From Deroplatys truncata (Eukaryota; Arthropoda; Insecta; Mantodea; Mantidae), in assembly GCA_030765065.1 (NCBI GenBank), contig CM060989.1, positions 40,973,501 through 41,037,500 on the forward strand: a stretch of DNA of 64,000 nucleotides, written 5' to 3'. The stretch's first letter is position 1, and each line of letters starts with the position of its first letter. This document shows positions 1 through 64,000 of this stretch, piece after piece. Below the pieces are notes generated by a model. The model saw nothing but the letters and a program-made list of their open reading frames with translations, did no database searches and was not told the origin of the DNA. The position numbers and the translations under genes were made by a program.

Positions 1-1364
1 ATTTCCAGTTTCAGAAAATATATACTTTTTGGGTTTAAGAGGTTTTTAAGACATTTAAAACTGCATTCCTTTAAAGCTGTCATGCAACGCTCCTTTTCAG
101 AACATTTTTGTATCTTTCAACAACGAACGACTATATCATGACCAGCGAGCAGTTAAGCAATCAACAAAAGAGGCCAGGACCAAGAGAAGGCAATCAGAAT
201 AGCTGAAGCAATCCAGGAATGAAGGTGCAGATAATTATGACTCTGGAAAATACTGAAGTTGTCAGAATTTTTATCTTCAAGCTTTAAATTCAGTTTTCTC
301 AAAACAACATTTTTGGATAGTTATGCACCTTTTTCTCAGAAAGTATGAGAGGTAGAGAGCTGAAATTTTCAGTACATATGTACAACACATAGTTAAACTT
401 TCTGAACCACAAGCATAATTTTATAATGTATATTAGTGATATTAAGAAAGCAACAACATTGCAAATTTTCCTCATTTTTACTTTTTTGTCTTTGCAAATG
501 TTTTTTTTCAATTCCTAGCGAACTGATATGCATAACTAAATAATTTAAGTTCAGAAGATAAATGATTATACTAAGAACAAGCATGCAAAATGTGTTTCTA
601 TACTGCAAGTGGTATCAGAGAAAAAGGTACATGAATTCACATGTTTTAAGAGTAAATATTATTTTTCTGTTGAACGAAATAATTTTTACGGACTCAACTA
701 GATTGGCTAAAAATTCAAACAACCACTTGAAAGAATTATCATGATTTAGAGAATAATTCATAAAAACTTCAGGAAAACCATTGAGAACTTTAAGAGCAGT
801 GGTAATTTAGCACACTTAAGGTGTAATTTCCATGCGTTGAGACAACCTTGTTCCCTTAAGATATCGTTGAAAGAAGCTTCTCGCAGTTCAGTCACTGTTT
901 AAGTGATCGACGCCGAAGTTTGACTTAACAAAGTGCAGTGAAATTCGGCTTGTGATGGCTCTGAAGCTATGGATGAATCATAAAGGCAAGTTTATTCTTC
1001 TAACTTTACTAATGTTCTAACATATCCCACATATTTGTATGCTATCATCTGCTAGGCTTTAACGGAGTGTTCCATTTCATATTTTCAGACCATACGCTTC
1101 GGCAGAAGTCAATGCATACAGCTGTATAACGTCTATGCACACACAACCTACAACAAACCGCACAAACCCCTTATCTTTACTGATCACAGTCAACAGTGAA
1201 CCACCATGAAAGTATGAATTGATGCTGTCAAGCCTCAGGTAAAACATTTAAATGTATCATCACATTTTTAGAGGATTTGTAGAGAACACCAACACATAGG
1301 TAAAACGACGAAATCTAGCAAATAACGTCTCATTTATAAAAAATCTAAACAAAAAATACCCATG
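1..1364. other. AT-rich non-coding stretch
   Basis: No gene, transposase or recognisable repeat could be supported here. The only open frames are short (60-80 codons), biased to Leu/Ile/Phe/Asn as expected of AT-rich DNA, and lack recognisable motifs. Confidence 0.6.
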
Positions 1365-1816
1365 GAGTCCTCTTGTTTCAAAGGGAATTTTGTATAAACT
1401 TGTACAACTGGTAAACGTTAAGCGATAGACGAAAACGTACTGAACAAAAATGTAATCTCTTTAAAACACACAGTTTATTTCAAATAAGTTTTTGTGGCAT
1501 AAGCCGATTCCGAGATATCCGTTATTAAAAGTTAAAATTGCAATTTCTTGCTCATTCTCTTAAAGTCCTTTGCACATTCAGTTGTTTCTCTCGATTGCAT
1601 GGAAACAGTATGGAATTGTAAGGCCAGCATATAGCGTCCAGTTCTTAAACATATGACTATCGCTGTTCTCTTTGTATCTATAACGAAATGTGTGGTATAG
1701 CTATTTGTGCACATGTTTATTTGGATTAAAACGTAGATGGAAAAATAAGCTTGTGTAAGAATAATTTGTGTCCCCACTAATAAATGATAGAGTAGAGAAA
1801 GTCATGTGAATGTATC
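1365..1816 (+). repeat. DR1 dispersed repeat, 3' half
   Basis: This is a partial copy of the dominant dispersed repeat of the window (DR1). It aligns by eye with 12,370-12,812: both carry the block around ttgtataactggtaaacg, then the block aggccagcatatagcgt, and both end in the terminus agagaaagtcatgtgaatg...catcaga. The copy lacks the DR1 5' end. No coding capacity is seen. Confidence 0.75.
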
Positions 1817-1931
1817 ATCAGATTTTATTAGCTAATACTGCGCAATCATACTTTAAACCTCTGTACATACTATTTGGTGCCAAAGGTATTTAATAACATA
1901 AAAAGCCACATGTATAGTTTTCACATAATAC

Positions 1932-2422
1932 ACAGTTATTCAAAAAGAAGGAACAGACTTTAAATGTGTATTTCTAATAAACTACAATAGATGGCGACAC
2001 ATCACTGAAAAGAGAAAAGTTAAAAATTTTATTTCGTGTGTTCAAAATGAGCACCATTCGTTATGCAAGGACGACCAGTGCTTTTCCGTTTGCATACGCA
2101 ACCATCGTCTACGTATTTATTGTATCAATTGTACATTTTTTATGACGAGGCGGCTCGTTGTTGAACTTGCAACGAAATGCACGCTGCAGTGAAACAATGG
2201 ATTCACTATTTGCATACTACAGCACATAAAACTTTTCCTGTGGCGTCGCCATTTTCTCGTAAACAAACACAGCACCGCTGTAGGCATTGAATGGAACTAA
2301 TAGGTGGGACTTAAAACTTTGAACTTTCCTCTATTCAATGATGTTTTGTATGTGTCGCTATCTATTGTCGTTCGTTAGAAGTAAACATTTAAAGTCAGTT
2401 CCTTCTTTTTTTAGTAACCCTG
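1932..2422 (-). mobile_element. Short deletion derivative (MITE-like) of a DUF4817-type mariner
   Basis: About 490 bp with inverted ends of roughly 80 bp: the left end carries aaaaagaaggaacagacttt and the right end, read on the other strand, carries aaaaagaaggaactgacttt. Both ends then continue through similar text (aatagatggcgacaca / aatagatagcgacaca). On the minus strand the interior starts with a MATPQEK-like methionine block followed by SIVSLQRAF. That is the N-terminal helix-turn-helix of arthropod mariner-type transposases (the DUF4817 pattern). Only this N-terminal part remains and it is interrupted by stops, so this is a non-autonomous internal-deletion derivative. A second copy lies at 13,625-14,045. 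Confidence 0.75.
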
Positions 2423-2440
2423 TACATAAAACCTTGACAT

Positions 2441-2975
2441 GTACAGGTTGACTCACGGGAAATAGTACACTTTCAATTAGTCATTAAGAGATTTAACGTA
2501 TATTTACATCAATATAACTTATAGATAACTGTCCTGCAAACTTAAGCATTATTGAAAAACACGAACACAGGTTTATTTCTTAAACAGTACTTCAACGTAA
2601 ATGGTTTCCATAACTGGCGATGCATTGCTGAAGATGTTTGTGGAAGCTCCTCATTACGTTCTCAATAAGTTCTTGAGGAAATGATCGTAATCTCCTCCCG
2701 GATTATGGCTCTATATTCATAAAGATTGCGGAGTCGCCGTGAAAAAACTTCGCTCTTGAGATGACCCCACAGGAAAAAATCAGGGGCTGAAAGATCTGAT
2801 GATCTCACCTGCCATGGAATATCGCCGAATAGTGGGAGTAGTCGAAGTGGAAAGTGGCGCCTTAGGGTAGTCATTGAAATAACGGGCCGTATGGGCTGTA
2901 GCCCCATCTTGCTGAAACCATATCGCGTTTAGACGGTAGCTCTGCAGCTGTGGAATTATCGCAGTTCTCATGGCT
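2441..2975 (-). mobile_element. Tc1/mariner transposase tail relic
   Basis: The minus strand encodes the C-terminal third of a Tc1/mariner-superfamily transposase in two frames. WFQQDGATAHTARYF (second catalytic Asp in QQDG) lies at about 2,860-2,925. After a frameshift come GDIPWQVRSSDLSAPDFFLWG (third catalytic Asp) and LKSEVFSRRL at 2,700-2,830. The N-terminal DNA-binding part is missing and no start can be assigned. A possible terminus, acaggttgactcacggga, lies at about 2,442. It is dead as a gene. Confidence 0.7.
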
Positions 2976-4401
2976 CGTGTTATCTTATTTACTGGGCGCC
3001 TCTTGTTTTATTATTTTAAATTTGGGTTCTTTGTCCTCCGGCTAGCTATTACAACTCAGTCGAGCACGTGTCTCTATGCAGGGCGTGTAAACGGTAAGGA
3101 GTTGTTGCTGAAAGATAACAATGATAAAATAATTTGTTTCTACACTTTTATTGCGACACAATTAATAATTCATATATTTAATCTTTATACACGCCTGACT
3201 GAAACTGTGATAATTCCGAATGTAACTACAGTCGTTTTAGTTGCCGCACGCCAATTACTTCGCGTACTTCACATTTTTGTAACTAACACTGAGACGTGCA
3301 CCTCGTGAATAATTCTTCAAAACTGAGTGACGTGCACCTCGTGAAAGATTCTTCGCAACTGTTCGAAACTTGCTTATGGCTCGAGAATATATACTCCTTC
3401 ACCTCGAATTGCCTAAACATTATAATAGAACTGCTATTGGTTACCAAATCGCGCCCACTTTAGCGTCTGTTTTGGTCAGCCAATCACTACTACTAACATA
3501 TATACTCTAGGGAAGATATTCCCTCCATTTCTAAAAAAAGGCACGCTACCCTGACGTCATTTGTTTGTCTCTTCTTAGTGATAAACAACTCACCCCCTCA
3601 GTTTTTTGTTACCCACTTCTATTGTCAGTTTCAGTGAGGCGGCCGCGTAAACTTATTTCCTAACAATACTTATGGCTAACAAACATCTAAAATCCTGTAC
3701 ATACAATAATATTAATTTACACTACAATCAGTTTGGCATTCACAGCATGTTATGATATAAAATACTGCCTCAGAAGGAAGTAATTGTTTATCATGTCTGC
3801 ACACCGCTCGGAATTTAGTCACTGGCCGGCCGTTGTTGTCTTCAAAATAATATGGCTCAGCAATTCCAATGGACTGCCCAATACCACCGTAGACAACGAC
3901 ATTTGGGCTACCCTGGGCCTTTCCATGAATGAGCTGCGGGTTTTGTCAGAGTACATAAAATACTTGTGTTTGTGATCTTCAGTAATGGCAATATTTTTAT
4001 GACAGTTATCGATATGTTATATTGGAGTAAATACACACAAAATCCCTTAATAACCAATTGGAAATGTACTATTTCCATGGCTACACTGTGCAATGAAATG
4101 AGGTGAAGCTGGTAACTATATGCATTCTCCATTCCCAGGCCTCCAAGTTAACATCTTTGGAAAAGACACATAGTCTGCAACGATCGAGAAAAATAACCTC
4201 AGTTGTTAATTATAAAATCTTGATTACAATCTTGACGATCTTGATTACAAAACGCAAAGGAAATAAAGCAAAAAACTTTCTTACAAGAGAGTTATTAAAA
4301 TAAGTTAGCATTGGTATCGCATGCATATCGTCCCGTTATAAGCAGATTCGGCTCTCTTTTGTTTGGTGTATCTCTGTTACTAAATCGTGAGCATCCCATA
4401 T
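2976..4401. other. Unassigned non-coding stretch
   Basis: No feature can be supported. The longest open frame, at 2,970-3,308, has no recognisable domain and no surrounding gene structure. Confidence 0.5.
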
Positions 4402-5727
4402 ACAGTGTGTTTCAAAAATAGAGGGATAAATTCAGGTATGCATTCCCCATATGTAGAAAATAATATTAAACAGGACAGTTCATCCCGAGGTGAAGAGTAC
4501 ATTGAGTGTTGTGTTTGGCGTTCGACTGAGCGACATGTACTCAAACCAGGAACTGGCAGAAATGCACTTCATGTACGGCAAGATGGACGGCTCGTCGTTT
4601 GTACCAAGAGAGGTACCTATAGCGAAGATATCCAGATCGGAAGACATTTGAACGTCTCCATCGCCGTATGTGCGCTCAAGGGAAGTTTACATCTCCTAGT
4701 TTAGGGAGGGGACGACCAAGATCTAGAACTCCAGAGGAGGAGATTCTATGCACGCAACTCCTATCAGTACATGATGGTTAGCGTTGCAAGTGAATGTTCC
4801 TCATACGACTGTCTGGGGACTGTTGCGTGAGCAACAATTGTATCCTTAACATTTGCAACGTGTACAGGCCCTGTCACCAGCATATTGCCCTGCTCGATTA
4901 ATGTTCTGCCAGTGGTTCGTACAGCAGTGTGCTACAAATCTGAACTTTCCTGCCTTAGTATTATTTACAGATGAAGCACAATTCGCAGAAGATGGCATTA
5001 TAAATTTCCACGATCAAAATGTGTGGGGACGTGAAAATCCACATGCAATTGTTCCATCTCAACACCAGGTGCGGTTCACTCTCAACATGTGGGCCGGTAT
5101 CATTGGTGATCAGCTAATTGGACCCCATGTACTTGTAAACAGACTTACGGGGCAGGCTTACACAAACTTCCTGGAAAACACCATATCTCATGTGTGTGAA
5201 AACACTCCAATGAGCATTCGTCAACAAGCTCACTTCTTGCATGATGGCGCTCCTGCACACTTCAGTCGTACCGATCGTCTTTACTTGGATCGATGGTTTC
5301 CTGATGGATGGATAGGTAGAGGTGACCCAATTTCTTGGCCATCACGCTCACCTGAATTAAAACCTGTCGGTTTCTACTTGTGGGGCCAGTGTATTCGTCT
5401 CTGGTGCCTGACATGAAATCCCTTTAGATTCGAATTGTGTCAGGTTGCGAGGAAATACGCTATACTCCTGGAATTTGGGGTCGTGTCCGCACGGTCATAA
5501 GACATCGATGTGAGTCCTGTATTCAAGCTGGAAATGGACACTTTGAACATTTTCTGTAAAGAAACTACCTGCGGTAAGAAATGCATTCCAGTGAACTGTT
5601 TTGAAGGCCGTAACTCAGAAACCAAGCATTTCCGGACGGATGTTGTAATGTACCTTTTTTATTGTCTACATATGGGGAATGCATACTTGAAGTTATGCCC
5701 TCTATTTTTTAAACATTCTGTTTATTT
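4402..5727 (+). mobile_element. Tc1/mariner element, DD41D spacing (rosa-like)
   Basis: About 1.33 kb with inverted ends of about 60 bp. The left end reads cagtgtgtttcaaaaatag and the right end, reverse-complemented, reads cagaatgtttaaaaaatag. Both share ggtatgcattccccatatgt-like text further in (agtatgcattccccatatgt on the right). It encloses a broken transposase. The target TA is no longer visible on both sides, so the copy is old. Confidence 0.8.
4535..5559 (+). pseudogene. Broken DD41D transposase
   Basis: The frame opens at 4,535 with MYSNQELAEMHFMYGKMDG, an N-terminal domain seen in arthropod mariner-like transposases, and is lost after about 35 codons. A long frame (about 4,850-5,416) covers the catalytic core: FTDEAQF (first Asp), LHDGAPAHFS (second Asp), then SPELKPVGF. 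In relatives the last motif ends in an Asp, 41 residues after the second one; here that position is Gly, so the third catalytic residue is lost. A further frameshift leads to the family C-terminus, RCESCIQAGNGHFEHFL, ending at 5,559. Frameshifts, stops and a lost catalytic residue mean it cannot be active. Confidence 0.8.
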
Positions 5728-6664
5728 CTTGGAATTAAATATTCACGGCATTTGTCTTATTCTACATGGTTATTCTGAGGAGTAACAACAGCTATTTGTT
5801 GTTACTTCAAGGCATTCTAAGTATAAGTCTCAAAGCCTTCTTTATAAGCATGTTCTTTATAACTCTCTGTTATTCGAATACAAGGGCTTTGTAAACCCTT
5901 TTTAATCTTTTAGTAGTTAATGAATTGAAATTAGGAAGAGGGCCCGGATTTTGATGCCCTATAATGTTTGAAAAATTACTATAAAATGACCCTAAACTGA
6001 CATAAAATTATAAAAATAATGTATAAACTGAGATTAATCTATTAAAATTAGTGCACAGAATGTTAAACGTTAATTAATGTTTTTGTTAGAGGAATCTGAA
6101 AAAGAAAATTAAGAAAACCATTAAGAAAATTAAGTCACATCCCTAGTTTAGGACATGAATTCGTAACTGCAATTATACATGCTCACCTAAAACAGCCACC
6201 CCTGAACCTGCAAGCAATCTTTTCCGGATTAATCCTTACCAGGCTAAGTAGAACTTCAGAGTGTAGTATACTGTGCATCGAGTAGAGTGGAGTGAGAGCC
6301 CGCATTGGAGTGTTGTTTACCTGTGAGACCGTGTATAATCCGTTTCGTGACTAAACCCGGTTTCTTATAACCTTGCTCTGCAGACAGTATTCTTGAGCAC
6401 TGCGTTTCCTTCCCCTTCGCCTGGTTAGCTAATATACACCTTCGAATGGTAACAAACAAGCCATGTACAGTACAAGAATAGGCGATAAAATCAATATAAA
6501 CACATTGTCATGTTAGATGTACGTGCTTTCGTCATTCTGAGAGGCAGGTTTAAACCGAAGGATACCCCATTTATTTGTTGATAGGAACTTACATGCATTA
6601 ACTCTGTTACGTAATACATTACCGTTATGGGAATCTAAATTTGACAATTATGTTCGAATATATC
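5728..6664. other. Unassigned non-coding stretch
   Basis: No gene or recognisable repeat seen. A small segment around 6,240-6,430 is less AT-rich, but its minus-strand frame resembles nothing I recognise. Confidence 0.5.
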
Positions 6665-8015
6665 GCCGTTTGTGAAAATTGCAACACAAAGAAGGAAACG
6701 CATGAATTCAATGAATTTAATACCACAGGTTGCACACATGACAAGTAACAAATGATAAAGTTTTCAAATCTAAACATGACCTTTGAGCCCTAATATTCAG
6801 TAGTTGGTGTGTCCTTCATGCGCTGCAATTAGAGCTGCTATACGCCGTGGCATTGAATTAAAAAGGTACTGAATAAGCTCCTGAGGGATTTCCCTCCACG
6901 CAGGTTGTTTTCGAGCCCACAAATCCATGACACTGGTTACTGGAGGACCGTGACGGACTAGGTGGCGACCAACCATACCCCAGTTATGTTCGATGGGCGA
7001 CATGTCAGGCGAACGTGTAGGTCAGGGAAGCAATGGTACTCGTCGCACTTCGAAGAAGGCTTGTACATTCCTCGCAATATGTGGCCGAGCATTGTCCTGT
7101 TGAACTGTGGCTTGTGGAGATGAGTGAAGTAGGGGGAGTACCTTAGGCTCTACATCCACCGTTAGATGGATGTTCAAAATGCCCTCAATTTGTAGCAGGC
7201 GAGATCGGTTGTTGTAACCAATGGCGCCCCAAACCATCACACCTGGTGTTTGTCCGCTATGTCGCTCAACAATGCAGCCCTCCAGGTTGCGCTCACCACG
7301 GTACCGCCGGGCACGTATGCGGCCAACACTGTAGGACACGTGGAAGCGGGACTCGTCCGAAAAGACTATAGTGTGCCACTCAGCACCCCAGTGACGGTGT
7401 TCACGTGTCTATTGAAGTCGGAGGAGCTTGTGGTTTTTGGACAATGGAAGCCGACGTAATGGCATGCATGCAAGCAGTCCAACCTGCAGCGGACGGCGAC
7501 GAACCGTTTATGCAGATAAGTTCACACCTGTTGCAGTGCTCCAGCTCCGAGCCAACACTGTGTATGAAGCTGTACGATCCGTTATGGTCATGCGGACAAA
7601 GTGACGTTCATCCCGTGCTGTGGTTATGTTCCGTGGCCCAGTACCCGCTCTTCGCTGAGTACGACCTTCATCTATCCACTTTTTTCACACACGCATCACT
7701 GTCATAGCAGCATGCTTCCCGGAGACCGATCATTCTGCCCCGTTCGAACTCATTTACATGCCGATATGGCTCCCTTTGACGTCGACGAGGCATCCTGGCA
7801 CTCACTTTATTGTTTCCACCTTGTTTGACAGCTCTGCACTGACTACACTGTGCGCAACACTGACCTTGTCGGACCGACACGAGAGGGCTCTGCTCGGCCT
7901 ACGTGTAAGCCATCTCTGCAAACCTAATCTCTTATTGCTTGCACACTCTTCTACATTTCCACCAAATTTGGAGTTATTCGGGAAATTCTTTCTTGGTGTC
8001 GATAATTTTCATAAA
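6665..8015 (-). mobile_element. Tc1-like DD34E element
   Basis: About 1.35 kb. The left end has gtttgtgaaaattgcaacac. The right end, reverse-complemented, has tttatgaaaattatcgacac followed by caagaaag, so these are degenerate terminal inverted repeats. The interior encodes a Tc1-family transposase on the minus strand with a DD34E catalytic arrangement. Confidence 0.85.
6797..7793 (-). pseudogene. Broken Tc1-like DD34E transposase
   Basis: It starts with MPRRRQREPYRHVNEFERG, the usual start of a widespread arthropod Tc1 transposase. Most of the N-terminal half is deleted or frameshifted. The core is clear: FSDESRF (first Asp, about 7,350), VERHSGQTPGVMVWGAIGY, QQDNARPHIARN (second Asp), then SPDMSPIEH with the catalytic Glu 35 positions after the second Asp (DD34E). 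A Trp codon expected just before this motif is TGA at 7,022-7,024. The C-terminal SMPRRIAALIAAHEG is preserved. The product is inactive; the family normally has about 340 residues. Confidence 0.85.
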
Positions 8016-8667
8016 GGGCAGTGTATTAAGGTAAACGATCATGTTAAATACGGAACTATATTGTATCGCATATCGAACTATTTCACGATAGCAGCCAATG
8101 AAAAGTGAGTAGTGTACGTTACGTTAAGAGATATGGGGCAAAGTTATATGGAACGGAACTTAAAAGAACAATACACTTGTGTCTCTCAATCTGATGTATT
8201 TGCTTACTTCATTTGCCACCATCACTATACTGTATACAGTTTACAGTAGCAAATAAGCCAGCGTATTGGCGTCTTTGTTTACATCAGCACTACTGTGTTT
8301 ACGGAACTCTACAGGATGCATATACATTGGTTGCTAACTTGTTCCGGAGCCTTAGCCTGATCATTACATAGCAAAGCGATTTCTTTCCTGAGAAAGGGGT
8401 AAAAGATGTACAAAATTACTCTTCTCAGCTGAATAGTCAAATTTTGGATGTTTAAATACGTATCCTCACGCAAAATGTTAGTATCATATAATTCTTTATA
8501 CAATCAATATAAATGTAAGACAGTTACTAAATAATGACGAAAACAAAACAAAAAAAATATCCTAAAATAAAAAATGGCATAAATAACAAAAAGCTACTTA
8601 ATAAAATACATTTTCATGTTAAGGATTTAGTACACATTAGCACTGCCTATATGCAACAATTAAAATT
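8016..8667. other. Unassigned non-coding stretch
   Basis: AT-rich, with no repeat or gene that I can recognise. Confidence 0.5.
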
Positions 8668-9592
8668 CTGATGTGTTTCATTCACATGACTTTTCCCTCT
8701 TTTGTTTAGTAGTGGATATACAAACTATACCTACGAAACCTTATTTCTCTATCTACTACATTTTAACTGATGTAATTCTCTGCAGAAATAGCTACGTCAC
8801 ACATTTCGTTGTAGACACAAAGGGAATAGCGATAGTCAAATGTTTAAGTACTGGACGCTATATGCTGGCCTTAAAATCCCATACTGCTGCCATGCAATAG
8901 CAAGAAATACCTGAAAATCGATATGACTTTAAAAAGAATGACAAAGTATTGCACAGTACGCTTTCTTCTATTACAAAACTGAGTTTTATTTATGGACGCT
9001 CTTTAACTACTATAGCCCTTAGCGTCCCATTCTATATTGCTCCTGAAAGACCAGAAATGTTTCTCCGAGGCTTCTTCATCAGGCTTGAGGTTCCTTTACT
9101 TGTTGTAAATCTACGACACGGGACCACCGGCTTTACTTTCCTTCCGAAGGAAGCCGTGCTGAGGATTTTTACGCCCGAAAATTAATCCATCGTCCTCCGC
9201 CAGGTTTGAACCCGTGACCTCGGGAACTAGAGGCGAGCATGGTACCCCTAGATCACGGAGGATGACGTTTTGGTCTCTCGCTTAACTTTACCAGTTGCAC
9301 AAGATTTTATAAAATTTATTCCGAATGAAAAGGACTTCAAAGACGATTCCTAGAAAAGTCATTTTATTTTTCATGTAAATATCTTTAATATGTAGTACTT
9401 TAATCAAAATCGTCACCAGATTTTCACGAAAATAAAAAGTTGGAAAAATGTTCCATGTAAGCGTAGTTTGGGGTGGGGATATTTTCTTGAAAGTATATAT
9501 TTCACATCTTCGAAATATACTGAACTTAAATACCAAGTTTGGTATTACCCTACTTTTTGTTTTTGAGCTATGTTGTTCACAGACACACAAAC
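8668..9592 (-). repeat. DR1 copy interrupted by a SINE-like repeat
   Basis: The DR1 3' terminus (gatgtgtttcattcacatga) opens at 8,668 and can be followed to about 8,953. DR1 resumes at about 9,270 with ctttaccagttgcacaag and continues to the acacacaaa region at 9,592. The two pieces are collinear on the minus strand. The gap holds a minus-strand SINE-like unit, and part of DR1 was lost around it. Confidence 0.7.
9010..9269 (-). repeat. tRNA-derived SINE-like repeat
   Basis: On the minus strand it carries a tRNA-like head with a B-box-like ggtttgaa/ttcaaacc segment (ggtttgaacccgtgacctcg on the plus strand) and a body with gtcccgtgtcgtagatttac. The same body occurs in the opposite orientation at 9,593-9,800. 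There is no coding capacity. RNA polymerase III promoter boxes are inferred from the tRNA-like head. Confidence 0.65.
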
Positions 9593-9800
9593 GTGGTGTA
9601 GTTGTTACCATGTTAGCCTCTAGTTCCTGAGGTCGCGGGTTCAAACCCGATGGAGAGCGATGAGTTTTTTTCGCTTGGCTTTCTTCGGAAGGGAAGAAAA
9701 GCCGGTGGTCCCGTGTCGTAGATTTACGGCACGTAAAAGAACCTCAAGCATGATAAACAGTCATCTGAGCAAAATTACCGGTCTTTCACGCCCAATATAG
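9593..9800 (+). repeat. tRNA-derived SINE-like repeat, inverted partner
   Basis: The head reads gtggtgtagttgttaccatg (A-box-like), followed by ggtcgcgggttcaaaccc (B-box-like), then a body with tcgtagatttacggcacgta. It mirrors the unit at 9,010-9,269. The two face each other across a DR1 remnant of about 320 bp, making an imperfect inverted pair. Confidence 0.7.
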
Positions 9801-9852
9801 AATGGGACGATAAGTACCACAGCAGGTAAAGCGCCTCCATAAAGTAGAAAAT

Positions 9853-10900
9853 TCGATGTGTTACACTCACATGACTTTCTCTACTCTTGTACAAACTATT
9901 TTTACAAACTCTTATTCTCCATCTATTTCATATTAACTGAGATAAACATTTGCAGAAACAATCTTTTGACATGCAAAGAGAATTACATTTTACACATAGC
10001 GACCAGTTCTAAAAACATTTGACTATCGCGGCGTACTATGTTCCCTTTGTTTTGTATTTGCAAGGCCAAAATAGAAATACAGTAAATAGCCTTTAAGCAT
10101 AGATGTATCTCTTAATAGCTGGTTGCTATGTGCAGCACCATTCTCTTTGCCACAGATTAATACTCTTTGCATATCCAAGACAAAAAAAATGAATAACGAA
10201 TTCCCATTTGAGAAAAGTATATGTATTGGAAAATTTGAGGGAATAACAAGGAATATCTCGAAAATGGTTTACTCAACAACAAAAAATGTATATACACATA
10301 AATTGTGTATTTTAACGCGATCTACATTTGTTGTGTAGTAAAATTTTGTGTATCTCTTATGGTTTACCAGTTATGCAAAAGTCGTTCACAATGAAGAATA
10401 CTTTTGGAGACATTCCCAGAGAATTCGAGATATACATTTCATTTGTCATGAAAATATCTTAAACATATGATATTTTAATCAAAATCGTTCGAGCCATTTT
10501 TGAGAAAATAAAAATGTTCGAAAACTTTTCCATGTAAAGGGTAGTCTGGGTTGGGGGGATTTTCTTTAAAACCTTCGTGTCGCATCTCTGGAAGATACTG
10601 AAACTAAATACCAAGTTTGGTGTTTATCCGACTGTTCGTTTCTGAGTTATGGTGTTCACACACACACACATGGACATGTTTCCAAAAATGCTTTTTTTGG
10701 ATTCAGGAGGTCTCAAAACATATATTTCCGGTGAAATCTCGGTATCGAATTTTTGGATGGAATACAATACTTCTCCCACTTACTATTAGTAAAGAAAGTA
10801 AAAATGCCGTTTTTGGAATTCCGGGGGCCTCAAAACATGTATTTTCTGTGAAATCTACCTACTATGTACATGGTTGAGAAAATAAAAATTACGTCATCAG
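9853..10900 (-). repeat. DR1 dispersed repeat, nearly full length
   Basis: It begins with the DR1 terminus (gatgtgttacactcacatga, then ctttctctactcttgtac) and runs to the opposite terminus at about 10,800 (aatacttctcccacttact, then agtaaagaaagtaaaaa). A short partial duplication of the inner terminal region (gggcctcaaaacatgtattt) follows to about 10,880. The DR1 text around 10,735-10,755 matches the unoccupied target of the giant element at 22,064. Confidence 0.8.
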
Positions 10901-12009
10901 AATCGGGCCCTGCTGTTGATGAGCAATATTCATGAAACATGAACACCGTAGAATATTAGGACCGAACATATCTCCTCTTAATAAAATTGTAAATAAAAGA
11001 ATGAACATCGACTTTCAGTGCCACAAAAATATGCTTTGATACCTGCCCGACAATGACTTGCAATTTTTATAGGTATATCAGTGGTGTGTTCAGCTACCTC
11101 CAGGTAACCTTAATAAAAAATATATTTCCAACCAGCCCTATGGAAATCAATTTATTGTAGAATAACGATCATGGCAGCATTATCGCTGCACTTGTATTAT
11201 TCAGCCCATTAACTCTCTTTGAGAAAGACAATTCAAAAAGCCAGCGGCCGAGGCAAATTGATAGTTGGTTTTCTTTGTTGCAGAATGCTGGGCCTATAGG
11301 GGTTGTCTGGTCCCGTAGCCTTACATAACTTGCCTGTCACAAAGAAGCGCTTCTGGGGGAGGAAGGGGTGGGGGAGAAACCAAAATGAAAGTTAAATTGA
11401 GTGTGCAGCAGAAGCAGGAGGAACTATTCTGACTAATACGTGGCCAAATTATTCTCCTTTTCGTCGTCTTCGTGTTCTTGTTGCGGGCCCAGAGAGCGAA
11501 CGGTACACCCGCTCCCAGCGACAACAGCTGCTTTCCCGCACCAAAGGAAAATTTCATCGCCTTTCCTTCAATATGACGGACAAAAGCGACGAGCAAGGAG
11601 GAAAAAAAAAGACAACAATTTTCCGCAGGCTCCTTCTTCCTTCATTCTTTGCAAAAGTTGAACCGATGCGGACCATTTTATTTCCTTGTGGAAAGACTTT
11701 GGAAGTGGCTATTATGAAAGACAAGAAAATTGCCAAATAATAGTGCAGTCTGCTCTAGCAGTATCTTAGCACTTGTTTCGAAGTAGTATTTCATGATAGT
11801 AAAATAAGCATAGATTTTGTTCGTATTTGGAGGAATAAAGCAAATCAATTGCTTATAGGACCATTTAATATGAATCAAAATGACACTCTTTTTCATAATT
11901 TATCTTCGCTTACTTAAGGTAGGGGAAACATTGTGTTCGATTCCAAAAATCATATAGTGTGTTTTCATCTAAAATACCTTTTTAGGCCTCTACAAGGACA
12001 AAAAGTATT
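10901..12009. other. Unassigned non-coding stretch
   Basis: Includes a patch of higher GC content at 11,330-11,600 with purine-rich and pyrimidine-rich runs. Open frames there on both strands show low-complexity translation. No gene can be supported. Confidence 0.5.
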
Positions 12010-12812
12010 ACTTTCTCTTCTACACATAGTAATTAGGAGAAATATTGCATTCCATCCTAAAGGTTGATACCGAGATTACACAGGAAATAACATGTTTTGA
12101 AGCCCCCTGAATCAACTAAAGAATTTTTGTAAACATGTCCGCACGCATGTGTCTGTGTTTCCTGTGAACACCATAACTCAAACGAAAAGTTGGATGAATA
12201 CCAACCTTGGTATTTAGATTCAATATCTTCCAAAGATGCTACACGAAGATTTTCAACGAAATTTTTTATTTTAAAAAAACGGCTCTAACGATTTTGATTA
12301 AAATACCATATATGAAATGTATTTACATGAAAAATAAAATGTATAACTTGTATTTTCGGAGAATAGCCTTTGAAGCCGTCTTCATTCGGAAGGAATTTTG
12401 TATAATCTTGTATAACTGGTAAACGCTACGAGATAGACGAAAACGTACTACACAAAAAATGTAGATCTCTTTAAAAACACACAATTTATTTAAAATAGTT
12501 TTTTGTGGTATAAGCCCTTTCTGATATATATGTAATTAAAGGTTAGAATTTTTCATTACTTGGTCATTATCTTGATGGTTTAACATTTAGTTGTATTTCG
12601 CGATGTCATGGAAACAGTACGGAATTTTAAGGCCAGCATATAGCGTACAGTTCTTAAACATTTGACTATCACACTTCTCTTTGTATCTATAACGAAATGT
12701 GTAATGTAGCTATTTCTGCAAAGATTTATTTGGACTAAAATGTAGAAAAATAACCTTCAGTAAGAATAACTTGTATACCCACTAATAAACGATAGAGGGT
12801 AGAGAAGGTCAG
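12010..12812 (+). repeat. DR1 dispersed repeat
   Basis: It starts with tactttctcttctacacata, carries the internal block cgaaaagttggatgaatacc...cttggtattta, and ends near aacgatagagggtagagaag. It is diverged from the copy at 18,546 and closer to those at 1,365 and 14,866, so at least two DR1 subfamilies are present. Confidence 0.75.
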
Positions 12813-12842
12813 TGAATTAATAATTAATAACATTAATATTTT

Positions 12843-13622
12843 TTCTTTTACTTTCTCTACTACGTATAGTCAATAGTCAGTATGAGAATTATTGTATTCC
12901 CCCACAAACGTTGCATGTCGAGGTTTTCCCGGAAGAATGTTTTGAAGGCCCCTGAACCCAAAAAAACATTTTTAAAAAAAGGTCCGTGTGTGTCTGTGAA
13001 CAGCATAACTCAAAAACGAAAAGTCGGATAAGCACCAAACTTGGTATTTGGGTTAAGTATCTTCCAAAGATGCGACACGAGGATTTTCAAGAAAACCCCC
13101 ACACCCAAACTACCCTTTACATGGCAAACATGTTATTTTTATTCACTCAAAAATGGCTCCAAGGATTTTGAGTAAAATAGCACATCTTTAAGATATTTTC
13201 ATGAGAAACAAGCCGTATATCCTTAATTTTCCGGGAATAGCCTCTGGAGTCATAATTTTGAATGACTTTTGTATAACTGGTAAACCGTAAGAGGTAGTCA
13301 AAATCGTATACATAAATCTCATTAAAGCGCAGAATTTTGTCAAATATTTTCGAGATATTTCTTAATAATTTGAATTTTCTAATACTTATAACTTTGTATT
13401 TTACGCTCAAAAAATTCCTTGTCGAATGTTCACCGAAAATACACGTTTTAATGCCCTTGAATCCCAAAAAAAAGCATTTTTAGAAAAAAGGTCGGTGTAT
13501 GTGTTGTAAACGCATACCTCAACAATGAAAAGTCGGTTAAATGTGAAATTGGTATTTAGTTCAGGGTCTTAAAAGGATACGACTCGAAGACTTCTAAAAA
13601 TAGACCACTGTCCCAAACTACT
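12843..13622 (+). repeat. DR1 dispersed repeat, truncated
   Basis: It begins with actttctctactacgtatag, follows the DR1 consensus, then degenerates. A partial second pass over the DR1 start appears at 13,430-13,620. It is cut by the MITE-like element at 13,625. Confidence 0.7.
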
Positions 13623-13624
13623 AC

Positions 13625-14045
13625 TAGAGGAAAGTTCCAAATTTATTTTGTGTGTTCAAAATGAGCACCATTTGTTATGCGAGGACGACCAGTGCTTTTT
13701 CCATTTGCATACGCAACATCTTCAACAAATTTGTTGTACCAGTTGTAAATTGTTTATGACAAGGCGGCTCTTTGTTGAACTTACAACGAAATGCACGCTG
13801 CAATGAAACAATGGATTCACTCTTTGCATACTGCAGCACACAAAACGACTTTTCCTGTGGCGTTGCCATTTTCTCGTAAACAAACCCAGCGCCGCTGTAG
13901 ACACTAAATGGAACTAATAGGTGGGGGCTTTAAACTTTGAACTTTTCTCTATTCAATGATGTGTTGTATGCGTTGCTATCTATTGACGTTCATAAAAACG
14001 AATATTTAAAGTGTGTTCCTTCTTTTTGAATAACCTGTATTTATC
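13625..14045 (-). mobile_element. Second DUF4817-type mariner deletion derivative
   Basis: It is collinear with 2,010-2,422 and shares its right end (ccttctttttgaataacctg). The left inverted end is missing. The minus strand encodes the same N-terminal helix-turn-helix block (MATPQEKSFCVLQYAKSES..) but no catalytic core. It is inserted into a DR1 copy. Confidence 0.7.
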
Positions 14046-14865
14046 ATATACAGAAAATAAGGCTTAAATAACTCGAGCAACTCTATTTTGATGCTGAGAG
14101 CAATACGAAGGAGGCAGAAGTAAGGTTGCTATGAGAATGCATGATGAGTTGATTAAGAGGGCCTATGTTCCTAGGACACACCCTAGCTAATATTGATTAG
14201 CCAACACCAAGCAGGCAGGGTGAAGGAAGCTGGCGGCTGCAACGAGCTGTAGCAGCCCTATCGATTCTCCTCACTGCCGCGATTAATTTCTCCCAAGCAG
14301 ATGAGGAGGAGGAGAAGGAGGAGAGGGAGATTTTGGCAAGGAGGAAGGTGCCATGTTCCAGCCCAGGCTTAACACGTTCGCACACACTTCAGCCTGAGAC
14401 TTTATAGCTAAATGTCCACGCTTCGGTTCTCAAACCTATTTCTTCTTTTTGGGGAACGATGCGACTAACATAACGGGTGGCCGAGGTCGTTGAAACAGGG
14501 ACTCGTGAACAGGAGATCTACCGTTGAAATCTCACCAGGACCGAGGTTTTTGTGGGGTTTTCCTGTCTTCACAACTGGCAAATGCTAAGGAGATACCCTA
14601 AATTTAGGCCTAGCGCGTTTTCTTCCTAAACTTCCTTCTTCAAATATTATTTCATGTAACATCAGTGTCACCGCTTGTGGAACCGTCTGCAATGACAGGC
14701 ATTAATAAACTAAAAAAAAAAACACAAATGCTGAACACTGCCGAGGTTGATCACAACAATGCTGATGATGCGTAAATAATTGGTCTCGCCGACCTCATAT
14801 TACGATATAATTATGCTCTGCTGCGCTGCTTAAATTCGATATATGGTCAAAAAAGGGTTGGTAAA
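14046..14865. other. Unassigned stretch with a SINE-like repeat
   Basis: About 14,200-14,390 is richer in GC and purines. 14,478-14,715 resembles a tRNA-derived SINE: ggtggccgaggtcgttgaaa, a degenerate box near ttgaaatctcaccaggacc, then aactggcaaatgctaagga. The last block recurs at 60,840 (aactggcaaatgctgcgga). No gene is seen. Confidence 0.5.
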
Positions 14866-15654
14866 AATATCTGATGTGATACAATCACATGAATTTCTCT
14901 ACCCTCTATCGTTTATTAGTGAGTATACAAACTATTTTTACTAAACTTTCTATCCACTTCATTTTAATCCAAATAAACTTTTGCAGAAATTACTACATTA
15001 CACATTTCGTTAAAGGGAACTGTGATAGTCAAATGTTAAAGAACTGTATGCTATATGCTGGCCTTAAAATTCTACTGTATCCACGTAATTGCGAGAAACA
15101 ACTGAATGTTGAAATTACTTTAAGGGAATGAGTAAGTAATGAACAATTCGAAACATTAATAACGGTATCTCAGAAATGGCTAATGCCACAAATAAACTTA
15201 TTTGAAATAAATTGTGTGTTTTAAACAGATCTACCGTCTTTGTGTAGTACGTTCTCCTCTATCGTTTAACGTTTACCAGTTATACAAGATTACACAAAAT
15301 TCCTTCCGAATGAAGAGGACTTCACAAGCTATTCCCAGAAAATTCAAGATATACATTTTATTTGTCATGTAAATAGGTTTACTATATGGTATTTTAATTA
15401 AACCCGTTACAGCCATTTTTTAGGAAATAAACATTTTCGAAAAATGTTCTATGTAAACGGTAGTTGGTGTGGGACGATTTTCTTGAAAATCTTCGTGTTG
15501 TGAAGTTTGGTACTTATCCGACTTTTCGTTTTTGAGTTATGCTGTTCATAGAGACTCACACAAACCGTTTGCTAAACCTTTTTTTTATTCTGGGGCTTAT
15601 TTCGCTGAAATCACAGTATCGAATTTTTGGGGAAAATTCAATAACTTCTCTATC
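14866..15654 (-). repeat. DR1 dispersed repeat, interrupted at its end by a mariner
   Basis: It opens with tctgatgtgatacaatcaca and runs through the DR1 blocks to tatcgaatttttggggaaaa at about 15,635, close to its other end. The mariner at 15,657 was inserted there. Confidence 0.8.
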
Positions 15655-15656
15655 TA

Positions 15657-16946
15657 CGAGGGCTGTTCCAGAAGTACCCGACCTAACAAAGAAAACACAA
15701 ACATTTTGGAAAAAAAATCGTTATTTCTCCACATAGTCTCCTTTCAGCTCGATACACTTCCCAGCGATGTTCAATAGCTTCGATGCCCTGTTTATGGTGA
15801 GAATCGTCGATTTCTGCAAAATAGGCATCAACTGCAAACTCCACCTCTTAATTGTAGGCAAATCTTTCACCACCAAGCCATTTCTTCAACTTTGGAAACA
15901 GAAAATAATCAGAGGGGACTAAATCTGGCGAATAGGGTGCATAAGGAATCAATTTGAACTTTAACTTATTGTTTTTGGCTATGGCGATAACGGATGTGTG
16001 AACTGGTGCATTGTCTTGATGAAACAGAACTCTTTTTCCACTAAATGCGGCCGTTTTTGCTTGATTTCATCATTCAAATGCTGCAATAAGTTCGCAAATA
16101 CTCACCCGTTGATTGCTTCTCCTTTTTGAAGATAATCAATGAAACTTATTCCACGCGCATCCCAAAAAATTGCCGCCAGGACCTTGCCTGCAGATGGAAC
16201 TGTCTTCGCCTTCTTTGGAGCCGATTCTCTCCTTTCAATCCACTGTTTTGACTGTTCCTTCGTCTCAGGTGTGAAGTGATGGATCCATGTTTTATCCATG
16301 GTTATGTATCGGCGTAAAAACTCTGCTTTACTGCAGTGAAACATTGCCAAACACTCGACAGAAACATCCTCACGACGCTGCTTTCTTTCCATTGTGAATA
16401 AACTCAGCACCCATCTTGCGTACAGCTTTCTCATGTCTAAATGTTTAGTTAAGGTGCGATGTACAGCACTTTTTGAAATTTCTACGATGTCTGCTAGCTC
16501 GCGCACTTTCAGTCGACGGTCATCAAATACCATTTTGTGGATTTTCTTCACAATTTCTGGCGTGGTCACCTCATTTGGTTGACCACTACGATGTTCGTCT
16601 TGGCAGCTCGTACGGCCTCGCTTAAGCTCTGCCACCCAATGTTTTACTGTTGTAAACGAAGGAGCAGACTCCCCCAGAGTAGAATCTAGCTCTGCTTTAA
16701 TATTAGTTGGACTAAGACCTTTCAAATGAAAGTATTGTATCACATAACGATGGCCAGTTTTATCCGTATTTACAAATTTGCTGAGAGTGTTTAGTATTGA
16801 TGGCTGCCAAACATTTATAAACAACGCAGCATCGTCAAAACTTCAAACTTAAGCTTTATAAGGGTGTTACTTTCTACTATAGTCATTTCTTTGAACCAAC
16901 AACCGCTATATATACGTCAGATCGGGTGCTTTTGGGACTGCTCTCT
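15657..16946 (-). mobile_element. Mariner DD34D, copy 1 (complete ends)
   Basis: 1,290 bp flanked by TA on both sides (15,655-15,656 and 16,947-16,948). The left end is cgagggctgttccagaagta; the right end, reverse-complemented, is agagagcagtcccaaaagca. The transposase gene runs on the minus strand. Related copies lie at 20,773 and 53,621. Confidence 0.9.
15721..16824 (-). pseudogene. Mariner DD34D transposase, disabled copy 1
   Basis: The N-terminal DNA-binding region is intact (DKTGHRYVIQYFHLKGLSP, with the HTH continuing to MVFDDRRLKVRELADIVEI). The first catalytic Asp is in RYITMDKTW. The frame ends after KGEAING at a TGA (about 16,102). A one-base shift before the second catalytic motif then puts the usual LFHQDNAPVH block out of frame. 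The C-terminal end GDYVEK is at 15,721. The same stop and the same shift occur in copy 2, but the stop site is intact in copy 3. Confidence 0.85.
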
Positions 16947-16948
16947 TA

Positions 16949-17826
16949 CTATGTGCTTGGGGAGAAAATAAAACATTTGATGAGTAAATATTCAACACGT
17001 GTGTGTCGCTAAATCTGGGACCAACACATGCCTTGTATTCAGGAAAACATTTGACATTTTTTTTCATTTTATCCTCCTGGAAATGCCCGTGCGTGTAAGG
17101 CGCGTAATGAGTATAATGACATAAACAAACACAGCTTGTGAATGTATATATGTAATGCAAACTCACTGCGTTAAATTACCCGGAGAGTTTTACCAAAAAG
17201 CGTTTCATCTAAGGACTATGATTTGGCACACAGATAAAACAACTACGCAATTAGCGTGCGAATGCGTAATTAATCTCAATTAAACGTTATTTTGTAACGG
17301 AAATAGGGACAAAATTAGCGAATGTTTGAAGGAATAATTAACTTTATTCTTGTGAGTGAGAATACAACAATGTAGACAAGAGCGACTATATAAATTTCTT
17401 TTGTTTTAGCCTCGTTTAACTACACGAATACTGAATGTCTACCTCCAGGGTATAATGGGTAGCATGTCTGCCTAGTAATCGAATCTAAGATAAGGCGACT
17501 TAAGGATCTTCCTGAAAAGACTTAAGCTAAAAAAATCTCTCAGCTCTTTGAACCTTGGCCTCATTTGAGCTTGGATTAATCATTACTTCATAGAGCATAT
17601 CTTAAGATTTAGGTGTTTTAAAGCAAATCCATTCAACATAGTGATTTGCTCCCAACGTATTTGGTACTTTGTATTAATTAATTTATTGATTTATATATTT
17701 GTGGAGTTAAGGCCAAGGTGTTTTTCACACCACCAGAATTACAAATACCAAAGATGCGAACACAATGAAAGTAATATAGTGTAATAAAATATAAGGAGAA
17801 TGATAAATAATTAAAATATCTTTAAA
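16949..17826. other. Unassigned non-coding stretch
   Basis: No gene is seen. 17,440-17,540 (gtataatgggtagcatgtct) is faintly tRNA-like but too degenerate to call. Confidence 0.5.
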
Positions 17827-18545
17827 ATTTGATGTATTGCATTCTCTACTTCTATACAAAGTATTTTTGCAAACATTATTCTTCACCTACTTCATGTTAA
17901 TCGAGATATACATTTGCAGAAGCTATCTTATTGCTAATTTTCGTGTAGTTGCAAGGGGAATATGGTAGGCTTTAAGAGATAGTATAATCTCTTAAGAACG
18001 GGTTGCTATGTGGAATATTCAATTCTCTTTGCATGTCCAGGACATAAAAATACGAATAACGAATTCCCATTTGAGAAAAAGTATAAGTATTAGAAAATTC
18101 AAACAAATAACAAGGAACACCTCGGAAATGGTTCACTCCACAAAAAAAATGTATATGACATAAATTGTATGTTTTAACGAGATCTACGTTGTTTGTGTAG
18201 TAAAATCTTGTCTATATCTTACGGTTTACCAGTTATGCAAAAGTCATTCAGAATGAAGAGGGCTTTTGGAGACATTCCCAGAAAATTCACGATATATATT
18301 TCATTTCGCATGAAAATCTCTTAAGCATATCATATTTTAATCATAATCGTAAGAGCGATTTTTGAGAAAATCAAAATCTTTTAAACATGTATCATGTAAA
18401 GTGTAGTCTGGGGTGGGAGGATTTTCTTTAAAACTTTTGTGTCGCATCTTTCAAAGATACTGAACCTAAATACCAAGTTTGGTATTTATCCGGCTTTTCG
18501 TTTTTGAGTTATGCTGTTCACAGGCACACACGGACCTTTTTCTAA
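17827..18545 (-). repeat. DR1 copy, left half of a head-to-head pair
   Basis: A minus-oriented DR1 copy running from the acatca-type end at 17,827 to ggacctttttctaaaaatgt at 18,550. It abuts a plus-oriented DR1 copy, so the two make an imperfect inverted repeat of about 1.6 kb. Confidence 0.8.
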
Positions 18546-19497
18546 AAATGTTTTTTTACTTTCTATACTACGCATAGTAAGTAGGGGAAGATTGCATTCC
18601 ACTAAAAAAATTGATACCGAGATTTCCACCGGAAATACATGTTTTGAGGTCTCCTGAATCCAAAAAAAGTATTTTTGGAAACATGTCCATGTGTGTGTCT
18701 GTGAACAGCATAACTCAGAAACGAACAGTTGGATAAACACCAAACTTGGTATTTGTGTTCAGTATCTTCCAGAAATGCAACACGAAGGTTTTCAAGAAAA
18801 TCCCCCCACCCCAGATTACCCTTTACCTGGAACATTTTTCGAAAATTTTAATTTTCTCAAAAATGGCTCTTACAATTTTGATTAAAATATCATATGCTTA
18901 AGACATTTTTATGGCAAATGAAATGTATATCTCGAATTTTCTGGGAATGTCTCCAAAAGCATTCTTCATTGTGAACAACTTTTGCTTAACTGGTAAACCA
19001 TAAGAGATAGACAAAATTTTACTACACAAAAAATGTAGATCGCGTTAAAATACATAATTTATGTCATATACATTTTGTTGTTGAGTGAACCATTTTCGAG
19101 ATATTGCTTGTTACTCCCTTAAATTTTCCAATACTTGTTTTCTCAAATGGGAATTCGTTATTCATTTTTTTTGTCTTGAATATGCAAAGAGTATTAATCT
19201 GTGGCAAAGAGAATAGTGCTGCACATAGCAACCAGCTATCATGAGATATGTCTATGCTTAAAGGCTACTGTATTTCTATATTGCCCTTGCAAATACAAAA
19301 CAAAGGGAACATAGTACGCCTTAAGCGATAGTCAAATATTTTTAAAACTGGTCGCAATGTGTAGAATATAATTCTCTTAGCATGTCAAAAGATTGTTTCT
19401 GCAAACGTTTATTTCGATCAATATTAAACATATGGAGAATAAAAGTTTGTAAAAATAGTCTGTACAAGAGTAGAGAAATTCATGCGAGTGTAACACA
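18546..19497 (+). repeat. DR1 dispersed repeat, full length
   Basis: About 950 bp, the best full-length reference copy here. It runs from tttactttctatactacgca through ccaaacttggtatttgtgtt and aactggtaaaccataagaga to agagtagagaaattcatgcg and gtaacacatca. There is no open frame of note, so it is probably a non-autonomous DNA element. Confidence 0.85.
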
Positions 19498-19511
19498 TCA
19501 CATATTTTTTA

Positions 19512-19925
19512 TTTAGGAGGCCTCAAAACATGTATTTCCGGTGAAATATCAAAATTTTGGGTGGAATGCAATACTTCTCCTACTTAGTATACTATAGAGA
19601 AAGTTTAAAAAAAATTAGCATAGCAAATAGAACAATTATAACACAGTGATGGTTAAAAGAAAATTGAATGTGATACATTCACATGACTTTCTCTAGCTTC
19701 TTATCTTTTATTAGTGGATATACAAATATTACTAAAGCATACTTTTTTGTCTACTATAATTTAATCCAAATAAACCTTTGCAGAAGTAGCTACATTAAAC
19801 ATTTAGTTATAAATACAAAGAGAACAACGATAGTCAAATGTTTTTAAAAACTGGAAGCTGTATTGCTGGCCTTAAACTTCTAAACTGTCTCCGTGCAATC
19901 GTGAGAAATACCTGAATATTGTAAA
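19512..19925 (-). repeat. Two DR1 fragments
   Basis: 19,512-19,606 repeats the inner end (ggcctcaaaacatgtatttc ... gtggaatgcaatacttctcc). 19,660-19,925 is the acatca-end half (gatacattcacatgactttc). Both are on the minus strand. Confidence 0.7.
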
Positions 19926-20770
19926 GCGCTTTTTTAGTTCCGTTTATACCTCGCCTTTAACTGCATTGCTCTTATCGGGCCTTTCCTTTGGAATGGTGTT
20001 AACTCGTATACTCTCTTGTCGTTGGGTTTCATGCACTTTATTTGGTTTTAATCATTAGACCACACACAAACATACTCACACTCTCATTCATACTACTTCC
20101 AGACTCTATAAGGAATAATCTTGGCTAAAGAAAAATACCCACCCCCTCCCGCCGGGAATAGAACCCGGGACCCCTCGCAGTCATAAAACGAATCATTAAT
20201 CTGAATTCATAATTGGGGGATCTTACGAATGTTTTCAACATTTCAAGACGCTCTAACAACAAGAAAACACAAAGTGACGATCGCGCATGCTCAAAATCGT
20301 GACTACAGCGGCAAAGTATTAAAACTGTACTTTAAAAACGCGCCTCGTACGTAATATCTAAAGTAAAATAGATTTACGTATCTAGGTTTTATTTCATTAA
20401 CGCCTAGTTTTATTATCTGTTCTGTCCAAAATACCATGTTTTGAACTCTTGGTTTGATACACGATGCCATAGAAATGTTGCACGCTAATATTAAGTGCTG
20501 TTTGCGTAATAGGTTGTGAGCAAAACTCAAGGTGCGAAAGAAACCATGTCATGGTTTAATGATAGGATTCGAGGAACTTACACGACTCTCGTGCGTGCTC
20601 AAGAACATGTAATTTTATTTGACGCTACTGATAATATTTAATAAGGGCATAGCAATTTACACACAACTAACTGAATCGTATATCATACAATGTACAAACA
20701 CTTACCTTCTGTCCTAGAATGGATGGTATGAAAATATTAATTTCTATAGAAAGAAGATATTGCTCATTGC
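19926..20770. other. Unassigned stretch with a SINE-like head
   Basis: 20,140-20,185 (gggaatagaacccgggaccc) looks like a minus-strand tRNA-like head. The rest, including the frame at 20,303-20,530, shows no recognisable feature. Confidence 0.45.
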
Positions 20771-20772
20771 TA

Positions 20773-22004
20773 CGAGGGCAGTCCTAGAAGTACCCGACCT
20801 GACGTATATATAGCGGTTGTTTCAAAAAAATGACTATGGTAGAAAGCACCACCCTTATAAAGCTTAAGTTTGAAGTTTCACGATGCTACGTTGTTTAGTA
20901 ATTGTTTGGTAGATATTAATAGTGAACTCCCTCAGCGAATTTGTAAACATGGATAAAACTGGTCATCGCTATGTGATACAATACTTTCATTTGAAAGGTC
21001 TTAGTCCAACTAATATTAAAGCAGAGCTAGATTCTACTCTGGGGGAGTCTGCTCCTTCGTTTACAACAGTAAAATATTGGGTGGCAGAATTTAAGCGAAG
21101 CCGTACGTGCTGCCAAGACGAACATTGCAGTGGTCGACCAAATGAAGTGACCACGCCAGAAATTGTGAGGAAAATCCACAAAATGGTATTGGATGACCGT
21201 CGACTGAAAGTGCGCGAGCTAGCAGACATCGTAGGCATTTCAAAAAGTGCTGTACATTGCACATTAACTGAAAATTTAGACATGAGAAAACTGTGCGCAA
21301 GGTGGGTGCCGCGTATACTCACAATGGAACAAAAACACTGACGTGAAGATATTTCAGTCGAGTGTTTGGCGATGTTTTGCTGCAATAAAGCCGAGTTTTT
21401 GCGTCGATTCATAACAATGGATGAAACATGGGTCCACCACTTCACACCTGAAACGTAGGAACAGTCGAAACAGTGGATTGAAAGGGAAGAATCGGCTCCT
21501 AAGTAGGCGAAGACAGTTCCATCTGTAGGCAAGGTCATGGCGTCAGTTTTTTGGGATGCGCGTGGGATAATTTTCATTGATTATCTTCAAAAAGGAGAAG
21601 CAATCAAAGGATGAGTATTTGCGAACTTATTGCAGCATTTAAATGATGGAATCAAGCAAAAACGACCGCATTTAGTGGAAAAAGAGTTCTGTTTCATCAA
21701 GACAATGCATCAGTTCACACATCCTTTATCGCCATGACCAAAATCAATGAGTTAAAGTTCGAATTGCTTCCTCATGCACCCTATTTGCCAGACTTAGCCC
21801 CCTCTGATTATTTCCTGTTTCCAAAGTTGAAGAACTGTCTTGGTGGTAAAAGATTTGCCAACAATGAAGAGGTGGAGTTTGCAGTTTGATGCCTATTTTG
21901 CAGAATTCGACGGTTCTCACTATAAACAGGGTATCGAAGCTATTGAACATCGCTGGGAAGTGTATCGAGTTGAAAGGAGACTATGTAGAGAAATAAAGAT
22001 TTTT
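20773..22004 (+). mobile_element. Mariner DD34D, copy 2, main part (split)
   Basis: It starts after a TA (20,771-20,772) with cgagggcagtcctagaagta and runs through the transposase stop codon to gattttt at 21,998-22,004, where it is interrupted. The missing 3' end lies about 20 kb away at 41,902-41,963. It is the outermost layer of a triple nest. Confidence 0.9.
20922..21996 (+). pseudogene. Mariner DD34D transposase, disabled copy 2
   Basis: The N-terminal region is well preserved (MDKTGHRYVIQYFHLKGLSP onward). An early stop follows MEQKH at about 21,341. The first catalytic Asp is present in ITMDETWVHHF, and there is an in-frame stop after HFTPET. Like copy 1 it has TGA after KGEAIKG and a one-base shift before the second catalytic motif. 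The C-terminal end, GDYVEK-like, is at 21,996. Confidence 0.85.
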
Positions 22005-22063
22005 GACTTTCTCTACTACGTATAGTAAGTAGCGGAAGTATTGTATTCCACGCAAAAATTCGA
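22005..22063 (+). repeat. DR1 copy, 5' piece (host of the giant element)
   Basis: gactttctctactacgtata ... attgtattccacgcaaaa followed by attcga (22,058-22,063). It is continued at 41,152. Confidence 0.9.
22058..22063. repeat. Target-site duplication, left (ATTCGA)
   Basis: Exact 6-bp direct repeat with 41,152-41,157. The unoccupied DR1 text at about 10,735-10,755 (reverse strand) has a single aattcgataccgag, which shows what the site looked like before insertion. Confidence 0.9.
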
Positions 22064-22086
22064 AGTAGATATAACATGGCGACTTG

Positions 22087-22107
22087 AGAACAATGGGCTA
22101 TTGTTCT
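22087..22107. repeat. Hairpin near the left tip
   Basis: agaacaat and attgttct form a perfect 8-bp stem around a 5-base loop, 23 bp from the tip. Further agaacaa and attgttct copies follow at about 22,111-22,141. The same structure is at the right tip (about 41,108-41,128). Such end-proximal palindromes could bind a transposase, integrase or terminal protein; that role is inferred. Confidence 0.7.
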
Positions 22108-22144
22108 GGTGAGAACAAAGGAATTAATGACCTATTGTTCTGAC

Positions 22145-22560
22145 TTCAAGCCCCGCCCCCTCCCTTTGTGTGCTACTATTTGCCGCCCGGTCGCGTGCCG
22201 CTAGCTCCGCCCCCTTCCCTTTGTGTGCTGATCTAATGCCGACAGTGTCTGTGCCGGCAGGTCCTCCCCCCTCCCCCCCCTGCGGTCACGTGCCGGTGAC
22301 CCGCCCCCCTCCCTCCCCCATACGCGTGTCCTCCCTCCCCTTTGTGTTCTGGTTGGTTCCCTGTGGATAGGTGGGAGAGTGTGTATTGTTCCTATACGGT
22401 GACTACATTCCCGCCCCCTCATTGTGACTTGTCTAAATCCCTGCCGTGTGATTGGCTTGGGGTAGGGGATGTGCCGCTCGGGGTGAGGGGTATAAGGGAA
22501 TGGGGTTCTCGGTGCGTGACGTTGGCGGTGTGGGAATGCGATTCTCGATGCCTGCCGCAC
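22145..22560. repeat. GC-rich, C-tract repeat block near the left end
   Basis: Degenerate repeats of a core like ccgccccctccctttgtgtg appear at 22,152, 22,205 and 22,330, interleaved with cgtgccg-type and gtgccggcag-type segments. Base composition is sharply different from the surrounding AT-rich DNA. Open frames here read as Pro/Arg low complexity and differ between arms because of indels, so they are not genes. Mirror copy: about 40,651-41,070. Confidence 0.75.
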
Positions 22561-22644
22561 ATCGGCAAATCGTTTGAGTACATAATTGTGTCAATCAATT
22601 AGGTAATGTGTGTTATTGAAAAAAGAATGCCCATCATATTACTA

Positions 22645-24745
22645 CTAATGCAATTAAACGCGGTTCTTCGAGCAATTAAGTATTTTTGATTGAATTCGCG
22701 CGCACCTGGTCCTAAACCCCCCTTATATTACTACTATTGCAATGAAACGCGGCTAGTCGGTTGATGAATACATTTAAGTATTTTTGAATGATTAATTGAC
22801 TCGCGCGCAACTGTTTGTTATCGTATATGTGTGGTAGCATGTGTATAATTATTACGAGTAATAACATTTATTTAATTCTACTTTTGAGGGAAAATATATT
22901 TTGGATTTATAAGAATATTACAACACATAGATGAAAGGACAGACTTGACGTAACACTCGTTATCGCGTGATAATTGAGGTGGAACACCGACCGCAACCTT
23001 CCACAGCGAGACGTTTCACACGAATGACTGACTCTCGATATTTGGACTGGCAAGTCGACTTCCGCATCCCCTCCACTCCCGCTTCAGTTCGCCAGCTACA
23101 CTAGCGCACCAAGTGGTAATATGAGTGAAACTCCAGCGAGTGTTTGCTCACAGCGCCCCTGGTGGTCATATCCGAAAGTTGTGAATTCACCATATTTAAA
23201 TTCGAGGTGTACGCAAGACGGCCATCTTAACTCTATATAATTCTGCGAAATATGATTCCGGAAAAAAAAATAAAGTCGAATTAACATGCAAGGGGCGTTC
23301 ATGCTGGCTCCGGAGGAATTGATTATGAAATAAATAAAAAATAAATAAGACTCTCGCTGATCGATGAATACAATGAATAATTAATGTAATTGACTCACGC
23401 TCCTAGAGATATCTCACCCAATTATTCATCTACCATGAATATCTCACTTCTAATGAAACGACGCAGTCTATCGATTAAAAACAATTAAGTTTTTTTTATT
23501 GATTAATGTAATTGATTTGCGCGCAACTGTTCGTTATCGTATATGCGAGAATATTACGCGTATATAACTATTACGGCTAATAACGTGTGTTTAATTCTTC
23601 TTTTGAATTGCGGGTTTATAAAAAACATTACATTGCTTAGATGAATTAAAAAGCAACTTAAAGCGAAATTGCAAATAGCTTGTATGAGACGTTAACACGA
23701 GAACCTTTTACGAAAAAACAAGACGCAATGTGACAGCAATGCCCCGTCCATCATGAGAGGCGGTTAAACCAGGACGCGTGGGTTTTCCCCACTACCTGCT
23801 CTTAATGGCTAGGGGTATCCAGCACATCGAGTACGCTTCAACTGACGTTAAAAATAAAAGCCCTCTATGTCTCTTCTCACACGAGAGAAGTAATAATTAC
23901 AATTCAAAACAGGCGTACCTGTAAGTAACACGCACGAAGACTTCAAATATAAATTTTATATTCGTTTTAAATGTTCTTTCTAAAGACGTAGCGAACTTTG
24001 AGAAATTCAACGAATTATTCACTGGCGTACACTGCCTGAAAGAAATATGGTGTACACCCCCTGAAGAATGCATATGTAGACCCATTAGCAGACAACGGCA
24101 AACTCTTCCGCACCATTAATTTTCGTCAGAAGAATGTAAAAACAAGGTCTTGTATAGAGCTCTTAGTGAACAATAACACCCGTTTCCAATTCATTAAACA
24201 GGCTAAGTGCTCTGAAAAACCACAGACCCTCGGGGTAAATAACAATTACCGGCACAAAAGATTTTCTTAAGAGCTTCCTCTGTCCAGAAATACCATCATA
24301 CACAGGGGAAAACCAATCTAGACATGTTTTAAGCTTATCACAAAAAATGTTTTCCGATAATTAATATAATTCTACATGAAGAATATTAATGATTTAAGTT
24401 TTCAATTAAACGTATACTGTATAGATTCTGTACTTAAACATTCGATTGTATCTTTGTCATTATTTAAATACTCGCGTACAAGAAATGCAAACATGATATC
24501 AAAAAATTAAACTGATTTTTTTTCGGGATGTTAAACAAAGAAATATGATTTGGCGAGAGTAATATGAAGAATAAAAAGTATTCAGAATGATATTACATAC
24601 GTTATTAAAATAAGGCTCTCGCTGATCGATGAAAACAATTAAATATTTTTTATTAATTAATTTATATGAATTGACTCGCGCATTTGCTTGCTGTCGTATG
24701 TGCATGATTATTACGACTAATAGCATTTGTTTAATTCTAAATAAT
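22645..24745. repeat. Subterminal repeat region, left arm
   Basis: Five diverged copies of a module occur at about 22,645, 22,738, 23,343, 23,453 and 24,612. The module reads roughly gaaacgcg.., gatcgatgaatacaatt, a T-rich stretch, taattgactcgcgcgcaact, then (in three copies) gttatcgtatatg and ttacga.taata.cattt. No gene is seen in this 2.1 kb. Mirror copies occupy about 38,465-40,566. They could serve replication, end recognition or transcription control, but nothing shows which. Confidence 0.7.
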
Positions 24746-24929
24746 GAAATATGGAGCCTTGCCTAAACAATCCTCGTTACTCTTAATTTATTCCATTTTT
24801 AAAAAGATTGGGCTTAGTAAACATAGGACGAGTACGATTTTAAATACCCCATCCATTCGAGAGATATTTTTCGAATATTCCAGCATGTTAATATAAACTT
24901 AATACACACACACGCACAAATTCATTTCA

Positions 24930-26371
24930 AGTAATCTAACGATATTGAATAAAATATTAAATGTTTAAGATATTGTAATGAGAAATGAATTGTATATCTC
25001 GAATTTTCTGGGCCGCAGGCTGCAGGATCGCTCATCAAATACCGTAATGATTCAGACACCCGAACACCCGAATGGTAAGCATTCTTCAGAGTTTTTAAAT
25101 AAGTAATGTAACAATTCATATTAACTTCTTGTTCATATTCTTTATTATTATTTGTATTATTATTTCCAGGAAGTGGACTTTATTTTGGTATCGACCATCC
25201 ATCGAGCGCTGCACAGGCAGCGCCAGGCTTCCAGACCTTCCTGGTACCAAATCATCATGGAGGCGGCTCTACCATCCGTACATGCAGCAACACTCGTAAG
25301 GTGAGAATTTACAGACGGGTGTTTGAGGATTTTAACTAAAAAATTACATGATAGTAGACATACAATGTCGATTCTGGCACACAAAGGCATGCCTCCGACA
25401 GCATAGAGTTCTGGATTGTATAAGAAGAAAAGGATATATTTAAGGGGAGTTTCTCGCCCATATGCAGTCACATAACTCTTTCGGTCTCCCAGAATGCTAT
25501 GTATTTTTCACGAGGGTGTTTAAAACATGTATTTTTTTTTCACGTATAGAGTGTAGATTCTTTAGAACTCTGTACTTAAACATGCTATACTATTATTATT
25601 TATTTATTTTTTCCAGGAAATGGACTTTATTTCGGAGGCGGTATCGGTCAACATGCGACCGCTGCACCGGTAGCATCAGGCTTCGCGAGCGTTGTACCAG
25701 CAGGCTTCGCGACCGCTGCACCGCCACCTCCAGGCTTCCAGACCTTCCTGGCACCAAATAAGCAGGGTGGGGGCCCTGCCCCATACATGCAGCAAGCACC
25801 GAACGGTAAGAATTTTTTCAATATTTTATGAAGTTCTTTTTACACATTCTATATTATTATTAATATTGTTATTATTTTCAGGAAGTGGACTTTATTTCGG
25901 AGGCGGGTTTTTTCTGGGAATGTCTCCAAAGTATTCTTCATTCTGAACGACTTTTGCAAAACTGATAAACCATAAGAGATAGACAAAATTTTACTACACA
26001 AAAAATGGAGATCGCGTTAAAATACATAATTTATAACATATACATTCTTGTTGTTGAGTAAATCGTTTTTCGAGATATTGCTTGTTATTCCATTAAAATT
26101 TTCCAATACTTATACTTTTTCTCAAATTCATTATTCTTGTTTTATGTCCTCGATATGCAAAGAGAATGGAATGCACCACATAGCAACCAGCGTTAAAATA
26201 TTTGACTATCGCTTAAAACCTATCATATTCACATTGTATCGTCATGAAAATTACCAATAACATTGACATCCCGATATCTCGATTAACATGAAGCATATAG
26301 GGAATAAGTGCTTGTAAAAAATAGTTTGTACAAGAGTAGAGAAAGCCATGTGAGTGTACACATCAGATTTT
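24930..26371 (+). repeat. DR1 copy inside the left arm, split by a captured segment
   Basis: 24,930-25,012 follows DR1 to tatctcgaattttctggg. DR1 resumes at 25,919 with aatgtctccaaagtattctt and runs to acacatcagattttttg at 26,371. A second DR1 fragment lies at 26,385-26,560. Because the same arrangement is in the right arm, the palindrome formed, or was homogenised, after these insertions. Confidence 0.85.
25013..25909 (+). pseudogene. Captured fragment of a repetitive-exon host-like gene
   Basis: Three exon-like blocks share one theme and phase. 25,170-25,295 is 42 codons with donor C|GTAAGG. 25,617-25,805 is 63 codons with donor G|GTAAG. An exon start lies at 25,882, and the tail of an earlier exon ends at 25,074 with AATG|GTAAG. 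Each begins after a TTATTATT...TTTCCAG or TTTTCAG acceptor and encodes GLYFG..., then Ala/Pro/Gly-rich text with PGFQTFL(V/A)PN and YMQQAPNG. All introns are phase 1, so exons can be repeated without shifting frame. The protein looks low-complexity (structural or cuticle/secreted type) but I do not recognise it. No promoter, start codon or stop is visible, so it is a captured internal fragment. It is flanked by TTTTCTGGG direct repeats (25,004-25,012 and 25,910-25,918). Confidence 0.7.
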
Positions 26372-26875
26372 TTGATATTGGTTTAAATTTTCAAATACTT
26401 TTAACTTTTCTCAAGCGGTAACTCGCTATTCGTTTTTTCCCGTGGTAATGCATAGAGAATAGAATTATAAAGCCATCACATAGCATCAGACGTTCTTTAA
26501 ACATCTGTAACGTGTCTATTCACAATCGAAAGGTTGCTGGTTCGAGGAAAATTATATCTACAGAAACAATACATTATTTTCGCTCTATGATTAATTTGGT
26601 AATGTAACAATAATTAACAATGAATTTTTAGCGGTAAATGTAAAAAATAAAATATATTTTTTATTTCCTAGCGTCATACGCAGAAGCATTCCCCTTAAGG
26701 AACGCTGGCGTGAGCGATGGTTTCCCCATAACGGGTTTAGACTTGCTTACGAAATGTCCCTGTGCGAGGCTAGCATTTCCCTCTCCTTCTCGAATTTTTG
26801 GAGTAGCCAATCAAAATTGCTGTATTATATAACGTCACACCTCTCACCCCTTCAGATTTTTATCAGGCGAAGCGA

Positions 26876-26908
26876 TATAAAAGCAGTAGCTTCCCCAGCG
26901 ATTTCACT
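26876..26908 (+). promoter_or_regulatory. Gene A core promoter, left arm (TATA + Inr)
   Basis: TATAAAA at 26,876-26,882 and an arthropod-type initiator TCACT at 26,904-26,908. The Inr A is 30 bp from the first T of the TATA box, the canonical spacing. The start codon lies 75 bp downstream. This is a strong, focused promoter rather than random AT-rich sequence. Confidence 0.8.
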
Positions 26909-26980
26909 GTATTGTGACAACACAGCGAGCTAAGATCTCCGCAAACTTTTCTCATTCAAAGTGAAATTTCAACGAACATC

Positions 26981-28350
26981 ATGTCTGGTAAGTTGTAACA
27001 AAACACTTCATTTACTTTAAAAGTTAAATTATTACTCTGTACATTTAACTTATATTCGCGTTCTTGTTTTTAATGCATGGCATTTATATGCGAATAGCTG
27101 AGCATTCTAAAAGTTAATAGCTAGACAAGTGAATTTTCTGAAATGTGAACAGTTTAGTTAAGTATTCATTTTAGGCAAGCTTATTCTACATTTAATAGCT
27201 AACTGCGCGAATTCTCAAAATGGGAACAATTTAGTTAAGTATTCACCTTGTTGAGTAATTATTATTCCAGATATTTAAATACAGGATTTCACAGAGTGAA
27301 TTATATTCCTTTTTGGAGAAAATACAATTACTTGAATACCTTATTAACGTTTTTGCTTTAGAATATTACAAAACGTCTGTTGCGCGAATCATTCGCTCTA
27401 ACAAAGTAAATATCTACATTATATTAAAACATTTAAATTGAAAAATACAGTACTTAATGAACTTCATTAGTGAATCAGAACCTCAATTATATTTACACAT
27501 ATTATCATTTTCAGAAAAAAGTTAATAAGTTTGTAACTTTCAAATAAATGAAATTTTTGTTATGCAACACATTCTCTAATAAAGAATATGTTTTTTTCTC
27601 TTCCTAATGCAGAAAGTTTGACATCTCAACTTAACACATTGGCTGAGGGTAGCATTTACCCAGCCGTTCAAAGACTACAAGATCTTCAGCCAGAGGAGCC
27701 TTATAATATAAAATCCTTAAGAAAAATTGATACTCGATACGGTGCTAGAGTCGTTGCACTTTTAGAGAATAAGCAAGTGTTTCTCCCGACAAGATATTCA
27801 ACCCTAACAAGCCAACAGTTGGAGGAAATGCCTGGGAAGTTTCAAATGGTATATCACGGAGTAGTACCAGCCGGCAAGTTTAAGACATGTAAATTGTCTT
27901 TTCTTCCTATTAAGGTTTGTAGAAATAATTCAGCTATCCTTTCAAAGCTTCATTTAGAGTTACATTCGTTGAGTTTATAAATTCGCACTTCAGTAGGATA
28001 ACATTTGTCTAAAGTATACATCAATATGTAAAAAAAATAACGTCCAGGATGTAGTCTGAGCGAGGATCTGCAGAAAGAAGTTTAATAGTCTATTCACTGA
28101 TTCTTTACCTCAAAGCAGATACCTACAGTAAGTTTCAAATAATTTCCAGCACGATAGCAGTTGTCAAAAGCAGGCATCACTGTATTAAAAAAATATGTGT
28201 AAATAATGTCTAGATTGTACTCTGTGTGATTTCGTGCAGAAAGAACTTTAATACCCCTTGCAGTGATTCTCCACATCGAAGTATATACCTACAAGAAGTT
28301 GCAAATAATGTGAATGTGTGTTACAGGAATGCCCAGCTGAATGTAAATGA
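26981..28350 (+). CDS. Gene A, left copy: spliced 110-codon protein, OB-fold-like pattern
   Basis: Model: exon 1 at 26,981-26,987 (ATGTCTG, donor GTAAGT), exon 2 at 27,613-27,914 (acceptor ttcctaatgcag), exon 3 at 28,327-28,350 (acceptor gtgttacag; stop TGA). The pieces sum to 333 nt in one frame. Exon 2 carries YNIKSLRKIDTRYGARVVAL and VFLPTRYSTL. That pattern (aromatic, LR, T-R-Y-G, then V-F-L-P-x-R) recalls short arthropod proteins I associate with OB-like folds and single-strand DNA binding; this is from memory and unverified. The second donor (AAG|GTTTGT) is weak. It is supported because the right arm has a stop-creating change 18 bases into this intron, which matters only if the intron were coding. 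Read-through would instead end at 27,980. Intron 2 holds a tandem duplication of about 170 bp (28,010-28,150 and 28,185-28,325). The poly(A) signal is at 28,712-28,717. Confidence 0.7.
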
Positions 28351-28711
28351 AGAGGAAGAACGAGATAGCTTAAAACATCATAAACAGAAATGTGATAGGA
28401 ACATTCTCAACACCTCCCAGTAACCTCAATCAATGAAGAATTGCACCAGTGCGGAACATACATGGAAAAAACATCCGAGTGTGTAGAATATAACAATAAT
28501 ATATATATATAATTATGTACTCATTATTACTGCTATACCAGCCTATACCATTGATTTCATAAATAATTTCATAATTGTTTAAGGAGAATGCCTATCTTAA
28601 AAACATTGATGCTACATGAACTATTACTGAAAGAGACTTGAATAAATGGGAATCTAGAAGCCAGAACCATCTTAATATTGGGCTGTATGATATGAGGTGT
28701 ATAAAAAGATT

Positions 28712-28752
28712 AATAAAAAAATGAGGTCTATGTAATATAAACAACATTTATT
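28712..28752. terminator. Facing poly(A) signals of genes A and B, left arm
   Basis: AATAAA on the plus strand at 28,712-28,717 serves gene A. TTTATT at 28,747-28,752 is AATAAA on the minus strand and serves gene B. They lie 30 bp apart, so the two genes are tail to tail with almost no spare sequence. Confidence 0.7.
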
Positions 28753-29009
28753 TTTTATAAACATTTTCCTATTACATTCCTATACAAAAAAACATACATA
28801 TTTCCTAAAGACAAAGGTGATAGTCTAGACATTCTAAAACACTCAGTTATATAATCATATACATCACACAGAAAGAGACCTGCATTATCCATAAAAAACT
28901 AAACATCTCAAGAATGTCTGGATGATGTATTTTATAAGTACAAGGTTTTGATATTTCAAAGTTCCTGTTAACCATGACTGTAATTGATTAACACAATTTC
29001 TCGATCCTG

Positions 29010-29477
29010 TCATGCTATAACTTTAGAAGCTTTCAGCTTACTTATAATCTCCTCAATCTCTTGTGTGTGACTATTATTACCAGCATTCCTCGATGCAATT
29101 AGTAACCTCAATATATTTACTAGTCTATTTGGATTTTCAAGCGTAGATATCACTGAATCATCATCATATGAAGATTTCATATTCTCGCGACTCCCGCTGT
29201 ATCCAGATTTTTCACCATCAGTAGTCTCCAGTGAAGGACAGAGGCTTGATCCGGTATAACATCCCCCTCTATACATCTTCGGATCTTCGAGTGTAGGAGA
29301 GAGAGTCGATCCAGTATAACATGTTGCTCTATGAAGCTTAAATCTTGACAAAGAACGATTCTTAAAAATCCGCTCGCATATACAGCATCTAATGACGTGT
29401 TTTCCTCCATGTGTAATGTATGAAAAATTGAGTTTCTCATCCGCTAGTTGCACAGATTTTCTCCGGCAGGAGCTCAT
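29010..29477 (-). CDS. Gene B, left copy: 155-aa zinc-finger protein
   Basis: A single-exon frame starting MSSCRRKSVQLADEKL. Residues about 30-55 hold a zinc-finger pattern: C-x2-C (CCIC), 14 residues, then H-x3-C (HRATC), resembling C2HC or BED-type fingers and suggesting DNA or RNA binding. Two CYTGS blocks follow (CYTGSTLSPTLEDP and CYTGSSLCPSLETT), a short internal duplication. The acidic/Ser-rich middle leads to a predicted helical C-terminus (RLVNILRLLIASRN ... EIEEIISKLKASK) that could dimerise. The frame is intact and identical in both arms, a sign of constraint or recent duplication. It is transcribed toward gene A. I do not recognise the family. Confidence 0.65.
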   Translation of the reverse strand: MSSCRRKSVQLADEKLNFSYITHGGKHVIRCCICERIFKNRSLSRFKLHRATCYTGSTLSPTLEDPKMYRGGCYTGSSLCPSLETTDGEKSGYSGSRENMKSSYDDDSVISTLENPNRLVNILRLLIASRNAGNNSHTQEIEEIISKLKASKVIA

Positions 29478-29542
29478 GCTAAAACTAAAAGAAATTAAAT
29501 GAATACGGGAATGCTAACGCTCGAAGGAATTAAAAGCGAATG

Positions 29543-29576
29543 AATGAATTCATAACACGCAGCTATGTATATATTC
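29543..29576 (-). promoter_or_regulatory. Gene B core promoter, left arm
   Basis: On the minus strand GAATATATACATA (TATATA at 29,568-29,573) lies about 90 bp before the start codon, placing initiation near 29,543. It sits between the satellite and gene B; the mirror TATATA is at 33,635-33,640. A tttcttttag just before the start codon could alternatively be an acceptor for an unseen leader exon. Confidence 0.55.
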
Positions 29577-29730
29577 AGTGTGAGGACGCCGGAGGGAATC
29601 GCAATCTTCTCATAGCAGCGGGAAAGGATGCTCTCTGGAAACATTTGTGGAGAAGGAGGCTCTCAACAGAACATGGCGAATGCGAGCATGGAAAAAGGAT
29701 GCTCTCTGGGAACATTCGTGGAAAAGGCTG

Positions 29731-32700
29731 CGTAACAAAGGAATCATGCCATGTAACAAAGGAATCACGCTAAGTAACAAAGGAATCACGCTATGTAACA
29801 AAGGAATCACGCTATGTAACAAAGGAATCACGCTATGTAACAAAGGAATCACGCTATGTAACAAAGGAATCACGCCATGTAACAAAGAAATCTCGCCATG
29901 TAACAAAGGAATCGCGCTATGTAACAAAGGAATCACGCTATGTAACAAAGGAATCGCGCCATGTAACAAAGGAATCACGCCATGTAACAAAGGAATCGCG
30001 CCATGTAACAAAGGAATCGCGCCATGTAACAAAGGAATCGCGCCATGTAACAAAGGAATCGCGCTAAGTAACAAAGGAATCGCGCTATGTAACAAAGGAA
30101 TCGCGCTATGTAACAAAGGAATCGCGCTATGTAACAAAGGAATCGCTCTATGTAACAAAGGAATCACGCCATGTAACAAAGGAATCACGCCATGTAACAA
30201 AGGAATCGCGCCATGTAACAAAGGAATCGCGCCATGTAACAAAGGAATCGCGCTATGTAACAAAGGAATCGCGCTATGTAACAAAGGAATCGCGCTATGT
30301 AACAAAGGAATCGCGCTATGTAACAAAGGAATCGCGCTATGTAACAAAGGAATCGCGCTATGTAACAAAGGAATCGCGCCATGTAACAAAGGAATCGCGC
30401 TATGTAACAAAGGAATCGCGGTATGTAACAAAGGAATCGCGGTATGTAACAAAGGAATCCCGCTATGTAACAAAGGAATCGCGCTATGTAACAAAGGAAT
30501 CCCGCTATGTAACAAAGGAATCCCGGTATGTAACAAAGGAATCGCGGTATGTAACAAAGGAATCGCGCTATGTAACAAAGGAATCCCGCTATGTAACAAA
30601 GGAATCCCGGTATGTAACAAAGGAATCACGCCATGTAACAAAGGAATCACGCTATGTAACAAAGGAATCGCGCTATGTAACAAAGGAATCGCGGTATGTA
30701 ACAAAGGAATCACGCCATGTAACAAAGGAATCACGCTATGTAACAAAGGAATCGCGCTATGTAACAAAGGAATCGCGGTATGTAACAAAGGAATCACGCC
30801 ATGTAACAAAGGAATCACGCTATGTAACAAAGGAATCGCGGTATGTAACAAAGGAATCCCGCTATGTAACAAAGGAATCGCGCTATGTAACAAAGGAATC
30901 CCGCTATGTAACAAAGGAATCCCGGTATGTAACAAAGGAATCGCGGTATGTAACAAAGGAATCGCGCTATGTAACAAAGGAATGCCGCTATGTAACAAAG
31001 GAATCCCGGTATGTAACAAAGGAATCACGCCATGTAACAAAGGAACCACGCTATGTAACAAAGGAATCGCGCTATGTAACAAAGGAATCGCGGTATGTAA
31101 CAAAGGAATCACGCCATGTAACAAAGGAATCACGCTATGTAACAAAGGAATCGCGCTATGTAACAAAGGAATCGCGCCATGTAACAAAGGAATCACACCA
31201 TGTAACAAAGGAATCGCGCCATGTAACAAAGGAATCGCTCTATGTAACAAAGGAATCACGCCATGTAACAAAGGAATCACGCCATGTAACAAAGGAATCG
31301 CTCTATGTAACAAAGGAATCACGCCATGTAACAAAGGAATCGCGCCATGTAACAAAGGAATCGCGCCATGTAACAAAGGAATCGCGCCATGTAACAAAGG
31401 AATCACGCCATGTAACAAAGGAATCGCGCCATGTAACAAAGGAATCGCTCCATGTAACAAAGGAATCGCGCTATGTAACAAAGGAATCGCGCTATGTAAC
31501 AAAGGAATCGCGCCATGTAACAAAGGAATCGCGCTATGTAACAAAGGAATCGCGCTATGTAACAACGGAATCGCGCCATGTAACAACGGAATCGCGCCAT
31601 GTAACAAAGGAATCGCGGTATTTAACAAAGGATTCGCGGTATGTAACAAAGGAATCGCGCCATGTAACAAAGGAATCGCGCCATGTAACAAAGGAATCAC
31701 GCCATGTAACAAAGGAATCGCGCTATGTAACAAAGGAATCGCGCTATGTAACAAAGGAATCGCGCCATGTAACAAAGGAATCGCGCCATGTAACAAAGGA
31801 ATCGCGCTATGTAACAAAGGAATCGCGCTATGTAACAAAGGAATCGCACTATGTAACAAAGGAATCGCGCCATGTAACAAAGGAATCGCGCCATGTAACA
31901 AAGGAATCGCGCCATGTAACAAAGGAATCACGCCATGTAACAAAGGAATCGCGCTATGTAACAAAGGAATCGCGGTATGTAACAAAGGAATCACGCCATG
32001 TAACAAAGGAATCACGCTATGTAACAAAGGAATCGCGCTATGTAACAAAGGAATCGCGGTATGTAACAAAGGAATCGCGCTATGTAACAAAGGAATCGCG
32101 CTATGTAACAAAGGAATCGCGCTGTGTAACAAAGGAATCTCGGTATGTAACAAAGGAATCGCGCTATGTAACAAAGGAATCGCGCTATGTAACAAAGGAA
32201 TCGCGCTATGTAACAAGCTCATCACTGTATGTAACAAACTGATCACGCTATGTAACAAACTGATCAGGCTATGTAACAAAGGAATCGCGCTATGTAACAA
32301 GCTCATCACGCTATGTAACAAACTGATCACGCTATGTAACAAAGGAATCACGCTATGTAACAAAGGAATCACGCTATGTAACAAAGGAATCACGCTATGT
32401 AACAAAGGAATCGCGCTATGTAACAAAGGAATCGCGGTATGTAACAAAGGAATCGCGCCATGTAACAACGGAATCGCGCCATGTAACAAAGGAATCACGC
32501 CATGTAACAAAGGAATCGCGCCATGTAACAAAGGAATCGCGCCATGTAACAAAGGAATCGCGCCATGTAACAAAGGAATCACGCCATGTAACAAAGGAAT
32601 CGCGCCATGTAACAAAGGAATCGCACCATGTAACAAAGGAATCGCGCTATGTAACAAAGGAATCGCGCTATGTATCAAAGGAATCACGCCATGTAACAAA

Positions 32701-33380
32701 GGAATCACGCCATGTAACAAAGGAATCGCGCAATGTAACAAAGGAATCGCGCCATGTAACAAAGGAATCGCGCCATGTAACAAAGGAATCGCGCCATGTA
32801 ACAAAGGAATCACGCCATGTAACAAAGGAATCACGCCATGTAACAAAGGAATCGCGCTATGTAACAAAGGAATCGCGGTATGTAACAAAGGAATCACGCC
32901 ATGTAACAAAGGAATCACGCTATGTAACAAAGGAATCGCGCTATGTAACAAAGGAATCGCGGTATGTAACAAAGGAATCGCGCTATGTAACAAATGAATC
33001 GCGCTATGTAACAAAGGAATCGCGCTGTGTAACAAAGGAATCGCGGTATGTAACAAAGGAATCGCGCTATGTAACAAAGGAATCGCGCTATGTAACAAAG
33101 GAATCGCGCTATGTAACAAGCTCATCACTGTATGTAACAAACTGATCACGCTATGTAACAAACTGATCAGGCTATGTAACAAAGGAATCGCGCTATGTAA
33201 CAAGCTCATCACGCTATGTAACAAACTGATCACGCTATGTAACAAAGGAATCACGCTATGTAACAAAGGAATCACGCTATGTAACAAAGGAATCACGCTA
33301 TGTAACAAAGGAATCACGCTATGTAACAAAGGAATCACGCTATGTAACAATGGAATCACGCTATGTAACAAACTGGTCAG
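29731..33380. repeat. Central 21-bp satellite array
   Basis: About 174 head-to-tail monomers of atgtaacaaaggaatcgcgc+t. Variants occur at a few positions (atcacg, atcccg, gccatg, ggtatg) and there are rarer types, aaactgatcacg and aagctcatcactg. Runs of variants recur: one cluster repeats after 399 bp (19 monomers; about 30,457 and 30,856) and the aagctcatc cluster after 903 bp (43 monomers; 32,217 and 33,120). Because 21 is divisible by 3, long open frames of over 1,100 codons arise on both strands (CNKGIAL and HSAIPLL repeats). These are not evidence of a protein. Confidence 0.95.
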
Positions 33381-33407
33381 GTACATAGCGCAATCAGGTT
33401 GTTACGC

Positions 33408-33620
33408 AGCCTTTTCCACAAACGTTTCCAGAGAGCATCCTTTTTCCATGCTCGCACTCGTTTGTTCTGTTGAGAGCATCCTTTTTCCACGAATGTTCCC
33501 AGAGAGCATCCTTTTTCCATGCTCGCATTCGCCATGTTCTGTTGAGAGCCTCCTTCTCCACAAATGTTTCCAGAGAGCATCCTTTCCCGCTGCTATGCGA
33601 AGATTGCGATTCCCTCCGGC
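33408..33620 (-). repeat. Inner-arm roughly 71-bp repeat, three copies
   Basis: Read on the minus strand, a unit beginning aaaggatgctctctggaaac and ending gcgagcatggaa occurs three times; the left arm (29,628-29,728) has two. It sits between the gene B promoter and the satellite. Confidence 0.7.
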
Positions 33621-33634
33621 GTCCTCACACTGAA

Positions 33635-33668
33635 TATATACATAGCTGCGTGTTATGAATTCATTCAT
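33635..33668 (+). promoter_or_regulatory. Gene B core promoter, right arm
   Basis: TATATA at 33,635-33,640, with the start codon 91 bp downstream at 33,731. Mirror of the left-arm promoter. The two gene B promoters therefore point away from the satellite. Confidence 0.55.
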
Positions 33669-33730
33669 TCGCTTTTAATTCCTTCGAGCGTTAGCATTCC
33701 CGTATTCATTTAATTTCTTTTAGTTTTAGC

Positions 33731-34198
33731 ATGAGCTCCTGCCGGAGAAAATCTGTGCAACTAGCGGATGAGAAACTCAATTTTTCATACATTACACATG
33801 GAGGAAAACACGTCATTAGATGCTGTATATGCGAGCGGATTTTTAAGAATCGTTCTTTGTCAAGATTTAAGCTTCATAGAGCAACATGTTATACTGGATC
33901 GACTCTCTCTCCTACACTCGAAGATCCGAAGATGTATAGAGGGGGATGTTATACCGGATCAAGCCTCTGTCCTTCACTGGAGACTACTGATGGTGAAAAA
34001 TCTGGATACAGCGGGAGTCGCGAGAATATGAAATCTTCATATGATGATGATTCAGTGATATCTACGCTTGAAAATCCAAATAGACTAGTAAATATATTGA
34101 GGTTACTAATTGCATCGAGGAATGCTGGTAATAATAGTCACACACAAGAGATTGAGGAGATTATAAGTAAGCTGAAAGCTTCTAAAGTTATAGCATGA
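33731..34198 (+). CDS. Gene B, right copy: 155-aa zinc-finger protein
   Basis: Inverted duplicate of 29,010-29,477 with the same 155-residue translation, including the C-x2-C-x14-H-x3-C finger and the two CYTGS blocks. The poly(A) signal AATAAA is near 34,457. It reads away from the satellite and converges with gene A. Confidence 0.65.
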   Translation: MSSCRRKSVQLADEKLNFSYITHGGKHVIRCCICERIFKNRSLSRFKLHRATCYTGSTLSPTLEDPKMYRGGCYTGSSLCPSLETTDGEKSGYSGSRENMKSSYDDDSVISTLENPNRLVNILRLLIASRNAGNNSHTQEIEEIISKLKASKVIA

Positions 34199-34859
34199 CA
34201 GGATCGAGAAATTGTGTTAATCAATTACAGTCATGGTTAACAGGAACTTTGAAATATCAAAACCTTGTACTTATAAAATACATCATCCAGACATTCTTGA
34301 GATGTTTAGTTTTTTATGGATAATGCAGGTCTCTTTCTGTGTGATGTATATGATTATATAACTGAGTGTTTTAGAATGTCTAGACTATCACCTTTGTCTT
34401 TAGGAAATATGTATGTTTTTTTGTATAGGAATGTAATAGGAAAATGTTTATAAAAAATAAATGTTGTTTATATTACATAGACCTCATTTTTTTATTAATC
34501 TTTTTATACACCTCATATCATACAGCCCAATATTAAGATGGTTCTGGCTTCTAGATTCCCATTTATTCAAGTCTCTTTCAGTAATAGTTCATGTAGCATC
34601 AATGTTTTTAAGATAGGCATTCTCCTTAAACAATTATGAAATTATTTATGAAATCAATGGTATAGGCTGGTATAGCAGTAATAATGAGTACATAATTATA
34701 TATATATATATTATTGTTATATTCTACACACTCGGATGTTTTTTCCATGTATGTTCCGCACTGGTGCAATTCTTCATTGATTGAGGTTACTGGGAGGTGT
34801 TGAGAATGTTCCTATCACATTTCTGTTTATGATGTTTTAAGCTATCTCGTTCTTCCTCT

Positions 34860-36228
34860 TCATTTACATTCAGCTGGGCATTCCTGTAACACACATTCAC
34901 ATTATTTGCAACTTCTTGTAGGTATATACTTCGATGTGGAGAATCACTGCAAGGGGTATTAAAGTTCTTTCTGCACGAAATCACACAGAGTACAATCTAG
35001 ACATTATTTACACATATTTTTTTAATACAGTGATGCCTGCTTTTGACAACTGCTATCGTGCTGGAAATTATTTGAAACTTACTGTAGGTATCTGCTTTGA
35101 GGTAAAGAATCAGTGAATAGACTATTAAACTTCTTTCTGCAGATCCTCGCTCAGACTACATCCTGGACGTTATTTTTTTACATATTGATGTATACTTTAG
35201 ACAAATGTTATCCTACTGAAGTGCGAATTTATAAACTCAACGAATGTAACTCTAAATGAAGCTTTGAAAGGATAGCTCAATTATTTCTACAAACCTTAAT
35301 AGGAAGAAAAGACAATTTACATGTCTTAAACTTGCCGGCTGGTACTACTCCGTGATATACCATTTGAAACTTCCCAGGCATTTCCTCCAACTGTTGGCTT
35401 GTTAGGGTTGAATATCTTGTCGGGAGAAACACTTGCTTATTCTCTAAAAGTGCAACGACTCTAGCACCGTATCGAGTATCAATTTTTCTTAAGGATTTTA
35501 TATTATAAGGCTCCTCTGGCTGAAGATCTTGTAGTCTTTGAACGGCTGGGTAAATGCTACCCTCAGCCAATGTGTTAAGTTGAGATGTCAAACTTTCTGC
35601 ATTAGGAAGAGAAAAAAACATATTCTTTATTAGAGAATGTGTTGCATAACAAAAATTTCATTTATTTGAAAGTTACAAACTTATTAACTTTTTTCTGAAA
35701 ATGATAATATGTGTAAATATAATTGAGGTTCTGATTCACTAATGAAGTTCATTAAGTACTGTATTTTTCAATTTAAATGTTTTAATATAATGTAGATATT
35801 TACTTTGTTAGAGCGAATGATTCGCGCAACAGACTTTTTGTAATATTCTAAAGCAAAAACGTTAATAAGGTATTCAAGTAATTGTATTTTCTCCAAAAAG
35901 GAATATAATTCACTCTGTGAAATCCTGTATTTAAATATCTGGAATAATAATTACTCAACAAGGTGAATACTTAACTAAATTGTTCCCATTTTGAGAATTC
36001 GCGCAGTTAGCTATTAAATGTAGAATAAGCTTGCCTAAAATGAATACTTAACTAAACTGTTCACATTTCAGAAAATTCACTTGTCTAGCTATTAACTTTT
36101 AGAATGCTCAGCTATTCGCATATAAATGCCATGCATTAAAAACAAGAACGCGAATATAAGTTAAATGTACAGAGTAATAATTTAACTTTTAAAGTAAATG
36201 AAGTGTTTTGTTACAACTTACCAGACAT
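34860..36228 (-). CDS. Gene A, right copy: spliced 110-codon protein
   Basis: Exons at 36,228-36,222, 35,596-35,295 and 34,883-34,860, with the same splice sites as the left copy. Exon 2 translation is unchanged. Just after the exon 2 donor a C-to-G change turns the unspliced reading frame into a stop (NN then TGA), whereas the spliced model is untouched. The promoter is at 36,301-36,333. An intact duplicate gene in each arm gives the element two doses of both products. Confidence 0.7.
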
Positions 36229-36300
36229 GATGTTCGTTGAAATTTCACTTTGAATGAGAAAAGTTTGCGGAGATCTTAGCTCGCTGTGTTGTCACAATAC

Positions 36301-36333
36301 AGTGAAATCGCTGGGGAAGCTACTGCTTTTATA
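36301..36333 (-). promoter_or_regulatory. Gene A core promoter, right arm
   Basis: TATAAAA on the minus strand (36,333-36,327) and initiator TCACT (36,305-36,301), with the same 30-bp spacing as in the left arm. Confidence 0.8.
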
Positions 36334-36838
36334 TCGCTTCGCCTGATAAAAATCTGAAGGGGTGAGAGGTGTGACGTTATATAATACAGCAATTTTGATT
36401 GGCTACTCCAAAAATTCGAGAAGGAGAGGGAAATGCTAGCCTCGCACAGGGACATTTCGTAAGCAAGTCTAAACCCGTTATGGGGGAAACCATCGCTCAC
36501 GCCAGCGTTCCTTAAGGGGAATGCTTCTGCGTATGACGCTAGGAAATAAAAAATATATTTTATTTTTTACATTTACCGCTAAAAATTCATTGTTAATTAT
36601 TGTTACATTACCAAATTAATCATAGAGCGAAAATAATGTATTGTTTCTGTAGATATAATTTTCCTCGAACCAGCAACCTTTCGATTGTGAATAGACACGT
36701 TACAGATGTTTAAAGAACGTCTGATGCTATGTGATGGCTTTATAATTCTATTCTCTATGCATTACCACGGGAAAAAACGAATAGCGAGTTACCGCTTGAG
36801 AAAAGTTAAAAGTATTTGAAAATTTAAACCAATATCAA

Positions 36839-38280
36839 AAAATCTGATGTGTACACTCACATGGCTTTCTCTACTCTTGTACAAACTATTTTTTACAAGC
36901 ACTTATTCCCTATATGCTTCATGTTAATCGAGATATCGGGATGTCAATGTTATTGGTAATTTTCATGACGATACAATGTGAATATGATAGGTTTTAAGCG
37001 ATAGTCAAATATTTTAACGCTGGTTGCTATGTGGTGCATTCCATTCTCTTTGCATATCGAGGACATAAAAAAAGAATAATGAATTTGAGAAAAAGTATAA
37101 GTATTGGAAAATTTTAATGGAATAACAAGCAATATCTCGAAAAACGATTTACTCAACAACAAGAATGTATATGTTATAAATTATGTATTTTAACGCGATC
37201 TCCATTTTTTGTGTAGTAAAATTTTGTCTATCTCTTATGGTTTATCAGTTTTGCAAAAGTCGTTCAGAATGAAGAATACTTTGGAGACATTCCCAGAAAA
37301 AACCCGCCTCCGAAATAAAGTCCACTTCCTGAAAATAATAACAATATTAATAATAATATAGAATGTGTAAAAAGAACTTCATAAAATATTGAAAAAATTC
37401 TTACCGTTCGGTGCTTGCTGCATGTATGGGGCAGGGCCCCCACCCTGCTTATTTGGTGCCAGGAAGGTCTGGAAGCCTGGAGGTGGCGGTGCAGCGGTCG
37501 CGAAGCCTGCTGGTACAACGCTCGCGAAGCCTGATGCTACCGGTGCAGCGGTCGCATGTTGACCGATACCGCCTCCGAAATAAAGTCCATTTCCTGGAAA
37601 AAATAAATAAATAATAATAGTATAGCATGTTTAAGTACAGAGTTCTAAAGAATCTACACTCTATACGTGAAAAAAAAATACATGTTTTAAACACCCTCGT
37701 GAAAAATACATAGCATTCTGGGAGACCGAAAGAGTTATGTGACTGCATATGGGCGAGAAACTCCCCTTAAATATATCCTTTTCTTCTTATACAATCCAGA
37801 ACTCTATGCTGTCGGAGGCATGCCTTTGTGTGCCAGAATCGACATTGTATGTCTACTATCATGTAATTTTTTAGTTAAAATCCTCAAACACCCGTCTGTA
37901 AATTCTCACCTTACGAGTGTTGCTGCATGTACGGATGGTAGAGCCGCCTCCATGATGATTTGGTACCAGGAAGGTCTGGAAGCCTGGCGCTGCCTGTGCA
38001 GCGCTCGATGGATGGTCGATACCAAAATAAAGTCCACTTCCTGGAAATAATAATACAAATAATAATAAAGAATATGAACAAGAAGTTAATATGAATTGTT
38101 ACATTACTTATTTAAAAACTCTGAAGAATGCTTACCATTCGGGTGTTCGGGTGTCTGAATCATTACGGTATTTGATGAGCGATCCTGCAGCCTGCGGCCC
38201 AGAAAATTCGAGATATACAATTCATTTCTCATTACAATATCTTAAACATTTAATATTTTATTCAATATCGTTAGATTACT
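36839..38280 (-). repeat. DR1 copy inside the right arm, split by a captured segment
   Basis: Mirror of 24,930-26,371, with a second DR1 fragment at about 36,650-36,826. Confidence 0.85.
37301..38197 (-). pseudogene. Captured repetitive-exon fragment, right-arm copy
   Basis: Inverted copy of 25,013-25,909 with the same exon blocks (about 37,405-37,593 and 37,915-38,040) and splice sites. The predicted peptides are identical in both arms. Confidence 0.7.
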
Positions 38281-38464
38281 TGAAATGAATTTGTGCGTGT
38301 GTGTGTATTAAGTTTATATTAACATGCTGGAATATTCGAAAAATATCTCTCGAATGGATGGGGTATTTAAAATCGTACTCGTCCTATGTTTACTAAGCCC
38401 AATCTTTTTAAAAATGGAATAAATTAAGAGTAACGAGGATTGTTTAGGCAAGGCTCCATATTTC

Positions 38465-40566
38465 ATTATTTAGAATTAAACAAATGCTATTAGTCGTAAT
38501 AATCATGCACATACGACAGCAAGCAAATGCGCGAGTCAATTCATATAAATTAATTAATAAAAAAATATTTAATTGTTTTCATCGATCAGCGAGAGCCTTA
38601 TTTTAATAACGTATGTAATATCATTCTGAATACTTTTTATTCTTCATATTACTCTCGCCAAATCATATTTCTTTGTTTAACATCCCGAAAAAAAATCAGT
38701 TTAATTTTTTGATATCATGTTTGCATTTCTTGTACGCGAGTATTTAAATAATGACAAAGATACAATCGAATGTTTAAGTACAGAATCTATACAGTATACG
38801 TTTAATTGAAAACTTAAATCATTAATATTCTTCATGTAGAATTATATTAATTATCGGAAAACATTTTTTGTGATAAGCTTAAAACATGTCTAGATTGGTT
38901 TTCCCCTGTGTATGATGGTATTTCTGGACAGAGGAAGCTCTTAAGAAAATCTTTTGTGCCGGTAATTGTTATTTACCCCGAGGGTCTGTGGTTTTTCAGA
39001 GCACTTAGCCTGTTTAATGAATTGGAAACGGGTGTTATTGTTCACTAAGAGCTCTATACAAGACCTTGTTTTTACATTCTTCTGACGAAAATTAATGGTG
39101 CGGAAGAGTTTGCCGTTGTCTGCTAATGGGTCTACATATGCATTCTTCAGGGGGTGTACACCATATTTCTTTCAGGCAGTGTACGCCAGTGAATAATTCG
39201 TTGAATTTCTCAAAGTTCGCTACGTCTTTAGAAAGAACATTTAAAACGAATATAAAATTTATATTTGAAGTCTTCGTGCGTGTTACTTACAGGTACGCCT
39301 GTTTTGAATTGTAATTATTACTTCTCTCGTGTGAGAAGAGACATAGAGGGCTTTTATTTTTAACGTCAGTTGAAGCGTACTCGATGTGCTGGATACCCCT
39401 AGCCATTAAGAGCAGGTAGTGGGGAAAACCCACGCGTCCTGGTTTAACCGCCTCTCATGATGGACGGGGCATTGCTGTCACATTGCGTCTTGTTTTTTCG
39501 TAAAGGGTTCTCGTGTTAACGTCTCATACAAGCTATTTGCAATTTCGCTTTAAGTTGCTTTTTAATTCATCTAAGCAATGTAATGTTTTTTATAAACCCG
39601 CAATTCAAAAGAAGAATTAAACACACGTTATTAGCCGTAATAGTTATATACGCGTAATATTCTCGCATATACGATAACGAACAGTTGCGCGCAAATCAAT
39701 TACATTAATCAATAAAAAAAACTTAATTGTTTTTAATCGATAGACTGCGTCGTTTCATTAGAAGTGAGATATTCATGGTAGATGAATAATTGGGTGAGAT
39801 ATCTCTAGGAGCGCGAGTCAATTACATTAATTATTCATTGTATTCATCGATCAGCGAGAGTCTTATTTATTTTTTATTTATTTCATAATCAATTCCTCCG
39901 GAGCCAGCATGAACGCCCCTTGCATGTTAATTCGACTTTATTTTTTTTTCCGGAATCATATTTCGCAGAATTATATAGAGTTAAGATGGCCGTCTTGCGT
40001 ACACCTCGAATTTAAATATGGTGAATTCACAACTTTCGGATATGACCACCAGGGGCGCTGTGAGCAAACACTCGCTGGAGTTTCACTCATATTACCACTT
40101 GGTGCGCTAGTGTAGCTGGCGAACTGAAGCGGGAGTGGAGGGGATGCGGAAGTCGACTTGCCAGTCCAAATATCGAGAGTCAGTCATTCGTGTGAAACGT
40201 CTCGCTGTGGAAGGTTGCGGTCGGTGTTCCACCTCAATTATCACGCGATAACGAGTGTTACGTCAAGTCTGTCCTTTCATCTATGTGTTGTAATATTCTT
40301 ATAAATCCAAAATATATTTTCCCTCAAAAGTAGAATTAAATAAATGTTATTACTCGTAATAATTATACACATGCTACCACACATATACGATAACAAACAG
40401 TTGCGCGCGAGTCAATTAATCATTCAAAAATACTTAAATGTATTCATCAACCGACTAGCCGCGTTTCATTGCAATAGTAGTAATATAAGGGGGGTTTAGG
40501 ACCAGGTGCGCGCGAATTCAATCAAAAATACTTAATTGCTCGAAGAACCGCGTTTAATTGCATTAG
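38465..40566. repeat. Subterminal repeat region, right arm
   Basis: Mirror of 22,645-24,745 with the same five diverged modules in inverse order. Confidence 0.7.
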
Positions 40567-40650
40567 TAGTAATATGATGGGCATTCTTTTTTCAATAACA
40601 CACATTACCTAATTGATTGACACAATTATGTACTCAAACGATTTGCCGAT

Positions 40651-41128
40651 GTGCGGCAGGCATCGAGAATCGCATTCCCACACCGCCAACGTCACGCACC
40701 GAGAACCCCATTCCCTTATACCCCTCACCCCGAGCGGCACATCCCCTACCCCAAGCCAATCACACGGCAGGGATTTAGACAAGTCACAATGAGGGGGCGG
40801 GAATGTAGTCACCGTATAGGAACAATACACACTCTCCCACCTATCCACAGGGAACCAACCAGAACACAAAGGGGAGGGAGGACACGCGTATGGGGGAGGG
40901 AGGGAGGGGGGCGGGTCACCGGCACGTGACCGCAGGGGGGGGAGGGGGGACGACCTGCCGGCACAGACACTGTCGGCATTAGATCAGCACACAAAGGGAA
41001 GGGGGCGGAGCTAGCGGCACGCGACCGGGCGGCAAATAGTAGCACACAAAGGGAGGGGGCGGGGCTTGAAGTCAGAACAATAGGTCATTAATTCCTTTGT
41101 TCTCACCAGAACAATAGCCCATTGTTCT
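40651..41128. repeat. GC-rich block and tip hairpin, right arm
   Basis: Mirror of 22,087-22,560. It differs from the left block by at least one substitution (C/G near 40,955) and a 4-bp insertion in the agggagggaggg run near 40,905. The agaacaat / attgttct hairpin is at about 41,108-41,128. Confidence 0.75.
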
Positions 41129-41151
41129 CAAGTCGCCATGTTATATCTACT

Positions 41152-41157
41152 ATTCGA
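41152..41157. repeat. Target-site duplication, right (ATTCGA)
   Basis: Matches 22,058-22,063 exactly and directly abuts the last base of the giant element. Confidence 0.9.
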
Positions 41158-41901
41158 TACCGAGATTTCACCGGAAATACATGTTTTGAGACCCCTGAAT
41201 CCAAAAAAACATTTTTGGAAACATGTCCGTGTGTGTGTCTGTCTGTGAACAGCATAACTCAGAAACGAACAGTCGGATAAACACCAAACTTGGTATTTAG
41301 GTTCAGTATCTTCCAGAGATGCGACACGAAGGTTTTCAAGAAAATCCCTCCACCCCAGATTACCCTTTACATGGAACATTTACGAAAATTTAATTTTCTC
41401 AAAAATGGCTAACGATTTTGATTAAAATGTCATATGTTTAGGATATTTTCATGACAAATGAAAAATGTATATCTTGAATTTTCTCCAAAAGTATTCTTCA
41501 TTGTGAACGACTTTTGCATAACTGGTAAACCATAAGAGATAGACAAAATGTGGATCGCGTTAAAATAAAAAATTTATGTCATATACTTTTTTTTTTGCTG
41601 AGTGAACCATTTTCGAGATATTGCTTGTTATTCCCTTAAATTTTCCAATACTTATACTTTTTCTCATATTCGTTATTCATTTTTTTTAGTCCTGGACATG
41701 CAAAGAGAATGGAATGCGCCACATAGCAACCAACGCTTAAAATATTTGACTATCGCTTATAACCTACCATATTCCCCTTGCACCTACAAGAAGATTAGCA
41801 ATAAGATTAACATCTCGATTAACATGAAACATATGGAGAATAAGCGTTCGTAAAAATAGTTTGTACAAGAGTAGAGAAAGTGAGGTGAGGGTAACACATC
41901 A
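41152..41901 (+). repeat. DR1 copy, 3' piece
   Basis: It opens with the second ATTCGA (41,152-41,157), then taccgagatttcaccggaaa, and follows the DR1 consensus to agtagagaaagtgaggtgag and gtaacacatca. Joined to 22,005-22,063 with one ATTCGA it makes a normal DR1 copy of about 0.8 kb. Confidence 0.9.
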
Positions 41902-41963
41902 GATTTTTTTACAAAATGTTTGTGTTTTCTTTGTTAGGTCGGATACTTCTGGGACAGCTCTCG
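41902..41963 (+). mobile_element. Mariner copy 2, displaced 3' end
   Basis: gattttttt then acaaaatgtttgtgttttct, the continuation of 22,004, running to the terminal tctgggacagctctcg and a TA at 41,964-41,965. The heptamer gattttt is present on both sides of the interruption (21,998-22,004 and 41,902-41,908). Confidence 0.9.
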
Positions 41964-41965
41964 TA

Positions 41966-42488
41966 CTTGACTTAATGCTCTAAGTGCGACTTTTATGACA
42001 GGAATACCTGCTCTAAGAATCGAAAAGTGTTGCTATCGATTAAGTGGAAGAGTATCGTAGAGACATTAAAAAGGAGGCGGGCAGGTGGAAGCCCTGCAGC
42101 GCTGGCTACTAATGCTGTCCTCATTAATTAGATTTAGAGAGGTATAACCTGCAATTTAACGGCACGATGTACATATATTGTGTACAGTCAATTGTTAGAA
42201 GGTGTAATGACACCTTGCGCTCGCGAATCGAGAGATTCCATCAACATTAGTCTCACTCGATTTGGTTTGTTTTCCTGCCCCAGCCTCAAGGTCGCTGTCC
42301 AACTCACATGAAGTGGAGATCTGAGACAATGACGTAGCAACGTTTTCTATACGCTGCCTTCAGTAGGTCTATTGTAAAGTTGTCTGCGAGATTTTGGAAA
42401 ATATTTGTATTGCTCTTAAATTTTTAAGCGACTGGTTAAAATGCTTTCGGTAGTTGTCAAATAGATTTAACTTTCTCTGCCTTTTAGA
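41966..42488. other. Unassigned non-coding stretch
   Basis: No gene or repeat recognised. It ends in a polypyrimidine-like tract (tttctctgccttttag) that may serve as a splice acceptor for the block that follows. Confidence 0.45.
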
Positions 42489-42653
42489 GTCAAAGAAGAT
42501 AATGCAAAAACAAACTGCAGAGCATGTAATGTTTTAGGGGCAAAACAAAGTGATCTTTTGAAACACTGTGAAAGCCAGAAACACATGAAGAATCATAAAG
42601 CTATTTACACCACATACATTACTAAGAAATGTACAATTATTAAATGCATTTAA
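42489..42653 (+). pseudogene. Terminal-exon-like zinc-finger fragment
   Basis: After the acceptor-like tttctctgccttttagA comes a 55-codon open stretch ending at TAA. It contains CRACNVLGAKQSDLLKHCES then QKHMKNH: a C-x2-C-x12-H-x5-H finger of the U1/BED-like type that is common as a repeated module in insect transposon-derived or capture-prone genes. No other exon is visible nearby. It could be a last exon of a host gene or a stranded captured exon. Confidence 0.4.
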
Positions 42654-43085
42654 ACTTAATTAATCACTTAAACAAAAGATAAACTACAACCTAAATTACC
42701 AACAGAGAGACTCTAATAATTTTTTCTATGACCTATAGTAGTTATATTTGGTAGTGGAATGTACCGGAATTCTGTTCGACCTATGGCGAGATTCGATGTT
42801 TTTGGTTGGCAACACTGTCCACTCCCCTTGGACAGAGGGCTGAGTGGTCGTTCTTCGCCCTCTAGGTAGCTCCGGTAGTGGGACGGGTCTTCGAATCTGG
42901 ATCTATTAGGGCCTTCCATGCATCTATGAGGCCTGTCTGCCTGCGACCTGCAGCCTCCTGTTGTTCATTCACTTCATCTCTTCCTCCGGGGGTGGTTGTC
43001 ACAGTAGATCTATTTAGGTCGTAGTGCACCAGGTGTCCCCCTCCGTTTAATAAGCTATATCTATAACTTTTTAATCTATACCGAT
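42654..43085. other. Unassigned stretch
   Basis: Somewhat GC-richer at 42,760-43,050. Minus-strand frames there (e.g. RSRFEDPSHYRSYLEGE) are open for 60-76 codons but recognised neither by motif nor by gene structure. Confidence 0.4.
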
Positions 43086-44336
43086 CAGTCATAAGTTCTA
43101 TCCTCTTGTTTGTAGCTCTACAAATTAAAAATAAATGATTTAATGGTATTGTTACAAGTTACCATGATAGCAGAGTTATTCCAAACACATTTGCTTTGTG
43201 TAGTATCCTACATCAACCAATAAGTATGGAAGGGGTATAAATGAAAACAGAATTGCAGTGATTGCTCTCTATATGTGATACGAAACCTACTGAAATTTTC
43301 AAGTTGTTAAAACAACTGAAGATTTCATTAACATTTGTTTACCAAACTGTCAAGAGATTCGTTAAATCTTCATCTATTGAAGTCTTACCAAGATCTGGCA
43401 GGCCTTATACCATAAGGGCTTCAGGAGTGGTAAAAGCAGTAAGAGAACCAATACGTCGAAACCCACTCCGGAAACAAACCAATAATGCCCCGAAAGTTGA
43501 ATGTATCCGCCAAATCCATACCTGGGATTATCAGAGAAGAACTTCGTATGAGAGCTTATCGGTGGTCAGTGGGATATTTGTTAACCTCCAACCTAAAGAT
43601 CAGGTACGAAAGATCAAAGAGCTTCTTACAGTGACATGCTCAGAATTTTCATGAAAATATCCTCTTCAAAATGAGAAAATGTTCACAATGGAGGAGTACA
43701 ATAAGCAAAATAGTAAAATATATGCACGGAGCTCGGAGGAAGCTAAAATATCAGTCCAGAGAGGGCACCATCCAGCGTCAGTGATGATTTGGTGGAGCTT
43801 GTCACATCAAGGAGTAACATCTCTCCATTTCTACAAACAAGGAGTAAAAACAGGAGCCAGAGGGTACCAAGAGGACATCCTAGAGAGGACCTTGTCTTCA
43901 AGGGAAGCCATTGGGTCTTTCAGCAAGACTCAGCCCCAGCTCACAAGGCTAGAACAACTCAAGCATGGCTCAGGTACAATGTTCCAGAATTCATTGCAGC
44001 AGAAGACTGGCCCTCTGCCAAGCCAAACCTGAACCCACTGGACTATAGGCTTTGGGATATCTTGGAGAGTAAGGCCTGTGCTAAACCTCACTCCAATTTT
44101 GAATCTCCAAAGCGACGTCTCGTAAAGGCAGCTCAGGAAATTCCTCTAGATGTCATCCATGCTGCAACAGCAGACTGACCTAACAGATTAAGGTCCTGTG
44201 TAAAGGCCAGAGGGGATCATTTTGAATGACTTATACTGTAAGAAATGTTCATTAGTCACCGAGTTAAAATGTATATGCTATATTATTTGTGTCTTTTGAA
44301 TATCGCTTCTTGATCATAGGACAGAACTTATGACTG
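43086..44336 (+). mobile_element. Mariner-superfamily element, DD37D spacing (maT-like)
   Basis: 1,251 bp. The left end cagtcataagttctatcct matches the reverse complement of the right end, cagtcataagttctgtcct. It encloses a transposase with 37 residues between the second and third catalytic Asp, the spacing that defines the maT group. Confidence 0.85.
43240..44228 (+). pseudogene. Broken DD37D transposase
   Basis: The N-terminal helix-turn-helix (KPTEIFKLLKQLKISLTFVY, SGRPYTIR) is in one frame to about 43,654. The centre restarts near 43,679. After a shift, HWVFQQDSAPAHKARTTQAW (second Asp) and KPNLNPLDYRLWDILESKAC (third Asp, 38 positions later) follow to about 44,178, and the conserved end ARGDHFE stops at 44,228. 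At least two shifts and a stop separate the pieces. Usual relatives have about 340 residues. Confidence 0.85.
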
Positions 44337-44984
44337 GACTGTGTACAAAAGTCCAGATACTGTGACAAAAGCATGGGCACTTTACATATTTAGTCTAAGC
44401 AATTGCCTTAAAACGACGCACAGTAAAACAGTGACATTTTCGTAACACAAAAGAGGCGAACATTTCAAAATAAGGGGTGTACCTTTTAGAACTAGCCTAT
44501 GCGTATCCCCAATACATACCGTTACTAAATTTCGAAGGTTCTAGCCAAAGAACGCCTTTAAACATTCCCTTCAAAGGAACTATTTGCTAACGGCAATTTA
44601 GTAAGGGATTTCCCAATCTCAAGGATGGGGCAACGTTAAGGAAAATATTTCATTCACCCAGAAGCTCAGTGAATCTACTACCTGCTGAAGGAATGTTTGG
44701 ACAAAGTTTGTGTTCTAGATGAAGCTTTAATATTGCCAGTTATAAGACACCTTCTGGGAAAGCAAATGCTACCTTCTTTTCCAAGAGAATTCAAACAACT
44801 CCAGGACAGACAATGAACGGTAAATTCCATGAAGTGAAAGCAGCTTCGGTTTTCCTCAGATAGGCTTTAGCCAACTCCTCTCACAGATTTCTGTTTACAG
44901 ATTCTATGTCACTTTTCTAGGGCCATGATGATAACCTCATCGCCCTATATATTCTGTACTAGAAAACTCACTTTTGCTGAAGAT
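44337..44984. other. Unassigned non-coding stretch
   Basis: No recognisable gene or repeat. Confidence 0.5.
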
Positions 44985-46452
44985 TTATTTCTTTTTCTAC
45001 TTATTGTAAGTATGGGAATTATTGTATTCCACCCAAAGCTCGATACCGAGATTTCACTGGAGATATACAATTTGAGACTTTTAAAAAATCCTTAGAAAAA
45101 GGACATAAGTGTCACATTCACATGCCTTTCTCTATCCTCTCGCTTATTAATAGGTATATAAATTATTCTTACGAAAGTTTATTTTCCTATCTACTTCATT
45201 TTAATCGAGATAAACCTTTGCAGAAATAGCTGCATTACACATTTTGTTATAGACACAAAGGGAATAGAGATAGTCAAACGTTTTGGAACTGGACGCTATA
45301 TGCTGAAACTATTAATAACGGATATCTCGAAAATGGCTATTGCCACAAAGAAAGTTATCTGAAATAAGCTGTGTGTTTTAAAAAGATCTACACTTTTTGT
45401 GGGTAGGTTTTCGTGTACCGTTTAATGTTTACCAGTTATACAAGATTATACAAAATTCCTTTCAAATGAGCAGAACTTCACAAGCTATTCCCAGAAAATT
45501 CAAGGTATACGTTAAATTTGTTATGTAAATGTCTTTAATATATGGCATTTTAATCAAAACCGTTAGAGGCATTTATTAGAAAAGGAAAAATACCATACCA
45601 AGTGTGGTATTTATCCGAATTTTCGTTTTCGAGTTATGGTGTTCACAAAACACACGCGCCCCCGTGGGGGTCTTTTTCTAAAAATTCTTTTTTTCGACTC
45701 ATGGGGCCTCAAAACATGTATTTCCGGTGAAATCTCGGTAACGAATTTTTGGGTGGAATTCTATGGCTTTTCTACCTAATATGTATATGGTACATAGAGT
45801 AAAAACAAGCATACTTGGTATTTAAGTTCAGTATCTTCCAATGATGCGACAAGAAGATTTTCAAGAAATCCCCACCCCTAACTACCCTTTACATAAAAAG
45901 TTGTTCGTTATTTTTAACTTTCTCAAAAATTGTTTTTGTGGATTTTACTTAAAATACTATACTTTTAAGATATTTATATCACAAATAAAATGTATGTCTT
46001 AGATTTTTTTGCGAAGAGCCTGTGAAGTGCTCTTCATTTTGAATGAATGTTGTGCAATTTGTAAAGCGCAAAAGATAGACGAAATATAACTACACAGAAT
46101 TGTAGGTCTCGTTAAAGCACACAATTTATGTTAAATAATTTTCTTTTAGCATTAACCATTTCCGAGGTAATCTTTGTTATCGGTTTGAATTTTCAAATAC
46201 TTTTCTCAAGTGGTAAGTAACTATTCATTTTTGCTGTGGTCGTTCAAAAATGAAAGATTTTCAAAGCCACCACATAACTATCCGCTCTTTAAAAATCTAG
46301 CTATCGCTAATGTATCCTTCTCAGACCTACAACGAGTGGGTAAATATGAAATTAAAGTTTATCTCATTAACATGCAGCAGATAGAAGAATAAGCTTTTGT
46401 AAGTATAAATTGTAGAAGAATGGGTAGAGAAAATCATGTGAATGTAATACAT
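44985..46452. repeat. Three adjoining DR1 copies in mixed orientation
   Basis: 44,985-45,100 is a plus-strand start fragment containing attccacccaaagctcgata. 45,105-45,800 is a minus-strand copy beginning gtgtcacattcacatgcctt. 45,810-46,452 is a plus-strand copy ending aatgtaatacatcag. The copies are old and mutually diverged. Confidence 0.75.
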
Positions 46453-49186
46453 CAGGAGCGCGCGTATATATGTTACTTGTATAGCACCTTTAACTTCTGT
46501 GTCACATTAGGATCTTTCGCTTGAGAAATAATCGTGTCGTTTACTCGAATTATATGTTATTCATTATGCACTCACATTCACATTTGCCCCCACTTTCATA
46601 CTGATCAAAATCTAACACCTCCCGTCTTAGTTCATGAATAAGGAAAAATTCGTTCTATACATCTGAATCGATACCGGGGTTCGGTGGCTTAGATTGCCTG
46701 TGCGGTGACTGGTAAACCCCACAGACAACTGTCTTAATTTGATTTTATTTTGCTTTAATTCGTTCATTTTTATACATCTCCAGTAATTTCTCCCCCTCCT
46801 GTTCACTTTACGTCGCTTTAACTAAGTGATCGTATATCGATGGATCTGTTAAGAGATACCACGTGGCTCGGTGTATGGCGGACAGTTAACCTTCTAGCTC
46901 TCATCCCTCTACCACACCATCTTGCTTCGCCACATGTCCAGAGGCTTAGTGCTAGACAACTGTATCTCTACTTGTATACGTGATGGACAGATGGAAACTA
47001 CAGACACCTTAGTGTTAGGCAATTGTATTTCTGCTTCTACACGTGCCGGGCAGATAGCATTAGTGTATAGTCCAGTCTACTTGCTTTCAATTATCTGGTG
47101 ACAGAAGGCGGATGGTAGATGCTCTCCAATTTGCTTTTGCACCGTCTTCTTTAACTGGTTGTAACCATTTTTAAAAAAATATCTTCTTTCAGCCACTTAT
47201 TGGAAAACAACTGTTTTCTCAGTTTGTTTTCGTATTTTGACAATTCTCCGTGGTATTTGCTTTTAATGTCCTTTCTTAGGAGCAGTATTCATTATTGCAT
47301 AATTGGTAATACTAAAAGTCCCCGAATTAATTTTGTAGAATATAACAAACGTTTTAAGTGTTTGTTTTAGTAATAATCACAAATCTATTTATTGTAATTT
47401 GTAATTGACGAAAGTCTAGCAGTTCCTTCTTGGTAGGCCCCTACTACGTTGATGATGGATACTGTATTACGTATCTGTAGGTCGTCTTGATGCCCGTACT
47501 CTTGTGATGTATCTTGAGGTTCTCGTAGACTGGTATCTGATGATCGTGTATCTATTCTTGTGTGTCTTAGTATGTTGTAATTATTATTTTATAATTGTGC
47601 CACGGCTGCTGTATTTGTGTCGGAAAGCACTTGTGTCTTGTCAGGGTTAGATATGGAGAAGGTTAAAATATTTTGCACACACGTATTCTGTTAATTATTT
47701 CACTTGTATTTTAGGTAAACCACATATGATATTCACAATTCACTATTACATTTGTTATGTTAGAATATGTATAACTGGTAGACTTTAAATACGTAGTTTT
47801 AGCGTCTATTCGGAGACGAATTTATACACATTCCTACTTGAACACTGACAAGCTTTTGTTAGCGTTCCCTTTAACCGTCCTTCTTAACGTACGTATTTGA
47901 ATTATAGGCATGTATCAATGTACTTGATTGGTGCTACTATCCAATAACAGTATATGTTACATATATATGTTTGCAGACTTACAATGTCTTAATTAGGAGT
48001 TCAAGGGTTCGTTACATGTTCACGTAGATACTACTGCATTTCTTGTAATTTTATATTACTGGTTATATAGCTAACAATGGCTTTTCCTCCCTAATGTTAT
48101 ATTTTATATCTTATAATGTTATATACTTTTTCTCTACCATGTGTACATTATGAATATATGTGTTTTAACATCCTCTTAATTATTATGCGTACAATATTAG
48201 CGAAGAAAATACATAACACGTAAAACTTAGAAAAAATATTAAAGAAAGAAATTATTAATATGTTTTGTGCTGAGAAGCTGTGGATTAGATATGTTACATT
48301 AATGAGTCATTGTATTAGTTTTTCCGTGGCTATTACTGTATGTTGTTTTAAGTCGCTGAATTTTCCTACTTTTTCTTTTACGCCGCAAAGTTTACCGAAG
48401 GCACAAATTTCACCACGATTGACAACACTAGGCTTTCTACTGTTTATCGTATAAACGGGATTCTACAAAAGCGAGAGAGGAAGTGAAGGAGGGAGGGGGA
48501 GAGAGATTTGTGCTCTAAAGTTTCTTCAACACAAATTTAAAGCTTGCTTTTCCCCTCTTGTATGGTGAAGCAGTAAATTTCTGCCCAAATAGAGATGAAT
48601 TAACCAAAGAATGTATTCATACAGCATTTTCTCAACAATTACTGTTATTAATGATCGTGAAACATAAGCTATGGGAAAGGCGAAGAGTAAACGTAGTTAA
48701 GTTATAATTTCACCAGTGTACCTTGTGATAAGCAGAAAGGATAATGTATGGGCAAGCGATTAGGATCAGAATACTTCAAGCAGAGCCCCTTTAATTGAGC
48801 ACAAGTCATTAGTGTGGCATCTGAATAAATTTTTGCGTGGCGGTCATGCTAGTTTGGAAAAGAAATGCGTGCACTGAGAATGATTATGAATATTTCATGG
48901 CGAGATGCATGTGTAATGTTTCCCTTTTCACACCACTATAATTCTGAATGGGATAGATGAGTTGATAGCGCTTGATTGCTACGAACTTGGGTACTACTGA
49001 GTTCCCTCTTCTTCCTTGTTGCTACTGTTTAGCTTTCAAACACAAGTGTCTTCATTTTCGTTTCCCTCTCTCCAGCAACTTTCATTTGCTGGAGTCATTT
49101 GCATTCCAAAAATTTGTTTTCAATATCTCTATTTGCATGTACGAGGAGGGGTTTTTAAACTATGTACCGATTATTTTTTAAATAAA
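46453..49186. other. Longest unannotated stretch outside the giant element
   Basis: 2.7 kb without a supported gene. A diverged tandem duplication of about 60 bp lies at 46,940-47,060 (cttagtgctagacaactgta / cttagtgttaggcaattgta). The frames at 48,260 and 48,972-49,210 lack any gene structure. Confidence 0.5.
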
Positions 49187-50130
49187 ATCTGGTATGTTAC
49201 ACCCACATGACTTTCTCTACTCTTGTACAAACTATTTTTACAAACACTTATTCTCCATATGCTTCATGTTAATCGAGATGTTAATATTATTGCTAATTTT
49301 GTGTAGATGCAACGGGAATTGGTAGGTTTTAAGCGATAGGCAAATATATTAAGAGCTGGTTGCTATGTGGAGTATTCCATTCTCTTTGTATGTCCAGGAC
49401 ATAGAAAAAATCTCATGTGTTACACTCACATGACTTTCTCTACTCTTGTCTGTGAACAGCATAACTCAGAAACGAACAGTCAGATAAACACCAAACTTGG
49501 TATTTAGGTTCAGTATCTTCCAGAGATGCGACACGAAGGTTTTCAAGAAAATCCCCCCACCCCAGATTACCCTTTACATGAAACATTTTTCAAAATTTTA
49601 ATTTTCTCAAAAATGGTTCTAACGATTTTGATTAAAATATCATATGTTTAAGATATTTTCTTCACAAATGAAATGTATATCTCGAGTTTTCTGGAAATGT
49701 CTCCAAAAGTATTCTTCATTGTGAACCACTTTTCCATAACTGGTAAACCATAAGAGATAGACAAAATTTTACTACACAAAAAATGTAGATCGTGTTAAAA
49801 TACACAATTTACGTCATATACGTTTTTATTGTTGAGTGAACCATTTTTGAGGTATTGCTTCTTATTCCCTTAAACTTTCCAATACTTTTTCTCAAATGGG
49901 AATTCGTTATTCATTTTTTTGTCCTGGTAATGCAAAGAGAATGGAATACTCGACATAGCAACCAGGTCTTAAAATATCCGACTATCGCTTAAAGCTACCA
50001 ATTCCCCTTGCATCTACAAGAAAATTACCAATAAGATTAACATCTGGATATCTCGATTAACATGAAGCATATGCAGAATAAACGTTTGTAAAAATAGTTT
50101 GTACAAGAGTAGAGAAAGTCATGTGAGTGT
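49187..50130. repeat. DR1 copies, head to head
   Basis: 49,187-49,408 is a minus-strand acatca-end half. 49,409-49,446 is another short minus-strand end. 49,447-50,130 is a plus-strand copy closely similar to the DR1 piece at 41,230-41,901. Confidence 0.8.
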
Positions 50131-50839
50131 AACACATCAAATGTTTTATCCTGAGGCTTGACAGACATCAAATCATACTTTCATGGTGATGAAAATGGCT
50201 GACTATTGACTGTGATCAGCGGAGCGATTTTAATCTGTAAGCAGTTCGTTACTAGTAGGAGTGAAGTAGGACAGTGCGTGACGCACTTGTTTAAATTGTC
50301 ATTTCTTGATGAAGGTATGTTTGAAAACTGTAACTTGACATATATTTTAACAAGTTTTGACTAAGCATTAATTCTTAACTGTTTATCAATGTTATTTTAA
50401 ACAAAGATAGCATTACGCACGCATCCTGTGTATTGAGATTCGTCAGAATACTTTACCAATGAACAAAATTGTAGCATTAATAGCAATTGTAGCATTATAT
50501 CCTATTTCCTCAATATTATAGGAATTCACATATCTATATTACTCAAAGTCGTTAAAGAAGAACGAAAATTTCCTGAAAAGATTCCAGAAATTTTTGGATA
50601 CAGAACAACATTTCTAGCATATTTTATGATAAGGTATGTGCTTATAATCATTATTATTGTAAATATGAGAACGTGAAGTAGTTGCGGGGAATCATTACTG
50701 TTTCGGCAGGAATCCGAGCTGCGGCGGCCACAGAGTGAAGAAAAAGCTCTGTACATTTTATTGCTCTTTGGTACTTATATATTTTCGGTGAAACCTGGAT
50801 ATCGAACTTTTGGCTGAATGCAATACTAAGGTTAAAAAA

Positions 50840-50881
<42 letters not shown>

Positions 50882-51368
50882 ACACATGCAGAAACACACC
50901 TGCTAGAGCCTAGTTAGACTCCTTGGTTAAATGTTTCGACACATTACAAGTGGTTTACAAGAGTAAAAAAGGCCAAGTGCTCGTATACTTTGCTTGGAAA
51001 GACGTACACATAAGCTAACATACTCGTAGTTCCGATACATGCATAAAAAGAGAGAACAGTGGAGCAATATTTCTCAGCGATCGACGTTTAATTCTCGCGT
51101 GCATGTCCGTGTGGCAATTACTGCATGCATATACAACGGCTTAGTAAGAAACTGTAACGCCTTCTATAGCCTGCCCTCCCTTTCCTATGCCCAAGCCCGC
51201 AAACTTTAGCGGACAAATTTATTTCCTTTTGATGTTCGCGCATGTTTCAAAGCGGTCGAATGAAATGTAACTGACACTTTAACGACTACCATTACTAGAA
51301 ATTAAGAAACGGAACAAACAACAATTTCATAGAAATATAAATAACTTCGTGTACACTGTTTAAAAGCA
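50131..51368. other. Unassigned stretch with a DR1 scrap and a microsatellite
   Basis: 50,770-50,835 resembles the DR1 inner end (ttttcggtgaaacctggata). Nothing else is supported; the Cys/Val repeat seen in a minus-strand frame is just the CA repeat translated. Confidence 0.5.
50842..50881. repeat. (CA)n microsatellite
   Basis: About 20 uninterrupted CA units. Confidence 0.95.
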
Positions 51369-52070
51369 TATGTTACTCATACATTCACATTACTTTCTCA
51401 ATAGTTAGTGAGTATACAAAGTATTCTCAAGAAAGGGAAAAGCGATAGTCAAACGTTTCAGAACTGGACGCTATACCTTGGGCTTAAATTCCATTCTCTT
51501 TCCATGACATCGCGAGAAACAACTGAAAACCGACAGGACTTCTAAATAATGACTAAGTATTGAACAATTATTCCAACTACTATTAACGGATATCTCGAAA
51601 ATGGCTGATGCCACAAATAAAGTTATTTGAAATAAATTGTTTGTTTTATAGAGATCTACATGTTTTGTGCAGTGCATTTTCGTCTATCGCTCAACAGTTA
51701 TACAAGATTATAAAAAATTCGTTACGTATGAAGAGGGCTGCATACGCTATTCCCAGAAAATTTGAGATATACATTTTATTTGTCATGTAAATATCTTTAA
51801 TATGTGGTATTTTAATCAAAATCGTTAGAGCCATTTTTAGAAAAAAAAAACCAAATTCGAAAAATGTTTCATAAAAAGGGTGGTTGGTGTGGGGGATTTT
51901 CATTGAAAAGTTTGGCATTTATCTGTCTTTTGGATTTTCATACTGTTCACACACACACACACACACACAACTTTGTCTAAAAATTTTTTTGAGGCTTCAA
52001 AACAAATATTTGCGGTGAAATCTCATCGAATTTTTAGGTGGAATACACCTCCACTAGTAGAGAAGGACTA
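51369..52070 (-). repeat. DR1 dispersed repeat
   Basis: Runs from the catacattcacattactttc end to tcgaatttttaggtggaata and agtagagaaggac. It contains a short CA run at 51,949-51,968 at the position where other DR1 copies have acacac. Confidence 0.75.
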
Positions 52071-53618
52071 GAATTAATCGCGGGGGGGGGACTTAGCACC
52101 TCGACCTATAGGATCTTTCGTACCTGGGCCCCTGATGGGGTGTCCCCGGGAGATGGAATATATCAAATAACCTCAGTTGTATTTTTGCCACGCAAGGACC
52201 TCTGAAGTTTACCATATTATTATAAATAGTATGTATTTATTGTTAAATGTCTTTGGAACTATACAAAATGAAATCCTATTTTTAGGAGTTGCGTGGCAAT
52301 AAACAACTAAGGTTATATACTATACTGAGTAAGCAGCTTTTAGATTCATTTTTAGTTTCTGTTCTTATATCATTCCTAAAATAATAAGAATCCAGATTCA
52401 ATGCACAAAATTTAATGGGAGACTTTAAAACGTACAATTACTAAAATTAAACTTGATGAAATTCTTTTCTTGTTTCAAACAACAGATATACTGTTATTAG
52501 GGATGGAAGTAGAAGATACTGATATACATTCACTTGAAGACTCTGAATTCCGCAATTTGTTGATTATTCTTGAATGATGTTGTTCATTGATTTGTTACTA
52601 TCGATAATTTGGTCTAAGAACTTATGTGCGGAGATATGTTTCATTACGAATTTTAAAATTGAAACCGGCAACTTAATTTGTGTTGGCGAGACTGATAGGA
52701 AGTCTCAGATTATCAACAGAAAGCCGTTGATCGTCGGAACCATGAACTAAATAGTCACTAAATTCCTGTCGAAGTAAGGTTGTCACACCTGATCGCAATT
52801 GTTTCCGATTTGTAATCTAAAGAAAGAAATAAAGCTTTCTTAAAGAATATAAAGGACTTGCTACATTTAGATTAGTAATAAACTAAATTAAAATATATAA
52901 TATTACTATTGCACATCAATTAGGTTGATAAAGGTTAAAATAATATAATGATTAAAATGTGTTTAAAGAGAGATAAGGAAAGCAAGCGATTTTTCCATCC
53001 AGTTTTTGGAGTAAAAAATAAATCTTCTACTTAATTGTAGGTAAATGCAAGGGAGCTAAATTCCCCCCCCCCAAAAAAAAACTTCCCACAATTTTGATTG
53101 ACAAGAACAATAAAGAACTTTAATGTACGTCATTAAACAAAAGAATGACAACTTGGTACGACTAGAGGAATAGGAAATGTAATGGATCTGCCTTTAAATA
53201 ATGTTTACTCTGGAATTTTGATGTTGGATAACCCGCATTATGTTGGCCGAATTGGAAGCAGATGACACAAAATCGATTTTGTACTTTGTGACCGATATGA
53301 TCATGTATATGCATTCCTGTTCCCGTTACCGGGCTGTTGTGAACCAAAATCGTGCATTTGTCGCATTTCTTCCCGTTCTCGTTTCGTTTTGGTTACCGCT
53401 CTCGGGCTGTTGTGAACCAGCTATACGCTCCTCTTTGTAGGACTTACACCCCCAAGGACTTACAAACCATTAGCCTGTCGAGGAGTAAGCAAACTCTGGA
53501 TCATAGCATATCCAGGATGGGTAATCAACCCAATGTTTGCATGACGGAGAAAAAGAAGAAAATGAAATGTAGTGATGAAAGGGATAATAGGAAAATTCCT
53601 GAATCAAATTATCCAACC
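52071..53618. other. Unassigned non-coding stretch
   Basis: No supported gene. It contains homopolymer runs (G at about 52,082; C then A at about 53,066). 53,320-53,420 has a short duplicated phrase (ccgggctgttgtgaacca / cgggctgttgtgaaccag). Confidence 0.5.
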
Positions 53619-53620
53619 TA

Positions 53621-54700
53621 CGAGGACAGTCCCAGAAGTACCCAACCTGACGTATAGATAGCGGTTGTTGTTTAAAAAATGACTATGGTAGAATGTACCA
53701 CCTTTATAAAGCTTAAGTTTGAAGTTTGACGATGTTACGTTGTTTAGTAATTGTTTGGCAGCCATTAATAGTGAACTCTCTCAGGAAATTTGTAAACCTG
53801 GATAAAACTGGTCATCGTTATGTGATAAAATACTTTCATTTGAAAGGTCTTAGTCCAACTAATATTAAAGCTGAGTTAGATTCTACTCTGGGGGAGTCTG
53901 CTCCTTCCTTTACAACAGTAAAATGTTGGGTGGCAGAGTTTAAGCGAGGCCGTACGAGCTGCCAAAACGAACATCGCAGTGGTCCACCAAATGAGATGGC
54001 CACGCCAAAAATTGTGAAGAAAATCCACAAAATGGTATTGAATGACCGTCGTGAAAGTGTGCGAGCTAGCAGACATAGTAGGTGTTTCAAAAAGCGCTGT
54101 ACATTGCATACTAACTGAAAATTTAGACATGAGAAAGCTGTGTGCAAGATGGTTGTCGGGTTTACCCACAATGGAACAAAAGCAGCATCGATTTATGGGT
54201 CCATCACTCCACACCTGAGACGAAGGAACAGTCAAAACAGTGGATTGAAAGGGGAGAATCGGCTCCAAAGAATGTGAGACAGTTCATCTGTATGCAAGGT
54301 CATGGCGTCAGTTTTTTGGAAAGTGTGTGGAATAATTTTCATTGATTATCTTCAAAAAGTAAAAGCAATCATTGGAGAGTATTACGCAAACTTTAAAGTT
54401 CGAATTGCTTCCTCATGCATCCTATTCGCCAGACTTAGCCTCCTCTGATTATTTTCTGTTTTCAAAGTTGAAGAAATGGATTGGTGGCAAAAGATTTGCC
54501 AACAATGAAGAGGTGGAGTTTGCAGTTGATGGCTATTTTGCAGAACTCGACGGTTCTCACTATAAACAGGATATCGAAGTTATTGAACATCGCTGGGAAA
54601 AGTGTATCGAGCTGAAAGGATACTTAGAGAAATAAAGATGTTTTTTCCCAAAAGTTTTGCGTTTTCTTTGTTAGTTCGGGTACTTCTAGGACAGCCCTCG
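53621..54700 (+). mobile_element. Mariner DD34D, copy 3 (internally deleted)
   Basis: 1,080 bp flanked by TA (53,619-53,620 and 54,701-54,702). Ends are cgaggacagtcccagaagta and, at the right, tacttctaggacagccctcg. About 210 bp shorter than copy 1. Confidence 0.9.
53732..54635 (+). pseudogene. Mariner DD34D transposase, deleted copy 3
   Basis: N-terminal blocks match copies 1 and 2 (LDKTGHRYVIKYFHLKGLSP; ELDSTLGESAPSFTTVKCWV). A deletion around 54,185 removes the first catalytic region, and a second near 54,395 removes the second Asp motif. The third motif region survives (YSPDLASSDYFLFSKLKKW), and a stop follows LKGYLEK. At the site where copies 1 and 2 have a premature TGA, this copy reads GAGTATTACGCAAAC, i.e. 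an open codon. Confidence 0.85.
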
Positions 54701-54702
54701 TA

Positions 54703-55319
54703 ATATTCGCCTAGCGAAAAAAACTCCGGTCAGATTGATCGGTCCCGGGAGTTTGAACCCTGGTCCTCCCGAATGCGAGCCGCACTCGTTACCACGGTGC
54801 CATCTCGCTCGGTAAGAAAAACAATTCGAAGAATTTAATATTCGTCTGAAAGTATATGCAATATCGTAGGGGATACTTCTGGAAGGTAGGCTAATATGAA
54901 CACAGCACATGCAGTAATTCTTTTTATTGGGTAATGGTTTATTTAGAGCCAGGTGAAGTTTAAAGTGATCGCAAGAATAAATTTCACTGAGCCACCGTGG
55001 TGGGTGCGTGTCTCGGCTAAGTCGGCAGTAAGGGAAGGTTTTCTTTTCTTCTTTTATCTCGGTGAAAAGTTGTCGCGATTTTACCTGGGATAGCGGCGTA
55101 CCTACACAACCACACGCCAGATAAGCCCTTAAACCTCGGCAGCATCATCTCCGTTTCGTGCACAACATTCGTACAATTATCGACTTATAAGAGACGATTT
55201 TGAGTAAAGATTGATTTAAAAAACTCGACATAATTTTGGAAGATGGTCTGTTATTAGATACTGGTTATTGTAGTAATACTACTGGCCACTTGTTATAATT
55301 GGGCACTAATAGTTATTTT
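54703..55319. other. SINE-like repeat and unassigned sequence
   Basis: 54,712-54,815 on the minus strand is a tRNA-derived head: gagcgagatggcaccgtggt, then ggaccagggttcaaactccc (B-box-like). The rest is unassigned. Confidence 0.6.
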
Positions 55320-56975
55320 CTCTACTATTTATGTATTTATGTACATGTGATTAGAGAAATTATTGCATTCCATCCAAAATGCTTCCAAGATTTCACCGAA
55401 AACGTCCGTTTTGAGACTTCCTAAATCTAAAACAAAAGTATTTTTAGAATAACGTACACGCGAGTGGCCTAACGTAACCCTTTATAGCCTGGTGTAACAC
55501 ATTCGTTACAAAGATTTATTTTATGATTTAGCTACTTTAATGGGCTTTTCTTGTAATTTAGTATTATATTAACCTTTAGCAATAAAATTAAGGTATTTAT
55601 AGCTCTTGTAGAAATATTTAATTTTTTCAATAAAACTGTACTGTTCTTTTAATATAAAGAAGTAAATCAATGCGACTGCAGTGAAATGTAATCCCGTCAG
55701 CATAGCGTGCCATTACACCGGTTATTTTACTTGGGCCCTCCCCGTCCTGTACCACAGGAACATTTGACTGCATTTTCGCAATGTCTTCTATTTTAGGAGG
55801 AGCCACTAACATGTAATCTACAACAGAATAAGAATTTAATTTTTGAGAAAGCTGTGTGGAAAGAAAACTTAAGACATTTGGAATGGAATAAATATTTAAA
55901 AATATTCATTACCTAGCTCTTATTTTACTGCTTAAAAACACCTACTTTAAAAACATCCCTCGTATAATCGGCAAATCCTAAATGAAAGATAAAATGTTAC
56001 GACACAAAAAAATCTAGATCTCGTCAAAGCACACAATCTATGTAAAATAAAATTTTTGTGGCATTAACCATTTGAGACATATTATTTGTTATCGGTTTGA
56101 ATATCCAATTACATACTTTTTTGAAGTGGTAAGTCATTGTTCGTTTTTTCTCGTGGTCATAAAAGGAGCATGGAATTTCAATGCTAGCGACCAGCTTTTA
56201 AACATTTGACCTTCGCTTCGATCTCCTATGTTCACCATGTATCTATATGAAATAGCATTGAACTGAATTAAATTGTGTGCTTTAAAGATAAATTACGTTT
56301 TCTTCTGTAGCAAGTTTTTCTCAGTCTTTTACAGCTATGCAGATTAATGCAGAATTTCTTCGGAATGAAGAGGAAATTCAAGATGTACATTTTATATGTC
56401 ACATAAATATCTTAATTGTATGATATTTTAACCAGTCGTTAGAGTAACCCTTCAGAAAAAAGAAGAAGAAACATATTTGATGTAAAGGTAGTTTGGGGTG
56501 TATGAATTTTCTTGAAAATCTTCGTATCGTATGTCTGGAAGGTATCAAACTTAAATATCAATTTGGTGTTATTTATCAGAAATTTCGTTTTTGAGTTATG
56601 CCGTTCACATTTTAACTCCAGCTCTTACTATATACGGCACCACAGGCGGTGATACATGAAACGAAGTAATTGAAAATGGAAATTTGGGAAGGAAATGTTT
56701 TAGGTTTAAGTTTATGGCACCTCACCAGCATGTGCCAGTTATGGGGGCTCATAAAATCAGGAAGAACGGTCCTGGCGGGATTTGAACCGCGGACTTCCTG
56801 CTCATGTGTGCTCTAACGACCTCGGCTACCCATGTTGGTATGCTGTTCACACACATACAAGGACTTTTTAAAAAAATGTTTTAAGGTGTCTCAAAACATG
56901 CATTTCTGGTAAAATACTGATATAAATGTTTTGGGTGGAATGGAATAATTCCTCTACCTACTAGGTACGGTACAG
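55320..56975. repeat. DR1 fragments broken by a SINE-like repeat
   Basis: Plus-strand fragments at 55,320-55,440 and about 55,950-56,260. Minus-strand pieces at 56,262-56,620 and 56,836-56,975, separated by a minus-strand tRNA-like SINE head at about 56,700-56,836 (gcgggatttgaaccgcggac). 55,440-55,950 holds nothing I recognise. Confidence 0.65.
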
Positions 56976-57652
56976 GTGATACACATAGTGGACATTGTTT
57001 TTGCAAGAATGACATTTGAAGACGTGATTCAACACATGTAGGTATATAGACTATGTAAATAGGTATAGGTTATACAAGGAGAGGGATACCTCGCACACTG
57101 CGACCAACATAAATGTATTGTAGCTACCAACCACCAGGAAGAAGGCATGAGGTGAAGGAACCACAGGAGGCTCCAGGCCGCAAGCAGACAGGAAACAGAG
57201 ACGCGCGGAAGTCACGAACAGCTCCAGTCTCGAAGACCCATCCCACTGCTAGAGCTGCAGAACAAGCAGCCCTCTAATGTCCACGGCGAACCTAGAAGTA
57301 CTGAAAGATGAGAAGGAAACCGACTGAAAGGGGAATGATGGAAAGGAAATCGTCGTAGATGAGAAACCACCCTCTCACTCGCCTATCGACCAGGAAAAAC
57401 CACGAAAAACCCAAAGTCAAGAATGGGCGGTCGCGGGAATCGAATCCGGGACCTCCCAAATGCGAGAATTTGTGCCTTACGTGACATATATCAGTAATAT
57501 GCAGCAGTTTTTAAAATAGAAGCCAAAAGTTGATTCTGACGCCTCTTGCCCTAGTTTCCCCTAGAGAATACACACTTTTATGCCAATAAAAGTGTTAAGA
57601 ATACAATTTTTGGGATACACTATTTTCTATTTGAATATGACATATCTAGTAG
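56976..57652. other. SINE-like repeat and unassigned sequence
   Basis: 57,430-57,475 on the minus strand is tRNA-like (aggtcccggattcgattccc). The preceding 57,180-57,430 is probably its body. No gene is seen. Confidence 0.5.
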
Positions 57653-57808
57653 TAAAGGGTGTCCCATAAAGAACGAAATTTTTAAATTGCGCGCCTCTTT
57701 CAGTTTGTTAGTTTGCCGGACCTGAAATTTAAGTGATTGTCATTTTTTATATTGCGATTAACGACTATCATTGTGAATTGTCATTTGTGTGTATGGTTAT
57801 CAGCTAAA

Positions 57809-58882
57809 ATGGAGGATCAACGCATCCAGATTTTGAAAATGCATTACAAGTGCGGTGAATCCTAGGCAGAGACCATTCCAAGACTTCGTGTGATTTTTGG
57901 TAGACGAAATGCGCCTAATGCATCAACAAGGCATAGAGTGATAAAAAAATTTGAAGATGAAGGATCCACAGCGAACATTAAATCACCTGGACGTCCTCGT
58001 TCTCGTTTATCGTTAGAGAATGTCGCTCTAGTTAGACAGAGCCTTGATTTGAGACAAATGAAGTCCATTCGCCGTCGTTCCCAACAATTTGGCATTTCGA
58101 AAAGCAGTTTGCAGCGAATTTTAACAAAAGATCTGCATTTGGATTCTTTTAAGATCCAATTAAAATAAGAACTAAAACCGATGAACCATTTGAAGCGTCG
58201 AATATTTGCCGATTGTTATTCACCAAACAAGAATTCAGGAGTGAATTCCACAAGAAAGTAATCTTTAGTGACGAGGCACACTTCCAGTTTAATGGTTATG
58301 CTAATAAACAAAACTGCCGGATTTGGGGCACAGAAATCCTCGCATGGTCCGTGAAAAGTGTCTGTATCCAGAACGAGTCACTGTTTGATGCGCATTATGG
58401 GCTGGCGGACTAATTGGGCCATATTGTTTTGAAGACGAGACTGGAAAAGCAGTGACAGTGAATGGTGATCGTTATCGCCGCATTATATAACACAGTTTTT
58501 ATGGCCGCAATTGCAAGGATTGAATGTGGAAGACTTTTGGTTCCAACAGAATGGGGCAACCTGCCACACTGCCGTTGAAACAATAAGGTTGCCGAGAGAA
58601 AGACTTCCTGCTCGTGTCATCTCTCGGAACGGCGATCAGTACTGGCCACCGAGATCGTGTGATTTAATACCATGTGATTATTTTTTGTGGGTATATGTCA
58701 AATCTTGTGTTTATGTGAACAATCTACGAACCATCCCTCAACTCAAGGCAGAAATTAGACGTGTCATGGGTGAAATTCAAGCGGAAATTTGCTCTACAGC
58801 CGTTGAAAATTTTGTCTACAGAGTGGATGTGTGCAGACGAAGCCGTGGAGGACTCGTGCCCGATATTTTGTTTCATGTTTAA
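57809..58882 (+). pseudogene. Broken DD41D transposase
   Basis: Starts MEDQRIQILKMHYKCGES then a stop. The helix-turn-helix follows (RRNAPNASTRHRVIKKFEDE, SPGRPRS) to about 58,168. After shifts the core has VIFSDEAHFQFNGYANKQNC (first Asp). In WFQQNGATCHTAV the second catalytic Asp is Asn. SCDLIPCDYFLW carries the third Asp, 42 positions later. The C-terminal part runs to 58,882. Four or more disruptions plus the Asp-to-Asn change make it inactive. Confidence 0.8.
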
Positions 58883-58917
58883 TCGCCGTCTTTGTGCTCC
58901 ATATTGGCATAATAATA

Positions 58918-60215
58918 CGGGGGCCGTCCAATAAGTAAGTTCCCTATTTTATAAAAAAACATTACACACAATTGATCATGTTAAATTAATTTTATTTATA
59001 GTTTGCAGTCTTTCTGCTAGTTTTCTACGTAGTCAACATGCTTTTCCAAGGGTTTTTGGGGACGTGACATTTACAAGCCAGTGTTGTACCAGGTCGGGTC
59101 CTGTGCTCGCAACCAGCTGTTCACTGATTTGACTTCATCGTCGGTGTTAAAAGTGCTTAACTTTGAGTTGGAGGAACATGTGAAAATCACTTGAGGCAAG
59201 CTCCAGTGAATACGGAGGATACGAGAAAACTTCCAAGTTAAATCTTGACCCAGGTGGAGCTGAGAAGATTCAACTGGGAAGTTTTCTCGCATTCTCCATA
59301 TTCACCATATCTTTTCCCAAGTGATTTTCACATGCTCCCCTGACTCAAAGGTCATCATGGACCTAAGCACTTTAACACCGTGACCAAGATCAATCAGAAG
59401 TGAACAGCTGGTTACGAGCACACGACCCGACTTCTGGTTCACTTCTGATTCATCTTCGTCACGGTGTTAAAGGGCTTACCTCCAAGATGACCTTAGAGTC
59501 AGGGGAACATGTGAAAATCACTTGGGAAAAGATCTGGTGAATATGGAGCATGCCAGAAAACTTCCCAGTTGAATCTTCTGAGCTCCGCCTGGGTCAAGAT
59601 TCAACTTGGAAGTTTTCTCGTATCCTCCGTATTCACTGGAGCTTGCCCCAAGTGATTTTCACAAGTTCCTCCAACTCAAAGGTAAGCACTTTAAACACCG
59701 ATGATGAAGTCAAATCAGCGAGCAGCTGGTTGCGAGCATAGGACCCAACCTGGTACAACACTGGCTTGAATTAATTTTATTTATATTGCACAATCCTTCT
59801 TTTACTTTTCTACGTAGTCAACATGTTTTTCCAAGCATTTTTGGACGTGACGCAAGTTTTTCCAAGTCAATGTTGTACTAGGTCGGATCCTATGCTCACA
59901 ACCAGCTGTTCACTGATTTGACTTCATCATCGGTGTTTAAAGTGCTTACCTTTGAGTTGGAGGAACATGTGAAAATCACTTGGGGCAGGCTCCGGTGAAT
60001 ACGGAGGATACGAGAAAACTTCCAAGTTGAATCTTGACCCAGGCGGAGCTCAGAATATTCAACTGGGAAGTTGAATCTGTGTCACGTCCCCAAAAATACT
60101 TGGAAAAACATGTTGACTATGTAGAAAAGTAACAAAAGGATTGTACAATATAAATAAAATTAATTAAACATGATGAATTGTGTGTAATGTTTTTTATAAA
60201 ATACTGGACCCCTCG
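58918..60215. mobile_element. Multi-hairpin non-autonomous mariner derivative
   Basis: 1,298 bp between TA dinucleotides (58,916-58,917 and 60,216-60,217). The ends mirror each other over more than 100 bp (e.g. aaacattacacacaattgat and its near-complement). The interior has several direct and inverted copies of a roughly 130-bp module (aacttccaagttgaatcttg...). Its translation DDEVKS..SWLRAQD..WYNTGL and KHVDYVEN is the C-terminal end of a mariner transposase. So it is made only of repeated, inverted transposase 3' ends. Confidence 0.8.
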
Positions 60216-60286
60216 TATTAGCAATTTTCAAATAAATTAGGTGTTTTATTATTAAATTAAAATTTTCTTTCTTTATTGGACACCTT

Positions 60287-60904
60287 ATATATGTATAGTG
60301 ACAGTTGACAGCTTAAGAAGTGAAATAACACAAGCTGAACCAAGAAGGTCATGTAGTTCCATAAGAAAGAAGAAAGGAAGGAACTGCTTCACAGAAGGCA
60401 TGCATCTATTTGCCCTGAGTGCAGTGTTAGGCTTCACGGTATTGTACACAGAACTGTGAACATGTGATTTACTTGCAGATACACAAGTACTAATATGGCG
60501 GGAGAACGGCGATAGTGTCCCATTAAGGCAGAAAACGGTGCTCGTAATGAACTGCAGATAACTGTATTCTCTGCTGCTGCTGCATTTATCTGCCACCAGA
60601 ATACAAAGAATGTTCCAGCGCCATCATTCTCTCACAAGTTGTAACCATTCCTTTTACAGTGGGAGCTTATTTCATATTCAGAATATCAAATGATAGCGTT
60701 TTGCGACTTTTAATGTCGTAGATCTGTGTAAGGCAATTTTACAATTAGTAAAGACCTCGTGAACGGGAGGTGTGTGATTCAAATCCCTCCAGGACCGTTC
60801 TCCTGACTGAGGCATTCTTCCCTGGTTTTCCTCAACCCTCATAACTGGCAAATGCTGCGGAAGTACCCTAAACGTTCCTTCCAATTATCATTTCATTTCA
60901 TGTT
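60287..60904. other. Unassigned stretch with a SINE-like repeat
   Basis: 60,735-60,905 carries ggtgtgtgattcaaatccct (B-box-like) and aactggcaaatgctgcggaa, related to the SINE-like repeat at 14,478. The minus-strand frame at 60,285-60,596 has no recognisable motif. Confidence 0.5.
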
Positions 60905-61628
60905 ATATTTACGTGACTTCTCTACTCTCTATGGTTTATAAATGGGTATGAAAAATATTCTTACTAAAGCTTATTTTCTTCTATAAACTTAATTTTAACG
61001 AGATAAACCTTAGCAAAAATAGTTACATTACACATTTCGTAATAAATACAAAGAGAATAGCGACAGTCAAATATTTAAGAACTGGGCGTTATACGCTGGC
61101 CTTGACATTACATACTCTTTCAATGCAATGGACCTAAAAGAATGACAAAGTATTCATATATTTATGAACAATTCGAACCATTAATAATACTTCAGAAATG
61201 GCTCACGTCACAAAAAGTTATTTGAAATAAATTGTGTGACTTAAAGAGATCTAAAATTTAAGATATACATATCATTTGTCATATAAACATCTTTAATATA
61301 TGATATTTTAATCAAAATCATTAGAAGAATTTTTGGGAAAATAAGAATTTCGAAAAATGGTCCATGTAAAGTATAGTTGGGGTGGGGAGATTTTCTTGCA
61401 AATCTTCGTATTACATCTTTGGAAGATACTGAACTTAAATACCAAGTTTGGTATTTATCTGACTTTTCGTTTTTGAGTTATGCTGTCACAGACCACACAC
61501 GTACACCTTTTTCTAAAAGGTCTGTTTACCGGATTAAGGGGCCTCAAAACATATATTTCTGGTGAAACCGTTACATAGAATTTTTAGGTGGAATGCAATA
61601 CTTAATTGTAGTAGAGAAAGTAAAAAAT
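60905..61628 (-). repeat. DR1 dispersed repeat
   Basis: Runs from ttacgtgacttctctactct through ccaagtttggtatttatctg to gtggaatgcaatacttaatt and gtagtagagaaagtaaaaa. Confidence 0.75.
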
Positions 61629-62170
61629 AAATTTAAGTTCGCAGTTTCTATAGCATTATTTCGCAACCGAAGTGCTTCTTTGCAATTTAGTAACCTCTGT
61701 ATATAGTAACCTCTGCATGTTAAGATGTTTTGCATTAACCTAGTTCAGCAGATTTCCTAGGGAACTTCAGCATTTCCTCCTTGTATTCGTTTTGTGTTGA
61801 AAGTCTGAGCTTGGTTAATGTTTTTATTTCTAATCCTTACAGAATTTTTCTTTGGAGTCGACTTTAAAGTGTGCGTTTCCTTGATAGTTTTCTTAAATGG
61901 ACTAAAATAATGTTATGTAGAGAATATTGCGATTTTCGTGTAAAAGAATTTACGATCCCTCCTCTCTGAAGTTTCACCCCAGAACAATATTGGTAGTAAT
62001 GAAAATAAATTAGCATCAAAAACACACGCATCCTTAATGGAAAACTAGCAGATACTAGTATCGTAACAATGAATGCAGTTGCGGAAGTATTTGAAATGAA
62101 TTTTAAAAAGCAATTCCAAATTAACATTATTTAATTGTAGTGTCAGGAGTAAAAAATGACCAAAACAAAA
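61629..62170. other. Unassigned non-coding stretch
   Basis: No supported gene or repeat. Confidence 0.5.
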
Positions 62171-62179
62171 GAATCTGTA

Positions 62180-62730
62180 TTATAAATTGCTGATCGCACT
62201 AAGGGTTTCGAAACCATAGAGATGGGCTACATTTGAATGGCGGGTCAGGGAAATAGACGGAGTGAATGAAGAAAGATTAAGTACAGACTCCGTGATATTG
62301 GCAGGCAACAAACAATTGCGCAATGCACGGAGATGGTTTCGTTGGAAGCACAGTCTGAGCTAAAGCCTGAGTAGGGTGTGAAGCAATACACCAAAACGGG
62401 CACCAAACTCATTAGTCAGGGGCTCACGGGGTAAACAGGGATCATGGCGAATGATACAGATTACTAATGAAAATGGCTGGAGAATCTGCCCCATTTGCGA
62501 GGAGGAAGAGTCGTGGGTGCAAATATTGGCAAGCTGTAGGGGTACGGAGGAATGAAGGGGAAAATATTTACCGGAATCCTCAAGTAGAGAGTTAAGGGCA
62601 TGCCGGAGCTACTGGCAGGCAGCTAAGACATGGAGGGATTGGGTAAACTTCTACTTAAGGCGAAACAACTGAAATCTAAGAAGGCTGATGATAGGGAAGC
62701 GGGAATATAAGAACCGCTAAACGTTGGTGC
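62180..62730 (+). pseudogene. Possible non-LTR retrotransposon 3'-end relic
   Basis: A broken frame reads ...WRICPICEEEESWVQILASC RGTEE and later WQAAKTWRDWVNFYLRR. The C-x2-C...C arrangement near the end, followed by a short basic tail, resembles the C-terminal zinc-knuckle region of insect I/R1/LOA-type LINE proteins. It contains several stops and no reverse transcriptase upstream, so the call rests on a short motif. Confidence 0.35.
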
Positions 62731-63224
62731 TGGTGCATTTTTATTATATTTTACTTATTGTTAGTTTGTTGTGTATTTATTCTTTTAATTGTTCTTTGTT
62801 ACTATAATAGGACATAATAATGTACTGAAATACGGTTTGCCGTAGTTCTGTGGGTTGTTTATATTTAAGGTGCTATATTTGAATATGTTTCACCTCTTTT
62901 ATACAATGGCGTTTACTTGTAGTGTCATTTTTGTTTTCTTGTTTCCTTCTATTTTTAAATTTATTTCATTTTATTATTAATCTGTGATTATATCAGCACT
63001 TACGATCTGCGAATCGAGCGACCGATAGGGATCTATGTATGCATACTGGCATTCAAATTTAAATACGCTCTTTCGCTTCCACTTCCACGCAAACAGAATG
63101 CACTGCCGGTATTGCCGATAAATAATAATTTATTTTGGTAATTCCTTTTGTCCACACGATTCCCTTTGCCCTACCTTCCCCTAAGACTATTGCTATTTCA
63201 TATACCAGATGCATCATGATTAAT
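62731..63224. other. Unassigned non-coding stretch
   Basis: No supported feature. Confidence 0.5.
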
Positions 63225-63988
63225 AAGGAAAACGTAAACGGTTGAAAGTATACGATAATTGAAGCAAAAAAGTTCTAGCAAACATAGGTCCGCAAACAAG
63301 CCGTGTGTGAGATTTATTATTGCGAATGTGTAATTATGAGCCGCCACTGACCTGAATTACTTGAGATGTTCCCCTTAAGCAACGTAGGATAATTTGTTAC
63401 ATGCAGGATGCAGCACCGGACATTTTGCTGCTAGTGTAAGAAGACATGCAAAGTGGAGATATATCCAAAATGGATAGGTAGAAGAGGGTCTATACCTTGG
63501 CCTCCACGATCACCTGATCTCAATCCATTGGATTTTTCTATATGGGGTCACCTCAAAAGTGTAGTGTGCACCTCTCCCGTTTAAGTATTGGAGCAGAGAA
63601 TTGTACGTGCTTGTCAAGAATTCCGAGATGATCCAGATATGTTTGAAAGAATTCGAAACTCACTGCAGAGACGAGTGCAGTATTGCATCCAGATGCAAGA
63701 AACAACACTTTGGACACTTCCTTTAACAGGGAAGAGTGTACAGTATTAATAACATGTACATAAATACTAAAGTATAATTGTATTCCTTGTTAAGTTAAGC
63801 TATGAGTGAATTTTGAGGCAGCTTAGAATGGGAATTTATTAAACAAAACGTCTACTTTTCAAATTCATGTGTGGTAATTGGTAGCTTAATGAAGCCAGTG
63901 GCGGCTTGTAATTATCTCGCACATGGCTTGTTTGCGGACTCGTGTTTTTGCTTCTACTATTGTATACTTTCAACAGTTTCAGTTTGTG
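63225..63988 (+). mobile_element. Tc1/mariner relic with long inverted ends
   Basis: 63,225-63,355 and 63,884-63,988 are imperfect inverted repeats: gttgaaagtatac, gtccgcaaacaagcc and gccgccactg occur in order on the left and, complemented, in reverse order on the right. About 0.53 kb between them holds a transposase tail. Confidence 0.75.
63407..63731 (+). pseudogene. Tc1/mariner transposase tail
   Basis: The QDAAPDI-like second catalytic block is degenerate. SPDLNPLDFSIWGHLKSVVC carries the third Asp. The C-terminal CQEFRDDPDMFERIRNSLQR and VQYCIQMQETTL follow. The N-terminal two thirds is absent. Confidence 0.7.
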
Positions 63989-64000
63989 CTGCTAATCATG

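Follow-up and report, generated by a model that had tools for sequence, protein, structure and literature searches.

A palindromic element with Maverick tips in the genome of Deroplatys truncata

Structure of the palindrome and its target site

The window is a 64,000-nucleotide stretch of Deroplatys truncata DNA, and the element occupies 19,088 bp of it, from 22064 to 41151. Two inverted arms of about 7.7 kb, already noticed in the sequence-only reading, form its sides. The left arm (22064-29731, plus strand) and the right arm (33476-41151, minus strand) are 99.77% identical over 7,677 columns, and in a MAFFT alignment they differ in 18 columns, one 4-base indel among them. The palindrome has an asymmetric spacer, consisting of 173 units of a 21-bp satellite (29732-33372, plus strand). 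The inversion axis (33373-33400) comprises the end of the array, a short loop and a single degenerate satellite unit, which is inverted and separates the array from the right arm. This type of axis, R(a), is common to the window element and two other copies, C4b and C2. The match between the arms resumes closer to the satellite than 33476, at about 33397, because the right side has one additional copy of a 71-bp unit.

The tips mirror each other and start with AG (AGTAG...CTACT). ATTCGA abuts both of them, at 22058-22063 and 41152-41157 (plus strand), as an exact 6-bp target site duplication. The claim that the flanks, when joined, recreate a known repeat was borne out: with one ATTCGA retained, they align to a related, empty repeat at 10804-10658 with 90% identity over 150 columns and no gap at the junction, where the target sequence of the repeat is single (AAAAATTCGATACCG). 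Further copies of this repeat within the window likewise run across the joined-flank junction. The empty site of the window element is demonstrable through this related repeat.

Contents of the arms

The arm corresponds, in rearranged order, to the polymerase-side end of Maverick copies that have the same tips but short terminal repeats; C16a is one of these. Its outermost part of about 630 bp (22064-22693, plus strand, as are all blocks of the left arm) is the terminal repeat common with full Mavericks and is identical to the polymerase-side terminal repeat of C16a over 636 aligned positions. The first block as a whole, the outermost 2.95 kb (22064-25012), is 96% identical to the polymerase-side end of C16a, which supports the earlier proposal of a Maverick derivative that gained arm-length inverted repeats. 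The second block (25014-25904, about 90% identity) is a piece of the Maverick end from 4.8-5.7 kb inside that has been shifted outward, and it contains repeated exon-like modules for a glycine-rich peptide of the SGLYFGGG type. The third block (25910-27340, about 91% identity) corresponds to Maverick 2.95-4.38 kb. It holds a stretch of a host repeat family; this repeat was dropped as a date for the palindrome because three short-repeat copies have it too. The innermost block (27341-29731) has only short or weak matches to full copies: 61% at 28465-28789, 83.5% at 29009-29093 and 81% at 29095-29136.

Two ORFs were read in the arm. A start-codon exon at 26981-26987, in the third block, is followed by GTAAGT and is in frame with a candidate second exon at 27613-27980 (plus strand), giving MSESLTSQLNTL...; the right-arm copy of the candidate exon ends 16 codons sooner. 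Its variants in 13 of 14 arms are 2 synonymous versus 5 non-synonymous (pN/pS 0.71). In the short-repeat copies the start exon sits outward of the glycine-rich exons. A gene model starting at 25047 was dropped as doubtful, its block being relocated in the palindrome.

The other ORF (29010-29477, minus strand, mirrored at 33731-34198 on the plus strand) encodes 155 amino acids with a CxxC motif followed by H...C, and its final part is similar to the ORF that adjoins the integrase in the Maverick. A first comparison, of 12 out of 14 arms (the ORF is broken in the two from C1b), gave 4 synonymous versus 2 non-synonymous variants. With 20 sequences added, the ORF is intact in 31 of 31 and has 5 synonymous versus 9 non-synonymous variants (pN/pS 0.52). 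This is no significant signal of selection (p = 0.19) among 31 sequences, a set whose 20 additions were picked for high similarity and which excludes the right window arm as well as the C1b pair.

A search of a protein collection with the two ORFs, which depends on shared five-residue words, gave 9 candidates, none at E <= 0.01, and 16 candidates, none at E <= 1. These blanks carry some meaning because the collection contains arthropod proteins (a mariner query served as a check). No relative of either ORF was found in viral contigs, nor of the one ORF that was tried in phages. The ORFs scanned had only Pfam matches below the cut-off and no PHROG matches. Single-sequence structure models of the two ORFs have mean pLDDT values of 34.8 and 40.2, from which no reading was drawn. 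The satellite and tip patterns were not found in viral or prokaryote contigs. The tip has one 18-base match to the viral contigs, about the chance expectation.

The family in the source genome

The source genome (4.29 Gb, one assembly) was queried with the tip of the element. This yielded 19 paired copies, the window element included, with exact 6-bp duplications in all. None of the 18 other tip pairs lacks the shared ends: all have AGTAG tips, and chance and a read-level artefact are both disfavoured because the duplications of all 18 are exact, with host flanks on both sides. The capsid-side palindromes, which come in addition to the 19 pairs, have exact duplications in three of three cases, and AGTAG is present on both tips in all 22 two-ended copies read. 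The palindrome is a member of a family, not a lone oddity. Twelve copies have one common arm type, so the satellite lineage is propagated in palindromic form.

The Maverick family itself is abundant in the source genome. The 8.5-kb ends of nine same-tip copies were read, and in three of them (C16a, C10 and C8a) the terminal repeats measure 0.62-0.65 kb; these three copies align to one another. A relative that carries PolB and a retroviral-type integrase between such ends does exist. C16a, which is about 20 kb long and is the only short-repeat copy that was gene-scanned, shares the tips, is flanked by a 6-bp duplication, and encodes PolB (PF03175), an rve integrase (PF00665), a double-jelly-roll capsid protein (PF21738, 1e-111) and a Pox_A32 ATPase. 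Among its scanned ORFs there was no Pfam match to an adenain-like protease or penton. One ORF joins phospholipase A2 (PLA2) and Adeno_PX domains, a likeness to adintoviruses, and the adintovirus label may apply to this full copy; the copies here are integrated ones.

By contrast, a six-frame Pfam search of the left window arm found nothing at E <= 1, hence no PolB, rve integrase, capsid protein or ATPase. The window copy is classed as a non-autonomous derivative rather than a Maverick because its arm is without PolB and rve integrase. On the sequence evidence, the element is best described as a non-autonomous mirror-image derivative of the Maverick (Polinton, adintovirus-like) family, and the idea of a Polinton/Maverick derivative without core genes is upheld by the gene-bearing C16a with the same tips.

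The 6-bp duplications are those of Mavericks, and the AG..CT tips are near the (AGT)2 motif; Maverick termini are given as AG..CT, with (AG)3 or (AGT)2-like motifs, in PMC8097293. The same paper gives 46-1,447 bp (mean 402) for the terminal inverted repeats of vertebrate Mavericks. Short terminal inverted repeats are found in C16a, C10 and C8a, but not in the window element with its 7.7-kb mirror arms.

Turning points and origin of the palindromes

Other palindromes of the family are mirror duplications of one genome half around a loop or a short turn. C13 has a 61-nt loop within the PolB frame and C9m a loop of 18 nt, whereas the loops of C4m and C10m measure, by position, about 3.8 kb and 5.4 kb; at the C4m axis the two matches overlap by 4 bases. 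In C1a the satellite flips its orientation at CCTTTG-TTA-CAAAGG, a 3-nt turn within the array, and both junctions are of one type. These separate fold-back points lend support to the snap-back origin suggested in the sequence-only reading, and they indicate that fold-back happened repeatedly and from either half. Snap-back genomes of adeno-associated virus are likewise symmetric or asymmetric mirrors derived from the left or right half (PMC8235507); C13 and C9m correspond to the symmetric kind, C4m and C10m to the asymmetric. Unlike the mantis elements, those genomes belong to another class of virus with another mode of replication, and they are packaged particles rather than chromosomal insertions with one amplified lineage.

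The palindromes are probably snap-back genomes, resembling defective interfering ones, that arose during replication of linear DNA and were integrated by the Maverick integrase, one lineage having been amplified. While a linear Maverick genome is copied, the growing strand would fold back on itself and copy its own half to the tip, so that the resulting molecule ends alike on both sides. The integrase would recognize the two like ends, and insertion of the palindrome would leave a 6-bp duplication. One lineage, derived from the polymerase-side end, would have kept a satellite as its loop and become amplified. At or near each round the arms would be re-copied from one half, or homogenized otherwise, so that insertions begin with near-identical arms. 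We infer that replication is protein-primed, that there is a free-molecule stage and that full copies act as helpers.

A palindrome that formed once and moves as an ordinary element with long terminal repeats, its arms kept alike by chromosomal gene conversion after insertion, is a possible but clearly less probable explanation. In seven palindromes, the window element included, 94 of 95 two-sequence variants occur in the two arms of a single copy and nowhere else, and one is common between copies. Arm identity is 98.67-99.92% within copies versus 97.16-99.11% between them (the C1b arms, at 98.67%, fall under the best between-copy value), a difference that gene conversion would equally lead one to expect and of which much could come from this source. 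On the outer 640 bp alone, identity within a copy exceeds that to the closest other copy in four of seven palindromes, equals it in C3 and falls below it in C2 and in the window element, so the concert is weak there; this weakens the argument from concert and suits gene conversion, as the twelve copies of one arm type suit a single formation. The terminal repeats of the three short-repeat copies are only 93.5-97.7% alike within a copy, and each polymerase-side repeat is closer to that of a palindrome (99.2-100%) than to its own partner; this lack of concert speaks against gene conversion, although as a control it is weak because the 0.6-kb repeats are shorter than the palindrome arms. The axes of C13, C9m, C4m and C10m are unrelated, and therefore formation recurs. 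Nor are the same-type junctions of C1a and the flip of its array at a hairpin a product of arm-to-arm conversion.

Fold-back in the chromosome, in which a break in an inserted Maverick is followed by self-primed repair and a return to the opposite flank by way of homologous terminal repeats, is unlikely. Terminal repeats for such recombination exist, and the 4-base overlap at the C4m axis would fit, but two coincident events per copy would be required, and yet all 22 two-ended copies keep exact duplications and both tips. Furthermore, the amplified lineage has to move as a palindrome in any case, and one type of arm and axis in the satellite lineage is found at several sites. Long-read assembly is known to produce false palindromes, and a chimeric inverted read could have collapsed into the contig. 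This is very improbable given that at 17 different sites the palindromic copies stop precisely at 6-bp duplications (window element, C4a, C4b, C3, C2, C1a, C1b, C14a, C16b, C5, C295, C14b, C13, C4m, C9m, C10m and C8short, a truncated form; for C14a, C16b, C5, C295 and C14b the reading covered only the ends and a 400-bp piece on each side), and that the related repeat shows the empty site. Membership in another superfamily has a negligible probability. IS3EU and GingerRoot are also reported to have 6-bp duplications, but their tips are TA..TA, for GingerRoot mostly TA..TA and occasionally TG..CA (PMC10045372), compared to AGTAG..CTACT here. Foldback transposons (Galileo/FB, Tetris) are described as having inverted repeats that are long and repetitive inside, with tandem repeats, and as a source of satellites, as here, whereas the tips and relatives of the mantis element are those of Mavericks and its outer arm matches a copy having PolB and integrase at 96% identity.

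Beyond the snap-back origin, the satellite lineage may be a self-perpetuating half-genome replicator, a defective Maverick whose second arm is rebuilt from the first every cycle, which depends on full Mavericks for the enzymes of replication and integration and which has colonized the genome in high number; we consider the chances of this evenly balanced. No description of palindromic Mavericks was found in the titles and abstract beginnings surveyed, a literature with most subscription journals outside its scope. The replication of Mavericks has been argued mainly from gene content. Copies that mirror one or the other half, whose turning points can be read and whose integration scars are exact, are evidence in the genome for a linear replication stage that starts at the ends and for folding back of the template at this stage. 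The palindromes suggest a successful parasite of a virus-like element within a genome. If transcribed through, palindromic inserts would yield double-stranded RNA, which may bear on small-RNA defence. As countable and datable events, the insertions make Maverick replication, interference and satellite origin testable in one animal, and if the half-genome replicator is real, the assembly would be a fossil record of defective interfering genomes and their helper.

Structure of the palindrome and its target

The arms of the element, 22064-29731 and 33476-41151, align in inverted orientation with 99.77% identity over 7,677 columns, of which 18 differ, in agreement with the inverted repeats of about 7.7 kb described in the sequence-only reading. 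The tips are exact mirror images with ATTCGA directly outside each, as that reading also stated. Rejoining the flanks with a single ATTCGA recreates the repeat it had recognized, other copies of which lie in the window. The best-matching one, 10804-10658, is 90% identical over 150 columns and the junction is ungapped. The insertion target (~22000-22063 and 41158-41850) is a member of a host repeat family with many copies; others in the window lie at 10160-10804, 15024-16352, 18544-19298 and 49447-50089. Sequence of this family also occurs within the arm of the palindrome (25910-26373) and within the Maverick end. Remnants of mariner-type transposases lie at 16105-16842 (minus strand), 20913-21886 (plus) and 53723-54632 (plus). 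Among the named relatives of the first are sequences of ants, bees, a fly and a scorpion, the best being an ant sequence at 77%, which makes an arthropod host probable.

The centre of the element, between the arms, is occupied by 173 units of a 21-bp satellite. On its right side, a single degenerate unit in inverted orientation precedes the right arm, as read from the sequence. Near the tip, at 22086-22150 and in the mirror, are inverted short motifs, AGAACAAT...ATTGTTCT, together with AACAAAGGAAT, the sequence at the core of the satellite unit. Outside the array, AACAAAGGAAT occurs in the window solely at this near-tip site and at the mirror tip. The satellite may have descended from the tip.

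A Maverick family with full and palindromic copies

The source genome (4.29 Gb, 818 contigs) was searched with the 200-bp tip and 40 of 1,789 candidate stretches were scored. The matches listed form 19 plus/minus pairs, the window copy included, and two single ends; the pairs are 16.3-21.5 kb long, plus one of 9.4 kb. Among these matches, all 18 pairs besides the window copy (10 of 10 and 8 of 8) have AGTAG tips and exact 6-bp duplications. The shared ends and duplications looked for in other copies thus define a mobile family whose insertion, like that of Mavericks, generates 6-bp duplications.

Nine other copies were read for 8.5 kb at each end (9-kb pieces including 500 bp of flank). Six are palindromes like the window copy, making seven. 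The other three, C16a, C10 and C8a, are taken as full Mavericks, with inverted repeats of only ~620-645 bp and two halves unlike each other; between these copies, corresponding halves align at 96-99% identity through the greater part of the first 7.6 kb. A tenth copy, C8short (stretches L020/L021, C8:111669749-111679106, 9.36 kb), has one whole arm, the other being cut to ~1.58 kb, and an exact CCTCAC duplication; either part of an arm was deleted afterwards or this is a one-arm form that can move. The eight further pairs and two single ends were read for 600 bp per end and in 400-bp pieces 6 kb inside. In five of the pairs (C14a, C16b, C5, C295 and C14b), the pieces read on either side are mirror-image matches to the arm of the palindrome. 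C7 and C12 resemble full Mavericks, the left piece of C12 matching only partially, and in C13 each side contains the polymerase region, one as the mirror of the other. Of the two single ends, one is like the capsid-side half of full copies and the other is without a match. Among the matches listed, the 21 tip loci comprise 12 with window-type palindrome arms, one truncated palindrome, one palindrome of other make, five copies taken as full, one probably full and one without a match, shares that do not represent genome-wide frequencies because the tip query favors window-like copies.

The sequence-only reading had proposed a search for relatives with DNA polymerase B (PolB) or a retroviral-type integrase between such ends, and C16a, the one copy scanned for genes, is a relative with both. 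Read as three separate pieces, it contains open reading frames (ORFs) for PolB (PF03175, 2.2e-10), an integrase core (PF00665, 7.9e-08, 32.9 bits where the cut-off is 32.6), a double-jelly-roll capsid protein (PF21738, 1e-111), a Pox_A32-type ATPase, and phospholipase A2 together with Adeno_PX in a single ORF (stretch L010, 5616-6341, minus strand). By coordinates the PolB frame extends into the middle piece, where that part of the frame gave no separate PolB match. Protease and penton were not recognized among the ORFs of the three pieces. The gene set is that of a Maverick; its phospholipase and protein X recall adintoviruses.

The arm is composed of Maverick DNA. The outermost 2.95 kb are 96% identical to the polymerase-side end of C16a, and arm positions 3847-5277 continue the same end at ~91%; between them lies a piece from 4.8-5.7 kb inside the Maverick end, relocated outward. 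Matches of the last 2.4 kb to the full copies are short or weak. The left tip of the window copy is identical to the polymerase-side terminal repeat of C16a at 636 aligned positions, so that at this end the two kinds of copy have a very recent common ancestor or exchange sequence. The shared tips, the 6-bp duplications and the 96% match support the proposed Polinton/Maverick derivation. A six-frame scan of the left arm gave no Pfam domain at E <= 1, in agreement with the proposed loss of core genes. The longest ATG-started ORFs of the arm are 155 and 130 codons long; of 300 shuffled sequences, two had a longest ORF that reached 155 codons and one had a second-longest that reached 130. The 155-aa ORF (29010-29477, minus strand) is similar in its last part (85 bases, 83.5%) to the ORF next to the Maverick integrase. 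It is unbroken in 31 of 31 sequences picked for similarity, a set that excludes the C1b arms, where it is broken, and selection is not significant among the 31. The core of the arm (27600-29580) has many copies, the best 40 of 2,120 candidates all being at 99-100%.

Separate fold-back points and concert between arms

The palindromes turn at different points. The window copy, C4b and C2 share one arm-array junction type, and C4a, C3, C1a and C1b share a second, in which the arm joins an inverted array at TTTGT. In C1a both junctions are of one type and the satellite reverses in mid-array at CCTTTG-TTA-CAAAGG, a stem of 6 bases with a loop of 3. C13, for which an additional 3.5 kb were read at the centre, mirrors the polymerase half almost perfectly. 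Around a loop of 61 nt within the PolB frame, these 3.5 kb are self-inverse at 99.3%; of 300 positions compared between the tips, 1 differs, and the duplication is TAGTTG.

A capsid-gene query of the genome (40 scored of 2,780 candidates) gave three inverted pairs among the matches listed, the remaining 34 rows being unpaired there. An offset scan around the tips found AGTAG and exact duplications (AATGAA, CGTGTC and CATGCT) in all three. C9m is symmetric, with an 18-nt loop and 99.5% self-inverse identity around it; the other two, C4m and C10m, are asymmetric, their loops measuring by position ~3.8 and ~5.4 kb, respectively. At the switch point of C4m two matches overlap by 4 bases. The tips of C9m and C10m (L072, L073, L075 and L076) represent other Maverick subfamilies of this genome, which keep AGTAG and differ in the next ~80 bases. 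Together with C13, these capsid-side copies show that palindromes arise from both halves, in symmetric and asymmetric forms. Fold-back has occurred more than once.

Across the 14 arms of the seven palindromes, within-copy identity is 99.47-99.92% in six and 98.67% in C1b; the 84 between-copy comparisons give 97.16-99.11%. Doubleton sites (biallelic, gap-free, the rarer base in exactly two of the 14 sequences) number 95, and 94 pair both arms of one copy, the other pairing arms of different copies. Single-arm variants amount to 94 in C1b, which is an older or poorer copy, and to 5-15 in each of the remaining six. The arms within a copy evolve in concert, a signal that depends on whole arms. In the outer 640 bp the concert is weak: within-copy identity (99.38-100%) exceeds that to the closest other copy in C1a, C4a, C4b and, barely, C1b, equals it in C3 and is lower in C2 and the window copy. 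As a control, the terminal repeats within C10, C16a and C8a are 97.66, 93.45 and 96.86% identical, respectively, although a 0.6-kb repeat converts less readily than a 7.7-kb one. Their polymerase-side repeats are nearer to a palindrome's (99.2-100%) than to their own partners.

Probable fold-back origin and relation to known elements

The window copy is a non-autonomous derivative of the Maverick family and not a Maverick in the full sense, because PolB and integrase were not found in the arm and its repeats are far longer than those of vertebrate Mavericks, given as 46-1,447 bp in PMC8097293. IS3EU and GingerRoot agree in the length of the duplication, but according to PMC10045372 their ends are TA..TA (occasionally TG..CA in GingerRoot), as opposed to the AGTAG tips. 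Foldback elements have long, tandem-rich inverted repeats, a likeness in repeat structure. Among the papers listed in the literature searches, judged by title and abstract opening, none described palindromic Mavericks. The snap-back genomes of adeno-associated virus described in PMC8235507 fall into the same classes as the palindromes here, derived from either half and symmetric or asymmetric.

The most economical account of the palindromes is fold-back of a strand of the linear Maverick genome. A growing or displaced strand would fold back, anneal at a short match and copy its own half out to the tip. The product, having the same end on both sides, would be a valid integrase substrate, and its insertion would create the 6-bp duplication. 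The satellite lineage would thereafter persist as a defective passenger of full copies. Protein-primed polymerases, such as those of adenovirus and phi29, use short terminal repeats in starting and sliding back, and the AGTAG tips fit such repeats. The snap-back origin of arm-length repeats put forward in the sequence-only reading is supported by the separate fold-back points in several copies. The structure, ends, duplications, gene-bearing relative, separate axes and whole-arm concert are observed; we infer the mode of replication, as well as a free form, dependence on a helper and the timing of arm copying. The finding, palindromes of snap-back form that a Maverick has given rise to and integrated repeatedly, one lineage of them having been amplified, is real and unusual; they would have arisen in a replication step.
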